64,000 nt of DNA from contig NZ_CP121446.1 of NCBI RefSeq assembly GCF_030643905.1, forward strand, positions 1,116,001 through 1,180,000, given 5' to 3'. The stretch is from Flavobacterium sp. IMCC34852. GTDB taxonomy: Bacteria; Bacteroidota; Bacteroidia; Flavobacteriales; Flavobacteriaceae. Positions 1-64,000 of the stretch are shown piece after piece. The position numbers were made by a program, and so were the translations under genes. Each line of letters starts with the position of its first letter. Within the stretch, counting starts at the first letter, position 1. The notes beneath the pieces were generated by a model. That model made no database searches. It was not told the origin of the DNA and worked only from the letters and a program-made list of their open reading frames with translations.

Positions 1-1
1 T

Positions 2-319
2 CTAACTTTAATACCTAATAACCTATATGAAAAAATATCTTTCATTGTGAGCAATCCAAACAATCTATTAGATAATAACTTTAGTAATAACACAAAATTC
101 TTGTCGAATTATGCAGCCTTGGGAGATTTTCCAATTGTTGTTGAGAAAGACAATTGCGGGGCTTATAAGTCATTGACAATAGCTTTAACGGAGAACAGTA
201 TACTATGGTCAACGGGTGGAACTTCCAATAAGATAAATATAAGCCAACCGGGTGTTTACTCGGTGACTGTTACCAACGCTTTAGGCTGTTCTTATACTAA
301 ATCAATAACACTCAATTAA
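2..319 (+). CDS. C-terminal end of a large secreted/surface protein (partial)
   Basis: The reading frame is open to the left edge of the window and stops at 317-319, so only the last ~105 residues are visible. The GTG at 47 is inside the gene and is not the real start. The visible end is an Ig/PKD-like segment (residues such as LWSTGGTSNKINISQPGVYS and a final GCSYTKSITLN) of the kind found repeatedly in Bacteroidetes surface proteins. It ends straight after this fold with no T9SS sorting domain, so either the protein is exported otherwise or it works with a partner. The next gene starts 2 bases after the stop, which suggests one operon. Function is unknown. Confidence 0.7.
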   Translation, partial: LTLIPNNLYEKISFIVSNPNNLLDNNFSNNTKFLSNYAALGDFPIVVEKDNCGAYKSLTIALTENSILWSTGGTSNKINISQPGVYSVTVTNALGCSYTKSITLN

Positions 320-321
320 TC

Positions 322-1956
322 ATGAAATCACTTAGATATATACTATTGGTATTGGGATTCTATTCCTATGGACAAACTTGTGATATTATGGTTGATGCTG
401 TAAAATCTGAAAGCGAAATTGTAATACTTTCCCATACACAAAGTCAGTTTAATAATTGGGGAAACATGGTTGCTACAAAAATAGACGGCAATGGGGAAAC
501 GTTATGGAGTCAACAATATAACAATGCGGCTCTTTCAATTGATGCAACAGTACCATATAAGATTTACGATGCTACCGGAGATTTTTATTTTATATTGGCA
601 TTAGTAACGGCCTATGATCCGGTTGGGCAATGGAGTCCATCACGCTTTCAATTATGGAAAATAAACAAAAGCAATGGTGGCTTGGTTTGGAGGTCTTCTT
701 CTTTTGATGGTGTCCAAACTTATGTTGAGTATGAGTTCATTGACTATGATGCCAACAATGTTATTTTGGTTGAACCTAAATATTCTTCCGGTGGCAGCAA
801 TATCGGTCGCAAAATAAATTTGATAAGTAAAACCGCTCCAACTTATTCCGGAACAGTGATTTTTGAAGATACCGTATCTACGGATTCCCATAGTTACTGT
901 AAGGATTCAAAAGGGAATCTTATTTTTGTTTATCATGAATCAAATGCCTATCCTTACATAAAAAAAATTAACGGTATCGATTTCAATACAACACTCTGGA
1001 GAAAAACTTATATGAGCGGACTTCCTTCAGAAGGTTTACTCCCTACTATTGCTTATTTATTTTTGGATAGTGCAGACAATCTTTATGCGTTGAGTGAAGA
1101 AGATGATATGGATGTTTATAAAATAAATTCCAATAATGGTAATGTTTTTTGGAAGAGTAATAATGTGTCTAATGAGGCTTTTGTTTCTGACCATAAGTTT
1201 AAAGATAATTATTTATACCTTAGTTTTAGGCATTGGTATGTTGGCTCAGTTACAACATCTTTTGAGATAAAAAAGATAAACATTTCGAACGGGGTATTAG
1301 CATGGAATCATACCAGTCCGACCACAATACTTAACATGTCTACGATTGGAACACCTAATAGTGATAACGGTACAAATGAAGCAATATTATCATTTGATTT
1401 TGGATGCAACAATGACATATTTGCGACGGGTTATTATGCTTCTGATCACTGGGATCCTGCTGCATGGGGAATTATGAGAATAAATGATTTGAATGGAACA
1501 AAAATCAACGACAATACTATTTTTGATAATTACAATCAAATTGTAGATTTTTCAAGTGTTGGTCTAGGAGCTTATGTTATCAATGGTCAAGTTATATTTT
1601 TAGGGAATTTAGAATATTCTCAAGGGAACAATGTTCGAACGGTTGTAAAAACGGATATTACATTAAATAATATTACCAGTGTGCAAGCTCCATGCAGCGT
1701 TTTAGAGATTAACCAACCTGACTATTCTAGTTTGATAGAAGCATATCCAAATCCCACAAAAGGAGTTGTCTATTTTGAATTAGAAGATACTATGCTTTTG
1801 GAAAGATTAACTCTTTATTCAATAGAAGGGAAAGAACTTAATAGCTGGGAAAATGCCAATTCAATCGATCTTTACAGTTATCCTGCAGGAATATATCTTG
1901 TAAAACTACTTACAGATAAAAAAGAAATTATAGTAAAAAAGATTGTTAAGAATTAG
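322..1956 (+). CDS. Secreted protein with T9SS type A sorting domain
   Basis: A 544-residue protein with a short signal peptide (MKSLRYILLVLGFYSYGQ). The body has repeated blade-like motifs of the form KIN..NG...W (for example around residues 113-125 and 270-282), which resembles PQQ-type or similar beta-propellers; this is a fold guess, not an enzyme assignment. The last ~75 residues are a type A T9SS C-terminal domain: the YPNPTKG motif, then LYSIEGKEL, and a final YPAGIYLVKL..KKIVKN. It should therefore be cleaved by PorU and attached to the cell surface. It follows the partial upstream gene by 2 bases and is closed by the palindromic terminator at 1971-2002. The ligand or substrate cannot be read from the sequence. 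Confidence 0.85.
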   Translation: MKSLRYILLVLGFYSYGQTCDIMVDAVKSESEIVILSHTQSQFNNWGNMVATKIDGNGETLWSQQYNNAALSIDATVPYKIYDATGDFYFILALVTAYDPVGQWSPSRFQLWKINKSNGGLVWRSSSFDGVQTYVEYEFIDYDANNVILVEPKYSSGGSNIGRKINLISKTAPTYSGTVIFEDTVSTDSHSYCKDSKGNLIFVYHESNAYPYIKKINGIDFNTTLWRKTYMSGLPSEGLLPTIAYLFLDSADNLYALSEEDDMDVYKINSNNGNVFWKSNNVSNEAFVSDHKFKDNYLYLSFRHWYVGSVTTSFEIKKINISNGVLAWNHTSPTTILNMSTIGTPNSDNGTNEAILSFDFGCNNDIFATGYYASDHWDPAAWGIMRINDLNGTKINDNTIFDNYNQIVDFSSVGLGAYVINGQVIFLGNLEYSQGNNVRTVVKTDITLNNITSVQAPCSVLEINQPDYSSLIEAYPNPTKGVVYFELEDTMLLERLTLYSIEGKELNSWENANSIDLYSYPAGIYLVKLLTDKKEIIVKKIVKN

Positions 1957-1970
1957 ATAGATATAGCAAC

Positions 1971-2002
1971 AAAAAACCCATTCAGCTGAATGGGATTTTT
2001 TT
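1971..2002. terminator. Bidirectional rho-independent terminator
   Basis: A perfect 18-base palindrome (CCCATTCAGCTGAATGGG, 1977-1994) is flanked by six A on the left and seven T on the right. It lies between the convergent genes ending at 1956 and 2030, so it can serve both strands. A stem of the same CCCATTC/GAATGGG sequence closes the exbB operon at 53105. Confidence 0.9.
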
Positions 2003-2029
2003 ATAAAAGATAATTGAAATTCAATTGGT

Positions 2030-3664
2030 TTACGCCAACATAGTAACCGGATTCTCCAAGAAGATTCTCAGTGTTTGCAAGAATTGTGCTCCTGTTGCAC
2101 CGTCAACAGTTCTGTGGTCGCAAGCTAATGTTAGTGTCATTGTATTTCCAACTACTATCTGACCGTTTCTTACTACCGGTTTTTCTTCTATCGCTCCTAC
2201 TGATAGGATGGCAGAATTCGGTTGGTTGATAATAGAAGTGAAAGATTGGATGCCGAACATACCCAAATTAGAAACCGTAAACGTACTGCCGTCCATTTCG
2301 GCCGGAGTTAGTTTTTTGTTTTTGGCTTTACCGGCTAAATCTCTTACGCTGGCGCCAATTTGAGTCAGGCTCATTTGGTCGGTAAAATTCAATACCGGCA
2401 CTACCAGACCGTCTTCAACGGCAACAGCAACACCAATATTAACATGGTGGTTGATAATCATCGCATCTTCTCTCCATTGTGAATTCACTTGTGGATGCTT
2501 TTTAAGCGCCATAGCACAAGCTTTTACTACCATATCATTAAACGATACTTTCGTATCCGGAACGGTATTGATAACAGCGCGAGATTTCATCGCTTCGTCC
2601 ATCGCTACTTCTATGGTTAGGTAGTAGTGAGGAGCTGTGAATTTAGATTCTGCCAAGCGACGCGCTATGGTTTTACGCATTTGCGAGTTTTTGATTTCTT
2701 CGCTGAATTTTTCGCCGGCCGGGACAAATGGTTTTACTGTAGGAGCAGGAGCAGCTTGTGGAGTGCTTGGTGCAACAGCCGGAGCGGTTTGTGCAGCCGC
2801 TGAAGGCGTAAAATTCTCTACATCACTTTTGGTGATACGGCCGTTTTCACCTGAACCTTTTACTTGAGACAAGTTGATTCCTTTGTCTTTAGCAATTTGC
2901 TTGGCTAATGGCGAAGCAAAAATTCTTCCACCATCCGCTGTTTGAGTGGTTTCGGCAACCGGTGCAGTTGTTGCTACTTGTTCTGTTGCTGCCGGAGCCG
3001 CCGCTGGAGCAGCGCCACCTTTTTTATAATTTTCGGCTATGCCGTTAATGTCTGTTCCTGCAGGACCGATGATAGCTAATACGCTGTCTACCGGTGCCGA
3101 TTGTCCTTCATTAATTCCAATGAATAATAAAGTACCGGCGTTGAAAGATTCGAATTCCATAGTAGCTTTATCGGTTTCGATTTCGGCTAAAATGTCTCCT
3201 TCTTTCACTTCGTCACCTACTTTTTTCAACCAAGTCGCTACAGTTCCTTCTGTCATCGTGTCGCTCAAACGCGGCATGGTGACTACTACAACTCCTTTTG
3301 GTAGGGTTGTCGGTTGACTGTTGTCGGTTAACTGTTGGGTTTCAGCTTGAGCAGGAGCTTCAGCTTTTACTTCAGCAGTTGCTGGAGCTGAATTGCCTCC
3401 CGAAATTAACCCGGAAATGTCTTCGCCTTCTTTACCAATGATGGCTAAAAGGGAATCTACTGCGGCGGTTTCACCTTCTTTGATTCCGATGTATAATAAA
3501 GTCCCGGCATTGAACGACTCAAACTCCATGGTGGCTTTATCGGTTTCGATTTCAGCTAAAATATCGCCTTCAGAAACTTTGTCCCCAACTTTTTTCAACC
3601 AAGTGGCTACGGTTCCTTCGGTCATCGTGTCGCTTAAACGCGGCATAGTGATTTTTGTTGCCAT
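2030..3664 (-). CDS. pdhC: Pyruvate dehydrogenase E2, dihydrolipoyl acetyltransferase
   Basis: The E2 core of the pyruvate dehydrogenase complex moves the acetyl group from E1 through lipoyl-lysine to CoA. The 544-residue protein has two lipoyl domains (about 1-80 and 128-205) with the lipoyl-lysine motif ETDKATMEF at Lys43 and Lys166, Ala/Pro-rich linkers, a peripheral subunit-binding domain (about 246-285, RIFASPLAKQIAKDKGI) and a C-terminal acyltransferase domain with the catalytic motif DHRTVDG at 516-522. The two lipoyl domains are almost identical in their first ~55 residues, so the duplication is young or kept uniform by gene conversion. It starts 2 bases after pdhA and forms an operon with it. 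Start ATG at 3664. Confidence 0.95.
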   Translation of the reverse strand: MATKITMPRLSDTMTEGTVATWLKKVGDKVSEGDILAEIETDKATMEFESFNAGTLLYIGIKEGETAAVDSLLAIIGKEGEDISGLISGGNSAPATAEVKAEAPAQAETQQLTDNSQPTTLPKGVVVVTMPRLSDTMTEGTVATWLKKVGDEVKEGDILAEIETDKATMEFESFNAGTLLFIGINEGQSAPVDSVLAIIGPAGTDINGIAENYKKGGAAPAAAPAATEQVATTAPVAETTQTADGGRIFASPLAKQIAKDKGINLSQVKGSGENGRITKSDVENFTPSAAAQTAPAVAPSTPQAAPAPTVKPFVPAGEKFSEEIKNSQMRKTIARRLAESKFTAPHYYLTIEVAMDEAMKSRAVINTVPDTKVSFNDMVVKACAMALKKHPQVNSQWREDAMIINHHVNIGVAVAVEDGLVVPVLNFTDQMSLTQIGASVRDLAGKAKNKKLTPAEMDGSTFTVSNLGMFGIQSFTSIINQPNSAILSVGAIEEKPVVRNGQIVVGNTMTLTLACDHRTVDGATGAQFLQTLRIFLENPVTMLA

Positions 3665-3666
3665 AA

Positions 3667-4668
3667 TTATAGTCTGTGAGGGATGAAAGGATAATTTTCT
3701 TGTTCGTAAACCACGTCATACAATTGTTGTGCTTCCGGAAAAGGAGATTCTTCGGCGAATGTTGCACATTCTTCTACTAAATCTTTCACTCTTTCGTCTA
3801 TCACTTCAATTTCAGCATCTGTAGCGTACTTTTTCTCTTTAATGACATCCAATACTTGGGTAATTGGGTCAATTTTTTTGTATTCTTCCACTTCTTCTTT
3901 TGAGCGGTATAGTTGCGCATCCGACATAGAGTGACCTCTGTAACGGTAAGTTTTCATTTCCAAGAAGGTTGGTCCGTCTCCGCGACGTGCTCTTTCCATG
4001 GCTTCGTGCATGGCTTCGGCTACTTTTACAGGATTCATTCCATCCACCGGTCCGCATGGCATTTCGTAACCTAAACCAAGTTTCCAAATGTCGGTGTGGT
4101 TTGCGGTTCTTTCTACAGAAGTTCCCATCGCATAACCATTGTTTTCACAAATGAATACTACCGGTAATTTCCATAACATGGCCATGTTAAAAGCTTCGTG
4201 TAACGAACCTTGACGTGCAGCACCATCCCCAAAATAGGTTAGGGTAACCCCACCGGTTTCGAAATATTTATCGGCGAAAGCCATACCGGCACCCACAGGA
4301 ATTTGAGCTCCTACGATACCATGACCACCATAAAATCCATGTTCTTTGGAGAAGATGTGCATCGATCCACCCATTCCTTTGGATGTTCCTGTTACTTTTC
4401 CTAAAAGTTCAGCCATTACTTTTCTTGGGTCAACACCCATTCCGATAGGTTGAACGTGATTACGATAGGCTGTAATCATTTTGTCTTTTCCGCCCAAGTT
4501 CATCACGTGCAAAGCACCTGCTAAAACGGCTTCCTGACCATTATATAAGTGAAGAAATCCTCTAACTTTTTGTTGAATATAAAGTGCGGCAAGTTTGTCT
4601 TCAAACTTTCTCCAAAACAGCATGTCTTCATACCATTTTAAATAAACTTCTCTGGTTACTTCTTTCAT
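3667..4668 (-). CDS. pdhA: Pyruvate dehydrogenase E1 component, alpha subunit
   Basis: The thiamine-diphosphate-binding subunit of the E1 decarboxylase of the pyruvate dehydrogenase complex, 333 residues, normal length for the family. The TPP motif runs from GDGAARQG (147-154) to ENN (175-177), and the conserved YRGHSMSDAQLYR loop is near 240-255. The start ATG follows an A-rich stretch. It is transcribed first in the pdhA-pdhC operon; the E1-beta and E3 genes are not beside it, so they must lie elsewhere. Confidence 0.95.
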   Translation of the reverse strand: MKEVTREVYLKWYEDMLFWRKFEDKLAALYIQQKVRGFLHLYNGQEAVLAGALHVMNLGGKDKMITAYRNHVQPIGMGVDPRKVMAELLGKVTGTSKGMGGSMHIFSKEHGFYGGHGIVGAQIPVGAGMAFADKYFETGGVTLTYFGDGAARQGSLHEAFNMAMLWKLPVVFICENNGYAMGTSVERTANHTDIWKLGLGYEMPCGPVDGMNPVKVAEAMHEAMERARRGDGPTFLEMKTYRYRGHSMSDAQLYRSKEEVEEYKKIDPITQVLDVIKEKKYATDAEIEVIDERVKDLVEECATFAEESPFPEAQQLYDVVYEQENYPFIPHRL

Positions 4669-4752
4669 TTTTTACTTTTTGCTAAAGCGTTATTAAGTTC
4701 TAAAATATTATTCAACGCAAAATAGTTCACTCACACACAAATTTGCGAAACG

Positions 4753-4760
4753 CAAAAGTA
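4753..4760 (-). promoter_or_regulatory. Possible Bacteroidetes -7 element for pdhA
   Basis: On the minus strand the bases read TACTTTTG, a match to the Bacteroidetes consensus TAnnTTTG, about 85 bases before the pdhA start. I see no good TTTG at the -33 position, so this is a weak call. Confidence 0.4.
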
Positions 4761-4809
4761 AAACATTCCACTTAAGAAGTGAAATTTAAAAGCAGTAATT
4801 TTTACCTTT

Positions 4810-5292
4810 TTATAAGAAGTTTTTATCGAAGCTTAAAGGCAATAAATTTTTGATGGAATCCGATTTGTAAACCTCACCGCTTTCTCCCATAAAATAGATT
4901 TCTATTGGAGTGTTCTGTTTGAATTCGTATTCAGAAATGGACTGTCTACAAGCACCACAAGGAGGAATTGGTGACTTGGTTTCGTTGGTATCAGAAGCTG
5001 CTGTAACCGCTAATTTTACAATCTTGGCCTCAGGATAAATAGCACCGCTCTGAAAAATCGCCACCCTTTCGGCACAAAGTCCGGATGGATAAGCTGCGTT
5101 TTCCTGATTGGAACCTAAAACAATCTTACCATTGTCTAACAGCAATGCGGCACCAACTCTGAATTTCGAGTAAGGAGCGTAGGCTTTTTTTCTGATGTCG
5201 ACCGCTTGATGCATTAAGGATTGTACTTCCAGCGGAAGTTCTTCGACCGATTCGTAGACGGCGAACGAGGTGTTGATGTTGATTTGCTTCAT
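4810..5292 (-). CDS. cdd: Cytidine deaminase
   Basis: A zinc enzyme that deaminates cytidine and deoxycytidine to uridine for pyrimidine salvage. The 160-residue protein has the motif SGLCAERVAIF (zinc ligand Cys73, proton-shuttling Glu75) and PPCGACRQ (zinc ligands Cys112 and Cys115), as in homotetrameric CDAs. It lies between porV and pdhA on the same strand. The terminator at 5324-5358 separates it from porV, so it is probably not part of the porUV transcript; no clear promoter of its own was found. Confidence 0.93.
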   Translation of the reverse strand: MKQININTSFAVYESVEELPLEVQSLMHQAVDIRKKAYAPYSKFRVGAALLLDNGKIVLGSNQENAAYPSGLCAERVAIFQSGAIYPEAKIVKLAVTAASDTNETKSPIPPCGACRQSISEYEFKQNTPIEIYFMGESGEVYKSDSIKNLLPLSFDKNFL

Positions 5293-5323
5293 TCAGAGGA
5301 ATAATTTTATTTCATTTTTGCGG

Positions 5324-5358
5324 AAAAAAAATCCAAACTTCAGAGGAGAAATTTGGAT
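5324..5358 (-). terminator. Rho-independent terminator after porV
   Basis: On the minus strand ATCCAAA pairs with TTTGGAT (5352-5358 with 5331-5337) across a 14-base loop and is followed by a run of eight T. It lies just past the porV stop and before cdd. Confidence 0.7.
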
Positions 5359-5382
5359 GTTTTATTTATGATTAACTATCTG

Positions 5383-6582
5383 CTAATATTCTTCGTATTT
5401 ATCACCAAAGTTAAACGTTAGGGAAAAACGCAACGTGTTTTCCAATGGGTTTTTTACTTTGGATGCGGAGAATAAATAGGACACATCTACTTTGACTACA
5501 TTGTATTTAAATCCGGCACCCAGAGAGAAAAATTTTCTGGCTCCTTTTTCCGGGCTTTCATTGAAATAACCCAATCGCATGGCAAAGGAATCTTGGTATA
5601 AATATTCGGCTCCAACAGAATAAGTGAATTCTTTTAACTCTTCGCTGAATCCGCCCGGAGCATCATTGAACGATTTGAAAATACCAGAAACCCAGTTGAC
5701 TTTGTTGTAGGCAGCATTGTTTGCATCTCTCAAGGCTAATTCTTCCGGAGTGGTAACCAATCCGTCACCATCTAAATCGGCACTTTGTGGGGTTGGCACC
5801 AAAAGTTTGGCTAATTCAATATTAACCGATACTTTATTGTATTCGTCAAAAATGAAGTCATAACCACCACCTAATCTCATGTTAGCAGGGAGGAAGTTAG
5901 CACTGCTTTCATCATCTTGACCGGCGTCGTAATTGATTTTCGGGCCTAAGTTTTGAAAGTTGAATCCCAATCTCAAACGCCCATTAAAGTCGGCTAAAGC
6001 GGTTTCTTCTCCTTGGTAAAAACCGGCAATATCAAAAGCAAAAGAACTGGCCGGCTTGGCATCGCCTCCTGATTCTGTTGGGAATCTTAGTTGGGAACGT
6101 ATGTATCGTCCGGCTACGGCCATGGCAAATCTTTCGCTTAATTTTAAAGAGTAAGATCCGTCAAGCGCTAGTTCGTTTGGTTTTACAATTTGCGCCGGGT
6201 CATCTGCTTCTCTTCTGAATTCAATTTCTCCCAAACCAAAATAACGTAAGCTGGCGGCAAAAGCACTTCTCTCGTTGATTCTGTTATAATAAGTGGCTTG
6301 ACCTAATGAGATGTCATTTACTAAATCGGTTAAATAAGGAGTATAACTTGCAGTGAAACCTTGTTTATCTAAAGAAAAAGCATATTTCGCCGGATTCCAT
6401 TGTTGGGAAAAAGCGTCAGCAGAAGTAGCGACACCTTGGTCTGCCATACCGGCGGCACGGGCATCAGCGGCTACTAATAAAAAGGGAACTCCTGTTGTAA
6501 TAACACGACTATCTTGCTGGGCTTTTATAGTGGGTATGGTGGTAAATAATATAAAAAGGATTGCAATTTTTTTCATCTTCAT
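5383..6582 (-). CDS. porV: T9SS outer-membrane shuttle/attachment protein PorV
   Basis: An outer-membrane beta-barrel of the FadL-like class that in T9SS takes sorting-domain cargo from the translocon to the PorU sortase. The protein has a signal peptide (MKMKKIAILFILFTTIPTIKAQ), the family N-terminus with GVPFLLVAADARAAGMADQG and SQQWNPAKYAF, and beta-strand-rich sequence to a C-terminal aromatic strand (FSLTFNFGDKYEEY). The frame can be extended to a TTG at 6600, but the ATG at 6582 directly precedes the signal peptide and gives the usual ~400-residue length, so I chose it. It lies 31 bases after porU, in one operon. Confidence 0.92.
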   Translation of the reverse strand: MKMKKIAILFILFTTIPTIKAQQDSRVITTGVPFLLVAADARAAGMADQGVATSADAFSQQWNPAKYAFSLDKQGFTASYTPYLTDLVNDISLGQATYYNRINERSAFAASLRYFGLGEIEFRREADDPAQIVKPNELALDGSYSLKLSERFAMAVAGRYIRSQLRFPTESGGDAKPASSFAFDIAGFYQGEETALADFNGRLRLGFNFQNLGPKINYDAGQDDESSANFLPANMRLGGGYDFIFDEYNKVSVNIELAKLLVPTPQSADLDGDGLVTTPEELALRDANNAAYNKVNWVSGIFKSFNDAPGGFSEELKEFTYSVGAEYLYQDSFAMRLGYFNESPEKGARKFFSLGAGFKYNVVKVDVSYLFSASKVKNPLENTLRFSLTFNFGDKYEEY

Positions 6583-6613
6583 TTTAATAAAAGTTAACAA
6601 ATATAGTATTTTC

Positions 6614-9600
6614 CTAAAGGATTACAAGTTTTTCTATTTTTTCTGCTTTTTTATTCGATAAAGTGGATTTTACGGTCAGTTTATAAACGTAAACGCCTTT
6701 ACCGATACGATCGCCGAAGTCATCTTTCCCGTCCCAAGTGATGTCTCGGCAAAGGAAACCATCAGTAGTTACGGTTTGGTTTTTAGACCAAACAATTTTA
6801 CCGGTAATGGTCATTACTTGTACTTGTACTTCTAAAGGTTCGAAAGGTCTGTTGTGTGAAAACCAAAATTCAGTGTAGTTGACAAAAGGATTAGGGTAAT
6901 TCAAAACATTGTTTATGGCTACGTTTTCATCACCAATTACAATAAACTGAATTTCGGCTGTGATAGGATTGTTGTAAACGTCCCAAGCTTTGAAAGTAAT
7001 AGTATGTAAACCGGGGGCTAAATTTCGATAAGGAAAATAAACTCTTCCTTTGGTGTAATCGTCTAATTCGGTTTCATAATAGTCATTCATGATGTACGGA
7101 TTGCTTTCATCTCCATCCAGAATTCCTACTATGTCGTGACCAATACCGCTGGCTGTATTAATACCATTTGCATCTTCTAAGATGGCCAATAGAAAAGGAG
7201 AGGCGTTGGTGATTCCGCCATTGACAAAAGTTTCATCATTCATATACAATTTAACAGTTGGTCCGATATTATCAACTTCGGCATTGGGGTTGATTCCGCC
7301 AATTTTGATGTCGGTATTGTATCCTGTTTTGTCTAATAGTATTTGATTGCGTTTGCTGTAAAAACTAATTCTTCCGTAGTCAAGAGGAATTCGGATGTCT
7401 CTTGGTACCACGAAGCCAAACTCAAACTGACCGTTGTTGATAGAAGCATTCCCTCTGAAGATGGTTTCGCCTAAAGCGGTAAACGGCATGGTGGTGGCTA
7501 ATGGTCCGTTTAAAGAAACCATAGCATCAGAGCCATCATTTCTGAGTGTATTTACGGTAATGGTTTTGTCAAAAATATTAACCGATAATTCTCCGTTATA
7601 AGTTGATAAGAGGTTATTGTTTTGGTCTAAAACTTCACCGGACAATTTCATGTAAGACAACGACTTGAAATCGTCTATCGGTCCGGTTATAGGCATATCA
7701 TTGACCTTTGTTAGCACGATTTTTGGTTTTGGAATGGCCAGCATCAGCGCCGGATCACCTAAATAAAACACAATATTTGTAGCCGAATTAGGGCCCGTGT
7801 TTTTGGCCAAACGCAAGGCTTCTGCTATGGAAGTGTATTGGTTGCTGCCATAGGCAAATAAGTATTGAGCCAAAACATCATTAAAGTACTGCGCGGTTGA
7901 TTGTCCTATAGATCTTACTGTAGTAATCATAGAAATAGCGCCACCTCTCGGATTCCAAAAAGTGTACTCACCGGCTGTTGGTCGATACGGATTGTCAAAT
8001 CTTGAAAATTCACAAGTAATGGTAATGAACAAAGGATATTTATAGCGATTGGCTAAATTTTGTCCGTCTGATTTTTCCCAAATGCGTTCTTCAGAAAGGC
8101 CGTCTTCGCCACCATGTCCCAGATAATTGAAGACCAACGCTCCTTTTTCAAAGGAGGCAAAAATATCTTCTCTGGCTTTAGGATAGCGTTTACCGCCTGC
8201 GGAAGTTTCTTGGACATAAGAATCCAAAAGGATTTTTTTGGTATTGATAAATGGTTTTTCGAGTGCAATACGATCCGCCAGTCTGTTTTGATAGAATTGT
8301 AATTGACGGTCGCTGGGTTGATCGGCGTTAGGGTCATCACCAATAGCTACATAAATATTTCTCCAACTTCCGTAGGATTTAATGTCATGGTATTCGATTA
8401 CTTTATTGACCATTTCTTCTGCTTGTTGTACAGAGCTTACAATCATTCTTCCGACGGCTATGTCGATACCGCCAAAATCGTAACCAACAGTCATGGTTCC
8501 GTTTAAAGGAAGAAACCCAAAATCTAATCGGCCTTCATCGGGTGACATCATGCCAAAAAAGTCATCGGAGGTAAACGAAGCCTCTGATTCGGTAAAACCA
8601 TTTAACCCTTGATAAGTAGGAACAATATTGGTGTTGTTTGGAATGCGGTCTTTAAAATCAAAAGAGCCATCGCCGAAAAGATTCAGGTATTTTACTCTGC
8701 TGTCATTAGAGGAACCATTGTCATATACATATTTCACAAAATTTCTGATAGCACTTATGTCTTGTTTGCCTGAAGAGAATTCGTGGTATATGTTTTCTAA
8801 ATTGACCACTTTCACATTTAAACCAGAATAGTTTCTGTGGAAATTGGCCAACTTTTCTGCTTGTGCGTTAAGATCTTTTGGGGTTACGATTAAATAATCG
8901 ATGTCTTGGAATTGGCCTTGAGCATTATTAAATATGGTCCCTTTTAGGTTTTGATTGTCGACTTTTGATTTGGATTCTTTTGAAGGGCTAAAAAAATCGT
9001 TGCTGTCAATTGCAATATACTTTCTGATTTCACCGAGGTTTGATTTGAAAGAAAAGGAGTTTTGGGTAGTGTTTTCAACTTTGGTGACATTATAAATATC
9101 CGTAATATCCCAAACCTGACTAATACCGGAAGCATTTGAGAGTTGGAATTCACCAATTCCTGATAACGAGTTGGCTTGGTCATATTGAAATCGGAATTGT
9201 TTTCCGTAGCCCTGTAAGTTTCTTTTGGCTTTGATGTTGATGAAGTCTAAATAACCTCTTGAGCCGGGTACGCCTCCATTGTCGTAAGTGATTTTTACAG
9301 TTACATTTTCAGAGGATACATTGACATCGTTGGTTGAAATACCAACTAAAATTTTGGTGCTTCCAGTAGGGCTGAGTGCAGACATATTAATGTTGCCTAC
9401 CAGTTGAGAGTTGGCTTCAACTTTAAAAGAGGTTGGTGTAAAAGCGGCAGAACCGGCATGCACGGATATTCTTATAGGTGTAGCGGTTACTAAATTTGGA
9501 AAGGTAAAATCGAATTCTTGTTCGTTATCAGTATTGAAATCTTCGCCGAACCAAATTCGGCCCAATCGGGCAAAATTGGTTTTTTCGGTTTCATGAAACT

Positions 9601-10519
9601 GGTAATCATCAAAAGTTGTAATAATGGTATCAGCGCTTCCTGAAGGCTGGACTAAATCAACGATTCTTTTGCCGTTATCGCTACCGGTAGCGGTTACGTA
9701 ATAATAAGCTTTTTCAGCATAGATGTTTAAATTGGTTTTATAGTCATCGTTCCAATTGTCAAAGCCTTCTGCGTAAAAAAGGATATAATCCTGACTGTCA
9801 AAGACACCGTCGGTTTCACCAATAAATTGGATAGCGTTTTCTTCTAAATCAATCGGGTAGGCTGTTGCGTTTAATAAAGGGAGCATTTTACCACCACTGC
9901 CGTAAATTTTTATTTTTCTTGGGTCTACAGTAGTATCCAAACCTAAACTGCGTAGGAAATTTTTGGTGATTTTATAGACGCCTGATTTTTCTACATAAAA
10001 GCGATACCAATTTCCTGAACTTAATACAGAATTTTGAATGGCATTTACATTGTTGGCTGTATTGTTATTACGGTTGTTTTGATTTTGTTGAATGTTGTAA
10101 CTGAAAGAAACTAATTTTTTAAAGTCGTTCCCGTCCTTGATTATAGGAGAAACCACTAGTTGCCCATAAAATTTGTCTCGCGCAATATTGGTTTTGAATT
10201 TATAATTAAAAGCAGTAGGAATGTTTTTCGGGTCTAAATCTCCGAGTTGGTTTTCGGATATAGTTTCATAAACCAAGTTTCGGATTTGAATACTGTTTTC
10301 GTCGAAAACCCCTATAAGATTTAGTGTTAGTAGAAAACTAACAGTTTTTGTATAGCTGTCAAATTGGTAATTTTCGGGATTGAATTGAGGGATATTGAAG
10401 GAAGAATCACCATGAGAGAACCCTTTTTTTTCAGTCCAATTCAAAGTGATGTTCCCTTGCACTTGTGAAAAACCTATGATGGTAACAAATAGCAATAAAA
10501 CAGTAGAGATCTTTTTCAT
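6614..10519 (-). CDS. porU: T9SS C-terminal signal peptidase (sortase) PorU
   Basis: A cell-surface cysteine peptidase of family C25 (gingipain-like) that removes C-terminal sorting domains of T9SS cargo and attaches the cargo to the surface. The ~1301-residue protein has a signal peptide (MKKISTVLLLFVTIIGFSQ), a long N-terminal beta-rich region, and a peptidase domain with the catalytic pair His802 (NYLGHGGEDG) and Cys836 (TITCEFSRF). A sorting-domain-like C-terminus (NYPNPFVNYTEF to KKAEKIEKLVIL) is present, as is usual for PorU. A TTG at 10537 extends the frame, but the ATG at 10519 begins the signal peptide and is the likely start. Divergent from gldJ, as known in Flavobacterium. Confidence 0.93.
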   Translation of the reverse strand: MKKISTVLLLFVTIIGFSQVQGNITLNWTEKKGFSHGDSSFNIPQFNPENYQFDSYTKTVSFLLTLNLIGVFDENSIQIRNLVYETISENQLGDLDPKNIPTAFNYKFKTNIARDKFYGQLVVSPIIKDGNDFKKLVSFSYNIQQNQNNRNNNTANNVNAIQNSVLSSGNWYRFYVEKSGVYKITKNFLRSLGLDTTVDPRKIKIYGSGGKMLPLLNATAYPIDLEENAIQFIGETDGVFDSQDYILFYAEGFDNWNDDYKTNLNIYAEKAYYYVTATGSDNGKRIVDLVQPSGSADTIITTFDDYQFHETEKTNFARLGRIWFGEDFNTDNEQEFDFTFPNLVTATPIRISVHAGSAAFTPTSFKVEANSQLVGNINMSALSPTGSTKILVGISTNDVNVSSENVTVKITYDNGGVPGSRGYLDFINIKAKRNLQGYGKQFRFQYDQANSLSGIGEFQLSNASGISQVWDITDIYNVTKVENTTQNSFSFKSNLGEIRKYIAIDSNDFFSPSKESKSKVDNQNLKGTIFNNAQGQFQDIDYLIVTPKDLNAQAEKLANFHRNYSGLNVKVVNLENIYHEFSSGKQDISAIRNFVKYVYDNGSSNDSRVKYLNLFGDGSFDFKDRIPNNTNIVPTYQGLNGFTESEASFTSDDFFGMMSPDEGRLDFGFLPLNGTMTVGYDFGGIDIAVGRMIVSSVQQAEEMVNKVIEYHDIKSYGSWRNIYVAIGDDPNADQPSDRQLQFYQNRLADRIALEKPFINTKKILLDSYVQETSAGGKRYPKAREDIFASFEKGALVFNYLGHGGEDGLSEERIWEKSDGQNLANRYKYPLFITITCEFSRFDNPYRPTAGEYTFWNPRGGAISMITTVRSIGQSTAQYFNDVLAQYLFAYGSNQYTSIAEALRLAKNTGPNSATNIVFYLGDPALMLAIPKPKIVLTKVNDMPITGPIDDFKSLSYMKLSGEVLDQNNNLLSTYNGELSVNIFDKTITVNTLRNDGSDAMVSLNGPLATTMPFTALGETIFRGNASINNGQFEFGFVVPRDIRIPLDYGRISFYSKRNQILLDKTGYNTDIKIGGINPNAEVDNIGPTVKLYMNDETFVNGGITNASPFLLAILEDANGINTASGIGHDIVGILDGDESNPYIMNDYYETELDDYTKGRVYFPYRNLAPGLHTITFKAWDVYNNPITAEIQFIVIGDENVAINNVLNYPNPFVNYTEFWFSHNRPFEPLEVQVQVMTITGKIVWSKNQTVTTDGFLCRDITWDGKDDFGDRIGKGVYVYKLTVKSTLSNKKAEKIEKLVIL

Positions 10520-10577
10520 AGTAAACAATAAACGCAAATTTCAACAAAATAGTATTAAAAAGTAAAAAAAATTTTTT

Positions 10578-10611
10578 TTTGGGACAAAATACAATAAAAC
10601 TATTATTTTTG
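10578..10611 (+). promoter_or_regulatory. Bacteroidetes-type promoter for gldJ
   Basis: TTTG at 10578-10581 and TATTTTTG at 10604-10611, with 22 bases between them, match the Bacteroidetes promoter form TTTG-N~19-TAnnTTTG. Transcription would start near 10618, giving a leader of about 105 bases before gldJ. Confidence 0.65.
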
Positions 10612-10622
10612 CGTTCTATATA

Positions 10623-10646
10623 AAATCCAAAAGAGAGTTTGGATTT
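10623..10646 (+). promoter_or_regulatory. Hairpin in the gldJ leader
   Basis: AAATCCAAA (10623-10631) pairs perfectly with TTTGGATTT (10638-10646) around a six-base loop. It would sit within the first ~30 bases of the gldJ transcript. It has no T-run after it, so it is not a terminator. It may stabilise the 5' end of the mRNA. Confidence 0.5.
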
Positions 10647-10723
10647 AGTATTAATTTTAAAAAGATGTTGCAATGTAAAGGTTAATTCTTATATTGCGGC
10701 ACTAAAATTTACCTACTAAAAGT

Positions 10724-12451
10724 ATGAAAGTAAACAAAATTATTGCTGTAAAATTATTACTGTCATTAGTGATAATGATTGGTTTTACTAGTTGTAGTAA
10801 AAAATCCGATTCAAAAGGCGGTTCAAAAGCTACCGGATGGAAAATCAACGATAAAAAAGGAGGTTTTCAGTATGCTTCTAAATTCAAAAAGCAAGCTACA
10901 GGTCCCGGTTTAGTTTTGGTCGAAGGAGGAACATTTACCATGGGTAAAGTTCAGGATGATGTGATGCACGATTGGAACAATACTCCAAATCAGCAACACG
11001 TTATGTCTTTCTACATGGATGAGACTGAGGTAACCAATATGATGTATATGGAATACCTAGATTGGTTGAAAAGAGTATTCCCGCCGGATCAAGAAAATTA
11101 CAAAAACATTTACGAAGGTGCATCTCCGGATACTTTGGTTTGGAGAAACCGTTTAGGTTATAATGAAACAATGACCAATAACTATTTAAGACATCCGGCT
11201 TATGCTGAATATCCTGTAGTTGGCGTAAATTGGATTCAAGCTACAGAGTTTGCCATTTGGAGAACAGATCGCGTAAATGAGAAAATATTAGAAGAACAAC
11301 GTTTCTTGAAAAAAGATGCTAAAGTAACTGACGTTGCTGCTGACAAAGTGTTTAGTACAGAGGCTTATTTAGCTTCACCTTCGACAGCTATGGGTGGTGA
11401 TAGTAATATTGTATTACAAAAAGGCCAAAAAGCCGGTAAAGCTCCCAAAGGAGGAGCGGCTCCTGCAGCCGGTGCTACTAACACAGCCGGTAACAGTCCT
11501 AAGAATGTATATGCGCAAAGAACTTCAGGTATAATTTTGCCAGAGTACAGACTTCCAACAGAAGCAGAGTGGGAATATGCTGCTGCTGCTGACGTAGGTC
11601 AAAGAGAATATAACGCTTACAAAGGGCAAAAGAAATATCCTTGGTCTGGTACTTACACTCGTTCCGGAAAAAGACAAGTAAGAGGAGATCAATTGGCTAA
11701 CTTTAAACAAGGAAAAGGAGATTACGGTGGAATCGCAGGTTGGTCTGATGATGGTGCTGATATCACTAATAAAGTTAAGTCTTATCCGCCGAACGATTTC
11801 GGATTGTATGATATGGCAGGAAATGTTGCGGAATGGGTTGCCGATGTTTACAGACCAATTGTAGATGATGAGGCTAATGACTTCAACTATTACAGAGGTA
11901 ACGTTTACATGAAAAATAAAATTGGTGAAGACGGTAAAGTAGAATTAGTTACTCAAGAAACTCAAAAATTTGACACGTTATCTAACGGTAAAATTGTTTC
12001 AAGAAATTTCCCAGGACAAATCGCTCAAGTACCGGTTGATGAAAATGAAACTTATTTAAGACAAAACTTCGACAAATCTGATAACAGAAACTACCGTGAT
12101 GGAGATAAACAATCTACCAGATATTTTAAATTCGGTAACTCAGAAGAAGGTGATGAAAAAGGTAAGTTAAGAGATGACCAAAGAATGTATGATTCGCCTA
12201 AACACAATGTTTCTACAGACAGTTTAGGAAACATGGTTAAAAAATATGACAAGTCAAACAAAAGAACCACTTTAGTTAATGACGATGTAAGAGTTTACAA
12301 AGGAGGTTCTTGGAGAGACAGAGCTTATTGGTTAGATCCGGCTCAAAGAAGATATTTCCCTCAAGATATAGCTACTGACTACATCGGATTCAGATGTGCA
12401 ATGTCTAGAGTTGGTCCTAAAGCTGACAAAAAGAAAAGACCAAGAAACTAA
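10724..12451 (+). CDS. gldJ: Gliding motility / T9SS lipoprotein GldJ
   Basis: An outer-membrane lipoprotein of the gliding motor and T9SS. The protein (575 aa) has a lipoprotein signal peptide with the lipobox GFTSC, lipidated at Cys24, and a formylglycine-generating-enzyme-like (SUMF1) domain: VEGGTFTMGKV near 66-76, TEVTNMMYMEYLDW, YRLPTEAEWEYAAAA near 270, YDMAGNVAEWVADVY near 363 and KGGSWRDRAYW near the C-terminus. In this family the fold is structural, not catalytic. A low-complexity insert rich in Gly, Ala and Pro is near 240-260. Divergent from porU, with its own promoter and a strong terminator. Confidence 0.95.
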   Translation: MKVNKIIAVKLLLSLVIMIGFTSCSKKSDSKGGSKATGWKINDKKGGFQYASKFKKQATGPGLVLVEGGTFTMGKVQDDVMHDWNNTPNQQHVMSFYMDETEVTNMMYMEYLDWLKRVFPPDQENYKNIYEGASPDTLVWRNRLGYNETMTNNYLRHPAYAEYPVVGVNWIQATEFAIWRTDRVNEKILEEQRFLKKDAKVTDVAADKVFSTEAYLASPSTAMGGDSNIVLQKGQKAGKAPKGGAAPAAGATNTAGNSPKNVYAQRTSGIILPEYRLPTEAEWEYAAAADVGQREYNAYKGQKKYPWSGTYTRSGKRQVRGDQLANFKQGKGDYGGIAGWSDDGADITNKVKSYPPNDFGLYDMAGNVAEWVADVYRPIVDDEANDFNYYRGNVYMKNKIGEDGKVELVTQETQKFDTLSNGKIVSRNFPGQIAQVPVDENETYLRQNFDKSDNRNYRDGDKQSTRYFKFGNSEEGDEKGKLRDDQRMYDSPKHNVSTDSLGNMVKKYDKSNKRTTLVNDDVRVYKGGSWRDRAYWLDPAQRRYFPQDIATDYIGFRCAMSRVGPKADKKKRPRN

Positions 12452-12472
12452 TTTTAGTTTATGAATACTACC

Positions 12473-12501
12473 AAAAAAGCCCTAATTTTAAGGGCTTTTT
12501 T
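12473..12501. terminator. Rho-independent terminator after gldJ
   Basis: AAAAAAGCCCT (12473-12483) pairs with AGGGCTTTTTT (12491-12501) over a short A/T loop. It lies 22 bases after gldJ. murF starts 18 bases later without a clear promoter, so it may depend on read-through. Confidence 0.9.
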
Positions 12502-12519
12502 ATTTTAATACTATTCCAA

Positions 12520-13803
12520 ATGACCATTCAGAATATTCACGCCTTATTTTTAAAATGTTCTCGGGTTTCTATCGATACCAGAAAGATTGAGTCTAATGCT
12601 TTATTTGTAGCCATCAAAGGCGATCGATTTGATGCGAATACTTTTGCGGAAGAAGCTTTAGCAAAAGGTGCTTCCTATGTTATCATTGATAATAAAGAGT
12701 ATTACATTGACGAAAGAACAATTTTGGTTCAAGACAGTTTAAAAACACTGCAAGAATTGGCTTCCTACCATAGGAATTTTTTAAAAACTCCAATAGTTGC
12801 ATTGACCGGAAGTAATGGTAAAACAACTACCAAAGAACTTATTAATGTGGTTTTGTCTAAAAAGTTTAAAACGGTAGCTACTGTCGGTAATTTGAATAAT
12901 CATATAGGCGTTCCGTTGACACTTTTGACATTTACTAAAGATACTGAAATTGGCATAGTTGAAATGGGTGCCAATCATCAGAAAGAAATTGAATTTCTAT
13001 GTGAGATTGCCCAACCGGATTATGGCTTTATCACCAATTTCGGAAAGGCTCATTTAGAAGGATTTGGCGGAGTGGAAGGTGTTATTAAAGGCAAAAGTGA
13101 AATGTATGCTTATTTGAAAGCCAATGATAAATTGGTTTTTGTCAATGTAGACGATGAAATTCAAAACAGTAAAACGGTTGATTTTAAGCGCTATAGTTTT
13201 AGCGGGCAAGACAAAACAGCCGATGTTTTTATTGAAAGGGTTGTGGCAAATCCTCTTGTCAAAATTGACGCCCTAGGTGTAACTATTCATTCTCACTTGA
13301 TTGGATTGTACAATGCTAATAACATTAGCGCCGCCATCACTATCGGGCATTATTTTGGCATATTACCTTCAGAAATTAAAGAAGCTGTTGAAAGTTATAT
13401 TCCGGAAAATAACCGGTCACAGTTGTTGGTAAAAGGAAGCAATGAAATTATACTCGATGCCTACAATGCCAATCCAAGCAGCATGAAAGTGGCTTTGGAG
13501 AATTTCATTCAATTAGATAAACCTAACAAAGCTATTGTAATTGGTGATATGTATGAATTAGGCGAAGAAAGTTTGTCTGAGCATAAATCTATAGTTGATT
13601 TTTTAGCTAATGAATGTTCTTTTGAATGTCATTTGGTTGGTAAAGATTTTTTTGCCAATACTATAAAAAAGGATTGGCTTCACTTTTATGCCACTTTTGA
13701 AGACTTCGCTGATTTTTTATCCGACCATAGTTTTACTCAAAAGATTATTTTGATAAAAGGGTCGAGAGGTATGGCATTAGAACGAACTTTAGAATATATT
13801 TAA
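12520..13803 (+). CDS. murF: UDP-N-acetylmuramoyl-tripeptide--D-alanyl-D-alanine ligase
   Basis: A cytoplasmic Mur ligase that adds D-Ala-D-Ala to the UDP-MurNAc-tripeptide in peptidoglycan synthesis. The 427-residue protein has the N-terminal substrate domain with SIDTRKIESNALFVAIKGDRFD (start of the MurE/F motif), the ATP-binding P-loop TGSNGKTTT at 96-104, GNLNNHIGVPLTLL, the central EMGANHQKEIEFL and the C-terminal DAYNANPSSMKVAL and GDMYELGEES motifs. Length and motif order are normal for MurF. Confidence 0.95.
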   Translation: MTIQNIHALFLKCSRVSIDTRKIESNALFVAIKGDRFDANTFAEEALAKGASYVIIDNKEYYIDERTILVQDSLKTLQELASYHRNFLKTPIVALTGSNGKTTTKELINVVLSKKFKTVATVGNLNNHIGVPLTLLTFTKDTEIGIVEMGANHQKEIEFLCEIAQPDYGFITNFGKAHLEGFGGVEGVIKGKSEMYAYLKANDKLVFVNVDDEIQNSKTVDFKRYSFSGQDKTADVFIERVVANPLVKIDALGVTIHSHLIGLYNANNISAAITIGHYFGILPSEIKEAVESYIPENNRSQLLVKGSNEIILDAYNANPSSMKVALENFIQLDKPNKAIVIGDMYELGEESLSEHKSIVDFLANECSFECHLVGKDFFANTIKKDWLHFYATFEDFADFLSDHSFTQKIILIKGSRGMALERTLEYI

Positions 13804-13811
13804 AAACTTAC

Positions 13812-13839
13812 AACTCCTTAATAAACTGAGGAGTTTTTT
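13812..13839 (+). terminator. Rho-independent terminator after murF
   Basis: AACTCCT (13812-13818) pairs with AGGAGTT (13829-13835), followed by a T-run that ends at 13839. Confidence 0.8.
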
Positions 13840-14108
13840 ATTTGGATATTATTTTAGTAATCAGCAAGATATAGGTGCATAATTACTGTGGAGTACTTTT
13901 GAATTTCACTAAATTAGAAAGAGAAATTCATCTCAAGTTCGGGAATTGTTTTTACTTTTATATGTTATTACAAATGTGGTACATTTTAAACCTTATTTAT
14001 ATGGTTTAAAAGCTGAAAAAAAGTATCAGGAAAATAGGCTTTTTAAGCAATTTTCTGAAGTATAATCTAACTTTAATGTAAACTTATTTAATTCTAATTT
14101 ATAAAATA
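13840..14108 (+). promoter_or_regulatory. Non-coding region before the first surface protein
   Basis: Together with the terminator this is about 305 bases without a gene. It is A/T-rich. TACTTTTG at 13894-13901 matches the Bacteroidetes -7 consensus, but there is no matching -33 TTTG and the leader would be ~200 bases, so it is a weak promoter candidate. The 19 bases at 13903-13921 recur with two differences at 17233-17251, before the dockerin-like gene, and may be a shared regulatory site. I see no RNA gene. Confidence 0.3.
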
Positions 14109-17048
14109 ATGATTAACACTACTTCTTGCAAGAAACTATTAGTTCTTCTCTTTTTTATGTTTTCCTATACCGGGAATGCTCAGGTGGCCGGAACTCATTT
14201 TACAATTACATTGGCGAATGTTACTTCATCTTCTAATACATTAGAATTTGATATTATGCTTACGATTGATGGTACCGGAGATGCTGCTTCAGGGGTTAAG
14301 TTATCCGCCATGTCAGCTGGGATTAATTACAATACGGCTATTGTTAACGGTGGGACTCTTACTTGTGCCTACATAGGTGGTAAAAGCGCTGCAATCGCAG
14401 GCTTGGTAAATACAACGACACCTAGTACAGTTACAGCTGGGCATATAAGAATTACGGCTTCACCATTAACTATAGATACTGCATTTGATGTTGTAAACGG
14501 GACGTATACTTTTGGTAGATATAGATTGACAAATACAGCAAGTTGGACAAGCAATTCTGATGCTCAATTATGGTTGCAACCTAATAATATTGGTAGGACC
14601 AATACCGCTGTGAATGCTTTTCCTTATGGAGCGACTTTGGGAGCGGCATCCTATTCTTACAGTACAACTGCCCCTGCTGGTTCTCCGGGAGTTAGTTTAG
14701 GCTATTCTCAAGCCACACCATTGTCGGCATTATTAAATGTATCAACTCAGGATTGTGCAACTTTGGGTACACCTGTAGTGACAGACGTAGATTGTTTTGG
14801 AGGAACTGATGGTGCTGCTACCATTACAATGTCAGCTTTAACGCCAAGTGTTTCTGCGATTAGTTATACTATAGATGGAGGTGCCTCGCAAAATGCCACA
14901 TTAGTGTCAGGAGCTTTCACCATTAATGGTTTAAGTGTTGGTACTTATTCTGTAGTTGTTTCAAATGCAGGTTGTCCTGATGTTACTGTGCCTGTAACGG
15001 TTTCGGGTCCAACAACTCCAATAACGAATGTCACTAACGAATCAGCTTGTGATAGCTACGTTTGGTCAGTAACCGGATTGACTTATACTATGAGTGGAAC
15101 TTACACGGGTACATCAACCAATTTAAATGGATGTACAGTCAATGAAACTTTGAATTTGACTATTACACCAAGTACTTCAAATACTACTACGGCTTCGGCT
15201 TGTGATACTTACACTTGGTCGGTAAACGGAGCGACTTATACGGCTTCGGGCACTTATACTTCGGTAGTAGATTGTCATACAGAAACTTTGAATTTGACTA
15301 TCACGCCAAGTACTTCAAATACCACTACGGCTTCGGCTTGTGACACTTATACATGGTCGGTAAACGGAGCAACCTACACGGCTTCGGGCACTTATACTTC
15401 GGTAGTAGATTGTCATACAGAAACTTTGAATTTAACTATCACGCCAAGCACTTCAAATACCACTACAGCTTCGGCTTGTGACACTTATACATGGTCGGTA
15501 AACGGAGCGACTTATACGGCTTCGGGCACTTATACTTCGGTAGTAGATTGTCATACAGAAACTTTGAATTTAACTATCACGCCAAGCACTTCAAACACCA
15601 CTACGGCTTCGGCTTGTGATACTTACACTTGGTCGGTAAACGGAGCGACTTATACGGCTTCGGGCACTTATACTTCGGTAGTAGATTGTCATACAGAAAC
15701 TTTGAATTTAACTATCACGCCAAGTACTTCAAATACCACTACGGCTTCGGCTTGTGACACTTACACTTGGTCGGTAAACGGAGCGACTTATACGGCTTCG
15801 GGTACATACACTTCGGTAGTAGATTGTCATACAGAAACTTTGAATTTAACTATCACGCCAAGCACTTCAAATACCACTACGGCTTCGGCTTGTGATACTT
15901 ACACTTGGTCGGTAAACGGCGCGACTTATACGGCTTCGGGTACATACACTTCGGTAGTAGATTGTCATACAGAAACTTTGAATTTGACTATCACGCCAAG
16001 TACTTCAAATACCACTACGGTTTCGGCTTGTGACACTTATACATGGTCGGTAAACGGAGCGACTTACACGGCTTCGGGCACTTATACTTCGGTAGTAGAT
16101 TGTCATACAGAAACTTTGAATTTGACTATTACACCAAGCACTTCAAATACCACTACGGCTTCTGCTTGTGATACTTACACTTGGTCGGTAAACGGAGCGA
16201 CTTATACGGCTTCGGGCACTTATACTTCGGTAGTAGATTGTCATACAGAAACTTTGAATTTGACTATTACACCAAGCACTTCAAATACCACTACGGCTTC
16301 TGCTTGTGATACTTATACATGGTCGGTAAACGGAGCGACTTATACGGCTTCGGGTACTTATACTTCGGTAGTAGATTGTCATACAGAAACTTTGAATTTG
16401 ACTATCACGCCAAGCACTTCAAATACCACTACGGCTTCGGCTTGTGACACTTATACATGGTCGGTAAACGGAGCGACTTATACGGCTTCGGGCACTTATA
16501 CTTCGGTAGTAGATTGTCATACAGAAACTTTGAATTTAACTATCAACTCATCGCCGACACCAACAGGTTCCTCAACTCAAACGGTATCGGTTAATGATTT
16601 AAACGATGCTACTTTAGAGGATTTAGTGGTGAGTCCAACAACTGTGATTTGGTATGCTTCTTTGGCTGATGCTCAAAATCAAGTGAATCCTTTAGCTATT
16701 ACAACAGTATTAGTAGATGGTGCAACTTATTATGCAGTTAACGTTTCTTTGGGTTGTGCCAGTGCGCCTTTTGCAGTGACGGTTACAGTGGCATTGGAGG
16801 TTGATGGTTTTGATGATGCGAACTTCAGAGTTTATCCTAATCCAACGTCTGGAATTGTTACCATAAAATATACTGAGAATATTAACGCTATAGTACTTAT
16901 GAATTTACTTGGGCAAGTTATTTTAGAGGAAAGACCTAACGTAACTGAAAGTTCAATGGATTTATCATCGTTGCCATCAGCAACTTATTTGATAAAAGTA
17001 ATTTCAAATGGAAAAGTTAAAGTTGTGAAATTGATTAAAAAAGACTAG
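14109..17048 (+). CDS. Repeat-rich T9SS type A surface protein with cohesin-like N-terminal domain
   Basis: 979 residues. A signal peptide (about 1-25, ending YTGNAQ) is followed by a ~190-residue domain (about 26-215) that is nearly the same as that of the protein at 23559. Its pattern of alternating strands around LEFDIMLTIDG and VKLSAMSAGINYN resembles cohesin-type jelly rolls; this is an inference. Next comes a SprB-like Ig segment, one diverged repeat, then ten nearly identical 46-residue repeats (about 362-812), each with two Cys, in the motifs SACDTYTWSV and VDCHTETLNL. A linker with Ig-like character leads to a type A sorting domain (VYPNPTSGIVTIKY to KVVKLIKKD). It is likely a surface stalk or adhesin; the function is unknown. 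Confidence 0.85.
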   Translation: MINTTSCKKLLVLLFFMFSYTGNAQVAGTHFTITLANVTSSSNTLEFDIMLTIDGTGDAASGVKLSAMSAGINYNTAIVNGGTLTCAYIGGKSAAIAGLVNTTTPSTVTAGHIRITASPLTIDTAFDVVNGTYTFGRYRLTNTASWTSNSDAQLWLQPNNIGRTNTAVNAFPYGATLGAASYSYSTTAPAGSPGVSLGYSQATPLSALLNVSTQDCATLGTPVVTDVDCFGGTDGAATITMSALTPSVSAISYTIDGGASQNATLVSGAFTINGLSVGTYSVVVSNAGCPDVTVPVTVSGPTTPITNVTNESACDSYVWSVTGLTYTMSGTYTGTSTNLNGCTVNETLNLTITPSTSNTTTASACDTYTWSVNGATYTASGTYTSVVDCHTETLNLTITPSTSNTTTASACDTYTWSVNGATYTASGTYTSVVDCHTETLNLTITPSTSNTTTASACDTYTWSVNGATYTASGTYTSVVDCHTETLNLTITPSTSNTTTASACDTYTWSVNGATYTASGTYTSVVDCHTETLNLTITPSTSNTTTASACDTYTWSVNGATYTASGTYTSVVDCHTETLNLTITPSTSNTTTASACDTYTWSVNGATYTASGTYTSVVDCHTETLNLTITPSTSNTTTVSACDTYTWSVNGATYTASGTYTSVVDCHTETLNLTITPSTSNTTTASACDTYTWSVNGATYTASGTYTSVVDCHTETLNLTITPSTSNTTTASACDTYTWSVNGATYTASGTYTSVVDCHTETLNLTITPSTSNTTTASACDTYTWSVNGATYTASGTYTSVVDCHTETLNLTINSSPTPTGSSTQTVSVNDLNDATLEDLVVSPTTVIWYASLADAQNQVNPLAITTVLVDGATYYAVNVSLGCASAPFAVTVTVALEVDGFDDANFRVYPNPTSGIVTIKYTENINAIVLMNLLGQVILEERPNVTESSMDLSSLPSATYLIKVISNGKVKVVKLIKKD
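14184..14728 (+). repeat. Direct repeat copy 1 (cohesin-like domain)
   Basis: This stretch encodes the N-terminal domain of the 14109 gene and has a near-identical partner in the same orientation at 23639-24183, about 9.45 kb away. Long runs of codons agree at the DNA level, so the duplication is fairly recent or kept similar by gene conversion. Confidence 0.8.
15192..16545 (+). repeat. Ten tandem 138-bp coding repeats
   Basis: Units start every 138 bases exactly (15192, 15330, 15468, 15606, 15744, 15882, 16020, 16158, 16296, 16434); the last is cut short near 16545. A diverged unit precedes them (15042-15191). Units differ mostly by silent changes; one replacement is Ala to Val at 16020. 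Such uniformity points to recent expansion and a copy number that can vary. Confidence 0.95.
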
Positions 17049-17084
17049 TAGTTATTTCAATTTGGGTTTTGAAATAAATGAAAG

Positions 17085-17114
17085 AAAACCACTAACGTTG
17101 TTAGTGGTTTTTTT
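17085..17114. terminator. Rho-independent terminator after the repeat protein
   Basis: CCACTAAC (17089-17096) pairs with GTTAGTGG (17100-17107) over a three-base loop, with A4 before and T7 after it. It separates the 14109 gene from the 17326-26654 pair. Confidence 0.9.
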
Positions 17115-17325
17115 ATGCAAAAAGGTTTCAAATTACTTTTAAATATTGCTGAAAACCTTTTTGATTTTAACAGTTATTTTTTTTGAAAATCCTTTATTTA
17201 TGAGCCTTTTAGAGGGGAAACGGCTTTTAAAATTCATTAAATTAGAAAGTCTTCTTTTTTTTTGTATAAGTATAAATAATAGTTTTACTTCCACAACAAC
17301 AATTTATTAACCAATTCAAATAATT

Positions 17326-20300
17326 ATGTTTATCAATTACTTTTTGAAAAGTTCATTGCTGCAAACATCGTCCTCGGACGGGAAGCACATTGGACAAAAA
17401 CCAAAGTCATTTGGTTTTGCATGGTTGCTTTTGATGCTCTTGTCTGCTGTAACCGGCATACAGGCTCAAACAACCATTATCAATCCGGCGACGGATGGAG
17501 GTTTTAATTTAGGTAGCACTTTTGCTGCCAATGGTTGGACAGTTGCCAATGAAGGCACAGGTGCAGTGAAATGGGCTGTGGGAACAGCAGTTTCTGATAC
17601 TACGCCAGGCACAACTCAAACGGCTAGTTCCATACCGATTACATCGTATACAGTAACGCTGTCTGCTTTAAACCAAAGCATTGCTATTGGTCAGTCTGTT
17701 TCCGGTGCAAATATTCAACCAAACACATATGTGTCGAATATTAGTGGTACTACTTTGACTTTAACATTACCAACAACCAACGCAACAGCACAAACTAATG
17801 TGTTGTTAACTTTTGGTGCGCTTGCTTCTAATATTAGTGGCAACTCTGCTTATTTGTCTTTAGACAATGGAGTGACGCATGCGACTAATATATCAGGAAT
17901 TAGAACGATTTATTTTTACAAAGATGTAGTGATTCCTGCAGGACATACTAATATTGCTTTGTCTTTTGATTGGAAGTCTGCTGCTAATACATGGCAGGTT
18001 TTTGTTGCGCCAACAACTGTAACACCGATTGGTTCAAATGTACAGTCTACTTTTCCAAATACATTGACAGGAGCAACTCCTATTATTTATTCTAATACCA
18101 ATACCACAACGCAATCATCATTTGGATTTATTCCTGCCAGTTTCGCAGGAACTACTGCCAGAATTATTTTCATGTGGTCAAATGGAAATGGTGGTGGAAC
18201 AAATCCTCCATTAGCAGTTGATAATATTTCATTAGTTTCAAGAGCTGGTGGGCAAACTTTAACATCAGTTTCATCTGGTCTTTTTACAAGTCCAAGTACT
18301 TGGGATTTAGGATATGTACCTTCGCCTTCAGATGACGTGGTTATCTCAGCAGGTCATACAGTGGATATCAATGAGAAAATCACTTTAGGCGCAAGAGATT
18401 TAGCTATCGCTGGTTCTGGTGCAGTGGCTCAATTTGGTTTCTTTTCTGACCAGTTTACAGTAAGTAATGACTTATTTATTAGTGGGTCAGGTGCCAGATT
18501 TAATGTTTACCAACCTACCAATGTTGTTACACCGGCTGGTAACGGTAGATTATTAAAGGTTGGTCATGATATCAGTTTTACTAGTGGTGGTCGTTTAGAT
18601 ATTTCTTTTGGTACTACAGGTGCTGGTGTTGGAGAATTAAATTTAAATGGTTCTACATTACAAACTATTTCAACGGATGCTGGTAGCTTTTTAGGAGGAA
18701 CTACTAAAGCAAATGGTACAACCAATACTTTTGGAATTATCAATCAATTGACAGTTACTAATACTAGTACTGCAACACCTAATATCGATTGGCAAGTAAA
18801 CAATGCCAGAATTAGAAGTAAATTAACCTTAACCAGTGGAAGAGTTGCTCTTGGTAGTAACAAAATCATCCTTGGGAATTATGGTGCTTTGAGTACCAAT
18901 GTTGTTTGTAGTCTTGGAACCGGTTTCATTGGTGGAACTGTGGCGAGATGGTACACTACTTCAGCTAATCCATCATCGGGAACTATTGATGCAGGATTGG
19001 ATTATAACAATGCGAATGTTTTATTTCCTATCATAAATGCTAATGGTCAAAACAGATGGGCTTCTATTCTTTCTCCGGCTTCAGGTACTGTTGCAGGGGA
19101 ATTAGCAATCACTTATGCAGACGCTAACACAATGAGCGCTGTATCTATTGTTGACGGAATTACCATTGGAACTCGTTATGACGGAAACTGGACTATTACT
19201 ACACCGGATAGTAGAGTTGATACAACTCTTAGTACACCGGCAGCATTTACTTATACTAACGCAGGAACTGCTTTTGCTTTAGGATTTTATGCTACTGGTG
19301 CTTTTGCCACTAATGATGGTAGCACAAGAATATTATACGGTGCAGCTGCGGCTGGCGGAACACATATCAACGGGACAACAGCTCCTTTTGCTGCAAGATC
19401 CGGACTTACATTAGCTAACATTACGGCGAATGGTCCAATGTATGTTGGTGGAGCTACTACTTCTGTACAAGGCGGAACAACAAAAACATCTACCGGTTCA
19501 GGAGATTGGAATACTGCCGGGACTTGGACTCCAAGTGGGGTTCCTGCTTGTGGTGATATTGTTACCATTGCTTCAGGACATACTGTAACAGTTAATGCTA
19601 CTGCTTCTGCAGCCGGTGTAACTATTAATGCAGGAGGTACTTTGGTTAACGCCGGAGGTACTTTGACTGTTGGTTGTACAAACAACAATGCTATTTTTAC
19701 CAACTTTGGTACTAGTACTGTTTCAGGTGGAACTTTAAGAGTAAACGGTGGTGTTTATCACAGAGCCGGAAGTACTTTTAATCATACTGGCGGTGATGTT
19801 ACTATTGATAGTAATGATGCAGGTAATGCTTCAACCAGTGTTGGTCAAGGAGGTTCTTCTTTAAAATTAGATACTCCTAATTTAAATTTAACCGGAGGTA
19901 CTATTACTATTGTAGATCCGCTTATCAATAATGTTATTGCTACTAGTGCTACTTCAGTTACAAATTTTACTATGACAACTTTTGCCAGTACTTTTGCAAA
20001 GCCATTAGCGGCTGATGCTCCATCAGGTTCAACTGTTTTGAGTATGACTAATTTTAACCGTGCCAATACTTTTTCAATAGGACAAGTTGTTAGTGGTACA
20101 GGTATAGCTCCTGGTACAACTATTACAGCACTTACAGTGCCTCAAACTTCTGTAGCCCCAATATCAATTACTTTATCACAGGGAACAACTGCAACTATTC
20201 TCACAGGTGCAACCATAGATTTCAGTGCTATGAATAATGGTAGTAGTGTAATTTGTGTTCCAACATCTACGGCCAATTGGTTCAATATTGCAGTAGGTCA

Positions 20301-23300
20301 GATTGTTACCGGTAACGGAATTCCAGCCGGAACTACTGTTACAGGAGCAGGTTCAGGATTTGCAGATTCTGCTTATGCCATATTCTTGTCAAATCCGGTA
20401 ACTGGTTTAGCTACTTCACCAATTATTGCTGCTGAGACAATTACATTCTCTGGGGCTTCACCTAACTGTTCATCGATTATTTTACCTGCTGCCAATCCAT
20501 TAATTAGTGTGGGTCAGGCGGTTTCAGGAACAGGTATTGCTCCGGGAACTACAGTTACTAGTATTGATGCTGTTGGTACTCAATCTAAAATAGGTTTATC
20601 TCTTCCATGTACGGGAGCTATGGTAGCACCGGTAGCATTGAATTTTTATGCCGGCAATTTGAGTAGTTTTGCTGTTGCTTATAATGCAACGACAAATTAT
20701 GTGGCAGGATTAAACCATACGTTACAAATTGGTGACGGTGTTTCAACTGATAAAGCTGCGGTAACTACCAATGGTTTCCTTTGTAATTTTATTCAAGGAG
20801 GAGGAATGTTGTCTTTGGGCAACTTAACAGTTAATGCACTTGACGGAGCAGATAGATTTTTCAATGTAACCAATGTATTAAGTGTACAAAATGCATTGAA
20901 TATTACTTCAGGCAGTGTTTTCAAAAAGACAAATACTTCAGGAGGAATGTTCTTTGGAGGAAACATAACCAATAATGGTTCAATGTTTATGGCTGCAAAT
21001 ACAATTACAAACTTAGCCAATGGTGCTTTGGGAGCTACTACTCTTCCTCAAACCATTTCAGGTTCAGGTAATTTTTACAACAACTTAACTACTGCGGCAT
21101 CAACAGGTTCGTTTGCCGGATTAACCATTAATAATACAAGTAGTGCTGGTGTTACTATTAGCATGCTGAATTTCAGAGTAACCTCTTCACTTACATTGAA
21201 TTCAGGGATTGTTCATACCTCTGCTACTTATCCTTTATATCATGGTTTAGCTGATTTAAGTTCAGGTGCTATTCTTTCAGGGACATTTAGCGATACTTCT
21301 TTTATCGATGGTCCTTACAACAAATCTTTTGCGACAAATTCAACAAGTGCATCTTTTCAACTATTTCCTGTTGGGAAAACCAGTTATACTCCTGTTTGGG
21401 TTGGTATAACTGCTGGAGCCTCTATTACTGCTGAGGCTTATACTTCAAATGCAGGGACAACATCTGTAAATGCCAGTAATTTAAGTGCTACCAACTGGAG
21501 AGTTACCAGAGAAGGTGCTTTAGGATCTATGTCTGATTATAAAGTTCAATTAGGTCATCCTTCAATTGGTGCTAATAATATTATTGTTCAGGCGCCAATT
21601 GCAAATGGAACTTATGATAATACATTTGGAAATGCGATGGTTTACACTGCCGGTACATTAAATACCATTGCGGCACCAACTGCAATATCTGGAGCGGGTT
21701 ATACCTCTTCCTATTTTGCCTATGCTACAACACCAAACTGTACAACTTTCAATCCTGGTAATACAATAGCAGATTTATCAACTATAACTAATATTGTAAT
21801 TCAAAATAGTTCATCTACAGGAATTGTGAATGGTTCGGCTAATGTTACTTTACAAGCTACTGCTTCGCCATTGATTGTTGCAGGGTTAACAGTTACAGGT
21901 AACGGTATTCAAGCAGGAACGACAGTAGTTTCGGTTAGTGGTACAGCTTTAGTATTATCTCAACCAGCTACTGCATCTAGTGCCGGACAAACAACTTTGA
22001 CCTTTTCAACGGTTCAAAATCCATCTTCACTTTGTGGATCACAATTGGTTCGTTTAAGTCTTCAAAATTCAACTACTGCAACCGGTATTACTTACCAATG
22101 GCAAAGTTCAACTGATGGAGGAACGACTTATGTAAATATTAGTGGTGCTACGGCGGCTACTTATGTAGGAGCTCCAACTCAAAACACATATTACCGTTGT
22201 AATGTAACTTGTACTTTTGGTCCTTCTACTGTAGCTTCAACTCCTGTTCAGGTAACACTTAGCAGTGCTGTTGATACAACTACACCGGGAACAACTTGTA
22301 CGGCAAGTACTCCGGTTAACTTAGAAGCAACTGCTGCTTCAGGAACTATCACATGGTATGCTGCTGCAACAGGTGGATCACCTTTGGCAACCGGTAGTCC
22401 TTTCACACCGTCACCAGCAACTACAACGACCTATTATGCAGCTACTGAATCAACTTCAACTTACACCGTTGGAAAATCGTTGACAGGGACTTCTACTTCA
22501 ACCTCTAATTTTACAGGTATTGTTTTCAATACTTCTAAAAACATAATCTTAAACTCGGTTAAAGTTTATCCAAGACAAACGGCTGGTGCTCTTGATGCCG
22601 GTGCTCAAATGACCATCAAATTATTTAAAGATGGTGTTCAAGTTCCGGGTACAGATGCAGTAACATTTGTTCCTACAACGAATACGGGTACTATATCAGC
22701 TTCGTTTTCGAATACAGTAAACTTAAACTATAACATTCCTGCCGGTAACGGATATACGCTTTTAGTTACTTCAGGATTAAGTGCTACCAATATGTTGGCC
22801 AGAGTTTCGCCTGGAGTTGCAACACTTCCGGCTGGAGGAGGTTCAGTAACTGTTACCCTTGGGGCTTCTAGTTTTGATACAACTAGCAATTCAGAGAATA
22901 ATAACTTCTTTGATTTGAATGTTACTGAAGTTTGTTCTTCACCTAGAGTTGCTGTTGAGGCAACAGTAGGTTGTACTAAAAACTTGAAATTATTCATCGA
23001 AGGATACTACATTGGCGGTGGTCAAATGACTCCAGTTAAAGCTAATGAAGGTGTTGGTACAAGTACTACTGATGTTGATGATGTTACTGTAGAATTAAGA
23101 GACGCTTCAACTTATGCAGTGGTATCTTCTGCAAGTGCAGTGTTGAAAACTGACGGAACTGTTGCTGCTAAATTAGTAGCTCCAGCTGGAAATTATTTTA
23201 TTGCAGTAAAACACAGAAATGCAATTCAAACTTGGAGTGCTGCTGCTGAGGCTTTTGGTACTTCTACTGCTACTTATGATTTCTCAACTGCAGCTAACAA

Positions 23301-23538
23301 AGCTTATGGTAGCAATATGAAAAACTTAGGTTCTGGAGTGTTTGGATTCTATTCTGGGGATATCAATCAAGATGAAAGTATTGATGTGGGAGATTTCCCT
23401 GCTTTATTTAGTGATAATGACAACTTTATTTCTGGATATTTTAATACAGACTTAAACGGAGACGGAACGGTTGACGTTGGTGATTTCCCAATATTATTCC
23501 TGAATTCAGATAATTTTATCTTTTCTAATCACCCATAA
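17326..23538 (+). CDS. Giant surface protein ending in a dockerin-like calcium-binding module
   Basis: 2070 residues. The signal peptide has an unusually long n-region (~33 residues) before the core AWLLLMLLSAVTGIQAQ. The body is beta-rich: five copies of a VGQxVSGTGIxPGTTV-type motif (coded near 17680, 20070, 20290, 20500 and 21870), beta-helix-like Gly/Thr/Asn-rich stretches, an Ig-like segment (TYQWQSSTDGGTTYVNISG) and a second Ig-like segment (22260-22440). The C-terminus has no T9SS sorting domain. It ends with two dockerin-type calcium loops, D2012-I-N-Q-D-E-S-I-D-V-G-D2023 and D2042-L-N-G-D-G-T-V-D-V-G-D2053. It is followed after 20 bases by a paralogue of the upstream cohesin-like protein. 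I infer, not show, that the loops bind a cohesin-like partner. Confidence 0.8.
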   Translation: MFINYFLKSSLLQTSSSDGKHIGQKPKSFGFAWLLLMLLSAVTGIQAQTTIINPATDGGFNLGSTFAANGWTVANEGTGAVKWAVGTAVSDTTPGTTQTASSIPITSYTVTLSALNQSIAIGQSVSGANIQPNTYVSNISGTTLTLTLPTTNATAQTNVLLTFGALASNISGNSAYLSLDNGVTHATNISGIRTIYFYKDVVIPAGHTNIALSFDWKSAANTWQVFVAPTTVTPIGSNVQSTFPNTLTGATPIIYSNTNTTTQSSFGFIPASFAGTTARIIFMWSNGNGGGTNPPLAVDNISLVSRAGGQTLTSVSSGLFTSPSTWDLGYVPSPSDDVVISAGHTVDINEKITLGARDLAIAGSGAVAQFGFFSDQFTVSNDLFISGSGARFNVYQPTNVVTPAGNGRLLKVGHDISFTSGGRLDISFGTTGAGVGELNLNGSTLQTISTDAGSFLGGTTKANGTTNTFGIINQLTVTNTSTATPNIDWQVNNARIRSKLTLTSGRVALGSNKIILGNYGALSTNVVCSLGTGFIGGTVARWYTTSANPSSGTIDAGLDYNNANVLFPIINANGQNRWASILSPASGTVAGELAITYADANTMSAVSIVDGITIGTRYDGNWTITTPDSRVDTTLSTPAAFTYTNAGTAFALGFYATGAFATNDGSTRILYGAAAAGGTHINGTTAPFAARSGLTLANITANGPMYVGGATTSVQGGTTKTSTGSGDWNTAGTWTPSGVPACGDIVTIASGHTVTVNATASAAGVTINAGGTLVNAGGTLTVGCTNNNAIFTNFGTSTVSGGTLRVNGGVYHRAGSTFNHTGGDVTIDSNDAGNASTSVGQGGSSLKLDTPNLNLTGGTITIVDPLINNVIATSATSVTNFTMTTFASTFAKPLAADAPSGSTVLSMTNFNRANTFSIGQVVSGTGIAPGTTITALTVPQTSVAPISITLSQGTTATILTGATIDFSAMNNGSSVICVPTSTANWFNIAVGQIVTGNGIPAGTTVTGAGSGFADSAYAIFLSNPVTGLATSPIIAAETITFSGASPNCSSIILPAANPLISVGQAVSGTGIAPGTTVTSIDAVGTQSKIGLSLPCTGAMVAPVALNFYAGNLSSFAVAYNATTNYVAGLNHTLQIGDGVSTDKAAVTTNGFLCNFIQGGGMLSLGNLTVNALDGADRFFNVTNVLSVQNALNITSGSVFKKTNTSGGMFFGGNITNNGSMFMAANTITNLANGALGATTLPQTISGSGNFYNNLTTAASTGSFAGLTINNTSSAGVTISMLNFRVTSSLTLNSGIVHTSATYPLYHGLADLSSGAILSGTFSDTSFIDGPYNKSFATNSTSASFQLFPVGKTSYTPVWVGITAGASITAEAYTSNAGTTSVNASNLSATNWRVTREGALGSMSDYKVQLGHPSIGANNIIVQAPIANGTYDNTFGNAMVYTAGTLNTIAAPTAISGAGYTSSYFAYATTPNCTTFNPGNTIADLSTITNIVIQNSSSTGIVNGSANVTLQATASPLIVAGLTVTGNGIQAGTTVVSVSGTALVLSQPATASSAGQTTLTFSTVQNPSSLCGSQLVRLSLQNSTTATGITYQWQSSTDGGTTYVNISGATAATYVGAPTQNTYYRCNVTCTFGPSTVASTPVQVTLSSAVDTTTPGTTCTASTPVNLEATAASGTITWYAAATGGSPLATGSPFTPSPATTTTYYAATESTSTYTVGKSLTGTSTSTSNFTGIVFNTSKNIILNSVKVYPRQTAGALDAGAQMTIKLFKDGVQVPGTDAVTFVPTTNTGTISASFSNTVNLNYNIPAGNGYTLLVTSGLSATNMLARVSPGVATLPAGGGSVTVTLGASSFDTTSNSENNNFFDLNVTEVCSSPRVAVEATVGCTKNLKLFIEGYYIGGGQMTPVKANEGVGTSTTDVDDVTVELRDASTYAVVSSASAVLKTDGTVAAKLVAPAGNYFIAVKHRNAIQTWSAAAEAFGTSTATYDFSTAANKAYGSNMKNLGSGVFGFYSGDINQDESIDVGDFPALFSDNDNFISGYFNTDLNGDGTVDVGDFPILFLNSDNFIFSNHP

Positions 23539-23558
23539 TTAATTTAAATTCAAAAGAA

Positions 23559-26500
23559 ATGAAAATTATAAAAAATAATTTAGGCAAGAGCTTATTGCTT
23601 CTTTGCTTAATGATGATTTCCTTAACAGGATTTTCTCAAGTTGCCGGGACTCACTTTACAGTGAGTCTGGCAAACGTAACTTCTACTTCCACGACTATGG
23701 AATTTGATGTTATGCTTACGGTAGATGGAACAGGAGCAGCTGCTGCTGGGGTTAAATTATCTGCTATGTCAGCAGGGATTAATTACAATACAGCTATTGT
23801 AAATGGTGGTACAGTTTCTTGTGCCTATATTGGTGGAAAAAGTGCTGCAATTGCAGGATTAATCAATGCTGCTTCACCAAGCACTGTTACGCCAGGGCAT
23901 ATCAGAATTACGGCTTCTCCCTTAACAATAGATACTGCATTTGATGTTGTTAACGGAACGTATACTTTTGGTAGATACCGATTGACAAATACCGCGAGTT
24001 GGACTCAGAATTCTAATGCTCAATTGTGGTTACAACCCAATAATATCGGTAAAACCAATACGGCTGTAAATGCTTTCCCATTTGGCGCAACTCTAGGAGC
24101 AGCATCATACTCATATTCAACTACTGCTCCGGCAGGTACGCCTGGAGTTAGTTTAGTGTATACTCAAGCCAATACTTTGAGCCATGATTTAAATGCTAAT
24201 TGTGGGATTACTCTACAACCGGTTAATCCTACTATTTGTAAGGCAACCGGTGGAACTGCTTCCGTTTCTGTTACTGCTACAGGAGCTACAGGAGCATTAT
24301 ACCAATGGTATACACAAACAGCTACAGGAACTACTTGGACTGCTTTGGCAAATAATGCAAATTATTCAGGTACTACAACACCTACGTTAAATATAACAAG
24401 GACTACAGCTTCTGTTCCTGCAGTAGGAACAAAATACAGAGTTGTTATCAATGGTGGAATTTGTAATAATGTAACTTCTGATACTGTTGTTCTACAAGAA
24501 CAAACAGTTTTGTCTAAAGCTACGGCTGTTTCAGCAAAGTCATCTACCAATGCTACTTTGTATCCGGCAAACACAACTTGTGTAGGAACTACTGTGAACT
24601 TAACATTGGCTGCCGGAAGTATCGGAAACATTCAATGGCAATCTTCTACAGATGGAATTACTTATAATAACGTTGGCGGTGTAATTGCTCAAACTGCTTT
24701 GTCAGCGGTTAATCCTGCGTTAACACTTAGTTCAGGAGTTTTAACACAAGATACTTGGTTCAGAGTTGTCGCTTCAAATGGTATTTGTTCTTCGGTTAAT
24801 GGAGTTGCTACTAAAATTACCGTAAGTTCTCCTGCAATTGCGGGTACCATTAGTGGTGGAGATGTTACTGTTTGTGCTTATTTAGCATCAGGGACACCGC
24901 TTGATTTGGCAGGAAACCTTATTCCATTACCTTACACTAATAGTACAGTGCTTACATTAAATGGAAACAACGGTACAGTAGTTTGGCAAAAATCAATCAA
25001 CTATACTTCAGCTTCTCCAACTTGGTCAACTGTAACTACAGGTGTTTCAGGTAATCAATTAACAGCAGCTAATTTAACTGTTGATACATGGTACAGAGCT
25101 TTGGTGTCAAATGGAGCATGTACTGCTACATCACCGGTTGTTAAGATAACTGTTAATAAAGCGGCAAAAGCCGGAGCAGTTACAGCAACCTCAAATAGTG
25201 TAGTTACAACAGGTGTTTGTACAGGAGGCGATATTACTTTTACTTCTGCTCCTTATGTTGGAACCTCAAATCAATGGGAAGTTTCAACTACTTCAACTAC
25301 CACAGGTTTTACTCCTGTAAGTGGTGCAAACGGATTAGTATTTACAATGAATGATGTAGCTTATCCGCCACTTTCTAAGTTCTATGTTAGAAATGTAGTA
25401 TACAGCGGATCTTGTACAATGGCAAGAAGTGCTGTTAAAACTATCACCGTAAATCCAATTACAGTTGCTGGAACAGTAACCGGAGGTGGTGTTGTTTGTG
25501 CAAATGGTGGCGGAACGTTGAAACTTGCAGGTCAAGTAGGAAAAGTACAATGGGAATATTCTACAGATGGTGTAAACTTTTTAACAGTACCTTATTGGAA
25601 AACAGTTTCATTTGTACCAACATTCTTCAACCCTAACAATACTACAGCGTTTACTACGCCGTCTTCATCAGGTACAGCAACAAGTTACATAGTATCAAAC
25701 CTTACGGCTAATACCTATTTCAGAGCTAGAGTAACTAGCGGTTCATGTGCTACAGAATACAGTAATGTTGTTCAATATACCATTGGAACTAACGCTGTAG
25801 CAGGAACTATTTCTGCAGGAAATTCTACAATATGTCCGTCTACAGGAACTACTTTAACTTTATCTGGTTCTACCGGAGCTATTCAATGGCAAAAAGCAAG
25901 TGTTTCTGCTACAACCGGATTACCTGGAACTTTTGCTAATATAAACGGACAAACCAATACAACTTTAGCAACTGGTAACTTGACGGCTTCAACGGCTTAT
26001 CAGGCAGTAGTTACAATTGGGGCATGTTCTACAGTAACTACAGCTTATTTTATTGTAAATGTTGTTGCAAAACCAGTTGCCAAGCCAGTTACAGCCAATG
26101 TAACTTCTCCAGCGGGTTCTCTAGCGGCGCCATTATGTACAACTGATGCTTCAAAAGTATTGACTATTGGTGCTGGTTATGTTGGTGCTATTCAATGGCA
26201 AACATCAACTACATCAACAACAACAGGATTTAGTGATATTTCTGGTGAAACCGCAACAACTTATACTATTGCTAATCCGGCAGTAGGAGCAAACTATTAC
26301 AGAGCTTCATTTACCAACAGTTGTGGAACTGTGGTTTACAGTGCTGCGGTAACAGTTTATTACCAAGCTTGTAAAACTACTACGCCTGAGGCACGTGTTG
26401 AGAAATCTCCTTTTGCAGTAGTAGCTTATCCAAATCCTTACAGTGAAAACTTCAATTTAAGTTTGACTACTTCAAGCGAAGAGAGTGTAAGTGTAATGGT

Positions 26501-26654
26501 TTATGATATGACAGGAAAATTGGTTGAACAACATGAAGTTAGTGCAGCAAATATTGCGGAGCTTCAAGTTGGAAACAGATATCCATCAGGAATTTATAAT
26601 GTAATTATCACACAAGGAGCCGAAGTTAAAACCCTTCGCGTTGTGAAAAGATAG
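23559..26654 (+). CDS. T9SS type A surface protein with cohesin-like N-terminal domain and Ig-like repeats
   Basis: 1031 residues. A signal peptide (to LTGFSQ) is followed by the ~190-residue cohesin-like domain shared with the 14109 gene product. The middle differs fully from that paralogue: about seven Ig-like segments, with the recurring pattern IQWQxSxxxxT, YRAxVxxGxC and AGTIxGG (for example at 24620-24660 and 25540-25570), as in Bacteroidetes Ig-type repeats. The C-terminus is a type A sorting domain (YPNPYSENFNLSLTTSS to KTLRVVKR). It sits 20 bases after the dockerin-like gene, so the two are probably one operon. Likely displayed on the surface; its binding partner is not known. Confidence 0.85.
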   Translation: MKIIKNNLGKSLLLLCLMMISLTGFSQVAGTHFTVSLANVTSTSTTMEFDVMLTVDGTGAAAAGVKLSAMSAGINYNTAIVNGGTVSCAYIGGKSAAIAGLINAASPSTVTPGHIRITASPLTIDTAFDVVNGTYTFGRYRLTNTASWTQNSNAQLWLQPNNIGKTNTAVNAFPFGATLGAASYSYSTTAPAGTPGVSLVYTQANTLSHDLNANCGITLQPVNPTICKATGGTASVSVTATGATGALYQWYTQTATGTTWTALANNANYSGTTTPTLNITRTTASVPAVGTKYRVVINGGICNNVTSDTVVLQEQTVLSKATAVSAKSSTNATLYPANTTCVGTTVNLTLAAGSIGNIQWQSSTDGITYNNVGGVIAQTALSAVNPALTLSSGVLTQDTWFRVVASNGICSSVNGVATKITVSSPAIAGTISGGDVTVCAYLASGTPLDLAGNLIPLPYTNSTVLTLNGNNGTVVWQKSINYTSASPTWSTVTTGVSGNQLTAANLTVDTWYRALVSNGACTATSPVVKITVNKAAKAGAVTATSNSVVTTGVCTGGDITFTSAPYVGTSNQWEVSTTSTTTGFTPVSGANGLVFTMNDVAYPPLSKFYVRNVVYSGSCTMARSAVKTITVNPITVAGTVTGGGVVCANGGGTLKLAGQVGKVQWEYSTDGVNFLTVPYWKTVSFVPTFFNPNNTTAFTTPSSSGTATSYIVSNLTANTYFRARVTSGSCATEYSNVVQYTIGTNAVAGTISAGNSTICPSTGTTLTLSGSTGAIQWQKASVSATTGLPGTFANINGQTNTTLATGNLTASTAYQAVVTIGACSTVTTAYFIVNVVAKPVAKPVTANVTSPAGSLAAPLCTTDASKVLTIGAGYVGAIQWQTSTTSTTTGFSDISGETATTYTIANPAVGANYYRASFTNSCGTVVYSAAVTVYYQACKTTTPEARVEKSPFAVVAYPNPYSENFNLSLTTSSEESVSVMVYDMTGKLVEQHEVSAANIAELQVGNRYPSGIYNVIITQGAEVKTLRVVKR
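23639..24183 (+). repeat. Direct repeat copy 2 (cohesin-like domain)
   Basis: Partner of 14184-14728, in the same orientation and the same reading frame within its gene. Recombination between the copies would remove the dockerin-like gene and join the two outer genes in frame. Confidence 0.8.
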
Positions 26655-26683
26655 TAAGAATTTCCTAAGTATTTTTTTAATTG

Positions 26684-26719
26684 AAAATCCTTCTCGATTT
26701 ATCGGGGAGGATTTTTTTT
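26684..26719 (+). terminator. Rho-independent terminator after the surface-protein operon
   Basis: AATCCTTCTCGA pairs (with one mismatch/wobble) with TCGGGGAGGATT, followed by eight T. It lies about 30 bases after the gene ending at 26654. Confidence 0.85.
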
Positions 26720-26774
26720 GCTATTCTATTGTGGTTTTATAGATTTTATCGTTTATTTTAACGTTTTAAAATAT

Positions 26775-26782
26775 TACTTTTG
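26775..26782 (+). promoter_or_regulatory. Possible Bacteroidetes -7 element for the regulator pair
   Basis: TACTTTTG at 26775-26782 matches TAnnTTTG and lies about 65 bases before the 26848 start. There is no clear TTTG at -33. Confidence 0.45.
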
Positions 26783-26847
26783 TCTGTATTTATAGATATA
26801 TTTACCATTCCGATTAGAAAATTGCTAAACAAATTACCTGAAAAAGC

Positions 26848-28437
26848 ATGAATTGTCTTGCTAAAATAAATAGCCTCTTTTATTTGTTTTTTTTCATTGG
26901 ATTTTTCCATACCACTATAAGTGCGCAATCATCTGAAAACAAGCATCACTTAACAGGTGATATCGAAAGATTAATCAATTCAAACCCTGATCAAGCGTTA
27001 AAAGTTGCCCAATATTTATTGAGTAAAACCGGTATTTCAAATAAGGAAAAGGCGCATGTCAATTTTTTAATTTCTAAGGCTTATAAAGTAAAAGGAGACT
27101 ACAGCAGTGCTTTAAATTTTCTCTATGAAGAAAAGAATTACGAAGAGTATTTGGATGAAGAGGAAAAAATAGGAATCGAAATTAATAAAGTCATACTGCT
27201 AAGAGAGTTGTCTTTAGATAAGCAAGCAAAAAAAATATTGACTAATTTGGAAAATGAGGTTAATAATGTGACCAATGACAAATTAAAGCCCTATTACGAA
27301 ATTTCAATTGACATAGAAAAAGCAAGGTATTTTTTGAAAGAAGGTCAAGTTGATAAAGGAATCAACTTGCTAAAATCACAAGAAGCTTTTTTGACTAAAA
27401 TGGCAAGCGACTTCAAAGAGTTAGAGTTGTATTTTGACATAACGCTGGGACATTTGTTTTTGGAAAAAAAGGATTTAGCAGCTTCTAAAAAATATTTTGA
27501 TTCAGCTATAGCTATGATTAATGAGCAAAATGGGGACAATGCCTATTCTAAAATTGATGCTCTTTATGGTTTGGCGGGTATTTCTTTTTACAAAAAAGAG
27601 CACCAAGATGTCATTAAATTAACCGAAGAGGCTTTGGTTCAAGCGAAAAAGTTGGGTAACCTTTTCTGGCAAGTTAAAATCATGCAGTTACAAAGTTCCA
27701 GTTATTTGGCATTAAATGATTTGACCAATTATAAGGCAATTAATATCAAATTTTTTGAAGCCCAAAGCGAAACGGAAGCCCAAGAACAAGAAGCTATTAA
27801 TACCACATATAATCTTGTTTCCGATGAATATGCCGATGAGTATTCTAAAGACAAGTCAAACTATATTAATTTCTTGTACGTCATCTCAGCCTTGTTTTTT
27901 ATTACTATCCTTATTTGTCTTTTATTTTGGCAAAAAGTAATGCAACGAAAGAAAGGTTTAGATGAGATTATTAGTTATATCGAAATTACAAGAAGCAATC
28001 TTTTAGAAAGTTTTACCGTAACAGATAAAAAAAACGAGCCTAAAAAGAATGTCATTCTCAAGGAAACAGAAGAGCAAATTTTAAATAAACTCAAGAAATT
28101 TGAAAGTTCAAAACGTTTTATCAATAAAGATATTTCACTAGCGGTTTTAGCGGGTCAACTAGACTCAAATACCAAATACTTGTCGGAAATTATAAACACC
28201 CATTACAATGTTAATTTTAATACTTATATCAATAAATTGAGGATTAATTACATTATTGAAAAACTCAAGACTGACCCTAATTTTATCAATTATAAGATTA
28301 GTTATTTGGCCGAAAACTGCGGTTTTTCATCCCATAGCAGCTTTGCCACGGTATTTAAATCGATAACCGGAATATCACCGGTTAAGTTTATAGAATTATT
28401 AAATCAAGAAAAAGAAAATAATCTGTTAGAAGAGTAA
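26848..28437 (+). CDS. Membrane-spanning TPR regulator with AraC-type DNA-binding domain
   Basis: 529 residues. A signal-like hydrophobic N-terminus (LFYLFFFIGFFHTTISAQ) is followed by TPR-like helical repeats (about 60-320), one transmembrane segment (about 331-353, INFLYVISALFFITILICLLFW), a short coiled-coil and an AraC/HTH_18 domain (about 410-520) with the typical second helix-turn-helix ISYLAENCGFSSHSSFATVF. The topology implies a sensor part outside the cytoplasm and a DNA-binding part inside. It is directly followed (TAA then ATG) by a shorter protein of similar plan. Position between two adhesin clusters suggests it may control one or both; this is inference. Confidence 0.85.
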   Translation: MNCLAKINSLFYLFFFIGFFHTTISAQSSENKHHLTGDIERLINSNPDQALKVAQYLLSKTGISNKEKAHVNFLISKAYKVKGDYSSALNFLYEEKNYEEYLDEEEKIGIEINKVILLRELSLDKQAKKILTNLENEVNNVTNDKLKPYYEISIDIEKARYFLKEGQVDKGINLLKSQEAFLTKMASDFKELELYFDITLGHLFLEKKDLAASKKYFDSAIAMINEQNGDNAYSKIDALYGLAGISFYKKEHQDVIKLTEEALVQAKKLGNLFWQVKIMQLQSSSYLALNDLTNYKAINIKFFEAQSETEAQEQEAINTTYNLVSDEYADEYSKDKSNYINFLYVISALFFITILICLLFWQKVMQRKKGLDEIISYIEITRSNLLESFTVTDKKNEPKKNVILKETEEQILNKLKKFESSKRFINKDISLAVLAGQLDSNTKYLSEIINTHYNVNFNTYINKLRINYIIEKLKTDPNFINYKISYLAENCGFSSHSSFATVFKSITGISPVKFIELLNQEKENNLLEE

Positions 28438-29598
28438 ATGAATACTAAGAAGAATATATACTATATGCTGATATTACTTGTTGCAAAACTTGTAATTGCT
28501 GATACTTTGAGTTCTCAAAACCTCAAAAGTATAGATAGTATCCTCAAAGTAGCTTCTACAGAAATTTATGCAAATCCGGATAATGTAATCAAGTTAGGGC
28601 ACAAGATTATTAAGATGGCCGGAGACAATGTTGATTATAAAATTAAAGCATACAAGATTATTTCAGATGCTTATTCTTCCCGACGTGATTATGAAAAGTC
28701 ATTAGAGTACGTTATTAAAGCCAATGAATTATTGGATGAAACCAATGATGAACTGCTTAAAATAACCATTGTCAATAAAATGGGTATTCAATACCACCAA
28801 TTAAAGGTTTATGACAAAGCTATTCAATATTTAGACCAAGCCGAACAGTTAATAGGGGAGTATCCTGTTAAAGATTCTATTCATACTGAATTGGGTAAAA
28901 ACTATATCGTAAGAGGATTTATTTACAAAGAAAAGCTTAGCTGCGCCATTGCCATTGCCTTTTTAGACAGAGGGATTGCCGAGTTAAAAAAATCAAATAA
29001 AGAATCAGATTTATCCAAAATTAGTATCGCGACCTATAACAAAGGAAATTGTTATTTGTTGTTAAAGAATAACAAATCAGCGCTAGAAAATTTTCAGATA
29101 GCTGTACAAATGGCCAAAAAAGTAAATGCTAAAAGTTTACAAGCCTTTGCCTTAAAGGGTTCAGCTAAGGTATTTACTCTCGAAGGCAGAAACATCGAGG
29201 CCATCAAAGCACTTGATGAAGCTTTATATCTTTCTTCTGAAGTTAATGATTTAATCCTGAATCAAGAGATTTACATGGGATTATCTGAGAACTATTTAGC
29301 TATTAATGATTGGAATCAATTCAAAACCAATCAACAAAAATTTATCGAAGTCCAAAAGCAAATTAAAGATCGTGAACGTTTATCCGTAGGTGAGTCACTA
29401 GGGGTTAAAGAAGCCGAATCAAAAGCAAATCGTGACGAACTTTCCAATAAATTTTATTATTTACTACTTGTTTTATTTTTTGTTTTAACTCTTATTGTTT
29501 TATTTTTCTACGTAATAATTAAACGTAAAAACAAAGAAATTGAAGCCATAAAAAGCCAAATTTACATTTTACAAAACAAGAAAGGCAAAGAGGCTTAA
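28438..29598 (+). CDS. TPR membrane protein lacking the DNA-binding domain
   Basis: 386 residues, starting on the base after the stop of the upstream regulator. It has a signal-like N-terminus (YYMLILLVAKLVIADTLSSQ), TPR-like repeats, a transmembrane segment near 337-360 (FYYLLLVLFFVLTLIVLFFYVI) and a short charged coiled-coil tail (KRKNKEIEAIKSQIYILQNK), then stops. The layout matches the upstream regulator minus its AraC domain. No remnant of an HTH domain is visible in the following DNA. It may be a sensor or partner that modulates the upstream protein. The exact function is unknown. Confidence 0.8.
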   Translation: MNTKKNIYYMLILLVAKLVIADTLSSQNLKSIDSILKVASTEIYANPDNVIKLGHKIIKMAGDNVDYKIKAYKIISDAYSSRRDYEKSLEYVIKANELLDETNDELLKITIVNKMGIQYHQLKVYDKAIQYLDQAEQLIGEYPVKDSIHTELGKNYIVRGFIYKEKLSCAIAIAFLDRGIAELKKSNKESDLSKISIATYNKGNCYLLLKNNKSALENFQIAVQMAKKVNAKSLQAFALKGSAKVFTLEGRNIEAIKALDEALYLSSEVNDLILNQEIYMGLSENYLAINDWNQFKTNQQKFIEVQKQIKDRERLSVGESLGVKEAESKANRDELSNKFYYLLLVLFFVLTLIVLFFYVIIKRKNKEIEAIKSQIYILQNKKGKEA

Positions 29599-30114
29599 AC
29601 CCTATTTTTCCCCCTAAATTCACTCCAAATCCACCTGTTATACTTTATAAATTCAGTAAATTATAAAGTAAAATCATTTTCCGACTCTTGCTATTTGCGT
29701 ATCTTAGTGTAAGGAATTAAAAAACGCACATAAATACTGTTGTTTATTGCTGTAAATCAGGGTTTTGTTAGTTTTTTTATTTCAGTAATTTTCTCTCATT
29801 TTTGTCTTTTTTTAGATCAAATTAAGCCAAAACAGAGGTTGAAATGAATTTGTTCTTACAGCCAAAAATTGCCGAAGCGTATTCAGTCTAAATTTTAACA
29901 TTTCAAAGAGCTTTCTGTTTTCAAACAGATAGATTTCAAATCAAATTTAGAAGGACTATTTACTTTTCTCAAGCAAGAAATATTAAAAACTGATAGGGCA
30001 AAATGGAAAGATCATTTTTAAAAATCGAAATTAATTTTTCAGTCAGACGACATTCGAAAAAGAAAATTAATTTTTTTAAAATAAACTAATACAACCAATT
30101 TAATAATTAACAAA
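29599..30114 (+). promoter_or_regulatory. Long leader region before the giant adhesin operon
   Basis: 516 bases without a gene. It contains a perfect 10-base inverted repeat, TACTTTATAA / TTATAAAGTA (29641-29650 and 29661-29670), whose spacing is typical of a dimeric-regulator operator. Further on, TCTAAATTT (29887-29895) can pair with AAATTTAGA (29943-29951) and encloses a small hairpin CTGTTT/AAACAG (29915-29928). The 12-base AAATTAATTTTT occurs twice near the end. No fully convincing promoter or RNA gene was recognised. Confidence 0.5.
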
Positions 30115-33100
30115 ATGCAGAAAAATTATTCCTTTTTTGAAACTATATTGCCTAAACCACTACATGGTTTTTTTCAAAAAAATAATGGTAATGTAGACTA
30201 CTTTATTAATAAAATAGTACTTCAGAAATTTTTCGTTATGGTATTTCTGATTGTAGCCAATTTTGGTTACAGCCAAACAGAACATTTCGAAAGTGGTATA
30301 CCGGCTTCATGGCTTGTCAAAGGAAGACAAGGCGGAACAGAAACGGTATTTGCCAATAACTGGGTTCATACAGCTGCCGGGGGATATTTAGGTACCGGAG
30401 GCGCAACGGTGAATCCGTCATTGAATAACACACAAAATACTACTGCGGAGTATTTTATGATTACCTCTCAATACATCACTCCGGCTAATGGAGAGATTCG
30501 TTTCATGACCAAGCAAGGGAGTTTTTCTAACAGAGGTACTACCTATCAGGTGAGAATCTCCACCGGTAATCAGGCTGATCTTACCAGTTATAATGTTACT
30601 TTGGCTTCATGGACTGAGGCTCAATTAAATGTTTCTGCAACTACTTATGAAGAAAAGATTGTTTCACTCGGAGCGGTTGGAGCAGGAATTCCGGTTAATA
30701 TTGCTTTTGTTGCCATCACTAATCAACTAGGAACCACAGCAACCATAGGAGATACTTGGTTTGTTGATAGGGTTAGGGTCATGTCAAGTTGCGATCCAGT
30801 GGCAACTCCAACAATAGTTCCCGGAATTGATGGTGCCAGTATATCATGGACACATCCTACTGCAACATCATTCGGAGTAGAAGTTGTCCCGGCAGGAGCA
30901 GGGCATGGTGCTACCGGAATCCCGGTAACCGGAACAACTTATAATCCCACAGGATTAAACCCTGCAACAAGCTATGATTTTTACATTATTGCCAATTGTG
31001 ACTCAGAAACGTCAAGTGCTTGGGCAGGTCCTTTTTCTTTTACCACTTCTGTAGTTGGTTTAACTTGTCCGTCGGCTATCGTAATTCCACCGGATGTTAT
31101 AACTACACCATATACTCTGATAACCAATTTGGATCAGTATTATGACGGGACTACATATGTACCGATGAATAGCCAAGGGATGAGTTGTCAACCAGCAAAT
31201 CAAACTCAGAACCTATTATTAGGAAACCACCTTTATCTTACTTACACGCCAACTGCTTCAGGGTTAATCAATATTACTCAGACCACCAATACAGCTTCAG
31301 GCGGTGGTGGTAATAATTGTTATAATGCACTTTCGAGTGTTTTCGTTTTTGATGGTTGCGCCGGTGTTGGAACTTCTGCTGGTTGTTTGGCTGCACTTTA
31401 CACCACCAACCCTAATACTCCTTATCAAATTCCGAATTTCTATGCCCAAGCAGGTCAAACTTATATATTCGTAATCTCGTCACCTTATCAACACACTAAT
31501 CCGGGAGCAGGTATTTGTTTTACCTTTAGTATTAGTGGTTCAACCTGTCCTTCACCAACTCAGCCGTCATTATCTATAAGCGATTTGTTGCAAACTACCG
31601 CGACAGCTTCTTGGGATAATGTTCAGAATTTGGTAAGTGCATGGGAATATTTGGTTTTACCAGCTACTGATCCGGCTCCAACAGCGGCTCAATCAGGAAT
31701 TGCTACCAATACTAATGTAAACAATCCGATATCGAGTCTTACTCCCGGAATGGATTATAAATTATATGTTCGTTCCGTTTGTAATGGAACTCCGGGGTCT
31801 TGGTCAGCGCCAAGAACTTTCACTACACTTTGTAATCCTTTACCATTACCTTATTATACCGGATTTAACAATGCTACCTCAAGCGTTAATACTCCGGAAC
31901 CATGTTGGACTTCTTTGAATTTGAATAATGACGAAAGATTCTTTTGGTTTGGTCCAAATGCTTTTAGCGAGCCTGTTGCGAAATTAAGAGTTTCAGAGTC
32001 GACAAATAATAACGATATGTTGGTTACACCAACCTTTCACTTTGATGGTGTTACACAAAAAAGACTCCGTTTCAGATACAATTTTTATGGAAACTGGGGG
32101 CTAATTGTAAACAACCCAACAGGCGGACCTGGTTCATTTGAAATAAGAATGTCAACGACTGGTGTTGGTCCAAATACTTTTACTACAACCGTAGTGCCTT
32201 TGGCCCAATATACAACGGCATACAATTTTATTGAAATGATTGTTCCGTTACCTAATATTGAGGCAGATGTTAATATTGCTTGGGTAGTGCCACCGGGTGC
32301 TCTGCAAGCAGGATCATGGTTGTATATTGATGATGTTTATATAGAAGATTTACCGGCTTGTTCGGAGCCGGCTTATCCGGTGGTTACTCCGGGAACTTTA
32401 GATACAGATTCAGTCGAAATTTCTTGGACAAATGGTTACGCTAATACGCAATGGCAATTGGTGGCACAGCCTTTAGGAACAGGTGTGCCTACGGAACCAT
32501 TTGTTCCCGGTGCTGTGGTGAATATTGTGAATACTAATCCGTTTACTATAACCGGATTAAATCCTTCTACACAATATGAGTTCTACATGAGAGCTTATTG
32601 TTCTGCTTCTGAGCAAAGTATTTGGGTAGGGCCTATTAACTTTAATACTTTATGTATTGAACAACCTACACCCTATTATGAAAGTTATAATAGCAATGAC
32701 CCTAATACGAAGAAATTCTGTTGGTCTGTAAACAATGCTAACGGAGACCCCGCAAAATGGATAATCGGTACAACAGATGCCAACATACGACCACAGCCAA
32801 TCACCTTTTTTGATCCTTTTGTTTCTTATAACGATTGGTTAATCAGTGTACCGGTTAATGCCGTTGGTCTTAAAAGGTTGCGTTTTAACTATAGGGTAAC
32901 TGCCGGAATTGGTCCGATTGCATTGTATCCGAGAGGGAACTTTGAAGTATTGATGTCTTCAACGCCTGATTTTGCTACTTACACTACTTTGATTCCGTTG
33001 CACGATTTTACCAATGACAGTTTTCAGGAAGATTCAGTTTTATTCACAGGAACCGGAACGACTTACATCGCTTTCCGTATGCCTCCTAATATGCCTAATC

Positions 33101-36100
33101 CGGCACAAACCGGTCTCGTAACCATTGATGATTTTGTAATTGAAGACGCCCCAGCATGTCCGAACCCTGATATAGCTGGTTTAACCGCTGAGAATATAAC
33201 ACAAACCACAGCCAATTTAAGTTGGACTCCGGGTTATACTGAAACCCAGTGGGAAGTTGTAGTTCAAGCACCAATGTCAGGGGTGCCTACAGGTTCTGGA
33301 GTTACAGTCAATAATACACCAACCTACCAGGTCACTTCATTAACACAAGATACCCCTTACGAATATTATGTAAGAGCAGTTTGTAGTGATACAGAAAGTA
33401 GTGTTTGGGTTGGACCATTCCTTTTCAGAACGATTTGTGATGCCTTACCAACACCATTTTTGGAAACTTTTGATACAACTTCACCAACAGAGACTTGTTG
33501 GACGGTTTACAATAACGTTGCAGACGATAACACTTGGAATCTTAACCAAACGGTGCAACCAATGTTTGGTAACCAAATGGCCGCTCTATTTACCGGAACA
33601 AATGGAAACAATAATGATTGGTTAATTACCCCAACACTTTCGGCTCATGCCGGACAAAGATTGCGTTTTTACTACAAAACATACAGCAATTTCTTCGAAG
33701 AGGATTTAAAAGTAATGCTGTCTGTAAATGGTGTAGCTACCAACCAATTTACAACCATTTTATACGAAAATAATTTTACCACCACTATAGATGCTGCCGG
33801 AACGACAGCGGGTTCAAGTACAATAACGGTAGCTGATGGATCAGGAGTTCGTGTTGGAGATACGTTTTACATTCCTGGTTTCCCTATTCCATATGCAACT
33901 ACAGTAACTAATGTGGTTGGCAATACAATTACAGTGTCTGAAGCCGCAACTATTACTATGGCAGGACCATTACATATTGTATTTACTCATGAAGTGATTA
34001 ATAATACAGAAACGAGAGAAATGGTCATTAACTTAGACCAAATTACTACGGATTCAAATATTAATATTGCTTTTCATACCCCATTCTTTCCACCAAACCC
34101 TTGGAATTACAGAGGGCAATATACCTTTATTGACAACGTAATTGTAGAAGATATTCCGGCTTGTCCTGAAGTGATAAATGTGACTACATCAGACATACTG
34201 GATGTTTCTGCTCAGATTAATTGGGAAACCACAGGAACAGAAACCGCTTGGGAGATTTCAGTGCAACCTTATGGAACACCGGCACCGGTAGGAGATACTT
34301 TGCCTGCATATCTTTATACAGCTAATGCTCACCCTTATACAGTTACAGGATTAACACCTTCAACACTTTACCAATATTACATTAGAGCTATTTGTAGCGA
34401 TTCATCAGAAAGTATATGGGTTGGACCTTTTGAAATTTTAACAAGATGTGATTTTACAACCGTTTGTTTATATACCATGTCAGTTACCAACGGAAGTACA
34501 GGTACCGTTACTGATAACGTAACTGTAATGCAAAATGGGACTGTAGTGCAAGCATTAGAGTTTCCAACTTTTGGTCAGCCTGCCGTTTTGGATTATCAGG
34601 TTTACTTATGTTCAGGTGTTGAGTTTTCACTATACTGGAATGGATTTGGTAGTGGTTTACAATATTCACAAGCCCAAATTGTCATCAGAGACGAGTCTAA
34701 TAATGTTGTTTGGACAAGCCCACTAGGTTTAGGTACCGTAAACACTACGTTGTTTACCAGCGTGGCCAGTTGTGGTGTTGTGACATGTCCGCAGCCTACT
34801 AATTTAGCAGTAAGTAACCAAGGAGTCTTTTCATGGACACCGGGCGGTTCAGAAACCCAATGGGAAGTTTTTGTACAACCCTATCAAAACGGGACTATAC
34901 CACAATCAGGAACCATTGTAAATACACCAAGTTATACTCCGGTAGCCGCTGATTTTATGAATGCTGCCGATGGTACTTATGAATATTTGGTTCGTGCCGT
35001 ATGTGGTTCAACAAATAAAAGTTATTGGTCGGGACCAAAAGTGTTTATCAGAAATGATGAACCGGCAAACGCTGTTCGTTTACAAGTGAATACAGGTTCA
35101 ACTTGTGATGTTTCAGGAGCTGATGCTTCTTTCATTACCGCAACAGCTTCCACGGTTCCGACTTCTTGTCCGGGCGTGAACAGCGGAGATATTTGGTATG
35201 ACTTTGTTGCCACTTCAAAAGTACATGTTGTTGAATTAAGTGACTTTGCGCCTGGAACTTATTATACCGGAGGTTATGTTGGAGCTTGGCCGCAAATCAT
35301 GATGTCTTTATATGAAGTCCAAGGTGACGGATCTCTTGTTGAAAAAGGATGTAGTAATAACAATTCATTTGTAGCTAAATATACTAGCGAACTAGTGGTT
35401 GGTAATACTTATAAAATAAGACTGACTTTAAATGATCCAGGAATTACTAATAAAACATTCCATATTTGTGTGACTACTCCTGAAGATTTGTGTGATATGG
35501 ATGCTTTTAATTATAGTTTTGAAAAATTACCAATGCAGACTGTATCAGGAATTTCAACTATTCTTAATTCAAGAGTAATACCGGGCTGGAGAACCAATAC
35601 TGATTGGGGAACCATGTTCTTCCTTGAAGGAAACAATATAGGGGTAATTCCATATGAAGGGGGACAGTGTGTTCAATTAACACAAGACGGTACAGATGCA
35701 TGGGATCCGAATGATCCTAATATTAAAGGATTGTATAAAGATTTTGATACTTCTGAAATTACAGTGATGGACTATAGCTTTGCTAGTGGCACAAGACAAA
35801 ATAGTACCACCGGAACCACGGTTCAATTATTTGCAGGACCGCCTTCAGGACCATTTACAGTAATTGCTGAGCATAATGCGAATAGTACGGATTGGGAATT
35901 GGTGCAAGGCAGTTATAACATTCCGAGCGGACAAACCACTACCCGTTTTATTTTCCGTACGCTGGGGAATAATATCGGACATATTTTAGATGCCGCTAAT
36001 TTCAAAGCAAATGTTGATATTACAATTAATACTGCTGATACAACCTTAGATTGTACAACTACTGCTATGGCCTTTAATGCTAATGGAGTTGGAATGTGGG

Positions 36101-38937
36101 AAGCAGATGCTAATAATCCTGCAACTACAACAATAGCCAATCCAAACAGTGGATCAACTAACGTTTCAGGATTCACTGCTCCCGGAAGTTATGTGTTCTA
36201 TTGGAAATCTCGCTACTGTGATAAAACAATAACAATTACAAAACAAGGAACAAACGAAACTACTCAAGTTGTTAGCCCGGTAGTATATTGTGTTAATGAT
36301 ATAGCTACGCCTTTAACAGCCACTGCTGCATCAGGTCATACAGTTAATTGGTATACCCAAGCGGTTGGAGGAACAGGCACAACAGTAGCTCCAACACCAA
36401 GCACTGTTTCAGCAGGCAACTCCCAAGTTTATTATGCTGCTGCAGTAGATTCTAACGGTTGTGAAGGACCAAGAGCACAAGTTGTGGTTCAAGTAAATGA
36501 CTTACCAACTGCCACTATTTCGGGAACTACCACAATTTGTGAAGGGACAACAGCAGTAATAACCTTTAATGGAACACCAAATGCTGTAGTAACTTATACA
36601 GTAAACGGAGGGTCCAACCAAACCATTACTTTGGATGCCACAGGAGTTGCAACGTTAACAACTGCTGCTTTGACTGCCAATGCAAGTTATGATTTAGTAA
36701 GTGTAACCTCTACTGGAACTAATCCGTGTAGTCAAGTACAAACGGGTAATGCTTTGATAACAGTTGAATCATTACCAACAGCGACCATTTCAGGAACAAC
36801 CAGTATCTGTTCGGGAGCGACCACTACTATAACTTTCAACGGAACGCCAAATGCTACAGTAACTTACTCAGTTGACGGTGGTGCGAATCAAACTATTGTA
36901 TTGAATGCCTCCGGAATTGCCACAATTACTACTCCTGCATTAACTGTAGACAGTACATATTCTTTGGTAAGTGTTACTGCTTCGGGAACTTTAGCTTGTA
37001 GCCAAGTGCAAACCGGTTTAGCTACAATAACAATTAATACTTTACCAACTGCTGCTATTTCAGGGACAACTTCAATTTGTTCCGGTGCGACTGCGGTAAT
37101 TACATTTAGCGGTACACCAAATGCCGTTGTATCGTATACTGTTGATGGTGGAACCAACCAAACCATTACTTTGGATGCCACAGGAAACGCTACACTTACA
37201 ACTCCTGCATTGACTGCTAACAGTACTTATGATTTAGTAAGCGTGGTTTCGGGAACTACAACTTGTAGCCAAACTGTTTCAGGTTCAGCAACAATTACCG
37301 TTGGAGCACTACCGACAGCAACAATTACCGGTACGACTGCTGTTTGTCAAAATGCCGCTAATTCAACTATTACATTCACCGGCGCTAATGGTGCCGAACC
37401 ATACACCTTCACCTATACTATCAATGGTGGGGCAAACCAAACTTTAACAACAACAACGGGGAACAGTGTTTCAATCAGTGTGCCAACGACAACTGTCGGA
37501 GTATTTACTTATACTTTGGTAAGTGTTTCAAGCGCCGGATTAACCTCATGTTCTCAAACACAATCAGGTTCAGCTGTAGTAACAGTTGAGGCTTTACCAA
37601 CAGCGGCCATTTCTGGTACTTCCACAATTTGTGAAGGGTCAACAGCAACCATTTCATTTAACGGTACACCAAATGCAACGGTGACTTATACCGTGAATGG
37701 TGGTGCAAACCAAACTATTGTTTTAGATGCTTCGGGTACAGCAACAATTACTACTGCAGCTTTAACCGCAACAGCAACTTATACTTTAGTTAGTGTAACG
37801 GCTTCAGGGACTACTGCTTGTAGTCAAACGGTGTCAGGTTCTGCTGTGGTAACAGTTGTTTCTTTACCAACTGCTACTATTTCTGGAACTACAACTGTTT
37901 GTCAAAACGCAACCGGAACAAATATTACATTTACCGGTGTTGGAGGTGCTCAACCTTATACTTTCACTTATAATGTAAACGGTGGTACTTCTCAAACGAT
38001 AACAACTACTAGTGGAAACAGCGTTTCTGTTAACGTGCCAACGGCAACCGTTGGAGTATTCACTTACCAATTATTAAGTGTTTCAAGTGCAACATTGTCT
38101 TCGTGTTCTCAAACTCAATCGGGAACTGCCATAGTAACCGTTGAAACATTGCCAACAGTAACCATTTCAGGAACTACTTCCGTTTGTAGCGGATCAACAG
38201 CAACCGTAACATTCAACGGAACGCCAAATGCAACGGTAAGCTATACCGTAAACGGAGGGGCTAATCAAACGACAGTGTTAGATGCTTCAGGTAATGCTTC
38301 GATTACTACATCGGCTTTGACTGCCACAACTACTTATACTTTAGTGGATGTGACAGCATCAGGAACCAGTTCATGTAGTCAAGTAGTTACAGACTCAGCG
38401 GTTATTACAATTACTCCCGAGTTAATTTTTGCCATTGGTGATTCTTGTCAAAACAGCATGCTGACTTTAGATGTAATCGATGCAAACTTTAATACTGATA
38501 CAGTAAGTTACACTTGGATGCAAGGAACAACTATCGTAGGAACAAATGGTTCTTTCAATGTAGATGAGTATATGGCTCAAAACCCTTCTATGGTTTTACC
38601 AATTACTTTCTCGGTTACCATTGGATTAAACGGATGTGATACAACTCAAAGTTTTACCGTAGAAAATAATCCTTGTAGAGTGATTCCAAGAGGAATTTCG
38701 CCTAACAATGACCAATTGAATGACACCTTTGATTTAACCGGTTACGGCGTGAAAGATATTATTATCTTCAACCGTTACGGAACCAAAGTATTCTCTTTCT
38801 CCGGAAATTATACTAACCAATGGAAAGGACAATCAGACGGTGGTGATGAATTACCGGATGGTACTTATTTCTATAGTATTCACACTAGTGAAGGTGCTAA
38901 CAAAACCGGATGGGTTTACATAAACAGACAGTATTAA
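30115..38937 (+). CDS. Giant T9SS type B adhesin with FN3 and Ig-like repeats
   Basis: 2940 residues. The signal peptide has an extended n-region (~38 residues) before VMVFLIVANFGYSQ. The N-terminal two thirds hold repeated jelly-roll modules of the 'choice-of-anchor' type (FESGIPASW, then FETFDTTSPTETCWTVYN) alternating with fibronectin III-like domains ending in YEFYMRAYC or YEYYVRAVC. From about residue 2130 come seven Ig-like repeats of about 90 residues, beginning LPTATISGTTTIC. A proline-free linker leads to a CHU_C-type C-terminus: IPRGISPNNDQLNDTFDL, IFNRYGTKVF, DGTYFYSI and a final YINRQY. This is a type B sorting domain, as in SprB-like adhesins. A PorP/SprF gene starts within a few bases, as expected for this class. 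Confidence 0.9.
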   Translation: MQKNYSFFETILPKPLHGFFQKNNGNVDYFINKIVLQKFFVMVFLIVANFGYSQTEHFESGIPASWLVKGRQGGTETVFANNWVHTAAGGYLGTGGATVNPSLNNTQNTTAEYFMITSQYITPANGEIRFMTKQGSFSNRGTTYQVRISTGNQADLTSYNVTLASWTEAQLNVSATTYEEKIVSLGAVGAGIPVNIAFVAITNQLGTTATIGDTWFVDRVRVMSSCDPVATPTIVPGIDGASISWTHPTATSFGVEVVPAGAGHGATGIPVTGTTYNPTGLNPATSYDFYIIANCDSETSSAWAGPFSFTTSVVGLTCPSAIVIPPDVITTPYTLITNLDQYYDGTTYVPMNSQGMSCQPANQTQNLLLGNHLYLTYTPTASGLINITQTTNTASGGGGNNCYNALSSVFVFDGCAGVGTSAGCLAALYTTNPNTPYQIPNFYAQAGQTYIFVISSPYQHTNPGAGICFTFSISGSTCPSPTQPSLSISDLLQTTATASWDNVQNLVSAWEYLVLPATDPAPTAAQSGIATNTNVNNPISSLTPGMDYKLYVRSVCNGTPGSWSAPRTFTTLCNPLPLPYYTGFNNATSSVNTPEPCWTSLNLNNDERFFWFGPNAFSEPVAKLRVSESTNNNDMLVTPTFHFDGVTQKRLRFRYNFYGNWGLIVNNPTGGPGSFEIRMSTTGVGPNTFTTTVVPLAQYTTAYNFIEMIVPLPNIEADVNIAWVVPPGALQAGSWLYIDDVYIEDLPACSEPAYPVVTPGTLDTDSVEISWTNGYANTQWQLVAQPLGTGVPTEPFVPGAVVNIVNTNPFTITGLNPSTQYEFYMRAYCSASEQSIWVGPINFNTLCIEQPTPYYESYNSNDPNTKKFCWSVNNANGDPAKWIIGTTDANIRPQPITFFDPFVSYNDWLISVPVNAVGLKRLRFNYRVTAGIGPIALYPRGNFEVLMSSTPDFATYTTLIPLHDFTNDSFQEDSVLFTGTGTTYIAFRMPPNMPNPAQTGLVTIDDFVIEDAPACPNPDIAGLTAENITQTTANLSWTPGYTETQWEVVVQAPMSGVPTGSGVTVNNTPTYQVTSLTQDTPYEYYVRAVCSDTESSVWVGPFLFRTICDALPTPFLETFDTTSPTETCWTVYNNVADDNTWNLNQTVQPMFGNQMAALFTGTNGNNNDWLITPTLSAHAGQRLRFYYKTYSNFFEEDLKVMLSVNGVATNQFTTILYENNFTTTIDAAGTTAGSSTITVADGSGVRVGDTFYIPGFPIPYATTVTNVVGNTITVSEAATITMAGPLHIVFTHEVINNTETREMVINLDQITTDSNINIAFHTPFFPPNPWNYRGQYTFIDNVIVEDIPACPEVINVTTSDILDVSAQINWETTGTETAWEISVQPYGTPAPVGDTLPAYLYTANAHPYTVTGLTPSTLYQYYIRAICSDSSESIWVGPFEILTRCDFTTVCLYTMSVTNGSTGTVTDNVTVMQNGTVVQALEFPTFGQPAVLDYQVYLCSGVEFSLYWNGFGSGLQYSQAQIVIRDESNNVVWTSPLGLGTVNTTLFTSVASCGVVTCPQPTNLAVSNQGVFSWTPGGSETQWEVFVQPYQNGTIPQSGTIVNTPSYTPVAADFMNAADGTYEYLVRAVCGSTNKSYWSGPKVFIRNDEPANAVRLQVNTGSTCDVSGADASFITATASTVPTSCPGVNSGDIWYDFVATSKVHVVELSDFAPGTYYTGGYVGAWPQIMMSLYEVQGDGSLVEKGCSNNNSFVAKYTSELVVGNTYKIRLTLNDPGITNKTFHICVTTPEDLCDMDAFNYSFEKLPMQTVSGISTILNSRVIPGWRTNTDWGTMFFLEGNNIGVIPYEGGQCVQLTQDGTDAWDPNDPNIKGLYKDFDTSEITVMDYSFASGTRQNSTTGTTVQLFAGPPSGPFTVIAEHNANSTDWELVQGSYNIPSGQTTTRFIFRTLGNNIGHILDAANFKANVDITINTADTTLDCTTTAMAFNANGVGMWEADANNPATTTIANPNSGSTNVSGFTAPGSYVFYWKSRYCDKTITITKQGTNETTQVVSPVVYCVNDIATPLTATAASGHTVNWYTQAVGGTGTTVAPTPSTVSAGNSQVYYAAAVDSNGCEGPRAQVVVQVNDLPTATISGTTTICEGTTAVITFNGTPNAVVTYTVNGGSNQTITLDATGVATLTTAALTANASYDLVSVTSTGTNPCSQVQTGNALITVESLPTATISGTTSICSGATTTITFNGTPNATVTYSVDGGANQTIVLNASGIATITTPALTVDSTYSLVSVTASGTLACSQVQTGLATITINTLPTAAISGTTSICSGATAVITFSGTPNAVVSYTVDGGTNQTITLDATGNATLTTPALTANSTYDLVSVVSGTTTCSQTVSGSATITVGALPTATITGTTAVCQNAANSTITFTGANGAEPYTFTYTINGGANQTLTTTTGNSVSISVPTTTVGVFTYTLVSVSSAGLTSCSQTQSGSAVVTVEALPTAAISGTSTICEGSTATISFNGTPNATVTYTVNGGANQTIVLDASGTATITTAALTATATYTLVSVTASGTTACSQTVSGSAVVTVVSLPTATISGTTTVCQNATGTNITFTGVGGAQPYTFTYNVNGGTSQTITTTSGNSVSVNVPTATVGVFTYQLLSVSSATLSSCSQTQSGTAIVTVETLPTVTISGTTSVCSGSTATVTFNGTPNATVSYTVNGGANQTTVLDASGNASITTSALTATTTYTLVDVTASGTSSCSQVVTDSAVITITPELIFAIGDSCQNSMLTLDVIDANFNTDTVSYTWMQGTTIVGTNGSFNVDEYMAQNPSMVLPITFSVTIGLNGCDTTQSFTVENNPCRVIPRGISPNNDQLNDTFDLTGYGVKDIIIFNRYGTKVFSFSGNYTNQWKGQSDGGDELPDGTYFYSIHTSEGANKTGWVYINRQY
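36502..38418 (+). repeat. Seven tandem Ig-like coding repeats in the first type B adhesin
   Basis: Units start at 36502, 36772, 37042, 37309, 37594, 37864 and 38149, so unit lengths are 270, 270, 267, 285, 270, 285 and about 270 bases. The two 285-base units contain a distinct CQNA...PYTFTY version, which suggests that a 555-base pair of units (285+270) was copied as a block. They match the repeats at 43125-45014. Confidence 0.9.
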
Positions 38938-38992
38938 TCAAATGAGTATAAACAGTTTGTTTGTGTTTACCAACAAACTATTATTAAATAAA

Positions 38993-39940
38993 ATGACACA
39001 CCTAATGAAAAAAGGATATTTAGCACTGGCATTACTATCATTGTTCGCATTGGAGGTAAAAGCACAGCAAGATCCACATTATACACAATATATGTATAAT
39101 ATGAACGTCATGAATCCGGCATACGCAGGTTCAAAAGATAATATTTCGGGAGGATTACTTTACCGCCAACAATGGGTTGGCTTAGAAGGCGCTCCAAAGA
39201 CGGCTACTTTCGCTATTCACAGTCCCGTTGGTAAAAATGTAGGATTGGGATTGTCTGCTATTTCAGATAAAATTGGTCCTGTGGAAGAAACCAATGTATA
39301 TGGAGATTTCTCTTACACCGTTAGTATGGGTGGCCAAAGCAAATTGGCTTTTGGTTTGAAAGCCGGGGCTACTTTTCAAAAAATCGGCTTGTTTTCAGAT
39401 ATTGGAAATGGGTATACCCAACAACCGGGCGATTTTGCCTTTGACGAAAACAGCAACAATATCAAATTGAATATTGGAACCGGCTTGTTCTTCTATACTA
39501 ATAAATATTATGCCGCTTTATCGGTACCGAATATGTTAGATGGAAAACATTTAGACATCACCCGAAACGGACAAGAGTACCAATTTGGAAGCGATACCCA
39601 ACACTATTTTTTAACCAGTGGTTATGTGTTTGACTTATCGGCTAACACCAAATTTAAACCATCATTTATGTTGAAATCAGCTTTCAAAGCACCAACATCT
39701 CTTGACTGTTCGGCTAACTTCTTGTTCTTTGAAAAATATGAAATCGGCGGAACCTATCGTTTAGACGACTCTTTCGGAGCCATGATTAACTTTGCAGTAA
39801 CACCTTCGGTCAGAATTGGCTATGCTTATGACCATGTTATTTCAGAAATCAATGGAACATCTCCGGCTTCACATGAGTTTATGTTATTATTTGATTTAAA
39901 TTTGTCTAAAAAAGTTTCTGTTTCACCAAGATTTTTCTAA
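38993..39940 (+). CDS. PorP/SprF family outer-membrane protein
   Basis: The family is needed for surface delivery of type B T9SS adhesins such as SprB. The mature protein begins QQDPHYTQYMYNMNVMNPAYAGS, the hallmark of PorP/SprF, and continues with beta-barrel strands (LLYRQQWVGLEGAP, SIHSP-like, GLGLSAISDKIGPV). The frame is open to an ATG at 38942; ATG codons at 38993 and 39005 lie nearer the signal peptide MKKGYLALALLSLFALEVKAQ, and 39005 may be the true start. It lies immediately after the adhesin and before the OmpA protein, so it likely serves one or both neighbouring type B adhesins. Which residues bind cargo cannot be told here. Confidence 0.88.
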   Translation: MTHLMKKGYLALALLSLFALEVKAQQDPHYTQYMYNMNVMNPAYAGSKDNISGGLLYRQQWVGLEGAPKTATFAIHSPVGKNVGLGLSAISDKIGPVEETNVYGDFSYTVSMGGQSKLAFGLKAGATFQKIGLFSDIGNGYTQQPGDFAFDENSNNIKLNIGTGLFFYTNKYYAALSVPNMLDGKHLDITRNGQEYQFGSDTQHYFLTSGYVFDLSANTKFKPSFMLKSAFKAPTSLDCSANFLFFEKYEIGGTYRLDDSFGAMINFAVTPSVRIGYAYDHVISEINGTSPASHEFMLLFDLNLSKKVSVSPRFF

Positions 39941-39951
39941 AAACAACAATT

Positions 39952-41874
39952 ATGAAATCGAAGATTCACGAATACCAAAAATCCAATATTAAACTTATGA
40001 GTAAAAAAACATATATCACCTTTAGTTTGATATTAATGCTAACAGCAAGTTACGGGCAAAATAGTGCTACCGCTAAAGCCGATAAGCTTTTTGAAAGCTA
40101 TCAGTATGTTGCTGCTATCGAGGAATACCAGAAACTAGCCGAAAGCAAAGGAGCTAATGAATACATTTATACCCAATTAGCCGAAAGTTATTACAATGTT
40201 TTTGATTCAGAAAACGCCTCAAAATGGTTTGCTAAAGCAACGGCCAAAGGTAAAGCGGATGCAGAAACTTATTACCGTTATGCGCAAACTTTAAAAGTTT
40301 TGGGGAAATATTCGGAAGCCAATAAACAAATGGATGTTTTTGCCAAAATGATGCCTAAAGACGACAGAGCAAAAGAACATTTGGCGAACCCAAATTACAT
40401 CCCGAGTTTGGCTACCAATTCAAAATTATTTGATGTTGCCGAAACCAATATCAAAAGTAAAGGACAAAGTGATTTCGGAGCGTTATTGACCAATGACAAT
40501 ATTCTTTATTTTGCCAGTACCAGAAACAGTTCCAATAAAACGGATAAATGGAATAACCAACCATATTTAGACATTTACCAATCAACAAGAGATGACAAAG
40601 GAAGTTTTTCTGAACCAACACCGGTTAGAGAATTAAACACACCATTTCACGACGGTCCGGTTACTTTGAGTGCTGACGGAAATATCATGTTTTTCGCCAG
40701 AGACGGTCACAGTGAAGGGCAATACGAAAAAAGCAAAAAAAGCAATACTAAAATTGGACAACAAGGTATTTACAAAGCCACAAAAGTAGATGGTAAATGG
40801 ACCAATGTTGAAGCTTTGCCTTTTAATAGCACCAGTTATTCAGCTACCAATCCAAGTTTGAGTAAAGATGGTAAAACCTTGTATTTTGCTTCTAACATGC
40901 CGGGCGGATTGGGTGAGTCTGATATTTGGAAAGTGACTGTAGAAGCTAATGGTTATGGTAAACCTCAAAATTTAGGTCCAAATGTAAATACAGCCGATAA
41001 AGAAAATTTCCCTTTCATTGCAGAAGATAATACTTTGTATTTTGCTTCTTTAGGAAGACAAGGGTTGGGTGGATTTGACGTTTACAAAACCAATTTAAAT
41101 GGTTCAGATCAAGCCATAAATCTCGGTAAACCGGTGAATAGTGAGAAAGATGATTTCTCCTTCAGTTTTAATAAAAATGCTAATATTGGTTATTTCTCTT
41201 CCAACAGAAATGGTGACGATGCTATATTTTCAGCAGCTCCACTTTGTAAAGCAGAAGCTATTGTTTTAGTAACTAATGCCAAAACAAAAGCGCCATTGAC
41301 TAATGCTTCGGTAGCTATTTTAGACTTAAAAGGCAATGTAATCGCTACAGAGAAATCTAATGCTGAAGGAAAAGTAAGTTACCCTATTGAATGTAATTTA
41401 GGTTACGGTTTACAAGTAGCTGCCCAAAATTTTGAAACTGCATCTTCAGCGGTAAAAGCAGTAAAAGCAGGTGAGACAGTTGTTGAGGTTGCCTTAGCGC
41501 CATCTGAAGTGATTATTACCGATACAGAAGTTATCTTGAATCCGATTTATTTTGAATATGATAAAAGCAACATCACCGCTCAAGGTGCTGTTGAATTGGA
41601 TAAGTTAGTAAAAGTGATGCAAGACAATCCTTCTATGGTCATTTTTGTTAAATCACATACCGATTCAAAAGGAAGTTTAAACTACAACCTAAACTTGTCA
41701 GAAAGAAGAGCACAATCAACTGTTCAGTACTTGATTTCTAAAGGAATCACTCAAGGTCGTATTTCAGGTAAAGGATTCGGAAGCACTGAACAAAAAGTAA
41801 AATGCGGTACGAATTGTACCCAAGAACAAGATGCACAAAACAGACGCTCAGAGTTCTTGATTGTGAAGAAATAG
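39952..41874 (+). CDS. OmpA-family lipo/envelope protein with TPR and PD40-like repeats
   Basis: 640 residues. A signal peptide (SKKTYITFSLILMLTASYGQ; ATG at 39952 or internally at 39997) is followed by TPR-like helices (about 35-130), WD40/PD40-like beta-propeller motifs such as LYFASTRNSS, LYFASNMPGGLGESDIWK and LYFASLGRQGLGGFDVYK (about 165-420), a carboxypeptidase-regulatory-like segment, and a C-terminal OmpA peptidoglycan-binding domain (NPIYFEYDKSNI, SHTDSKGSLNYNLNLSERRA). This domain plan is the same as that of PorE-like and other T9SS-associated OmpA proteins. In this operon it could tether the SprF/adhesin complex to peptidoglycan. Twelve bases separate it from the upstream gene. 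Confidence 0.88.
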   Translation: MKSKIHEYQKSNIKLMSKKTYITFSLILMLTASYGQNSATAKADKLFESYQYVAAIEEYQKLAESKGANEYIYTQLAESYYNVFDSENASKWFAKATAKGKADAETYYRYAQTLKVLGKYSEANKQMDVFAKMMPKDDRAKEHLANPNYIPSLATNSKLFDVAETNIKSKGQSDFGALLTNDNILYFASTRNSSNKTDKWNNQPYLDIYQSTRDDKGSFSEPTPVRELNTPFHDGPVTLSADGNIMFFARDGHSEGQYEKSKKSNTKIGQQGIYKATKVDGKWTNVEALPFNSTSYSATNPSLSKDGKTLYFASNMPGGLGESDIWKVTVEANGYGKPQNLGPNVNTADKENFPFIAEDNTLYFASLGRQGLGGFDVYKTNLNGSDQAINLGKPVNSEKDDFSFSFNKNANIGYFSSNRNGDDAIFSAAPLCKAEAIVLVTNAKTKAPLTNASVAILDLKGNVIATEKSNAEGKVSYPIECNLGYGLQVAAQNFETASSAVKAVKAGETVVEVALAPSEVIITDTEVILNPIYFEYDKSNITAQGAVELDKLVKVMQDNPSMVIFVKSHTDSKGSLNYNLNLSERRAQSTVQYLISKGITQGRISGKGFGSTEQKVKCGTNCTQEQDAQNRRSEFLIVKK

Positions 41875-41946
41875 ATTAATTATAAAATACAATACCCAGT
41901 CATACAGCTAAGATTAAAAGTTAAATAGATTAATGATTGGTAAATG

Positions 41947-41980
41947 ATAGCTAATCTCGATGAAAATTGAGATTGGCTAT
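41947..41980 (+). promoter_or_regulatory. Intercistronic hairpin before the second giant adhesin
   Basis: ATAGCTAATCTC (41947-41958) pairs with GAGATTGGCTAT (41969-41980) with one G-T wobble over a ten-base loop. It lies in the 128-base gap between the OmpA gene and the adhesin and has no T-run, so it is more likely an mRNA-processing or stability element than a terminator. Confidence 0.5.
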
Positions 41981-42002
41981 TGTGCATAAATATGATGATT
42001 CA

Positions 42003-45000
42003 ATGAAGAAAGTTTTAACGCTACTATTATCTTTTGTTTTTGCCAATACAATTGTTGCCCAAGTTGAGCCAAACGACTGTGTCAATGCCTTGACTATTTG
42101 TGGAAACGGCACTTTTTTTTCTAATGCAAATGGTATAGGTAATACTCAGGAAATTAATGCCTGTGGCGGATTTGAAAGCAATTCTCTCTGGTTAGAAATC
42201 AATATTGTTCAAGGAGGAACACTTGGGTTTAATTTGATTCCTGATGATCCGAGTATTACAGTCGATTATGATTTTTGGGTTTTTGGTCCTAATCCTGTTT
42301 GTGGTAGTCTCGGAGCGCCCATTCGATGCGCTACAACCAATCCGCAACAAGCCGGATTAACAGGGCCAACAGCAAATTGGACCGGGATGTATGGTTCCAC
42401 TTTGAATACCCAAGTAGGTCCGGGTCCTAATGGAAATGGTTATGTAAGATGGCTTAATGTATTACCGGGACAATCCTATTACATTGCGATTGACAGACCT
42501 AATGGTGATGGAGGATTTCAAATACAATGGATAGGTTCGGCCACAGCCGGAACCGGAGCTTTTCCTTCACCGCCAAGCGCAGCTTCAATTCCGGATGTTA
42601 TGGCTTGTAGTAGTACACCTAATGTTGGGATTTATGATCTTAATACGGTTAGACCACTTATAAATGCAGATACTACAGGGAATACAATTACTTTTCATGA
42701 AACTCCTGCAGATGCTAATGATAACGTTAACGCATTGCCTAACATTTATTCAAACCTATCTAATCCACAGACCTTGTGTGCAAGAGTAACAGATAATGTT
42801 TCGAACTGTTTTAGTATCGTCTGTTTTAATTTAGTGGTGAATTTAATTCCCACTGTGAGTATGAGTGTTTCTCCAACATCTATTTGTACAGGAGATAGTG
42901 TAACGGTTACTTTTTCAGGAACTCCAGGAGCTAATTTTGATTACATCATCAATGGCGGACCAACTCAAAATGCTAATATTGACGCTACAGGGAGCTATGT
43001 TTTAACACAGTCTCCAACTGCTAATACAACTTATGCGCTAACAGGAGTCAGAGCTATAGATGCTTCAGGAACTACTATTTGCTCACAGCCTCTAAATCAA
43101 TCTGTAACTGTAACGGTTAATCCATTGCCAACTGCAACGATATCCGGGACCACCACTATTTGCTCTGGAAATACGACAACTATCACCTTTAACGGTACTC
43201 CTAATGCAACAGTAACCTATACGGTGAATGGAGGAGGTAATCAAACTATAGTTTTAGATGGTACAGGTTCAGCAACGATTACGACGCCAATTTTATCTGC
43301 GGACGCTACTTACAGCTTGGTAAGTGTCGCTTCTTCAGGGACTCCGGTTTGTAGCCAAACTCAAACAGGTTCGGCAGTTATAACTGTTATTGCCTTACCA
43401 ACCGCTACGATATCGGGAACAACTTCTGTTTGTTCAGGATCAACTACGAATATTACTTTCAATGGAACACCAAACGCAACCGTTACTTACACAGTAAATG
43501 GTGGCGCCAATCAAACTATAGTATTAGATGGAACCGGTTCAGCTACGCTAACTACTCCGGCATTGACTGTAAATACCACTTATGCTTTGGTAAGTGTTGC
43601 AGTTTCGGGAGCTGCTACTTGTAGCCAAACCCAAACCGGTTCGGCGGTAATTACTATAAATTCTGCACCAACGGCAACCATATCGGGAACAACTACCATT
43701 TGTTCAGGAAGTGCTACAGTCATCACTTTTAATGGTACGCCAAATGCCACGGTGACTTATACAGTTAATAGCGGTACGAATCAAACCATCCTTTTAAACG
43801 GACTAGGTTCGGCTACTTTGACAACACCAGCATTAACAACTACTACAGCTTATGATTTGGTACAGGTAACTTTATCCGGAACACCGCCTTGTAGTCAAAC
43901 TTTGGTTGGTTCGGCTCTGGTGACGGTTAATGCTTTGCCAACTGCAACAATTTCAGGTACAACCACAATCTGTTCAGGGACTACCACAGTGATTACTTTT
44001 AACGGAACACCCAATGCTACGGTTGCTTATACTGTAAATGGAGGTGCCAATCAAACAATTGTTTTAAATGGAACAGGTTCGGCTACTATTACCACACCAA
44101 TATTATCAGCAAATAGTACTTATACTTTAGTAAATGTAACTGCTTCTGGTTCTCCTGCTTGTAGTCAAACCCTAGCTGGTTCTGCTGTAATAACTGTTAA
44201 TTCTTTACCAACAGCCACTATATCCGGGACAACTACAATTTGTTCTGGTTCAACAACCACCATTGCTTTCAATGGTACACCAAATGCAACAGTGACTTAT
44301 ACGATAAACGGTGGTGCCAATCAGACTTTAGTTTTAAATGCAAGCGGTTCAGCAACGCTAACTACATCAGCTTTAACAGCCAATACCACTTATGCTTTAA
44401 TTAGTGTCACAGCTGCTGGAATTCCGGCATGTAGCCAAACGCAAACGGGTTCGGCAGTTGTAACGGTAAATGCTTTGCCAATAGCAACAATTTCGGGGAC
44501 AACAACTATTTGTTCCGGAAATACTACTGTAATTACTTTTAGCGGAACGCCAAATGCTACTGTTGCCTATACTGTAAATGGAGGTGCCAATCAGACTATT
44601 GTTTTAAACGGAGCCGGTTCAGCTAATTTTACCACGCCAACATTAAATACCAATACAACTTACACTTTAGTGAGTGTGACCGCTGCAGGCGTTCCGGCTT
44701 GTAGTCAGATACAAACAGGTTCGGCCGTTGTAACAGTAAATGCATCTCCAACTGTAACCATTTCAGGTACAACAACCATTTGTTCCGGGAATACAGCAGT
44801 AATCACTTTCAACGGTACTGCCAATGCAACGGTAACTTACACTATAAATGGTGGTGCCAATCAGACAATTGCCTTAGACGGTACAGGAATTGCCACGATA
44901 ACTACACCGGTGTTGACTGTTAACAGCACTTATACTTTAGTGAGTGTTGCTTCTTCAAGCGCTCCGTTTTGTAGTCAAACACAGTCGGGCTCTGCAATAA

Positions 45001-48000
45001 TTACCGTGAATCCTCTTCCGGTAATCACTAATGTGCCATCAAATGTGGTGGTTTGTTCAGGAGAAGGTGTGATCACTAATGCTTTTATCAGCACTCCTGC
45101 AGGAGCTAGTTTTAGTTGGACCAATAGTTTGTCATCGATTGGATTATCCGCCTCCGGAACCGGTAGCATTCCTAATTTTGTTGCCTCTAATAATGGATCG
45201 TCTGCTGTAACAGCAGCCATTAATATTGTAGCCAGCTTAAACAACTGTTCAACAACAGGTTCTTATACTATTACTGTCAACCCACTACCATTAGCCAATC
45301 CGGTGATTACGGATTATGAGTTGTGTGATTACGCCAATCCGGGCGATGGTATTGAAGTGTTTACTTTGAATAGTAAAGATGCAGAGATTGCCAATGGTCA
45401 GGCCAATGTTACTATAGGATATTATTTGACTCAGAGTGATGCTCAGACTCAAACGAGTCCGCTACCGAACTTGTACACTAACATTAGTAATCCGCAAGAG
45501 ATTTGGATAAACATCAGTAATAATACCACAGGGTGTAGTTCGGTGAGTTCGTTTAATTTGGTGGTAAATCCTTTGCCATCGGCGACTACACCGGATCCTA
45601 TCTTCCAATGTAGTAACGGAGCCACGACACAGGCTTTGTTTGATTTGACCATAAATGAAGGCGTTGTTACAGCAGGGAATACTTCACTAGTCAGTGTTAC
45701 GTATTATAACTCTTTGCTTGCGGCCCAAAATGAGTCAAGTCCGATAGTTACCCCAAGTACATATACCGGAACAGATAACGAGATAGTTTATATCAGAGTA
45801 GAGGATAATGTTACGGGTTGTTATTCAACCACTACGCAATTATTAAGAGTAACCCAAGGCCCTATTGCCGTTACTCCACAAGCGTTGCATTATTGTGATC
45901 CTAATAATGACGGATTTGGCGTGTTTGATTTAGCCTCAGCCACTGCAGAAATAGCCGGAGGCGTTTGGCCACTAACGGGAGTTTCGATAAGTTATTACGA
46001 AACCCAGACCGATGCTTTGATAGGCGCAGCACCATCACTTGCGAGTCCTTATGACAATATCAATCCATGGACACAGACGATTTATGTCAGAGTGTTTTAT
46101 ACCTTGACCGGTTGTGCCAATTATGTTGAATTACAATTAATAGTTGACCCAACCCCTGAGGCAACCGAGCCGGATGATTATGCGCTTTGTGATTACACAG
46201 GCCAGACTGGTTTTGAGAGTTTTGATTTAACTACAACGATACCACAGGTTTTAGGGTCTATTGATCCTACTACGGTTACGGTTACTTTCCATACGACTTT
46301 TGCCAATGCGCAAGACGATGCTAATGCTATTGGCGGTGTGACGAATTACATCAACCAAACGCAGTGGAACCAAACAGTGTATGTTAGAGTAGAATTTAAT
46401 ACCACAGGTTGTTATGACATAGTGGAGTTAGACTTGATAGTGAATCCGCTACCGAATGCTACCCAGCCTAATTATGCTCAATACACTTTGTGTGATTACA
46501 ATGGCTCGATAGGTTTTGAGACTTTTGATTTGGCTTCTCAAGTAGCTGCTGTTTTATTAGGCCAGACGGGAATGTCGGTAACTTTCTATCCGAGTTTGAC
46601 AGATGCAGAGAATGATACCAATGCGATCAATGTTTCTCATCCTGATTTACAGTATCCGAACCAAATTATTTATGTACAGACTTTAGGTATTCGTATCACC
46701 AATAGCATCACCGGATGTTACAGCATCTCTACGATGGATATCAGAGTAGTTCCATTGCCAACACCAATTCCGCCAACAGCGCCTTTCACGATTTGTGATG
46801 AGAATCAAGATGGCTTTTCCGGATTTGATTTGACGAGCTTAACAACGGACATTTTACAAGGTGCACCCTATATTTTGACTTTCCATGAGACCTTAACCGA
46901 TGCACAACAGGGTAATACCCCAATTGACACGAGTGTTCTTTATAACAATATCAATCCTTTTGTACAAATATTATACGTAAGAGCGGTTGACCCTTTAACG
47001 GGATGTTGGAGCGTTATTCCAATAGAACTAAACGTTAACCCAAGTCCAATAGCCCCGGTTGATTTAGATGACATTGTAGTTTGTGATGATGATAACAATA
47101 CCCAAGATGCCATTACCAGTATTGATTTGACTGTCAATACAGCTAGTATCTTGGCCCAACAACCTTTGGCTGCAAGTAATTATACTGTTGAGTATTACAC
47201 CTCTCAAACGGCTGCCCAGGATGGAATTGCCCCGATTATCAATGTGACCAATTATACGGCTATGAACAACCAAACTATTTGGGTTAGAGTAGAAGATAAT
47301 ACCACGGGTTGTTTCAATATAGGTTCATTTGATGTTATCATCAATATTCCATTGTTACTAACCACACCTGCACCACTGAGTGTTTGTGATAATGATACCG
47401 ATCCGAATAATCAATACCACAGTTTTGATTTAACGGTAAAAGATGCTGAGATCACCCAAGGATTATCAGGTTATACAGTAACGTATTACCCATCATTATC
47501 AGAAGCCCAAGCCGGAGGAGCAACCACCATAACAGATTTTACGGCTTATACCAATATATTTCCGGCGGTTCAAACCTTAGGCGTTTTGGTAACCAGCGCA
47601 GCGGGTTGTCAAAGCATTACGACTTTAGACATTAGAGTATTACCGGTACCAACACCGAACACCGACCCGAATCCTTTAGCACCACTATGTGATGACAACA
47701 ATCCGGGAGATATGGTTGAAGTTTTTGATGTAACGGTAAATGCGGCTTATATCATTAACGGCGCCACGAATGTTACCTTGACTTACTATACCAATGAGGC
47801 AGATGCTCATGCTGCTCAGTTCCCGATAGCCGACCCGACTCAGGCTTTGGTAGGCGATAATGTTTGGATTAGAGTAGAGAACAACCAAGTGGATTATTTG
47901 GGTAATAACTGTTATGTATTGGTGGAACAACCCTTAACGGTTAATCCTTTACCTGAAGTCATCCAACCTTTGGCACCATACAGAATGTGTGATGACAATA

Positions 48001-49394
48001 CCGACGGTATTGCACAGTTTGATTTGACCAACCCAATCTTGGCCACCGCCATTTTGGGTGCGAACCAAAGCCCGGCTGATTTTACCATTACGTATTATCT
48101 AACAGCAGCAGGAGCCAATCCTTTTACCAATACAGGAGAGACACCACTGGTATCTCCGTATACTAATATTACCCCAGATGCGCAAGATATTTACATCAGA
48201 GTAGTGAACAATGCTACAGGTTGTGTTAATGCAACGGGAGTACTGACTTTGGCAGTGGAGGAATATGCTACGGCAACAGGAGCGCAAGAGTTTTCACAAT
48301 GTGATGATTACAACGACCCATATGATGGGGTATTCCAATTGGATTTAACGCAATTCAACACGGCTATTCTCAACGGACAAGACCCGGCTGTTTTCTTGAT
48401 TAGTTACTACCACAGTCAGGCTGATGCAGAGGCAGGGATTAATGCTATCCCACTGGCGGAAGCACAAGCTTATATTACCCAACCCGATACGGATCAGATT
48501 TGGGTTAAGGTAGAGAACAGCAGCAATAGCATTGTACCATTCTGTTATGCACTGACCACTATTGATATAGAGATAGAGCGTTACCCTAATCCGGTTATTG
48601 ATACCCAGAATGATGTCACTACGATATGTGTTGACTTCACCACGGGAGAAGTGGTAAGACCACTAGTTTTAGAGAGTGGTATTGTCAACGCTTCGGATTA
48701 TACTTTTGAGTGGTATGAGGATGGCAACTTAATTGTAGGTGCTACGGGTTCAACGTATACGGTAAACACTTCTTCACCAACGGGTGCTACCAGAAACTAC
48801 CATGTACGAGTGATAAGCAATAGTGATTTATTGTGTGAGACTACCTCGGCAGACTTCCCGGTGATACAATCAGGACAGGCGGTTATAGCATCAGGGACAG
48901 TAGGTTATACGGTAACCAATGCCTTTACGGATAGTCAAATTATTACGGTTACTGTTGAAGGTTGGGGAACGTATGAATACAGTTTGGATGACGGCCCAAG
49001 ACAATCGAGCAATATCTTTGAAGGGGTTTCTTTAGGTGAGCATGTGATACATGTTTGGGATACCGAAGGAGGAGTAGCGTTTAGTTGTGAAGAGCTGACG
49101 ATAGATCAAGTGATGGTGATAGATTACCCACGTTATTTTACACCAAACGGAGACGGTATCCACGATGCTTGGAATATTGTTGGATTATCAAATTTTGCGG
49201 AGCAAACCACGATATACATTTTTGATCGTTACGGTAAGTTGTTGAAACAATTGAGTGCGAGTGACCAAAGCGAAGGATGGGACGGAACTTACAATGGAAA
49301 GTTATTGCCTTCGGATGATTATTGGTTCACGGTAGATTTCCCTGAACAAGGCAAGATGAAGCAGTTTAAAGCGCATTTCACATTGAAACGATAG
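42003..49394 (+). CDS. Giant T9SS type B adhesin with Ig-like and acidic CD-x-N-x-DG repeats
   Basis: About 2463 residues from the ATG at 42003 (the frame is open to a TTG at 41967, which is less likely). Signal peptide MKKVLTLLLSFVFANTIVAQ. The N-terminal ~190 residues (EPNDCVNALTICGNGTFF, then NSLWLEINI) form a domain common in gliding-associated adhesins. Seven exact 90-residue Ig-like repeats follow (43125-45014), then about eleven ~100-residue modules (about 45285-48580) with the pattern CDxNxDGxxxFDL, YVRVExxxTGCY and LxVNPLPxA, which look able to bind calcium. The C-terminus is a type B sorting domain (YFTPNGDGIHDAWNIVG, IFDRYGKLLKQL, to FKAHFTLKR). Last gene of the adhesin-SprF-OmpA operon. 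Confidence 0.9.
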   Translation: MKKVLTLLLSFVFANTIVAQVEPNDCVNALTICGNGTFFSNANGIGNTQEINACGGFESNSLWLEINIVQGGTLGFNLIPDDPSITVDYDFWVFGPNPVCGSLGAPIRCATTNPQQAGLTGPTANWTGMYGSTLNTQVGPGPNGNGYVRWLNVLPGQSYYIAIDRPNGDGGFQIQWIGSATAGTGAFPSPPSAASIPDVMACSSTPNVGIYDLNTVRPLINADTTGNTITFHETPADANDNVNALPNIYSNLSNPQTLCARVTDNVSNCFSIVCFNLVVNLIPTVSMSVSPTSICTGDSVTVTFSGTPGANFDYIINGGPTQNANIDATGSYVLTQSPTANTTYALTGVRAIDASGTTICSQPLNQSVTVTVNPLPTATISGTTTICSGNTTTITFNGTPNATVTYTVNGGGNQTIVLDGTGSATITTPILSADATYSLVSVASSGTPVCSQTQTGSAVITVIALPTATISGTTSVCSGSTTNITFNGTPNATVTYTVNGGANQTIVLDGTGSATLTTPALTVNTTYALVSVAVSGAATCSQTQTGSAVITINSAPTATISGTTTICSGSATVITFNGTPNATVTYTVNSGTNQTILLNGLGSATLTTPALTTTTAYDLVQVTLSGTPPCSQTLVGSALVTVNALPTATISGTTTICSGTTTVITFNGTPNATVAYTVNGGANQTIVLNGTGSATITTPILSANSTYTLVNVTASGSPACSQTLAGSAVITVNSLPTATISGTTTICSGSTTTIAFNGTPNATVTYTINGGANQTLVLNASGSATLTTSALTANTTYALISVTAAGIPACSQTQTGSAVVTVNALPIATISGTTTICSGNTTVITFSGTPNATVAYTVNGGANQTIVLNGAGSANFTTPTLNTNTTYTLVSVTAAGVPACSQIQTGSAVVTVNASPTVTISGTTTICSGNTAVITFNGTANATVTYTINGGANQTIALDGTGIATITTPVLTVNSTYTLVSVASSSAPFCSQTQSGSAIITVNPLPVITNVPSNVVVCSGEGVITNAFISTPAGASFSWTNSLSSIGLSASGTGSIPNFVASNNGSSAVTAAINIVASLNNCSTTGSYTITVNPLPLANPVITDYELCDYANPGDGIEVFTLNSKDAEIANGQANVTIGYYLTQSDAQTQTSPLPNLYTNISNPQEIWINISNNTTGCSSVSSFNLVVNPLPSATTPDPIFQCSNGATTQALFDLTINEGVVTAGNTSLVSVTYYNSLLAAQNESSPIVTPSTYTGTDNEIVYIRVEDNVTGCYSTTTQLLRVTQGPIAVTPQALHYCDPNNDGFGVFDLASATAEIAGGVWPLTGVSISYYETQTDALIGAAPSLASPYDNINPWTQTIYVRVFYTLTGCANYVELQLIVDPTPEATEPDDYALCDYTGQTGFESFDLTTTIPQVLGSIDPTTVTVTFHTTFANAQDDANAIGGVTNYINQTQWNQTVYVRVEFNTTGCYDIVELDLIVNPLPNATQPNYAQYTLCDYNGSIGFETFDLASQVAAVLLGQTGMSVTFYPSLTDAENDTNAINVSHPDLQYPNQIIYVQTLGIRITNSITGCYSISTMDIRVVPLPTPIPPTAPFTICDENQDGFSGFDLTSLTTDILQGAPYILTFHETLTDAQQGNTPIDTSVLYNNINPFVQILYVRAVDPLTGCWSVIPIELNVNPSPIAPVDLDDIVVCDDDNNTQDAITSIDLTVNTASILAQQPLAASNYTVEYYTSQTAAQDGIAPIINVTNYTAMNNQTIWVRVEDNTTGCFNIGSFDVIINIPLLLTTPAPLSVCDNDTDPNNQYHSFDLTVKDAEITQGLSGYTVTYYPSLSEAQAGGATTITDFTAYTNIFPAVQTLGVLVTSAAGCQSITTLDIRVLPVPTPNTDPNPLAPLCDDNNPGDMVEVFDVTVNAAYIINGATNVTLTYYTNEADAHAAQFPIADPTQALVGDNVWIRVENNQVDYLGNNCYVLVEQPLTVNPLPEVIQPLAPYRMCDDNTDGIAQFDLTNPILATAILGANQSPADFTITYYLTAAGANPFTNTGETPLVSPYTNITPDAQDIYIRVVNNATGCVNATGVLTLAVEEYATATGAQEFSQCDDYNDPYDGVFQLDLTQFNTAILNGQDPAVFLISYYHSQADAEAGINAIPLAEAQAYITQPDTDQIWVKVENSSNSIVPFCYALTTIDIEIERYPNPVIDTQNDVTTICVDFTTGEVVRPLVLESGIVNASDYTFEWYEDGNLIVGATGSTYTVNTSSPTGATRNYHVRVISNSDLLCETTSADFPVIQSGQAVIASGTVGYTVTNAFTDSQIITVTVEGWGTYEYSLDDGPRQSSNIFEGVSLGEHVIHVWDTEGGVAFSCEELTIDQVMVIDYPRYFTPNGDGIHDAWNIVGLSNFAEQTTIYIFDRYGKLLKQLSASDQSEGWDGTYNGKLLPSDDYWFTVDFPEQGKMKQFKAHFTLKR
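43125..45014 (+). repeat. Seven exact 270-bp Ig-like repeats in the second type B adhesin
   Basis: Units start at 43125, 43395, 43665, 43935, 44205, 44475 and 44745 with a constant 270-base period and encode LPTATISGTTTICSG-type Ig modules. The same module is used in the adhesin at 30115. Confidence 0.95.
45285..48580 (+). repeat. About eleven ~300-bp acidic modules in the second type B adhesin
   Basis: Modules are diverged, with conserved starts PLPxATxPxxYxLCDxNxDG and ends YVRVExxxTGCYxxxxLxLxV. Aspartate- and asparagine-rich loops suggest Ca2+ binding. Boundaries are approximate. Confidence 0.75.
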
Positions 49395-49408
49395 ACCAAC
49401 AGATATAT

Positions 49409-49434
49409 AAGCCACTCAAGCGAGTGGCTTTTTT
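49409..49434 (+). terminator. Rho-independent terminator after the adhesin operon
   Basis: AAGCCACTC (49409-49417) pairs with GAGTGGCTT (49422-49430) over a four-base loop, followed by more T. Confidence 0.92.
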
Positions 49435-49459
49435 ATGATAGAAAATCAATGCGTCTAAT

Positions 49460-49512
49460 TAGCCCCGATTGCAGTGGCACCTTGTAGAGCGGAAAGCGGG
49501 AGCAGGAGTGTA
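49460..49512. repeat. Possible degenerate Flavobacteriaceae intergenic repeat
   Basis: The block has TAGCCCCGATTGCAGTGGC followed by GCGGAAAGCGGGA. I recall similar pairs (GCCCCGAT...GTGGC and CGGAAAGCGGGA) in intergenic repeats of other Flavobacteriaceae, but this could not be checked here. It lies in the 562-base non-coding stretch 49395-49956. Confidence 0.35.
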
Positions 49513-49557
49513 AGAAAGCGGTATAGGTGTGCTCCTAAAAAAATAGTCTCTTTTGAT

Positions 49558-49730
49558 TAGGATTACCTTCGGTGATCCCATACTGAGGAACCCTAAACAA
49601 AGAAAACCTGCGGCTGCTACTCAGCCTTGTTTTTTTATTTTCAATCTGCGCCTAAAAGCAAGCTTTTGTCACATATTGAAAATAAAAAAACCGATTAGTT
49701 TTCTAATCGGTTTTCTTTGTGGGCGATGAG
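49558..49730. repeat. 173-bp direct repeat, copy 1, ending in a tRNA 3'-end fragment
   Basis: Matches 49795-49967 with a constant offset of 237 bases and only three differences. The copy ends with GGGCGATGAG, the last part of the neighbouring tRNA-Val gene (minus-strand 3' end) and stops matching exactly where the tRNA continues. It holds several hairpins, including GGCTG/CAGCC followed by seven T and a long stem TTTTATTTTCAAT/ATTGAAAATAAAA. Confidence 0.95.
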
Positions 49731-49794
49731 ATTTGATATTAAGAGGAGGACTGCCGGTGGCAGTCAGGTAGACGAACTTTAGTTCGTAATTGAA

Positions 49795-49967
49795 TAGGAT
49801 TACCTTCGGTGATCCCATACTGAGGAATCCTGAACAAAGAAAACCTGCGGCTGCTACTCAGCCTTGTTTTTTTATTTTCAATCTGCGCCTAAAAGCAAGC
49901 TTTTGTCACATATTGAAAATAAAAAAACCGATTAGTTTCCTAATCGGTTTTCTTTGTGGGCGATGAG
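49795..49967. repeat. 173-bp direct repeat, copy 2, adjoining tRNA-Val
   Basis: This is the probable parent copy, since it runs into the intact tRNA-Val gene (49957-50031). The stretch between the two copies (49731-49794) has two more palindromes, GACTGCC/GGCAGTC and ACGAACT/AGTTCGT. No reading frame is visible in 49395-49956. Confidence 0.95.
49921..49951 (-). terminator. Terminator of the tRNA-Val gene
   Basis: On the minus strand AAAACCGATTAG pairs with CTAATCGGTTTT (12 bp, four-base loop) followed by more T. It starts a few bases after the tRNA 3' end. A second copy of the same hairpin is in repeat copy 1 at 49684-49714. Confidence 0.85.
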
Positions 49968-50031
49968 GGATTCGAACCCCCGACCCTCTCGGTGTAAACG
50001 AGATGCTCTGAACCAACTGAGCTAATCGCCC
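49957..50031 (-). tRNA. tRNA-Val (anticodon TAC)
   Basis: On the minus strand GGGCGAT pairs with ATCGCCC (acceptor stem), the D-arm is GCTC...GAGC, the anticodon stem TCTCG/CGAGA encloses the loop TTTACAC (anticodon TAC), and the T-arm has GGTTCGAATCC-type bases. Discriminator A; the CCA end is not encoded. 75 bases long. Confidence 0.97.
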
Positions 50032-50053
50032 GTCTTGCGCTTGATTGCGAGTG

Positions 50054-50084
50054 CAAATATAGACCGTTTTTTTGATTCTGCAAA
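50054..50084 (-). promoter_or_regulatory. Bacteroidetes-type promoter for tRNA-Val
   Basis: On the minus strand TTTG (50081-50084), 19 bases, then TATATTTG (50054-50061) fit the Bacteroidetes consensus exactly. The transcript would start about 15 bases before the tRNA. The promoter lies in the gap after folC, so the tRNA is transcribed on its own. Confidence 0.8.
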
Positions 50085-50100
50085 TTAAAATGAAAAAAAA

Positions 50101-51321
50101 TTACAAAATTTCTGCAACTACAAAAGTACTTCCGCCTACATAAATTAAGTCATTGACCGTTGCGTTTTTTGTAGTGTTCGCATAAGCATTTGAAACAGAA
50201 TTATATATTTCACCTTTAAGTTCAAAATCTGCGGCTTTTGTTGCCAAAATTTCAGCTTCTAAACCGCGTGGGATATTGGGTTTACAGAAATAATATTTCG
50301 CGTTTTTTGGGAATAGCGGCAGAATTTCTTCCAGATTTTTATCATTCACTACACCTAAAACGATATGCAGTGTGTCAAATTTTTCCTTTTTCAATTGGTT
50401 TAAAACAATGGACAATCCATGAGCATTGTGAGCCGTGTCGCAAATTATTTTTGGGTTTTCTCCTAATTGTTGCCAACGACCTTGAAGATTGGTATTCTCA
50501 ATTACCTTCAAAAAGCCTTTTTTAATCGCTTCTTCGGAAACTGAAAGCAATTGTTTTTCTTGTAATACTTTCAAAGTTTGTAAAACCGTTTTTTTATTGT
50601 AAAACTGATAATCGCCTAATAGGGCTGATGGATAGTTTTCATGGGTCAAATCGGAGGCAAAATAGATTTCGGAATTCGTTTCCTTGGCTTTGGTTTCAAA
50701 AACTGATTTGGTTTCTGTAACATATTCGCCAATCACTACAGGAATATTTGGTTTAATGATACCTGCTTTTTCAAAGGCTATGGCTTCGAGTGAATTGCCT
50801 AAAAACTGAGTATGGTCTAATCCAATATTGGTAATCACAGAAATCAACGGTGTGATGATGTTAGTTGAATCCAATCTTCCGCCCATACCGACTTCAATAA
50901 TGTTGATGTCTGTTTTTTGTTTGACAAAATATTCGAAAGCCAGTCCGACGCTCATTTCAAAAAAACTCAATTGATGGGCTTCAAAAAATGATTTGTTATT
51001 GTTGATAAAGTCACAAACATAGTCTTCCGAAATAGGTTTCCCGTTGATGGCAATTCGTTCGCGGTAATCTTTTAAGTGTGGCGAAGTGTACAACCCAACT
51101 TTATAGCCGGCTTCCTGTAAAACCGAAGCGAGTAGGTGTGAAGTTGAGCCTTTGCCGTTGGTTCCGGCTACGTGTATGCACTTCAAATGCTTTTCAGGAT
51201 TGCCTAAATGATTGGCTAATAAAACCGTGTTGGTGATGTCTTTTCTATAAGCTGTGGCACCCTGAGTTTGGTACATCGGTAATTGATTAAACATCCAATC
51301 CAAGGTTTCTTTATAGTTCAT
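50101..51321 (-). CDS. folC: Bifunctional folylpolyglutamate/dihydrofolate synthase
   Basis: A Mur-ligase-family enzyme that joins glutamate to dihydropteroate or to folates in the cytoplasm. The 406-residue protein has the P-loop VAGTNGKGSTSHLLA (51-65), GLYTSPHLKDYRERI, the central EVGMGGRLDSTN and C-terminal DTAHNAHG motifs, all characteristic of FolC. Start ATG at 51321. It is divergent from exbB; no clear promoter was found in the ~125-base gap. Confidence 0.95.
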   Translation of the reverse strand: MNYKETLDWMFNQLPMYQTQGATAYRKDITNTVLLANHLGNPEKHLKCIHVAGTNGKGSTSHLLASVLQEAGYKVGLYTSPHLKDYRERIAINGKPISEDYVCDFINNNKSFFEAHQLSFFEMSVGLAFEYFVKQKTDINIIEVGMGGRLDSTNIITPLISVITNIGLDHTQFLGNSLEAIAFEKAGIIKPNIPVVIGEYVTETKSVFETKAKETNSEIYFASDLTHENYPSALLGDYQFYNKKTVLQTLKVLQEKQLLSVSEEAIKKGFLKVIENTNLQGRWQQLGENPKIICDTAHNAHGLSIVLNQLKKEKFDTLHIVLGVVNDKNLEEILPLFPKNAKYYFCKPNIPRGLEAEILATKAADFELKGEIYNSVSNAYANTTKNATVNDLIYVGGSTFVVAEIL

Positions 51322-51446
51322 AATTTTAGGAAAAAATAATTTTGATATACTTTTTTAATTTTTTTTTCGTTGTATATTGTGATGCCCGTAAGGTCAATAC
51401 AAATTTGAAATTATTTTCAGAATTAATAGCCCAAAATTTAATAAAT

Positions 51447-52163
51447 ATGATTAGTACATTTTTACAGTTGCAAGTTGATACTTTAGCGCAAGCCATTCCA
51501 ACTGCTGACACTGCAAATGCAGCTCTAACCAACGAAGTTTCTGTTTTAGAGTTTATTTTCAAAGGAGGACTTTTCCTGATTCCGATTGCGCTTTTGCTTT
51601 TTTATACGTTGTATATCATTTTTGAACGTTATATCTACATTCACAAAGCCGCAAAAATCGACAATCATTTGATGTCGGATGTACGCAATCATTTGAACAA
51701 TGCCAATATTGATATGGCTGTTATGGCTGCCGAAAGAAGCGGAACAGCTCAAGGGAATATCTTAAAAGAAGGTGTACTTACTATTGGAAGACACATCAAT
51801 GAAATTGAATCCAATATGGAGCGTGCCGCCAATATCGAAATTGGTTATATGGAAAGAAGATTAGGTCAATTGGGTTTGATTGCAGGTATTGCACCAACCT
51901 TAGGATTTATCGGTACGATTTCCGGGGTAATTAAAATTTTCTACAGCATTTCGGTAACCGAAGACATCAGTATAGGGAATATATCCGGAGGTTTATACGA
52001 AAAGATGATTAGTAGTGGTGCCGGACTTATCGTAGGGATTATTGCCTATGCCGCTTATCACTTGTTTAACGGGAAGATTGACGGTTTCTCTTTGTCGATT
52101 CAAAAACAAGTATTAGAATTTGTAAACATAATTCAAAGACCAAATGGCCATAAAGCGAAATAA
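51447..52163 (+). CDS. exbB: MotA/TolQ/ExbB proton channel family protein
   Basis: An inner-membrane part of the energy transducer that drives TonB-dependent or Tol-Pal-like processes with the proton motive force. The frame is open upstream to 51342, but the ATG at 51447 (MISTFLQLQVDTLAQ) after AATAAAT is the best start, giving 238 residues. It has a first TM segment (about 31-55, KGGLFLIPIALLLFYTLYIIF), a cytoplasmic helical region with ANIEIGYMERRLGQLGLIAGIAPTLGFIGTISGVI, and a final TM region with SSGAGLIVGIIAYAAYHLF. It overlaps exbD by 20 bases (52144-52163). Confidence 0.9.
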   Translation: MISTFLQLQVDTLAQAIPTADTANAALTNEVSVLEFIFKGGLFLIPIALLLFYTLYIIFERYIYIHKAAKIDNHLMSDVRNHLNNANIDMAVMAAERSGTAQGNILKEGVLTIGRHINEIESNMERAANIEIGYMERRLGQLGLIAGIAPTLGFIGTISGVIKIFYSISVTEDISIGNISGGLYEKMISSGAGLIVGIIAYAAYHLFNGKIDGFSLSIQKQVLEFVNIIQRPNGHKAK

Positions 52164-52539
52164 ACGATTTCATGCAGAAGTCGCGACCTCTTCGTTAAGC
52201 GACATTATGTTCTTCTTATTGTTGTTTTTCTTAATTATCTCGACCTTGGCAAATCCGAATGTTATCCGAATGACATTGCCGAAATCGAAAACGAATGAGA
52301 AAACCAACAAACAATTAATCACGCTTTCGGTGACGGAAGAGAAACGATTTTTTGTCGATAAAGAGGAAGTAGATTTTGGTCAATTAGAAGACAAACTTTT
52401 GTCCAAAATGGATCCCGAAAAGCAACAAACGGTTGTGATTAGAATTCCGGCCACTATGCAAGTCCAAGACTTGGTAGATGTGCTGCAAATAGGTGTTAAG
52501 AACAAACTTAAGTTCGTTATCGCCACGAGTCCGAATTAA
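52144..52539 (+). CDS. exbD: ExbD/TolR family biopolymer transporter
   Basis: The partner of ExbB: one N-terminal TM segment (SDIMFFLLLFFLIISTLANP) with Asp at its start, the conserved proton-carrying residue of ExbD/TolR, and a periplasmic domain of ~90 residues (131 in all). It overlaps the end of exbB by 20 bases, which suggests translational coupling. Confidence 0.92.
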   Translation: MAIKRNKRFHAEVATSSLSDIMFFLLLFFLIISTLANPNVIRMTLPKSKTNEKTNKQLITLSVTEEKRFFVDKEEVDFGQLEDKLLSKMDPEKQQTVVIRIPATMQVQDLVDVLQIGVKNKLKFVIATSPN

Positions 52540-52551
52540 AATTAAATTATA

Positions 52552-53088
52552 ATGAAAATAAAAACGTTGCTGTTGATGGCTTTTATTTCAGCCTCAACAT
52601 TTGCCCAAGACACCGAATTCAAGTTTTCCAAAGAAGGTTTGACCGATTTTATCGTAACGACTTATGAAGGCTCGGCTAAAGATACCTACAACCTGACTTT
52701 GGCTTGGGTTAAAGAAAACAGTAAAAAAGGGTATAAAGTAGTTTCTTCTGTAGAAGGAGAAAAAATAACGGTTGAAGGCGGAAAAGAGAATTTCCTTTGC
52801 AGTAAAGCCGGTGGAACTACTGTTTGTACATATGCTACTTTTACTATTGAAATCAGTTTTAAAGAAGGCAAATTCAAATTTGAAGCCGTTGGTTTAACCG
52901 AAAAACCTAACAATGCAACAACTGTGGTAACGCACGACCTTAATGACTTCTCAGAGTATTACAATAAAGATGGAAGTTTGAAGAAGTACAAAGACGATGT
53001 ACCTGCCGCTTATGAATCTCTTTTTAACGAGTTAAATAAAAGTTTGGTCACTTTTATGGATAAGAAAAAGAAAGCAGACGGTTGGTAA
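52552..53088 (+). CDS. Secreted DUF4468-like protein
   Basis: 178 residues with a signal peptide (MKIKTLLLMAFISASTFAQ). The body (KEGLTDFIVTTYEGSAKDTYNLTLAWVKE, GEKITVEGG, YATFTIEISFKEGKFKFEAVGL) resembles the Bacteroidetes DUF4468 family with a TBP-like fold; function is unknown. It starts 12 bases after exbD, so it is likely co-transcribed with exbBD and may be an envelope accessory. Confidence 0.75.
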   Translation: MKIKTLLLMAFISASTFAQDTEFKFSKEGLTDFIVTTYEGSAKDTYNLTLAWVKENSKKGYKVVSSVEGEKITVEGGKENFLCSKAGGTTVCTYATFTIEISFKEGKFKFEAVGLTEKPNNATTVVTHDLNDFSEYYNKDGSLKKYKDDVPAAYESLFNELNKSLVTFMDKKKKADGW

Positions 53089-53104
53089 TCGAAATAGTAT
53101 AAAA

Positions 53105-53137
53105 GAAAAATCCCATTCACTCGAATGGGATTTTTTT
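53105..53137. terminator. Bidirectional rho-independent terminator
   Basis: AAAAATCCCATTC (53105-53117) pairs with GAATGGGATTTTT (53122-53134) over four bases, with T-runs on both strands. It serves the exbB operon and the convergent tonB gene. Confidence 0.93.
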
Positions 53138-53141
53138 ATGT

Positions 53142-54035
53142 TTAGTTCAAACTGAAAGTATAAATTATCTTTCCAACTTGTTTTTCGGGCGCATTGGCAT
53201 CAGCTTGCCATCTGGTTTGCATGGCTGCAATTTTTGCTTGGTCGAGCAAACATTTCGCCGTATTGGTTGTGCCTTGAACTCCGGCGGTAACACTGACTGT
53301 ATTTCCGTTTCGATCAACTGTAACCTGCACGGCTACTCTTCCTTGTTCCTGACAAGTGTAATCCGGTTGTGGTTTACTCAAAGCTTTTCGGTTTCCTAGG
53401 GAATAACCTGAACCACTGCCGTTGCCACCACCATTTCCGCTTCCATTTCCTGAACCTGTTCCCGAACCTGTTCCGGTTCCGGTTCCACTGCCGTTTCCGC
53501 CGCCAGAACCTGTTCCACTGCCGTTACCGTAATAACCGCTTGAATTTAGGTTGCCGTTAGCACTTCCTTTGTTACCGCCTTTAGTGTCATTACCATCGCC
53601 ACCTTTATTGCCTAAAATACTTGATAAGGCATCATTGGCATTTTTGGAAACTTTTGGTTTTTCCGGTGCGGGTTTGATGTCTTTTTTAGGAACTACAGGA
53701 GTTGGTGTTTTCTTGATGTCTTTTTTAGGAATGGCTACATTGGTATCGTCATCGTCATTTTCATCCGAAATGATATTGTCTTCAGGAGAAGTTGTCGTTG
53801 GGGCTACTTTAGCTTGGTCTTTTACATTTAAGACTTCGCTTTTGTAATTATCGCCCATACCGTAATCACTGTCGCCAAAGTTCATCTCAATACCGCCACC
53901 GCCACCGCCGCCCATGATTTTCATGTCAGCCGGAGGCCAAAAACGCAATAAGAAAAGTAAAAGAATCAATAAAGCATACACTACAGTAGTAATGGCTAAG
54001 GATTTTTTATCGTCATTGGATAGTTCAAAACTCAT
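53142..54035 (-). CDS. TonB-family energy transducer with Gly/Ser-rich linker
   Basis: 297 residues. One N-terminal TM segment (about 14-35, AITTVVYALLILLLFLLRFW), then an acidic and Pro/Lys-rich stretch (PKKDIKKTPTPVVPKKDIKP), then a long Gly/Ser/Thr/Asn-rich linker (about 140-215) and a C-terminal TonB domain (CQEQGRVAVQVTVDRNGNT to GKIIYTFSLN). The usual Pro-rich linker is partly replaced by a Gly/Ser linker. It faces exbB-exbD convergently, so it is likely the TonB partner of that pair. The linker DNA is low in complexity (53400-53560). Confidence 0.88.
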   Translation of the reverse strand: MSFELSNDDKKSLAITTVVYALLILLLFLLRFWPPADMKIMGGGGGGGIEMNFGDSDYGMGDNYKSEVLNVKDQAKVAPTTTSPEDNIISDENDDDDTNVAIPKKDIKKTPTPVVPKKDIKPAPEKPKVSKNANDALSSILGNKGGDGNDTKGGNKGSANGNLNSSGYYGNGSGTGSGGGNGSGTGTGTGSGTGSGNGSGNGGGNGSGSGYSLGNRKALSKPQPDYTCQEQGRVAVQVTVDRNGNTVSVTAGVQGTTNTAKCLLDQAKIAAMQTRWQADANAPEKQVGKIIYTFSLN

Positions 54036-54111
54036 AACTATTCTTTTGTTCGTTAAAGTTATAACGCTTAAAAGTACTAAATATTGTGTAAACCTCGCTG
54101 TTAATTTTTTA

Positions 54112-55338
54112 CTAAACTAATTGTTTCAGTGCAATTTCAAAGGCAGTCGCGCTGATATTCTTCTTGTCAGAATTCAAAGCATGCGCTTTGTCCAAAGCCT
54201 TTTTAATGGTTTCCGAAATGTCGTAGAAAATGGCTTCGTCAGTCATTTGTACTTTTTTCTCCATGAAATAGGCAAAAACTCTCGCCATACCACAATTGGA
54301 GATGAAATCCGGAATCAAACTTACTTTGCTATCTGTCTCTTCCATAATCGGGCCAAAAAATATTTCCTTGTCGGCAAACGGTACATTCGCGCCACAAGAA
54401 ATCACCTCTAAGCCATTCGTGATTAAGCTATCGATTTGGTCTTTGGTTACCAATCTTGAAGCGGCACATGGCGCAAAAATATCAGCACCTAAAGTCCATA
54501 TTTTTTCGTTGATTTCATTAAACGGAATCATATTTTGGGCTACCAATTTATTACCGTCTTTATTCAGGAACATCATTCTGATTTCTTCAAAAGAAAAACC
54601 TTCTTCGTTGATCACACCACCATCGCGGTCAATGATTCCGACAACTTTGGCACCCATTTCGGCCAAATAAAAAGCAGCAGCCGAACCTACATTTCCAAAT
54701 CCTTGTACAATCGCTTTTTTGCCTTGAACATCTCCGCCATAAATATTATAGAAATGACGAACCGCTTCAGCAACGCCAAAACCGGTAATCATGTCGGCTA
54801 CAGTATATTTTCTTAAAACATCCGGAGAGAATTTTGGGTTTTCGATTACCTTAATTACGCCGTGACGCAATTGCCCAATTCTATTGATTTTATCAGCTTC
54901 TGTTGGTTTGAAATGCCCGTTGAAAACCCCTTCTTGCGGATGCCAAACGCCACATTCTTCCGTGAAAGGAATAACTTCGTGGATTTCGTCAACATTCAAA
55001 TCACCACCGGTTCCGTAATAACTTTTTAACAAAGGAGAAACGGCTTTATACCAACGTTGTAACACACCTTTTTTGCGTGGATCATTCGGGTCGAAATTGA
55101 TGCCTGATTTAGCACCACCAATCGCCGGACCTGAAACAGAGAACTTCACTTCCATAGTTTTGGCTAATGACAATACTTCATTCATGTCTAGTCCTTTTCT
55201 CATTCTCGTTCCACCACCGGCAGCACCGCCACGAAGGCTATTGATTACTGTCCATCCTTCGGCTTCTGTCTCAGCGTCTTTCCAGTTGAATACGATTTCG
55301 GGTTCTTTGTTTTCGAATTTTTTTAATAAGTCTTTCAT
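54112..55338 (-). CDS. Glu/Leu/Phe/Val-family amino-acid dehydrogenase
   Basis: An NAD(P)-dependent oxidative deaminase. The 408-residue protein has GGGTRMRKG (43-50), the catalytic-lysine region KFSVSGPAIGGAKSGI (65-80), and a Rossmann domain GFGNVGSAAAFYLAEMGAKVVG. The glycine-rich GGAAGGGTRMR run is as in leucine and glutamate dehydrogenases; the substrate cannot be decided by eye. Start ATG at 55338. Confidence 0.88.
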   Translation of the reverse strand: MKDLLKKFENKEPEIVFNWKDAETEAEGWTVINSLRGGAAGGGTRMRKGLDMNEVLSLAKTMEVKFSVSGPAIGGAKSGINFDPNDPRKKGVLQRWYKAVSPLLKSYYGTGGDLNVDEIHEVIPFTEECGVWHPQEGVFNGHFKPTEADKINRIGQLRHGVIKVIENPKFSPDVLRKYTVADMITGFGVAEAVRHFYNIYGGDVQGKKAIVQGFGNVGSAAAFYLAEMGAKVVGIIDRDGGVINEEGFSFEEIRMMFLNKDGNKLVAQNMIPFNEINEKIWTLGADIFAPCAASRLVTKDQIDSLITNGLEVISCGANVPFADKEIFFGPIMEETDSKVSLIPDFISNCGMARVFAYFMEKKVQMTDEAIFYDISETIKKALDKAHALNSDKKNISATAFEIALKQLV

Positions 55339-55402
55339 TGTATCTAATCTGAGCTCACTTCAGATTCTTAGTTTTAGTTAGAGTGTAATTTAGTTTGTGG
55401 TG

Positions 55403-55410
55403 CAAATATA
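55403..55410 (-). promoter_or_regulatory. Possible Bacteroidetes -7 element for the dehydrogenase
   Basis: On the minus strand TATATTTG matches TAnnTTTG, about 65 bases before the start at 55338. No TTTG is seen at -33. Confidence 0.5.
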
Positions 55411-55420
55411 GGAATTTGAA

Positions 55421-55448
55421 AATTACGAATTGGGAATTACGAATTGGG
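55421..55448. repeat. Two tandem copies of a 14-bp unit
   Basis: AATTACGAATTGGG occurs twice without a gap. The reverse-strand core AATTCGTAATT recurs with the same 14-base period at 62352-62376. Confidence 0.85.
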
Positions 55449-55614
55449 ATTTATTTATTAAAACTAGTTTTTGCAGAAGTGCTTTTGATTGTTTATGTTT
55501 TAATCAATTTATGATATATTGATTAAATATATTTTAGCAAAAAATTATGAGATTTGTTTTAGATTTTGTTTTAATATTATAGAATGTTTTGTAGTCGTTT
55601 TTAAATGTAGTCTT

Positions 55615-56541
55615 ATGAAAAAACTATTTTTTATTATTTGTCTTTTTTGGTTTTATGCTGCCAATGCAATTACTTATCCAATTTCGCCAAGACCTTTACG
55701 GATGCTAGTGTCAGAGAGCAAACATATCATTGTTGGACATGTAATTAAAGTAGAAAAAATAACACGTAAAATAAATAGAAAGCAAAGTGATACAGATACA
55801 TTTGCTTATATTGTAGTCAATGAAAGATTGCAGGGAAGCATAAAAGATGACACTATCAAAATTGAGTTTGAACCAGGTATGATTTGTCCGGCTTCTGATA
55901 TGTATTATGAAAACACAGATGTATTGGCTTTTTTAGATGAAGAAAACGGAAAGTACGCAACACATGCTTTATCCTATGGTTCGAAGACTTTAGATAAAGA
56001 AGGAATAGCAATCTACAAAGAGCGAATTCAGGAAATACAGTCGATATTGAAAGTGGACAATACGATAGAACAACTCAAACAAACCGTTGAATGGCTCGTT
56101 AAATGTGCCGAGAATCATTATACCCAATGGGAAGGTACTTTTGAATTGTCGCCCGATAGTCATTTTATGTCGTTTTATTCCAGATCGAAAGCTCCCGATT
56201 TTGAATTATTGCTTTCCAATGATCAAAAAGAAAGATTGAAAACAGCTTTAATTAAGTCAGCTGACCAGTCGTATCTTGATTTAGGTCTTGTTGATTTGGT
56301 TTACGAAGGAAATGAAAATGAAATAGACGCTTTAATGTTAAAGAATTTGAAAGCTTTGGTTGATGAAGACTATAATTGGTTTGCTTCAGATTATATGCAA
56401 AGACTTGTGCATCTGAATAATTCCGATGAGGCCAATAAATTAATTAAGGATTTTGATGATGTAATTATGGACTATGATAAAGATAAAAAAGGGAAAGCTA
56501 TAATTCTCAAATTCATATCACTTATCGAAAATAAACCCTGA
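55615..56541 (+). CDS. Secreted protein of unknown function
   Basis: 308 residues from the ATG at 55615; the frame is open upstream to 55519 but the signal peptide MKKLFFIICLFWFYAANA starts here. The N-terminal ~130 residues have beta-strand character (SKHIIVGHVIKVEKITR, then FAYIVVNERLQGSIKDDTIKIEF, a pattern seen in many secreted Bacteroidetes proteins of unknown function), then a helical part. No enzyme motif was recognised. Its last 24 bases overlap the end of the convergent anmK gene. Confidence 0.75.
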   Translation: MKKLFFIICLFWFYAANAITYPISPRPLRMLVSESKHIIVGHVIKVEKITRKINRKQSDTDTFAYIVVNERLQGSIKDDTIKIEFEPGMICPASDMYYENTDVLAFLDEENGKYATHALSYGSKTLDKEGIAIYKERIQEIQSILKVDNTIEQLKQTVEWLVKCAENHYTQWEGTFELSPDSHFMSFYSRSKAPDFELLLSNDQKERLKTALIKSADQSYLDLGLVDLVYEGNENEIDALMLKNLKALVDEDYNWFASDYMQRLVHLNNSDEANKLIKDFDDVIMDYDKDKKGKAIILKFISLIENKP

Positions 56542-57585
56542 TGAATGATCTTTCTTCGCGCCGGTCACACTACTCAAAACATTAATCTCTTTCCTTAACT
56601 TTAATACACCAAGCAAGGCAAAAATCAAAGCTTCTTTATATTCTAAAGTTTTAGCATCGGGAACAATTAGTTGCAATTCGGGTAAATAATCCTGCATCGA
56701 ATCTAATAAAAAAGTATTGTATGCGCCACCGCCTGTTACAAGCATATTTCCTCTTCTGTTTGGAAGCGCCAAAGCTGTTTGTTTGGCAATGTGTTTGATA
56801 AAAGTATGCATTTTGTCTTCCATACTCAGGTCGTAACTTTCCATCAGCGGAAGCACAACAGTTTTGACAAATTCAAAGCCTAAAGATTTCGGATAAGGTT
56901 TTTGGTAATAAGATAAATTGTCCAATTCTTCCAATAAAGCCATATCTGTTTCACCGCTTCGAGCAATATTGCCTTTGTCGTCATAAGGTAAACCTAATTT
57001 ATTCGCATAAAAATTTAAAACTGTATTTACCGGCGAAATATCAAAAGCAATTCGTTTGCCGTCTTGTTCAAAAGACACATTCGAAAAACCACCTAAATTC
57101 AAACAATAATCATAATCGGAGAATAAAATTCTATCACCTATTGGTACTAACGGCGCGCCTTGACCACCGAGTTTCACATCTTGCACTCGGAAATCACAGA
57201 CGATGGTTTCGCCAACAATTGGAGCAATTTCTTTTAGATTACCAATTTGTAAAGTGTAACCATTTTGGGGTTGATGCAAAATCGTATGCCCATGGCTACA
57301 AACTGCATCGAGGTTTTTAATCTTGTATTTTAGGATAAAGTCTTTGATGATATTCCCTAAAAGAATCGTGTAGTCTTGATTAAGTTGCTTTAATTCGGCT
57401 TCCGAAAAATCAACCGCGGTACGCAATTTGTTTAACCAATTGTCGCTATAAGAAATGGTCTCACTTTCAAGGATTTTATACTGCCATTTGCGGTCAATTA
57501 CCGTAAAATGAATGTGTGCCAAATCAACGCCATCCAACGATGTGCCCGACATGACACCGATAACCTTATAACTTTCTTTCAACAT
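56518..57585 (-). CDS. anmK: Anhydro-N-acetylmuramic acid kinase
   Basis: A cytoplasmic kinase of the recycling pathway that turns anhMurNAc into MurNAc-6-phosphate. The 355-residue protein has the N-terminal phosphate-binding GVMSGTSLDGVDLAH (10-24), ICSHGHT-like motif SHGHTILHQPQNGYTLQIG, the conserved DFRVQDVKLGGQGAPLVP and LNLGGFSNVSF, and TGGGAYNTFLL near 290, which fit AnmK well. Length is normal. Convergent with the secreted unknown, with a 24-base overlap. Confidence 0.93.
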   Translation of the reverse strand: MLKESYKVIGVMSGTSLDGVDLAHIHFTVIDRKWQYKILESETISYSDNWLNKLRTAVDFSEAELKQLNQDYTILLGNIIKDFILKYKIKNLDAVCSHGHTILHQPQNGYTLQIGNLKEIAPIVGETIVCDFRVQDVKLGGQGAPLVPIGDRILFSDYDYCLNLGGFSNVSFEQDGKRIAFDISPVNTVLNFYANKLGLPYDDKGNIARSGETDMALLEELDNLSYYQKPYPKSLGFEFVKTVVLPLMESYDLSMEDKMHTFIKHIAKQTALALPNRRGNMLVTGGGAYNTFLLDSMQDYLPELQLIVPDAKTLEYKEALIFALLGVLKLRKEINVLSSVTGAKKDHSSGFIFDK

Positions 57586-57605
57586 TGGCTAAATTTACGA
57601 AAACG

Positions 57606-57637
57606 TTTGAAATTGTAACTTTTAAATCCTATTTTTG
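57606..57637 (+). promoter_or_regulatory. Bacteroidetes-type promoter for the acyl-CoA dehydrogenase
   Basis: TTTG (57606-57609), 20 bases, then TATTTTTG (57630-57637) fit the consensus; the gene starts 43 bases after it. Confidence 0.8.
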
Positions 57638-57680
57638 CACACCAAAATTAAAGAAACAACAAACATAATCGTTACAATTT

Positions 57681-58820
57681 ATGGATTTTAATTTAACCGA
57701 AGAACAGTTAATGATTCAACAAGCCGCCAGAGATTTTGCTCAAGCGGAATTGTTACCGGGCGTAATAGAAAGAGACGAACACTCCAAATTTCCAACCGAG
57801 CAAGTCAAAATGATGGCAGATTTAGGATTCATGGGTATGATGGTGGATCCAAAATATGGTGGCGCCGGATTGGACAGTGTTTCTTATGTTTTGGCGATGA
57901 CCGAAATTGCCAAAGTAGATGCTTCTGCGGCGGTAATCATGTCGGTGAACAATTCATTAGTTTGTGCCGGAATGGAAAAATACTGTTCGGAAGAACAAAA
58001 AATGAAATATTTAGTGCCATTGGCGAAAGGTGAAGTAATCGGGGCATTCTGTTTGTCAGAGCCGGAAGCCGGAAGTGATGCTTCTTCGCAAAAAACAACC
58101 GCCAAAGACATGGGCGATTACTATTTGTTAAACGGTACCAAAAACTGGATTACCAATGGTGGAACTGCGTCAACTTATTTAGTAATGGCACAAACCGATG
58201 TCGAAAAAGGACACAAAGGTATCAATGCTTTTATCGTAGAAAAAGGTTGGGCCGGTTTCGAAATCGGGCCCAAAGAAAAGAAAATGGGTATTCGCGGTAG
58301 TGATACTCATTCGTTAATGTTTACCGATGTTAAGGTTCCAAAAGAAAACAGAATCGGTGCCGACGGTTTCGGATTCAACTTTGCGATGAATGTCTTAAAC
58401 GGCGGAAGAATCGGAATTGCTTCTCAAGCTTTGGGAATTGCGACCGGTGCTTACGAATTGGCATTGAAATATTCACAAGAACGCAAAGCATTCGGCAAAG
58501 AAATTTTCAAACACCAAGCGATTGCGTTCAAATTGGCCGATATGTATGTAAAAATCACAGCTGCCAAAATGTTAATCATGAAAGCGGCTTGCGAAAAAGA
58601 CGAAGGGAAAGACATTGCTCACAGTGGTGCTATGGCCAAATTATACGCTTCTGAAATCGCTCTAGAAGTAGCCAATGAAGCCGTGCAAATTCACGGAGGT
58701 AACGGTTACGTAGCCGAATACCACGTTGAAAGAATGATGCGCGATTCTAAAATCACACAGATTTATGAAGGTACTTCAGAAATCCAAAGAATTGTAATTT
58801 CAAGAGGCTTGGTTTCTTAA
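57681..58820 (+). CDS. Acyl-CoA dehydrogenase
   Basis: An FAD enzyme that introduces the alpha-beta double bond into acyl-CoA. The 379-residue protein has the N-terminal helical domain, the substrate-binding FCLSEPEAGSDASS, the FAD-contacting NGTKNWITNGG and RKAFGKEIFKHQAIAFKLADM, the IHGGNGYVAEYHVERMMRD segment, and the catalytic glutamate in YEGTSEIQR (Glu363). The range of acyl chains (short-chain or branched) cannot be read with confidence. Confidence 0.93.
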   Translation: MDFNLTEEQLMIQQAARDFAQAELLPGVIERDEHSKFPTEQVKMMADLGFMGMMVDPKYGGAGLDSVSYVLAMTEIAKVDASAAVIMSVNNSLVCAGMEKYCSEEQKMKYLVPLAKGEVIGAFCLSEPEAGSDASSQKTTAKDMGDYYLLNGTKNWITNGGTASTYLVMAQTDVEKGHKGINAFIVEKGWAGFEIGPKEKKMGIRGSDTHSLMFTDVKVPKENRIGADGFGFNFAMNVLNGGRIGIASQALGIATGAYELALKYSQERKAFGKEIFKHQAIAFKLADMYVKITAAKMLIMKAACEKDEGKDIAHSGAMAKLYASEIALEVANEAVQIHGGNGYVAEYHVERMMRDSKITQIYEGTSEIQRIVISRGLVS

Positions 58821-58843
58821 AACAAACTTCAAACGATAAAATT

Positions 58844-58870
58844 AACCCTTTCTTTTTGGAAGGGTTTTTT
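58844..58870 (+). terminator. Rho-independent terminator after the acyl-CoA dehydrogenase
   Basis: AACCCTTTC pairs with GGAAGGGTT (one wobble), followed by T. Confidence 0.85.
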
Positions 58871-58897
58871 ATTGGATAAAATTTATACATTTACCTT

Positions 58898-59584
58898 ATG
58901 TATGAAGAATTAAAATATTGGTATCTCCGCGATCACAAATTGTTTTGGACATTGAGTATGAACCAAATCAAACAGTTGTGCATAATTACCGGTTTTAAAA
59001 AAGCCAAAAAAGGCGATATCATATATTTTTCTTCTTCGGATGTACCACGTGTTTTTTTACTTAAAAAAGGGAATATCAAAATTGTTTCCATAGATGAAGA
59101 CGGCAACGAAACCATCAAAGACATTATAGAAAAAGGCGATTTGTTTGGTGAATTAACATTAGAAAGCGACAGAAATTCTAATGAATATGCCAAAGCCTTG
59201 ACTGACGATGTGGCCATTTGCAGTTTTCTCCTATCGGATTTTGAAGATTTGTTGTTGCGCAATCCAAGTTTGGCACTGTCTTACACGAAGTTTGTAGGAC
59301 TGAAATTAAAACGCATCAAAAACAACTACGCCAATTTGGTTTCCAAAGATGCTAAAACCAGATTGCTCACTTTTATCAAAGATTGGGCAGCACGCGATGG
59401 GAAACGCGATGGCAATCGGGTTACGATTCAAAATTATCTTACCCAAAATGACATCGCTCAAATCATTTGTACTTCACGCCAAACCGCTACTGTTTTATTA
59501 AATGAGTTAGAGGAAAACGGCTTGATGCATTATGGTCGAAAAGAAATTATCATAGAAGATATTTCGAAGTTAGTTCGAAAGTAA
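58898..59584 (+). CDS. Crp/Fnr-family transcriptional regulator
   Basis: 228 residues: a cyclic-nucleotide-binding-like beta-barrel (about 30-125, KKGDIIYFSSSDVPRVFLLKKG and IEKGDLFGELTLESD) and a C-terminal winged helix (LTQNDIAQIICTSRQTATVLLNELEENG). No Cys cluster of the FNR oxygen-sensing type is visible, so it may bind a nucleotide or other effector. Target genes are unknown. Confidence 0.9.
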   Translation: MYEELKYWYLRDHKLFWTLSMNQIKQLCIITGFKKAKKGDIIYFSSSDVPRVFLLKKGNIKIVSIDEDGNETIKDIIEKGDLFGELTLESDRNSNEYAKALTDDVAICSFLLSDFEDLLLRNPSLALSYTKFVGLKLKRIKNNYANLVSKDAKTRLLTFIKDWAARDGKRDGNRVTIQNYLTQNDIAQIICTSRQTATVLLNELEENGLMHYGRKEIIIEDISKLVRK

Positions 59585-59597
59585 ATAAGCAAACAGT

Positions 59598-60093
59598 ATG
59601 GTAAAGAAAGTATTGGTCTTAATGGTTTTATTAAGTGTAAGTGCAATAGGGCAGACTTCGCAGATTCAAACTTATATTGGAAAAAAAAGGTTTATATAAG
59701 ATAGATTATAACAAGAGTTGGATAAAAAGTGATAATCAAACAGAATGGGATGCTGTTTTTAATGATACATACAATCTAGTTACTTGCTCTTACAAAGAGT
59801 TTGATTATTTTTTCCCTGAAAAAAGTTTAAAAAAAAGTGTCAAAGAACAATACACAAGTATTGGAAAGGTTACTAATTTTAAAATTCAAAAAAAGAAATT
59901 AAATAATCTTGAGGTTGATTATTTCGAATGTCAACTAGAATATCAGGGTTTCGAATATATTTATCAGGGATTTGTTTATAATGGAATTGGTGGTTCAGTT
60001 GAAATTCAGTTCGGTGTGCAAAAAGAAGGAATAACGCAATACCAAAAATTAATTGATGAATTCTGTCTGGGATTTGGATTGGTAATAGAATAG
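59598..60093 (+). pseudogene. Small secreted protein with a frameshift in an A8 run
   Basis: The signal peptide starts at the ATG at 59598 (MVKKVLVLMVLLSVSAIGQ) but this frame stops at 59697-59699. The rest of the protein is in the +1 frame, up to the stop at 60091-60093 (body GKKGLYKIDYNKSWIKSD... to FCLGFGLVIE). The switch is needed at the run of eight A at 59681-59688: with seven A the frames join without a gap, giving one protein of ~165 residues. It is either a real frameshift mutation, a read error or slippage. No function is recognised. Confidence 0.75.
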
Positions 60094-60162
60094 AAATAAA
60101 TTGTTTTTAATTATTTCACGCCAATTGTAAACTAACCGACAAAACTGCTTTTCATGGCGCTT

Positions 60163-60170
60163 TACTTTTG
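60163..60170 (+). promoter_or_regulatory. Possible Bacteroidetes -7 element for the YHS gene
   Basis: TACTTTTG matches TAnnTTTG and lies 35 bases before the start at 60206. The -33 TTTG is not obvious. Confidence 0.5.
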
Positions 60171-60205
60171 CTTTATCAAATAAGATAATTTAAAAATTAA
60201 AACTC

Positions 60206-60664
60206 ATGAACAAACAAATTCTAATCTTACTGATTGCCTTTATTTCGGTAACCGGTTTGGCGCAAACTTCAAGAGCCACTCATTTCAATTTAGAAAAAAA
60301 AGTAGCCATTCAAGGTTATGATCCTGTGGCGTATTTTACACAGAAAAAAGCAGTAAAAGGGAAAGCGACATTCGCTTCAACCAATGAAGGCGTGACTTAC
60401 TATTTTTCTTCTCAAGCCAACAAAGAAGCTTTCGTTAAAAATCCTTCAAGTTACGAACCTCAATATGGCGGTTGGTGTGCTTTCGCAATGGGCGATTATG
60501 GCGAGAAAGTAGAAATTAATCCGGAAACGTTTAAAGTTTTGGATGGTAAATTGTATTTGTTTTACAACGCTTATTTCAACAATACACTCAAAAGTTGGAA
60601 CAAAGACGAAGTCAATTTGAAGAAAAAAGCCGATGCCAACTGGAAAAAGATTAGTGGTCAGTGA
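60206..60664 (+). CDS. YHS-domain secreted protein
   Basis: 152 residues with a signal peptide (MNKQILILLIAFISVTGLAQ). The YHS domain spans about 35-85 with IQGYDPVAYFTQKKAVKGK and YYFSSQANKEAFVKNPSSYEPQYGGWCAFA. YHS domains are commonly linked with metal binding or enzyme partners; this one has one Cys in GGWCAFA. Function not known. The downstream DoxX gene starts after ~60 bases, possibly in the same operon. Confidence 0.85.
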   Translation: MNKQILILLIAFISVTGLAQTSRATHFNLEKKVAIQGYDPVAYFTQKKAVKGKATFASTNEGVTYYFSSQANKEAFVKNPSSYEPQYGGWCAFAMGDYGEKVEINPETFKVLDGKLYLFYNAYFNNTLKSWNKDEVNLKKKADANWKKISGQ

Positions 60665-60724
60665 TCAGCTGTTAGTGATCAGTAATTATCTTCTAAGTAG
60701 TCTAATAATCTAATAATCTATACA

Positions 60725-61114
60725 ATGAAAAACCCAATTATACTCTGGATTGTCAAGCTCATCGCAGTCGTAATCCTTTTGCAAACCTTATATTTCAAAT
60801 TCACCGCCGCTGAAGAAAGCGTGTACATTTTTCAAACTTTAGGCATTGAACCTTTTGGTCGAATTGGTTCCGGCGTGGTCGAATTGATTGCTTCGATTTT
60901 GATTTTGATTCCCAGAACAACCTTACTTGGCGCACTTTTAGGATTGGGTACGATGTTAGGTGCCATTTTTTCTCATATATTTGTTTTAGGAATAGAAGTG
61001 CAAAATGATGGTGGAACGTTATTTGTTTTGGCTCTCATCACTTTACTAAGCTGTTTGCTTTTGGTGTATGCGGAGCGAAATAAAATTCCGGATTTATTGC
61101 GATTTAAATTGTAA
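60725..61114 (+). CDS. DoxX-like integral membrane protein
   Basis: 129 residues with four predicted TM segments: IILWIVKLIAVVILLQTLYF, FGRIGSGVVELIASILILIP, LLGALLGLGTMLGAIFSHIF and LFVLALITLLSCLLLVYAE. This plan fits DoxX/MauE-like proteins. It follows the YHS gene; the pair may handle a redox or metal task, but this is only inference. Confidence 0.8.
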   Translation: MKNPIILWIVKLIAVVILLQTLYFKFTAAEESVYIFQTLGIEPFGRIGSGVVELIASILILIPRTTLLGALLGLGTMLGAIFSHIFVLGIEVQNDGGTLFVLALITLLSCLLLVYAERNKIPDLLRFKL

Positions 61115-61163
61115 AACTATTTTTTGACCAAAATCGTAACTATAATTAATCAAACAAAAAAAT

Positions 61164-61652
61164 ATGCTTATTCCGGCGATCTACAAAACTCTTAACGAAT
61201 TATCAGGCTTGGTCTTGCAACTATCAGACGACGATTATTGTTGTCCGTGTCATGATTTAAGCAATGCCACCATTGGCGAACACACGCGTCACATTATTGA
61301 AATGTTTCAGTGTTTGGAAAACCAATATGAAACAGGCGTTGTCAATTATGATAATCGAAAGCGAGATTACCTGATTCAAACCAATACGGCTTTCGCCAAA
61401 GAATGTATCGATACTATTTTGAACCAAGTCGATAAACCCAACAAAAACTTGCAATTGCAACAAATAGTCGATGGCGAAGAGCTATTGATTGATAGTAATT
61501 ACCACCGAGAATTGTTGTACAATTTAGAGCATTGCATTCACCATCAAGCGTTAATCAAAGTGGCGATTATCCAGTCGAAAACCATTGCAATTGATGCCGA
61601 TTTTGGCGTAGCACGTTCTACCATCGAATACCGAAAACAATGTGCACAGTAA
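61164..61652 (+). CDS. DinB-like four-helix protein
   Basis: 162 residues. Histidine-containing motifs GEHTRHIIEMFQCLEN (about 33-48) and YNLEHCIHHQALIKVAI (about 118-134) fit the DinB/YfiT superfamily, in which three His bind a metal. The substrate is unknown. Its end overlaps the next gene by 13 bases (61640-61652), which suggests translational coupling. Confidence 0.8.
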   Translation: MLIPAIYKTLNELSGLVLQLSDDDYCCPCHDLSNATIGEHTRHIIEMFQCLENQYETGVVNYDNRKRDYLIQTNTAFAKECIDTILNQVDKPNKNLQLQQIVDGEELLIDSNYHRELLYNLEHCIHHQALIKVAIIQSKTIAIDADFGVARSTIEYRKQCAQ

Positions 61653-62350
61653 GTTTTGTCAACACCAATGGTAAAATTATCATTACTTCTAATCGTGATG
61701 AGAAAATCATTCGACCGAATGCCATTGAACCTAAAACTTATCACATCAATAATAAGAAAGTTATCTTCCCTAAAGACAATAAAGCCGGCGGTACTTGGTA
61801 TGCCATCGATGAACATTCTAATGTCTTGGTTCTGCTAAATGGTGCCGAAGAAAAACATACTTTAAAAAACAGTTATCGCAAAAGTCGTGGTCTGATTGTA
61901 CTCGATTTAATCAGCAGCGAATCGCCTTTTCAGGCTTGGCAAACGATTGATCTAAACGATATCGAACCGTTTACTTTGGTCTTATTCGAAAACCAAAAGC
62001 TCTATCAATTGCGTTGGAATGAGCTGGCCAAAAGCACTTTAGCATTGGATACGAATCAAAGTCATATTTGGTCGTCATCAACATTATATTCGAAAGAAAT
62101 TCGAGAAAAAAGAGCGAATTGGTTTTCTACTTTCCTCGATACACAACCCGAAGTCAACGAAGAAGAACTATTCAACTTTCACCGTTATACCGAAGAAGAC
62201 AACACCGAGCACGGCTTAGTCATCAACCGAAATGATATTTTAAAAACACTTAGCATCACGCAAACCGTAATCGAAAAGAACAAAGTTGCCATTCATTACA
62301 ATGATTTGATTGCCGAAAAAGATTTTTCTAACGTGTTTCTATCACTTTAG
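61640..62350 (+). CDS. NRDE/TANGO2-family protein
   Basis: 236 residues. Begins MCTVSF and has the family motif SNRDE (17-21), followed by GGTWYAIDEHSNVLVLLNG, both typical of NRDE/TANGO2 proteins. The N-terminal Cys2 suggests an Ntn-hydrolase-like fold. The biochemical role of the bacterial members is not settled. Overlaps the DinB-like gene by 13 bases. Confidence 0.88.
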   Translation: MCTVSFVNTNGKIIITSNRDEKIIRPNAIEPKTYHINNKKVIFPKDNKAGGTWYAIDEHSNVLVLLNGAEEKHTLKNSYRKSRGLIVLDLISSESPFQAWQTIDLNDIEPFTLVLFENQKLYQLRWNELAKSTLALDTNQSHIWSSSTLYSKEIREKRANWFSTFLDTQPEVNEEELFNFHRYTEEDNTEHGLVINRNDILKTLSITQTVIEKNKVAIHYNDLIAEKDFSNVFLSL

Positions 62351-62351
62351 G

Positions 62352-62376
62352 AATTCGTAATTTGCAATTCGTAATT
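62352..62376. repeat. Short repeat with AATTCGTAATT core
   Basis: AATTCGTAATT occurs twice with a 14-base period, then a third partial AATT. The core is the reverse complement of the unit at 55421-55448. Confidence 0.75.
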
Positions 62377-62386
62377 CATAATTAAT

Positions 62387-63421
62387 TTGAAACTATTTCT
62401 CCACAAACTCTTCCACTGGGAATATTGGCCGTTCAAAATTGTATATATCCCAATTTATTTTCTTTGGGCATATTATGCGTTGAAAGCGCGGACGATTTTC
62501 TTTTTCAATACTTGTAATCCAACTATGCGAAACGGAGGATTTATCATGGATAGCAAGATGGAAATCTATGATTTGATTCCGCCACAGTTTTATCCCAAAA
62601 CCAAATTGGTCAAAGAAAAACAGTCTTTTGACGAAGTCGAAAATACATTGAACCATTCCAAAATCGAGTTTCCTTTTATAGCCAAACCTGATATTGGATT
62701 GCGCGGTTCAGCCGTGAAAAAAATCGATACACTAGACGATTTAAAAAATTACCACAGCAAAGCTAATTTTGATTACTTAATCCAAGATTTGATTCCGTTT
62801 CCGAATGAAGTCGGGATTTTTTATGTGCGTTATCCTCATGAAAAAAACGGCAGAATTACCGGAATTGTAGCCAAAGAATTCCTTATTGTGGAAGGCGATG
62901 GTTGTTCGACTATTGAAGAATTGATAAAGGCCAATCCGCGTTACGAATTGCAGTTAAAAGCATTACAAAAAGAATACGGCAACCAACTCAAAGACATCTT
63001 GCCTAAAGGCGAAAAACGCAATTTGGTTCCGTATGGCAATCATGCTCGAGGGGCGAAATTTTTAGATTACAGTCATTTAATTTCTCCCGAATTGACCAAA
63101 GTCATTGACGATATGTGTCTGCAAATCGATGAGTTTTATTTCGGGCGAATGGATTTAATGTACAACACTTGGGCCGAATTGGAACAAGGTAAAAACTTCT
63201 CCATAGTCGAATTAAATGGTGCAGCGAGCGAACCAACACACATTTATGACCCAAAACATTCGCTGTTTTTTGCATGGAAAGAATTGGCACGACACATAAC
63301 CTATATGTTCGAAATCAGTGTGGCCAATCACAAACGAGGTTATGATTATTTGCCTCATAAAGTGGGAATGGAACAGTATAATTTGCATTTGGAGCAAAGC
63401 AATAAAATTGTGAATTTTTAA
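62387..63421 (+). CDS. ATP-grasp-like protein
   Basis: 344 residues. The start is probably TTG at 62387, since the N-terminal part (KIVYIPIYFLWAYYALKARTIFFF, a hydrophobic stretch) is in frame and the first ATG is only at residue ~47. The body has PFIAKPDIGLRGSAVKKI, YLIQDLIPFPNEVGIFYVRY and a C-terminal MDLMYNTWAEL...FSIVELNGAASEPTHIYDP, a pattern of ATP-grasp ligases such as D-Ala--D-Ala ligase relatives. The substrate is unknown. The stop codon overlaps the next gene (TAATG). Confidence 0.75.
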   Translation: MKLFLHKLFHWEYWPFKIVYIPIYFLWAYYALKARTIFFFNTCNPTMRNGGFIMDSKMEIYDLIPPQFYPKTKLVKEKQSFDEVENTLNHSKIEFPFIAKPDIGLRGSAVKKIDTLDDLKNYHSKANFDYLIQDLIPFPNEVGIFYVRYPHEKNGRITGIVAKEFLIVEGDGCSTIEELIKANPRYELQLKALQKEYGNQLKDILPKGEKRNLVPYGNHARGAKFLDYSHLISPELTKVIDDMCLQIDEFYFGRMDLMYNTWAELEQGKNFSIVELNGAASEPTHIYDPKHSLFFAWKELARHITYMFEISVANHKRGYDYLPHKVGMEQYNLHLEQSNKIVNF

Positions 63422-64000
63422 TGCAAAATCTCAAAAACATAACAGTCGGTTTTTTGGTGAGTTTTATCGGGTCGATTCCTTTGGGGTATTTGAATGTCGT
63501 GGGTTTTCAGGTTTATGAAAAATTGGGTTTGACGCCAACCATGTTGTATTTATTGGGTGTAATCATTATTGAGTTCTTCGTGATTTATTTCACCTTAATT
63601 TTTGCCAAAAGATTAGCCGAAAACAAAAAACTGACCAAGTATATTGAAGGTTTTTCGATAATATTCATGTTCCTTTTGGCGTATGTTTTTTACTCGAGTG
63701 CCAATGCCAAAAGCGATTTTTCAACCGGTTTTAATTACGCGCCATTTGTTTTAGGAATTGTGCTGAGTTGCCTCAACTTTATCCAGATTCCGTTTTGGAC
63801 CGGCTGGAATCTTTGGCTTTTGAATGGTAATTATATCGAAATTTCCGGTTCGAGAAAATATGTTTTTGTCTTTGGAACTGTTGTCGGAACATTTTGCGGC
63901 ATGCTTACGTTGATTTTGGCACTGCATTATTTTGCTTCCAATGTTGATTTTTTGGCCAAATATTTAATGCAAATTATTATTCCACTAGTATTTTTGGGAT
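63421..64000 (+). CDS. LysE-like multi-TM transporter (partial)
   Basis: The frame starts at the ATG overlapping the previous stop by one base and is open to the right edge, ~193 residues visible. It has hydrophobic segments with an N-terminal GFLVSFIGSIPLGYLNVVGFQV, as in LysE-type exporters, and further TM segments. Substrate unknown. Confidence 0.75.
   Translation, partial: MQNLKNITVGFLVSFIGSIPLGYLNVVGFQVYEKLGLTPTMLYLLGVIIIEFFVIYFTLIFAKRLAENKKLTKYIEGFSIIFMFLLAYVFYSSANAKSDFSTGFNYAPFVLGIVLSCLNFIQIPFWTGWNLWLLNGNYIEISGSRKYVFVFGTVVGTFCGMLTLILALHYFASNVDFLAKYLMQIIIPLVFLG

Follow-up and report, generated by a model that had tools for sequence, protein, structure and literature searches.

Three consecutive genes on the forward strand of a 64,000-nucleotide window of the Flavobacterium sp. 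IMCC34852 genome raise the question of how a large protein lacking a recognised T9SS sorting domain, encoded between two proteins that possess one, might be displayed. The first, P1 (14109-17048), encodes 979 aa, with a signal peptide (identified by eye, as was that of P2), a cohesin-like domain, a tandem repeat of 10.2 copies of a 138-bp (46-aa) unit (15144..16545) that perhaps forms a stalk, and a type A T9SS sorting domain. P2 (17326-23538; 2070 aa) encodes a signal peptide, G8 and Ig_7 domains and a terminal X module and dockerin, and is followed after a gap of 20 bp by P3 (23559-26654; 1031 aa), a second cohesin-like protein with a type A T9SS sorting domain. A terminator-like hairpin of 15 pairs lies 3' of P3 (26683..26716, forward strand), identified by consensus match only; the region has 13 such hairpins where 8.8 would be expected. 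Just upstream of P1 are porV-porU-gldJ, where porV (5383-6600) and porU (6614-10537), both on the reverse strand (NF033710, 1e-159; NF033707, 1383 bits), encode the T9SS shuttle protein and sortase, respectively. Other large proteins are encoded at 30115-38937 and 41967-49394. We consider it likely that P1 and P3 are surface cohesin proteins and that P2 is their X-dockerin cargo, in a T9SS-based display system.

An earlier note on this DNA had proposed that the outer genes end in type A T9SS sorting domains and that the middle protein lacks one, and both proposals held. The scores of P1 (16830..17045) and P3 (26427..26651) exceeded the cut-off for Pfam PF18962 (1.7e-11, 44.6 bits and 2e-11, 44.5 bits, respectively) and NCBIfam TIGR04183 (2.4e-12, 46.7 bits and 3.2e-11, 43.1 bits). 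For P2, Pfam and NCBIfam scans at E<=10 returned no sorting domain of type A, B or C, hence none that the note could have overlooked among these families.

The N-terminal domain of about 190 residues that was said to be common to the outer genes was also evident, spanning residues 24-215 of P1 (14178..14753, forward strand) and 23637..24209 (forward strand) in P3. BLAST aligned residues 16-223 of P1 with 18-222 of P3 at 80% identity (166/208, E 8e-103), the sole match between the two proteins at E<=0.01, and each protein carries one such domain. PF00963, with which the note had proposed to verify a cohesin-like nature, returned zero matches for either protein at E<=10 in Pfam, and the NCBIfam scan did not identify a cohesin either. 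A profile of the window cohesin likewise found nothing among PDB sequences, hence a fold model was needed. The structure modelled, that of the P1 copy, was predicted to adopt the cohesin jelly-roll fold: Foldseek rows 1-8 were all cohesin entries, and VIA rows 1-39 were cohesins and scaffoldin complexes with a single exception, 2o4e, the interaction module of a C. perfringens GH84. Sequence identity between the aligned cohesin structures and the P1 domain was about 6-15%.

The two dockerin-type loops noted earlier at the end of P2 proved to belong to a dockerin-like module that is preceded by an X module. The X module, Ig-like and of about 120 residues (22978..23340, forward strand; residues ~1885-2005), was delimited from an AF2 model and Foldseek matches to X-dockerin chains, and directly precedes the dockerin (23353..23535, forward strand; residues 2010-2070), which reaches the final residue of P2, as is characteristic of an X-dockerin dyad. 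The 12-residue calcium loops, placed by sequence and alignment register, are DINQDESIDVGD (23359..23394, forward strand; residues 2012-2023) and DLNGDGTVDVGD (23449..23484, forward strand; residues 2042-2053). In the AF2 model, blocks across the first ~110 residues had a pLDDT of 72-92, and 10-residue blocks of the dockerin half were of low confidence (37-66), as are the helices predicted after each loop (141-153 and 171-182 of the 190-residue module). The search with Pfam Dockerin_1 (PF00404) that the note had suggested gave a mixed outcome, in that residues 2011-2056 were matched, though weakly (E 0.39, 11.4 bits) and below the cut-off of 22.9. This match is more than chance, given that the module is common to 227 proteins at E<=0.001 (120 listed) and that dockerin-bearing chains made up most of the first 11 PDB rows for a profile of 13 C-terminal homologues; PF00404 was present in the precomputed annotation of 8 of 120 homologues, among the matches listed. 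Foldseek placed 4wi0_B, 4u3s_B, 4fl4_C and 2b59_B at ranks 3, 4, 5 and 7, with alignments of 151-199 columns. Among 92 non-redundant of 121 sequences, with the register set on the alignment, loop positions 10 and 11 agreed between repeats of the same protein in 85% and 84% of cases and between proteins in 16% and 20%, and for both positions together agreement was 0.84 against a shuffled maximum of 0.30. P2 has VG at these positions in both loops. Duplication of positions 10 and 11 between dockerin repeats denotes a dual binding mode.

It is conceivable, though in our view unlikely, that the X-dockerin acts as a T9SS signal of an unrecognised kind, such that P2 would be self-exported and only caught outside by the neighbouring cohesin proteins. 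The module does occupy the extreme C-terminal place of a sorting domain, ending at the last residue in 80 of 121 matches and within 6 residues of the end in 120 of 121, and it appears to replace such domains, as our own model found a type A tail in none of 120 X-dockerin proteins among the matches listed. PorU is moreover encoded in 56 of the 57 genomes having an X-dockerin, and the type C signal joined types A and B only recently, according to the available part of PMC10202324. Against this, Foldseek ranks 3-5 and 7 for the module are X-dockerins, and another protein (L125) contains an internal X-dockerin-like stretch despite having its own T9SS tail. Dockerins, too, are usually terminal in their proteins.

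Pairing of the two modules across the Bacteroidota argues for P1 and P3 as receptors of P2. The first cohesin profile matched its own genome alone among 146 genomes of the order, and cohesins of other genomes were reached via X-dockerin neighbourhoods. In two homologue lists of cohesin proteins, PF18962 is annotated in 28 of 30 and in 20 of 23 entries, respectively. Sixty neighbourhoods were hand-picked from 52 of the 57 X-dockerin genomes, leaving out the own genome and four with weak matches (G348, G389, G395 and G443). A T9SS-tailed neighbour was found for 47 of 74 X-dockerin ORFs (200 aa or more) versus 22 of 359 control ORFs, using tail models seeded partly with neighbour tails; with seeds only from the two cohesin-protein lists (30 and 23), the counts were 24/74 and 10/359 (28/74 on either side). 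In L026, L030 and L032, and in two tandem pairs of L027, a cohesin gene immediately follows an X-dockerin gene, an order seen in named Flavobacterium records. Six of 55 neighbour genes (long or additional neighbours) were left out of the neighbour alignment; of the 49 neighbours, 34 had a PF18962 match (E<=1) and 33 a TIGR04183 match (E<=0.01). Comparison of the window cohesin with two neighbour groups gave P values of 1.7e-10 for the group of 14 and 5.7e-7 for that of 23, with no decoy below 0.11 and 0.14, respectively, a 14-row neighbour profile without the window sequence recovered P1 (E 3.6e-5), and one product beside an X-dockerin gene (L069:8068-8877) scored 33.8 bits with PF00963, cut-off 24.1. 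By genome, a cohesin was found in 46 of the 57 with an X-dockerin versus 5 of 335, and in 12 of 23 X-dockerin genomes that contributed no seed (P 9e-13). At most seven candidates were scored per genome, such that X-dockerin counts per genome are minima; G521 had seven X-dockerin and two cohesin matches. Scaffold-like proteins were also found, one combining a cohesin-like domain with an X-dockerin (P0026) and another, from a different genome, with three tandem cohesin-like domains (L122).

In 49 adjacent pairs, dockerin class was correlated with cohesin class at a rho of 0.51 (Mantel p 0.0005). The X module was coupled to the cohesin equally, rendering this coupling uninformative on the interface, and no interface-specific covariation was seen in these pairs. 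The last result would suit modules that do not bind one another and serve as autonomous surface domains with other ligands, and cohesin-like modules are indeed known outside cellulosomes, not all of them with a demonstrated partner. The neighbourhoods and co-occurrence across the phylum, the duplication of loop positions 10 and 11 and the natural union of both modules in P0026 make this distinctly improbable. Still more remote is the notion of three unrelated proteins, adjacent through clustering of repeat-rich surface genes and with loops that are chance EF-hand-like motifs, for although further large proteins occur in the region and a T9SS-tailed gene likewise lies next to 22 of 359 control ORFs, the gene order is repeated in named Flavobacterium records and the genome counts (46/57 versus 5/335, and 12/23 without seed genomes) speak strongly against it.

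The cohesin/dockerin display reading of the earlier note is thus supported, and we infer the following course for it. P1 and P3 would cross the inner membrane by Sec, be taken out via T9SS by their type A C-terminal signals and be processed by PorU, so that each anchored protein would present one cohesin as its outermost part. P2 would also cross by Sec and be held by its C-terminal X-dockerin, most likely with one dockerin per cohesin, bound in one of two possible orientations and in a calcium-dependent manner; its export would most probably consist of being carried through by the cohesin protein. Such a system may operate in part of the T9SS-bearing Bacteroidota, with a T9SS-tailed cohesin receiving X-dockerin proteins that lack a T9SS tail. 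More tentatively, the X-dockerin may be a secretion ticket in trans, by which signal-less cargo docks in the periplasm and T9SS exports the preformed complex; one exported socket could then bring out and display many proteins, as in G521.

Cohesins, dockerins or scaffoldins are said to be absent from Bacteroidetes-affiliated genomes in the available part of PMC5831590, and from two cellulolytic Bacteroidetes in that of PMC6247017. Both modules score below or near profile cut-offs. If the pairing is real, roughly one in five of the sampled Bacteroidota genomes with PorU (56/280) would have cohesin/X-dockerin display. It would explain the surface location of large proteins without a T9SS signal, the candidates being adhesin-like proteins and reprolysin-like and carboxypeptidase-like proteases, would pose the question of whether T9SS exports complexes, and would provide docking pairs usable for surface display.

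The cohesin/dockerin socket-and-plug is best known from cellulose-degrading Clostridia. The clostridial type II cohesin/X-dockerin complexes (PDB 2b59, 4fl4, 4wi0) resemble the present system in the predicted cohesin fold of P1, in the Ig-like X module that leads into a C-terminal dockerin with two loops and in the duplication of loop positions 10 and 11. The clostridial cellulosome differs in that cohesin identity is about 6-15%, with the window domains below Pfam cut-offs, and in being anchored by Gram-positive wall domains, whereas P1 and P3 would use T9SS. Each window cohesin protein has one cohesin, the Pfam scan recognised G8 and Ig_7 as the only domains of P2 and no carbohydrate-active enzyme, and P1-P3 comprise no multi-cohesin scaffoldin with dockerin-bearing glycoside hydrolases. 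Non-cellulosomal cohesin- and dockerin-like modules, reportedly described by Peer et al. in 2009, share the occurrence outside cellulose degradation. Relative to T9SS cargo of types A, B and C as outlined in the available part of PMC10202324, the sequences of P1 and P3 mark them as ordinary type A cargo, but P2 lacks all three signals and would be displayed via a partner. The putative cellulosome-like complex of Ca. Stygibacter belongs to another phylum, the Cloacimonadota, and its single scaffoldin, of 3,755 aa, carries tandem cohesins along with CBM2/CBM3; the available part of its description (PMC8542988) makes no mention of an X module, of paired genes or of a broader distribution. Yet, according to the same part, it likewise combines signal-peptide proteins bearing C-terminal dockerins with a cohesin protein that has a conserved C-terminal surface-attachment domain; on that domain the authors refer to a review of T9SS.

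P1 and P3, together with P2, are predicted to form a real cohesin/X-dockerin-type display pair, a conclusion that is well supported. The trio lies on the forward strand of a genome consisting of one 3.17 Mb contig, and comprises open reading frames for P1 (14109-17048), P2 (17326-23538) and P3 (23559-26654), separated by 277 bp and 20 bp respectively. The genes gldJ and murF precede P1, with porV and porU upstream and divergent, and a hairpin resembling a terminator lies 3' of P3. As the earlier note had observed, P1 and P3 have an N-terminal domain in common (80% identity, the sole P1-P3 BLAST match at E≤0.01), and Pfam and NCBIfam scans placed type A sorting domains at both of their C-terminal ends and none in P2. 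By eye, the P2 N-terminus resembles a signal peptide, and the protein contains G8 and Ig_7 domains. Within its own genome the cohesin-like domain of P1/P3 occurs in two copies and the P2 C-terminal module in one full copy, a second match to the latter being partial (E 0.03) and interrupted by a stop.

Within P1, a 138-bp unit is repeated 10.2 times with 95% matches (15144-16545), and its copy number may vary from strain to strain. Directly 3' of the trio (26848-29598) are two genes whose products, of 529 and 386 aa, gave only below-cut-off matches: the C-terminal part of the first to transcriptional regulators (PocR and ChbR among them), the second to TPR/FimS models. Both are possible regulators. 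The region 30115-41874 starts with a gene for a 2940-aa repeat protein that, judged by eye, ends in what resembles a type B (CHU_C-like) tail. Next come a gene of the PorP/SprF family (38942-39940) and, at 39952-41874, an OmpA-type gene with below-cut-off matches to CHU_0125/PorE models.

The last ~190 residues of P2 were found in 227 proteins at E≤0.001, and among the matches listed the attached cargo was very diverse, including reprolysin-like metallopeptidases, zinc carboxypeptidases, FG-GAP and fibronectin type III proteins. Of 121 module matches, 80 reach the final residue of their protein and 120 stop no more than 6 residues short of it. One homologue, P0058, is named by NCBI as a ‘dockerin type I domain-containing protein’. 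When a 13-row module profile was searched against PDB sequences, the top matches were two ‘serine protease’ chains with two dockerin-like stretches, followed mostly by the cellulosomal dockerins 4fl4_A, 2vn5_B, 2vn6_B, 2mte_A and 1daq_A (E 1e-4 to 1e-3), with EF-hand proteins intermixed lower down. A structure model of the module had a mean pLDDT of 69, good in its beta part and poor in its dockerin part; Foldseek ranked Ole e 1-type allergens first and second, and X-dockerin chains of type II complexes third, fourth, fifth and seventh, with low TM-scores.

In classical dockerins, cohesin recognition resides in loop positions 10 and 11. Across an alignment of all 121 module matches (92 non-redundant), identity at these positions was 0.16 and 0.20 between proteins, yet the two repeats of one protein agreed at 0.85 and 0.84, and were jointly alike at 0.84 against a shuffled maximum of 0.30. 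This likeness is not simply the product of fresh duplication, since positions 2, 4, 8, 15 and 19 differ between repeats of the same protein. The X-dockerins of loci L008, L016, L017 and L010 each carry a long, non-canonical repeat that is near-identical between its two copies, the kind in L008 being unlike that in the other three, and these are possibly separate specificity classes.

The pair extends beyond the window. An 18-row X-dockerin profile matched 57 of 392 Bacteroidota genomes (44 of 178 genera), and 74 X-dockerin genes were scored at 60 loci from 52 of these genomes. A T9SS-tailed gene lay ≤300 bp downstream in 47 of the 74, and on either side in 52, as compared with 22 of 359 other ORFs; with a tail model lacking seeds from these neighbours, the figures were 24 and 28 versus 10 of 359 (P 4e-13). 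Thirteen of the 60 loci had no T9SS-tailed neighbour. By single linkage, the N-terminal domains of 37 of 49 such neighbours formed one sequence group of 23 and another of 14. In profile comparisons the two groups matched the window cohesin (P 5.7e-7 and 1.7e-10, respectively) as well as each other (P 8.4e-7); reversed and column-shuffled decoys gave P≥0.11 for both groups, and comparisons with the X-dockerin profile gave P≥0.2. The group-of-14 profile, which contains no window sequence, found the P1 domain at E 3.6e-5. The remaining 12 neighbours are candidate cohesins only, except that at L069 (8068-8877), which exceeds the Pfam cohesin cut-off, has a T9SS tail and is directly upstream of an X-dockerin gene. 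Neighbours at L085 and L123 had sub-threshold cohesin matches (E 0.012 and 0.016).

Across genomes, one neighbour-group profile matched 32, 31 with X-dockerin, and the other 29, of which 25 had it; combined, they matched 46 of 57 X-dockerin genomes versus 5 of the remaining 335 (P 1.6e-43 by Fisher's test, phylogeny not corrected for). Seeds had come from 34 of the 57, and 12 of the 23 unseeded genomes were matched (P 9e-13, likewise uncorrected). PorU was present at E≤1e-20 in 56 of 57 versus 224 of 335 (P 2e-8, also uncorrected), the exception being G348, whose X-dockerin match is weak (E 4.8e-5).

Eight loci were retrieved from genome records using the cohesin, and in four (L026, L027, L030 and L032) the cohesin gene and an X-dockerin gene are directly adjacent, L027 having two tandem pairs. 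L025 and L031 each have as their cohesin the counterpart of P1 that follows murF, and this gene is soon cut short by the end of the contig. By eye, a different T9SS-tailed protein lies upstream of the cohesin at L028, and the L029 contig contains no X-dockerin. These last two loci (CALPIE020000167.1 and CALPIE020000052.1) are from a public MAG labelled Bifidobacterium breve, on contigs with Flavobacterium-type genes; matching contigs, with open frames equal in length (197 and 1400 aa), belong to G521, a genome placed in the window's genus. G521 had seven X-dockerin and two cohesin matches, and all six X-dockerins read have the loop 1 form IDG[STA]D, which would be expected of ligands of a single receptor. 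Among 61 genomes of the genus, the cohesin profile matched two, both also with X-dockerin, which occurred in five (three matches weak or cut). The metagenomic protein P0026 (620 aa) combines both modules. An entry listed from a eukaryote gene set, P0160, is closely homologous to the P0030-type cohesin protein and is probably bacterial contamination.

Some proteins resemble scaffolds. L122 encodes three cohesin-like domains in tandem, L124 two with a T9SS tail, and L125 (G333:C61) combines a weak match to cohesin with an X-dockerin-like stretch, a further cohesin-like domain and a T9SS tail. The L122 class matched the 14-row group (P 6.5e-18), with no direct link to the window cohesin (P 0.09). 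Open frames of 1800-2100 residues at L125, L126 and L127 carry X-dockerin-like stretches internally as well as a T9SS tail, and their products may be hub proteins.

We propose that the T9SS would export P1 and P3, each displaying a cohesin on which the X-dockerin of P2 would retain P2; a dockerin with two alike faces could bind in two orientations, which may be useful for a long surface protein. Our tail model detected a type A tail in none of 120 listed X-dockerin proteins, and in 47 of 52 cohesin proteins, from which it was partly seeded; Pfam tails were listed for 28 of 30 and 20 of 23 cohesin proteins in two homologue listings. For the exit of P2 we tentatively favour co-export with P1 or P3. 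A T9SS translocon study describes a control fusion of a signal sequence to mCherry without a CTD (PMC10994853), in keeping with the view that P2-like proteins need help leaving. That the X-dockerin acts as a secretion signal of its own seems unlikely. Export by some other route is also less favoured than co-export.

In the open-licence PMC literature, as far as its accessible text extends, no description of a cohesin/X-dockerin pair in Bacteroidota was found, and subscription papers or preprints may contain one. Published work reports machineries without dockerin or scaffoldin proteins in two cellulolytic Bacteroidetes (PMC6247017), and Pfam dockerins in Bacteroides, Alistipes and Bacteroidales single-cell genomes, with cohesin only in a Christensenellales one (PMC10266427). 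What appears new is a predicted T9SS-anchored variant across Bacteroidota, with X-dockerins replacing secretion signals. Its nearest precedent in the literature covered is a system in Cloacimonadota, inferred to comprise dockerin enzymes and a cohesin scaffoldin whose C-terminal domain would attach it to the surface, for which a T9SS review is cited (PMC8542988).
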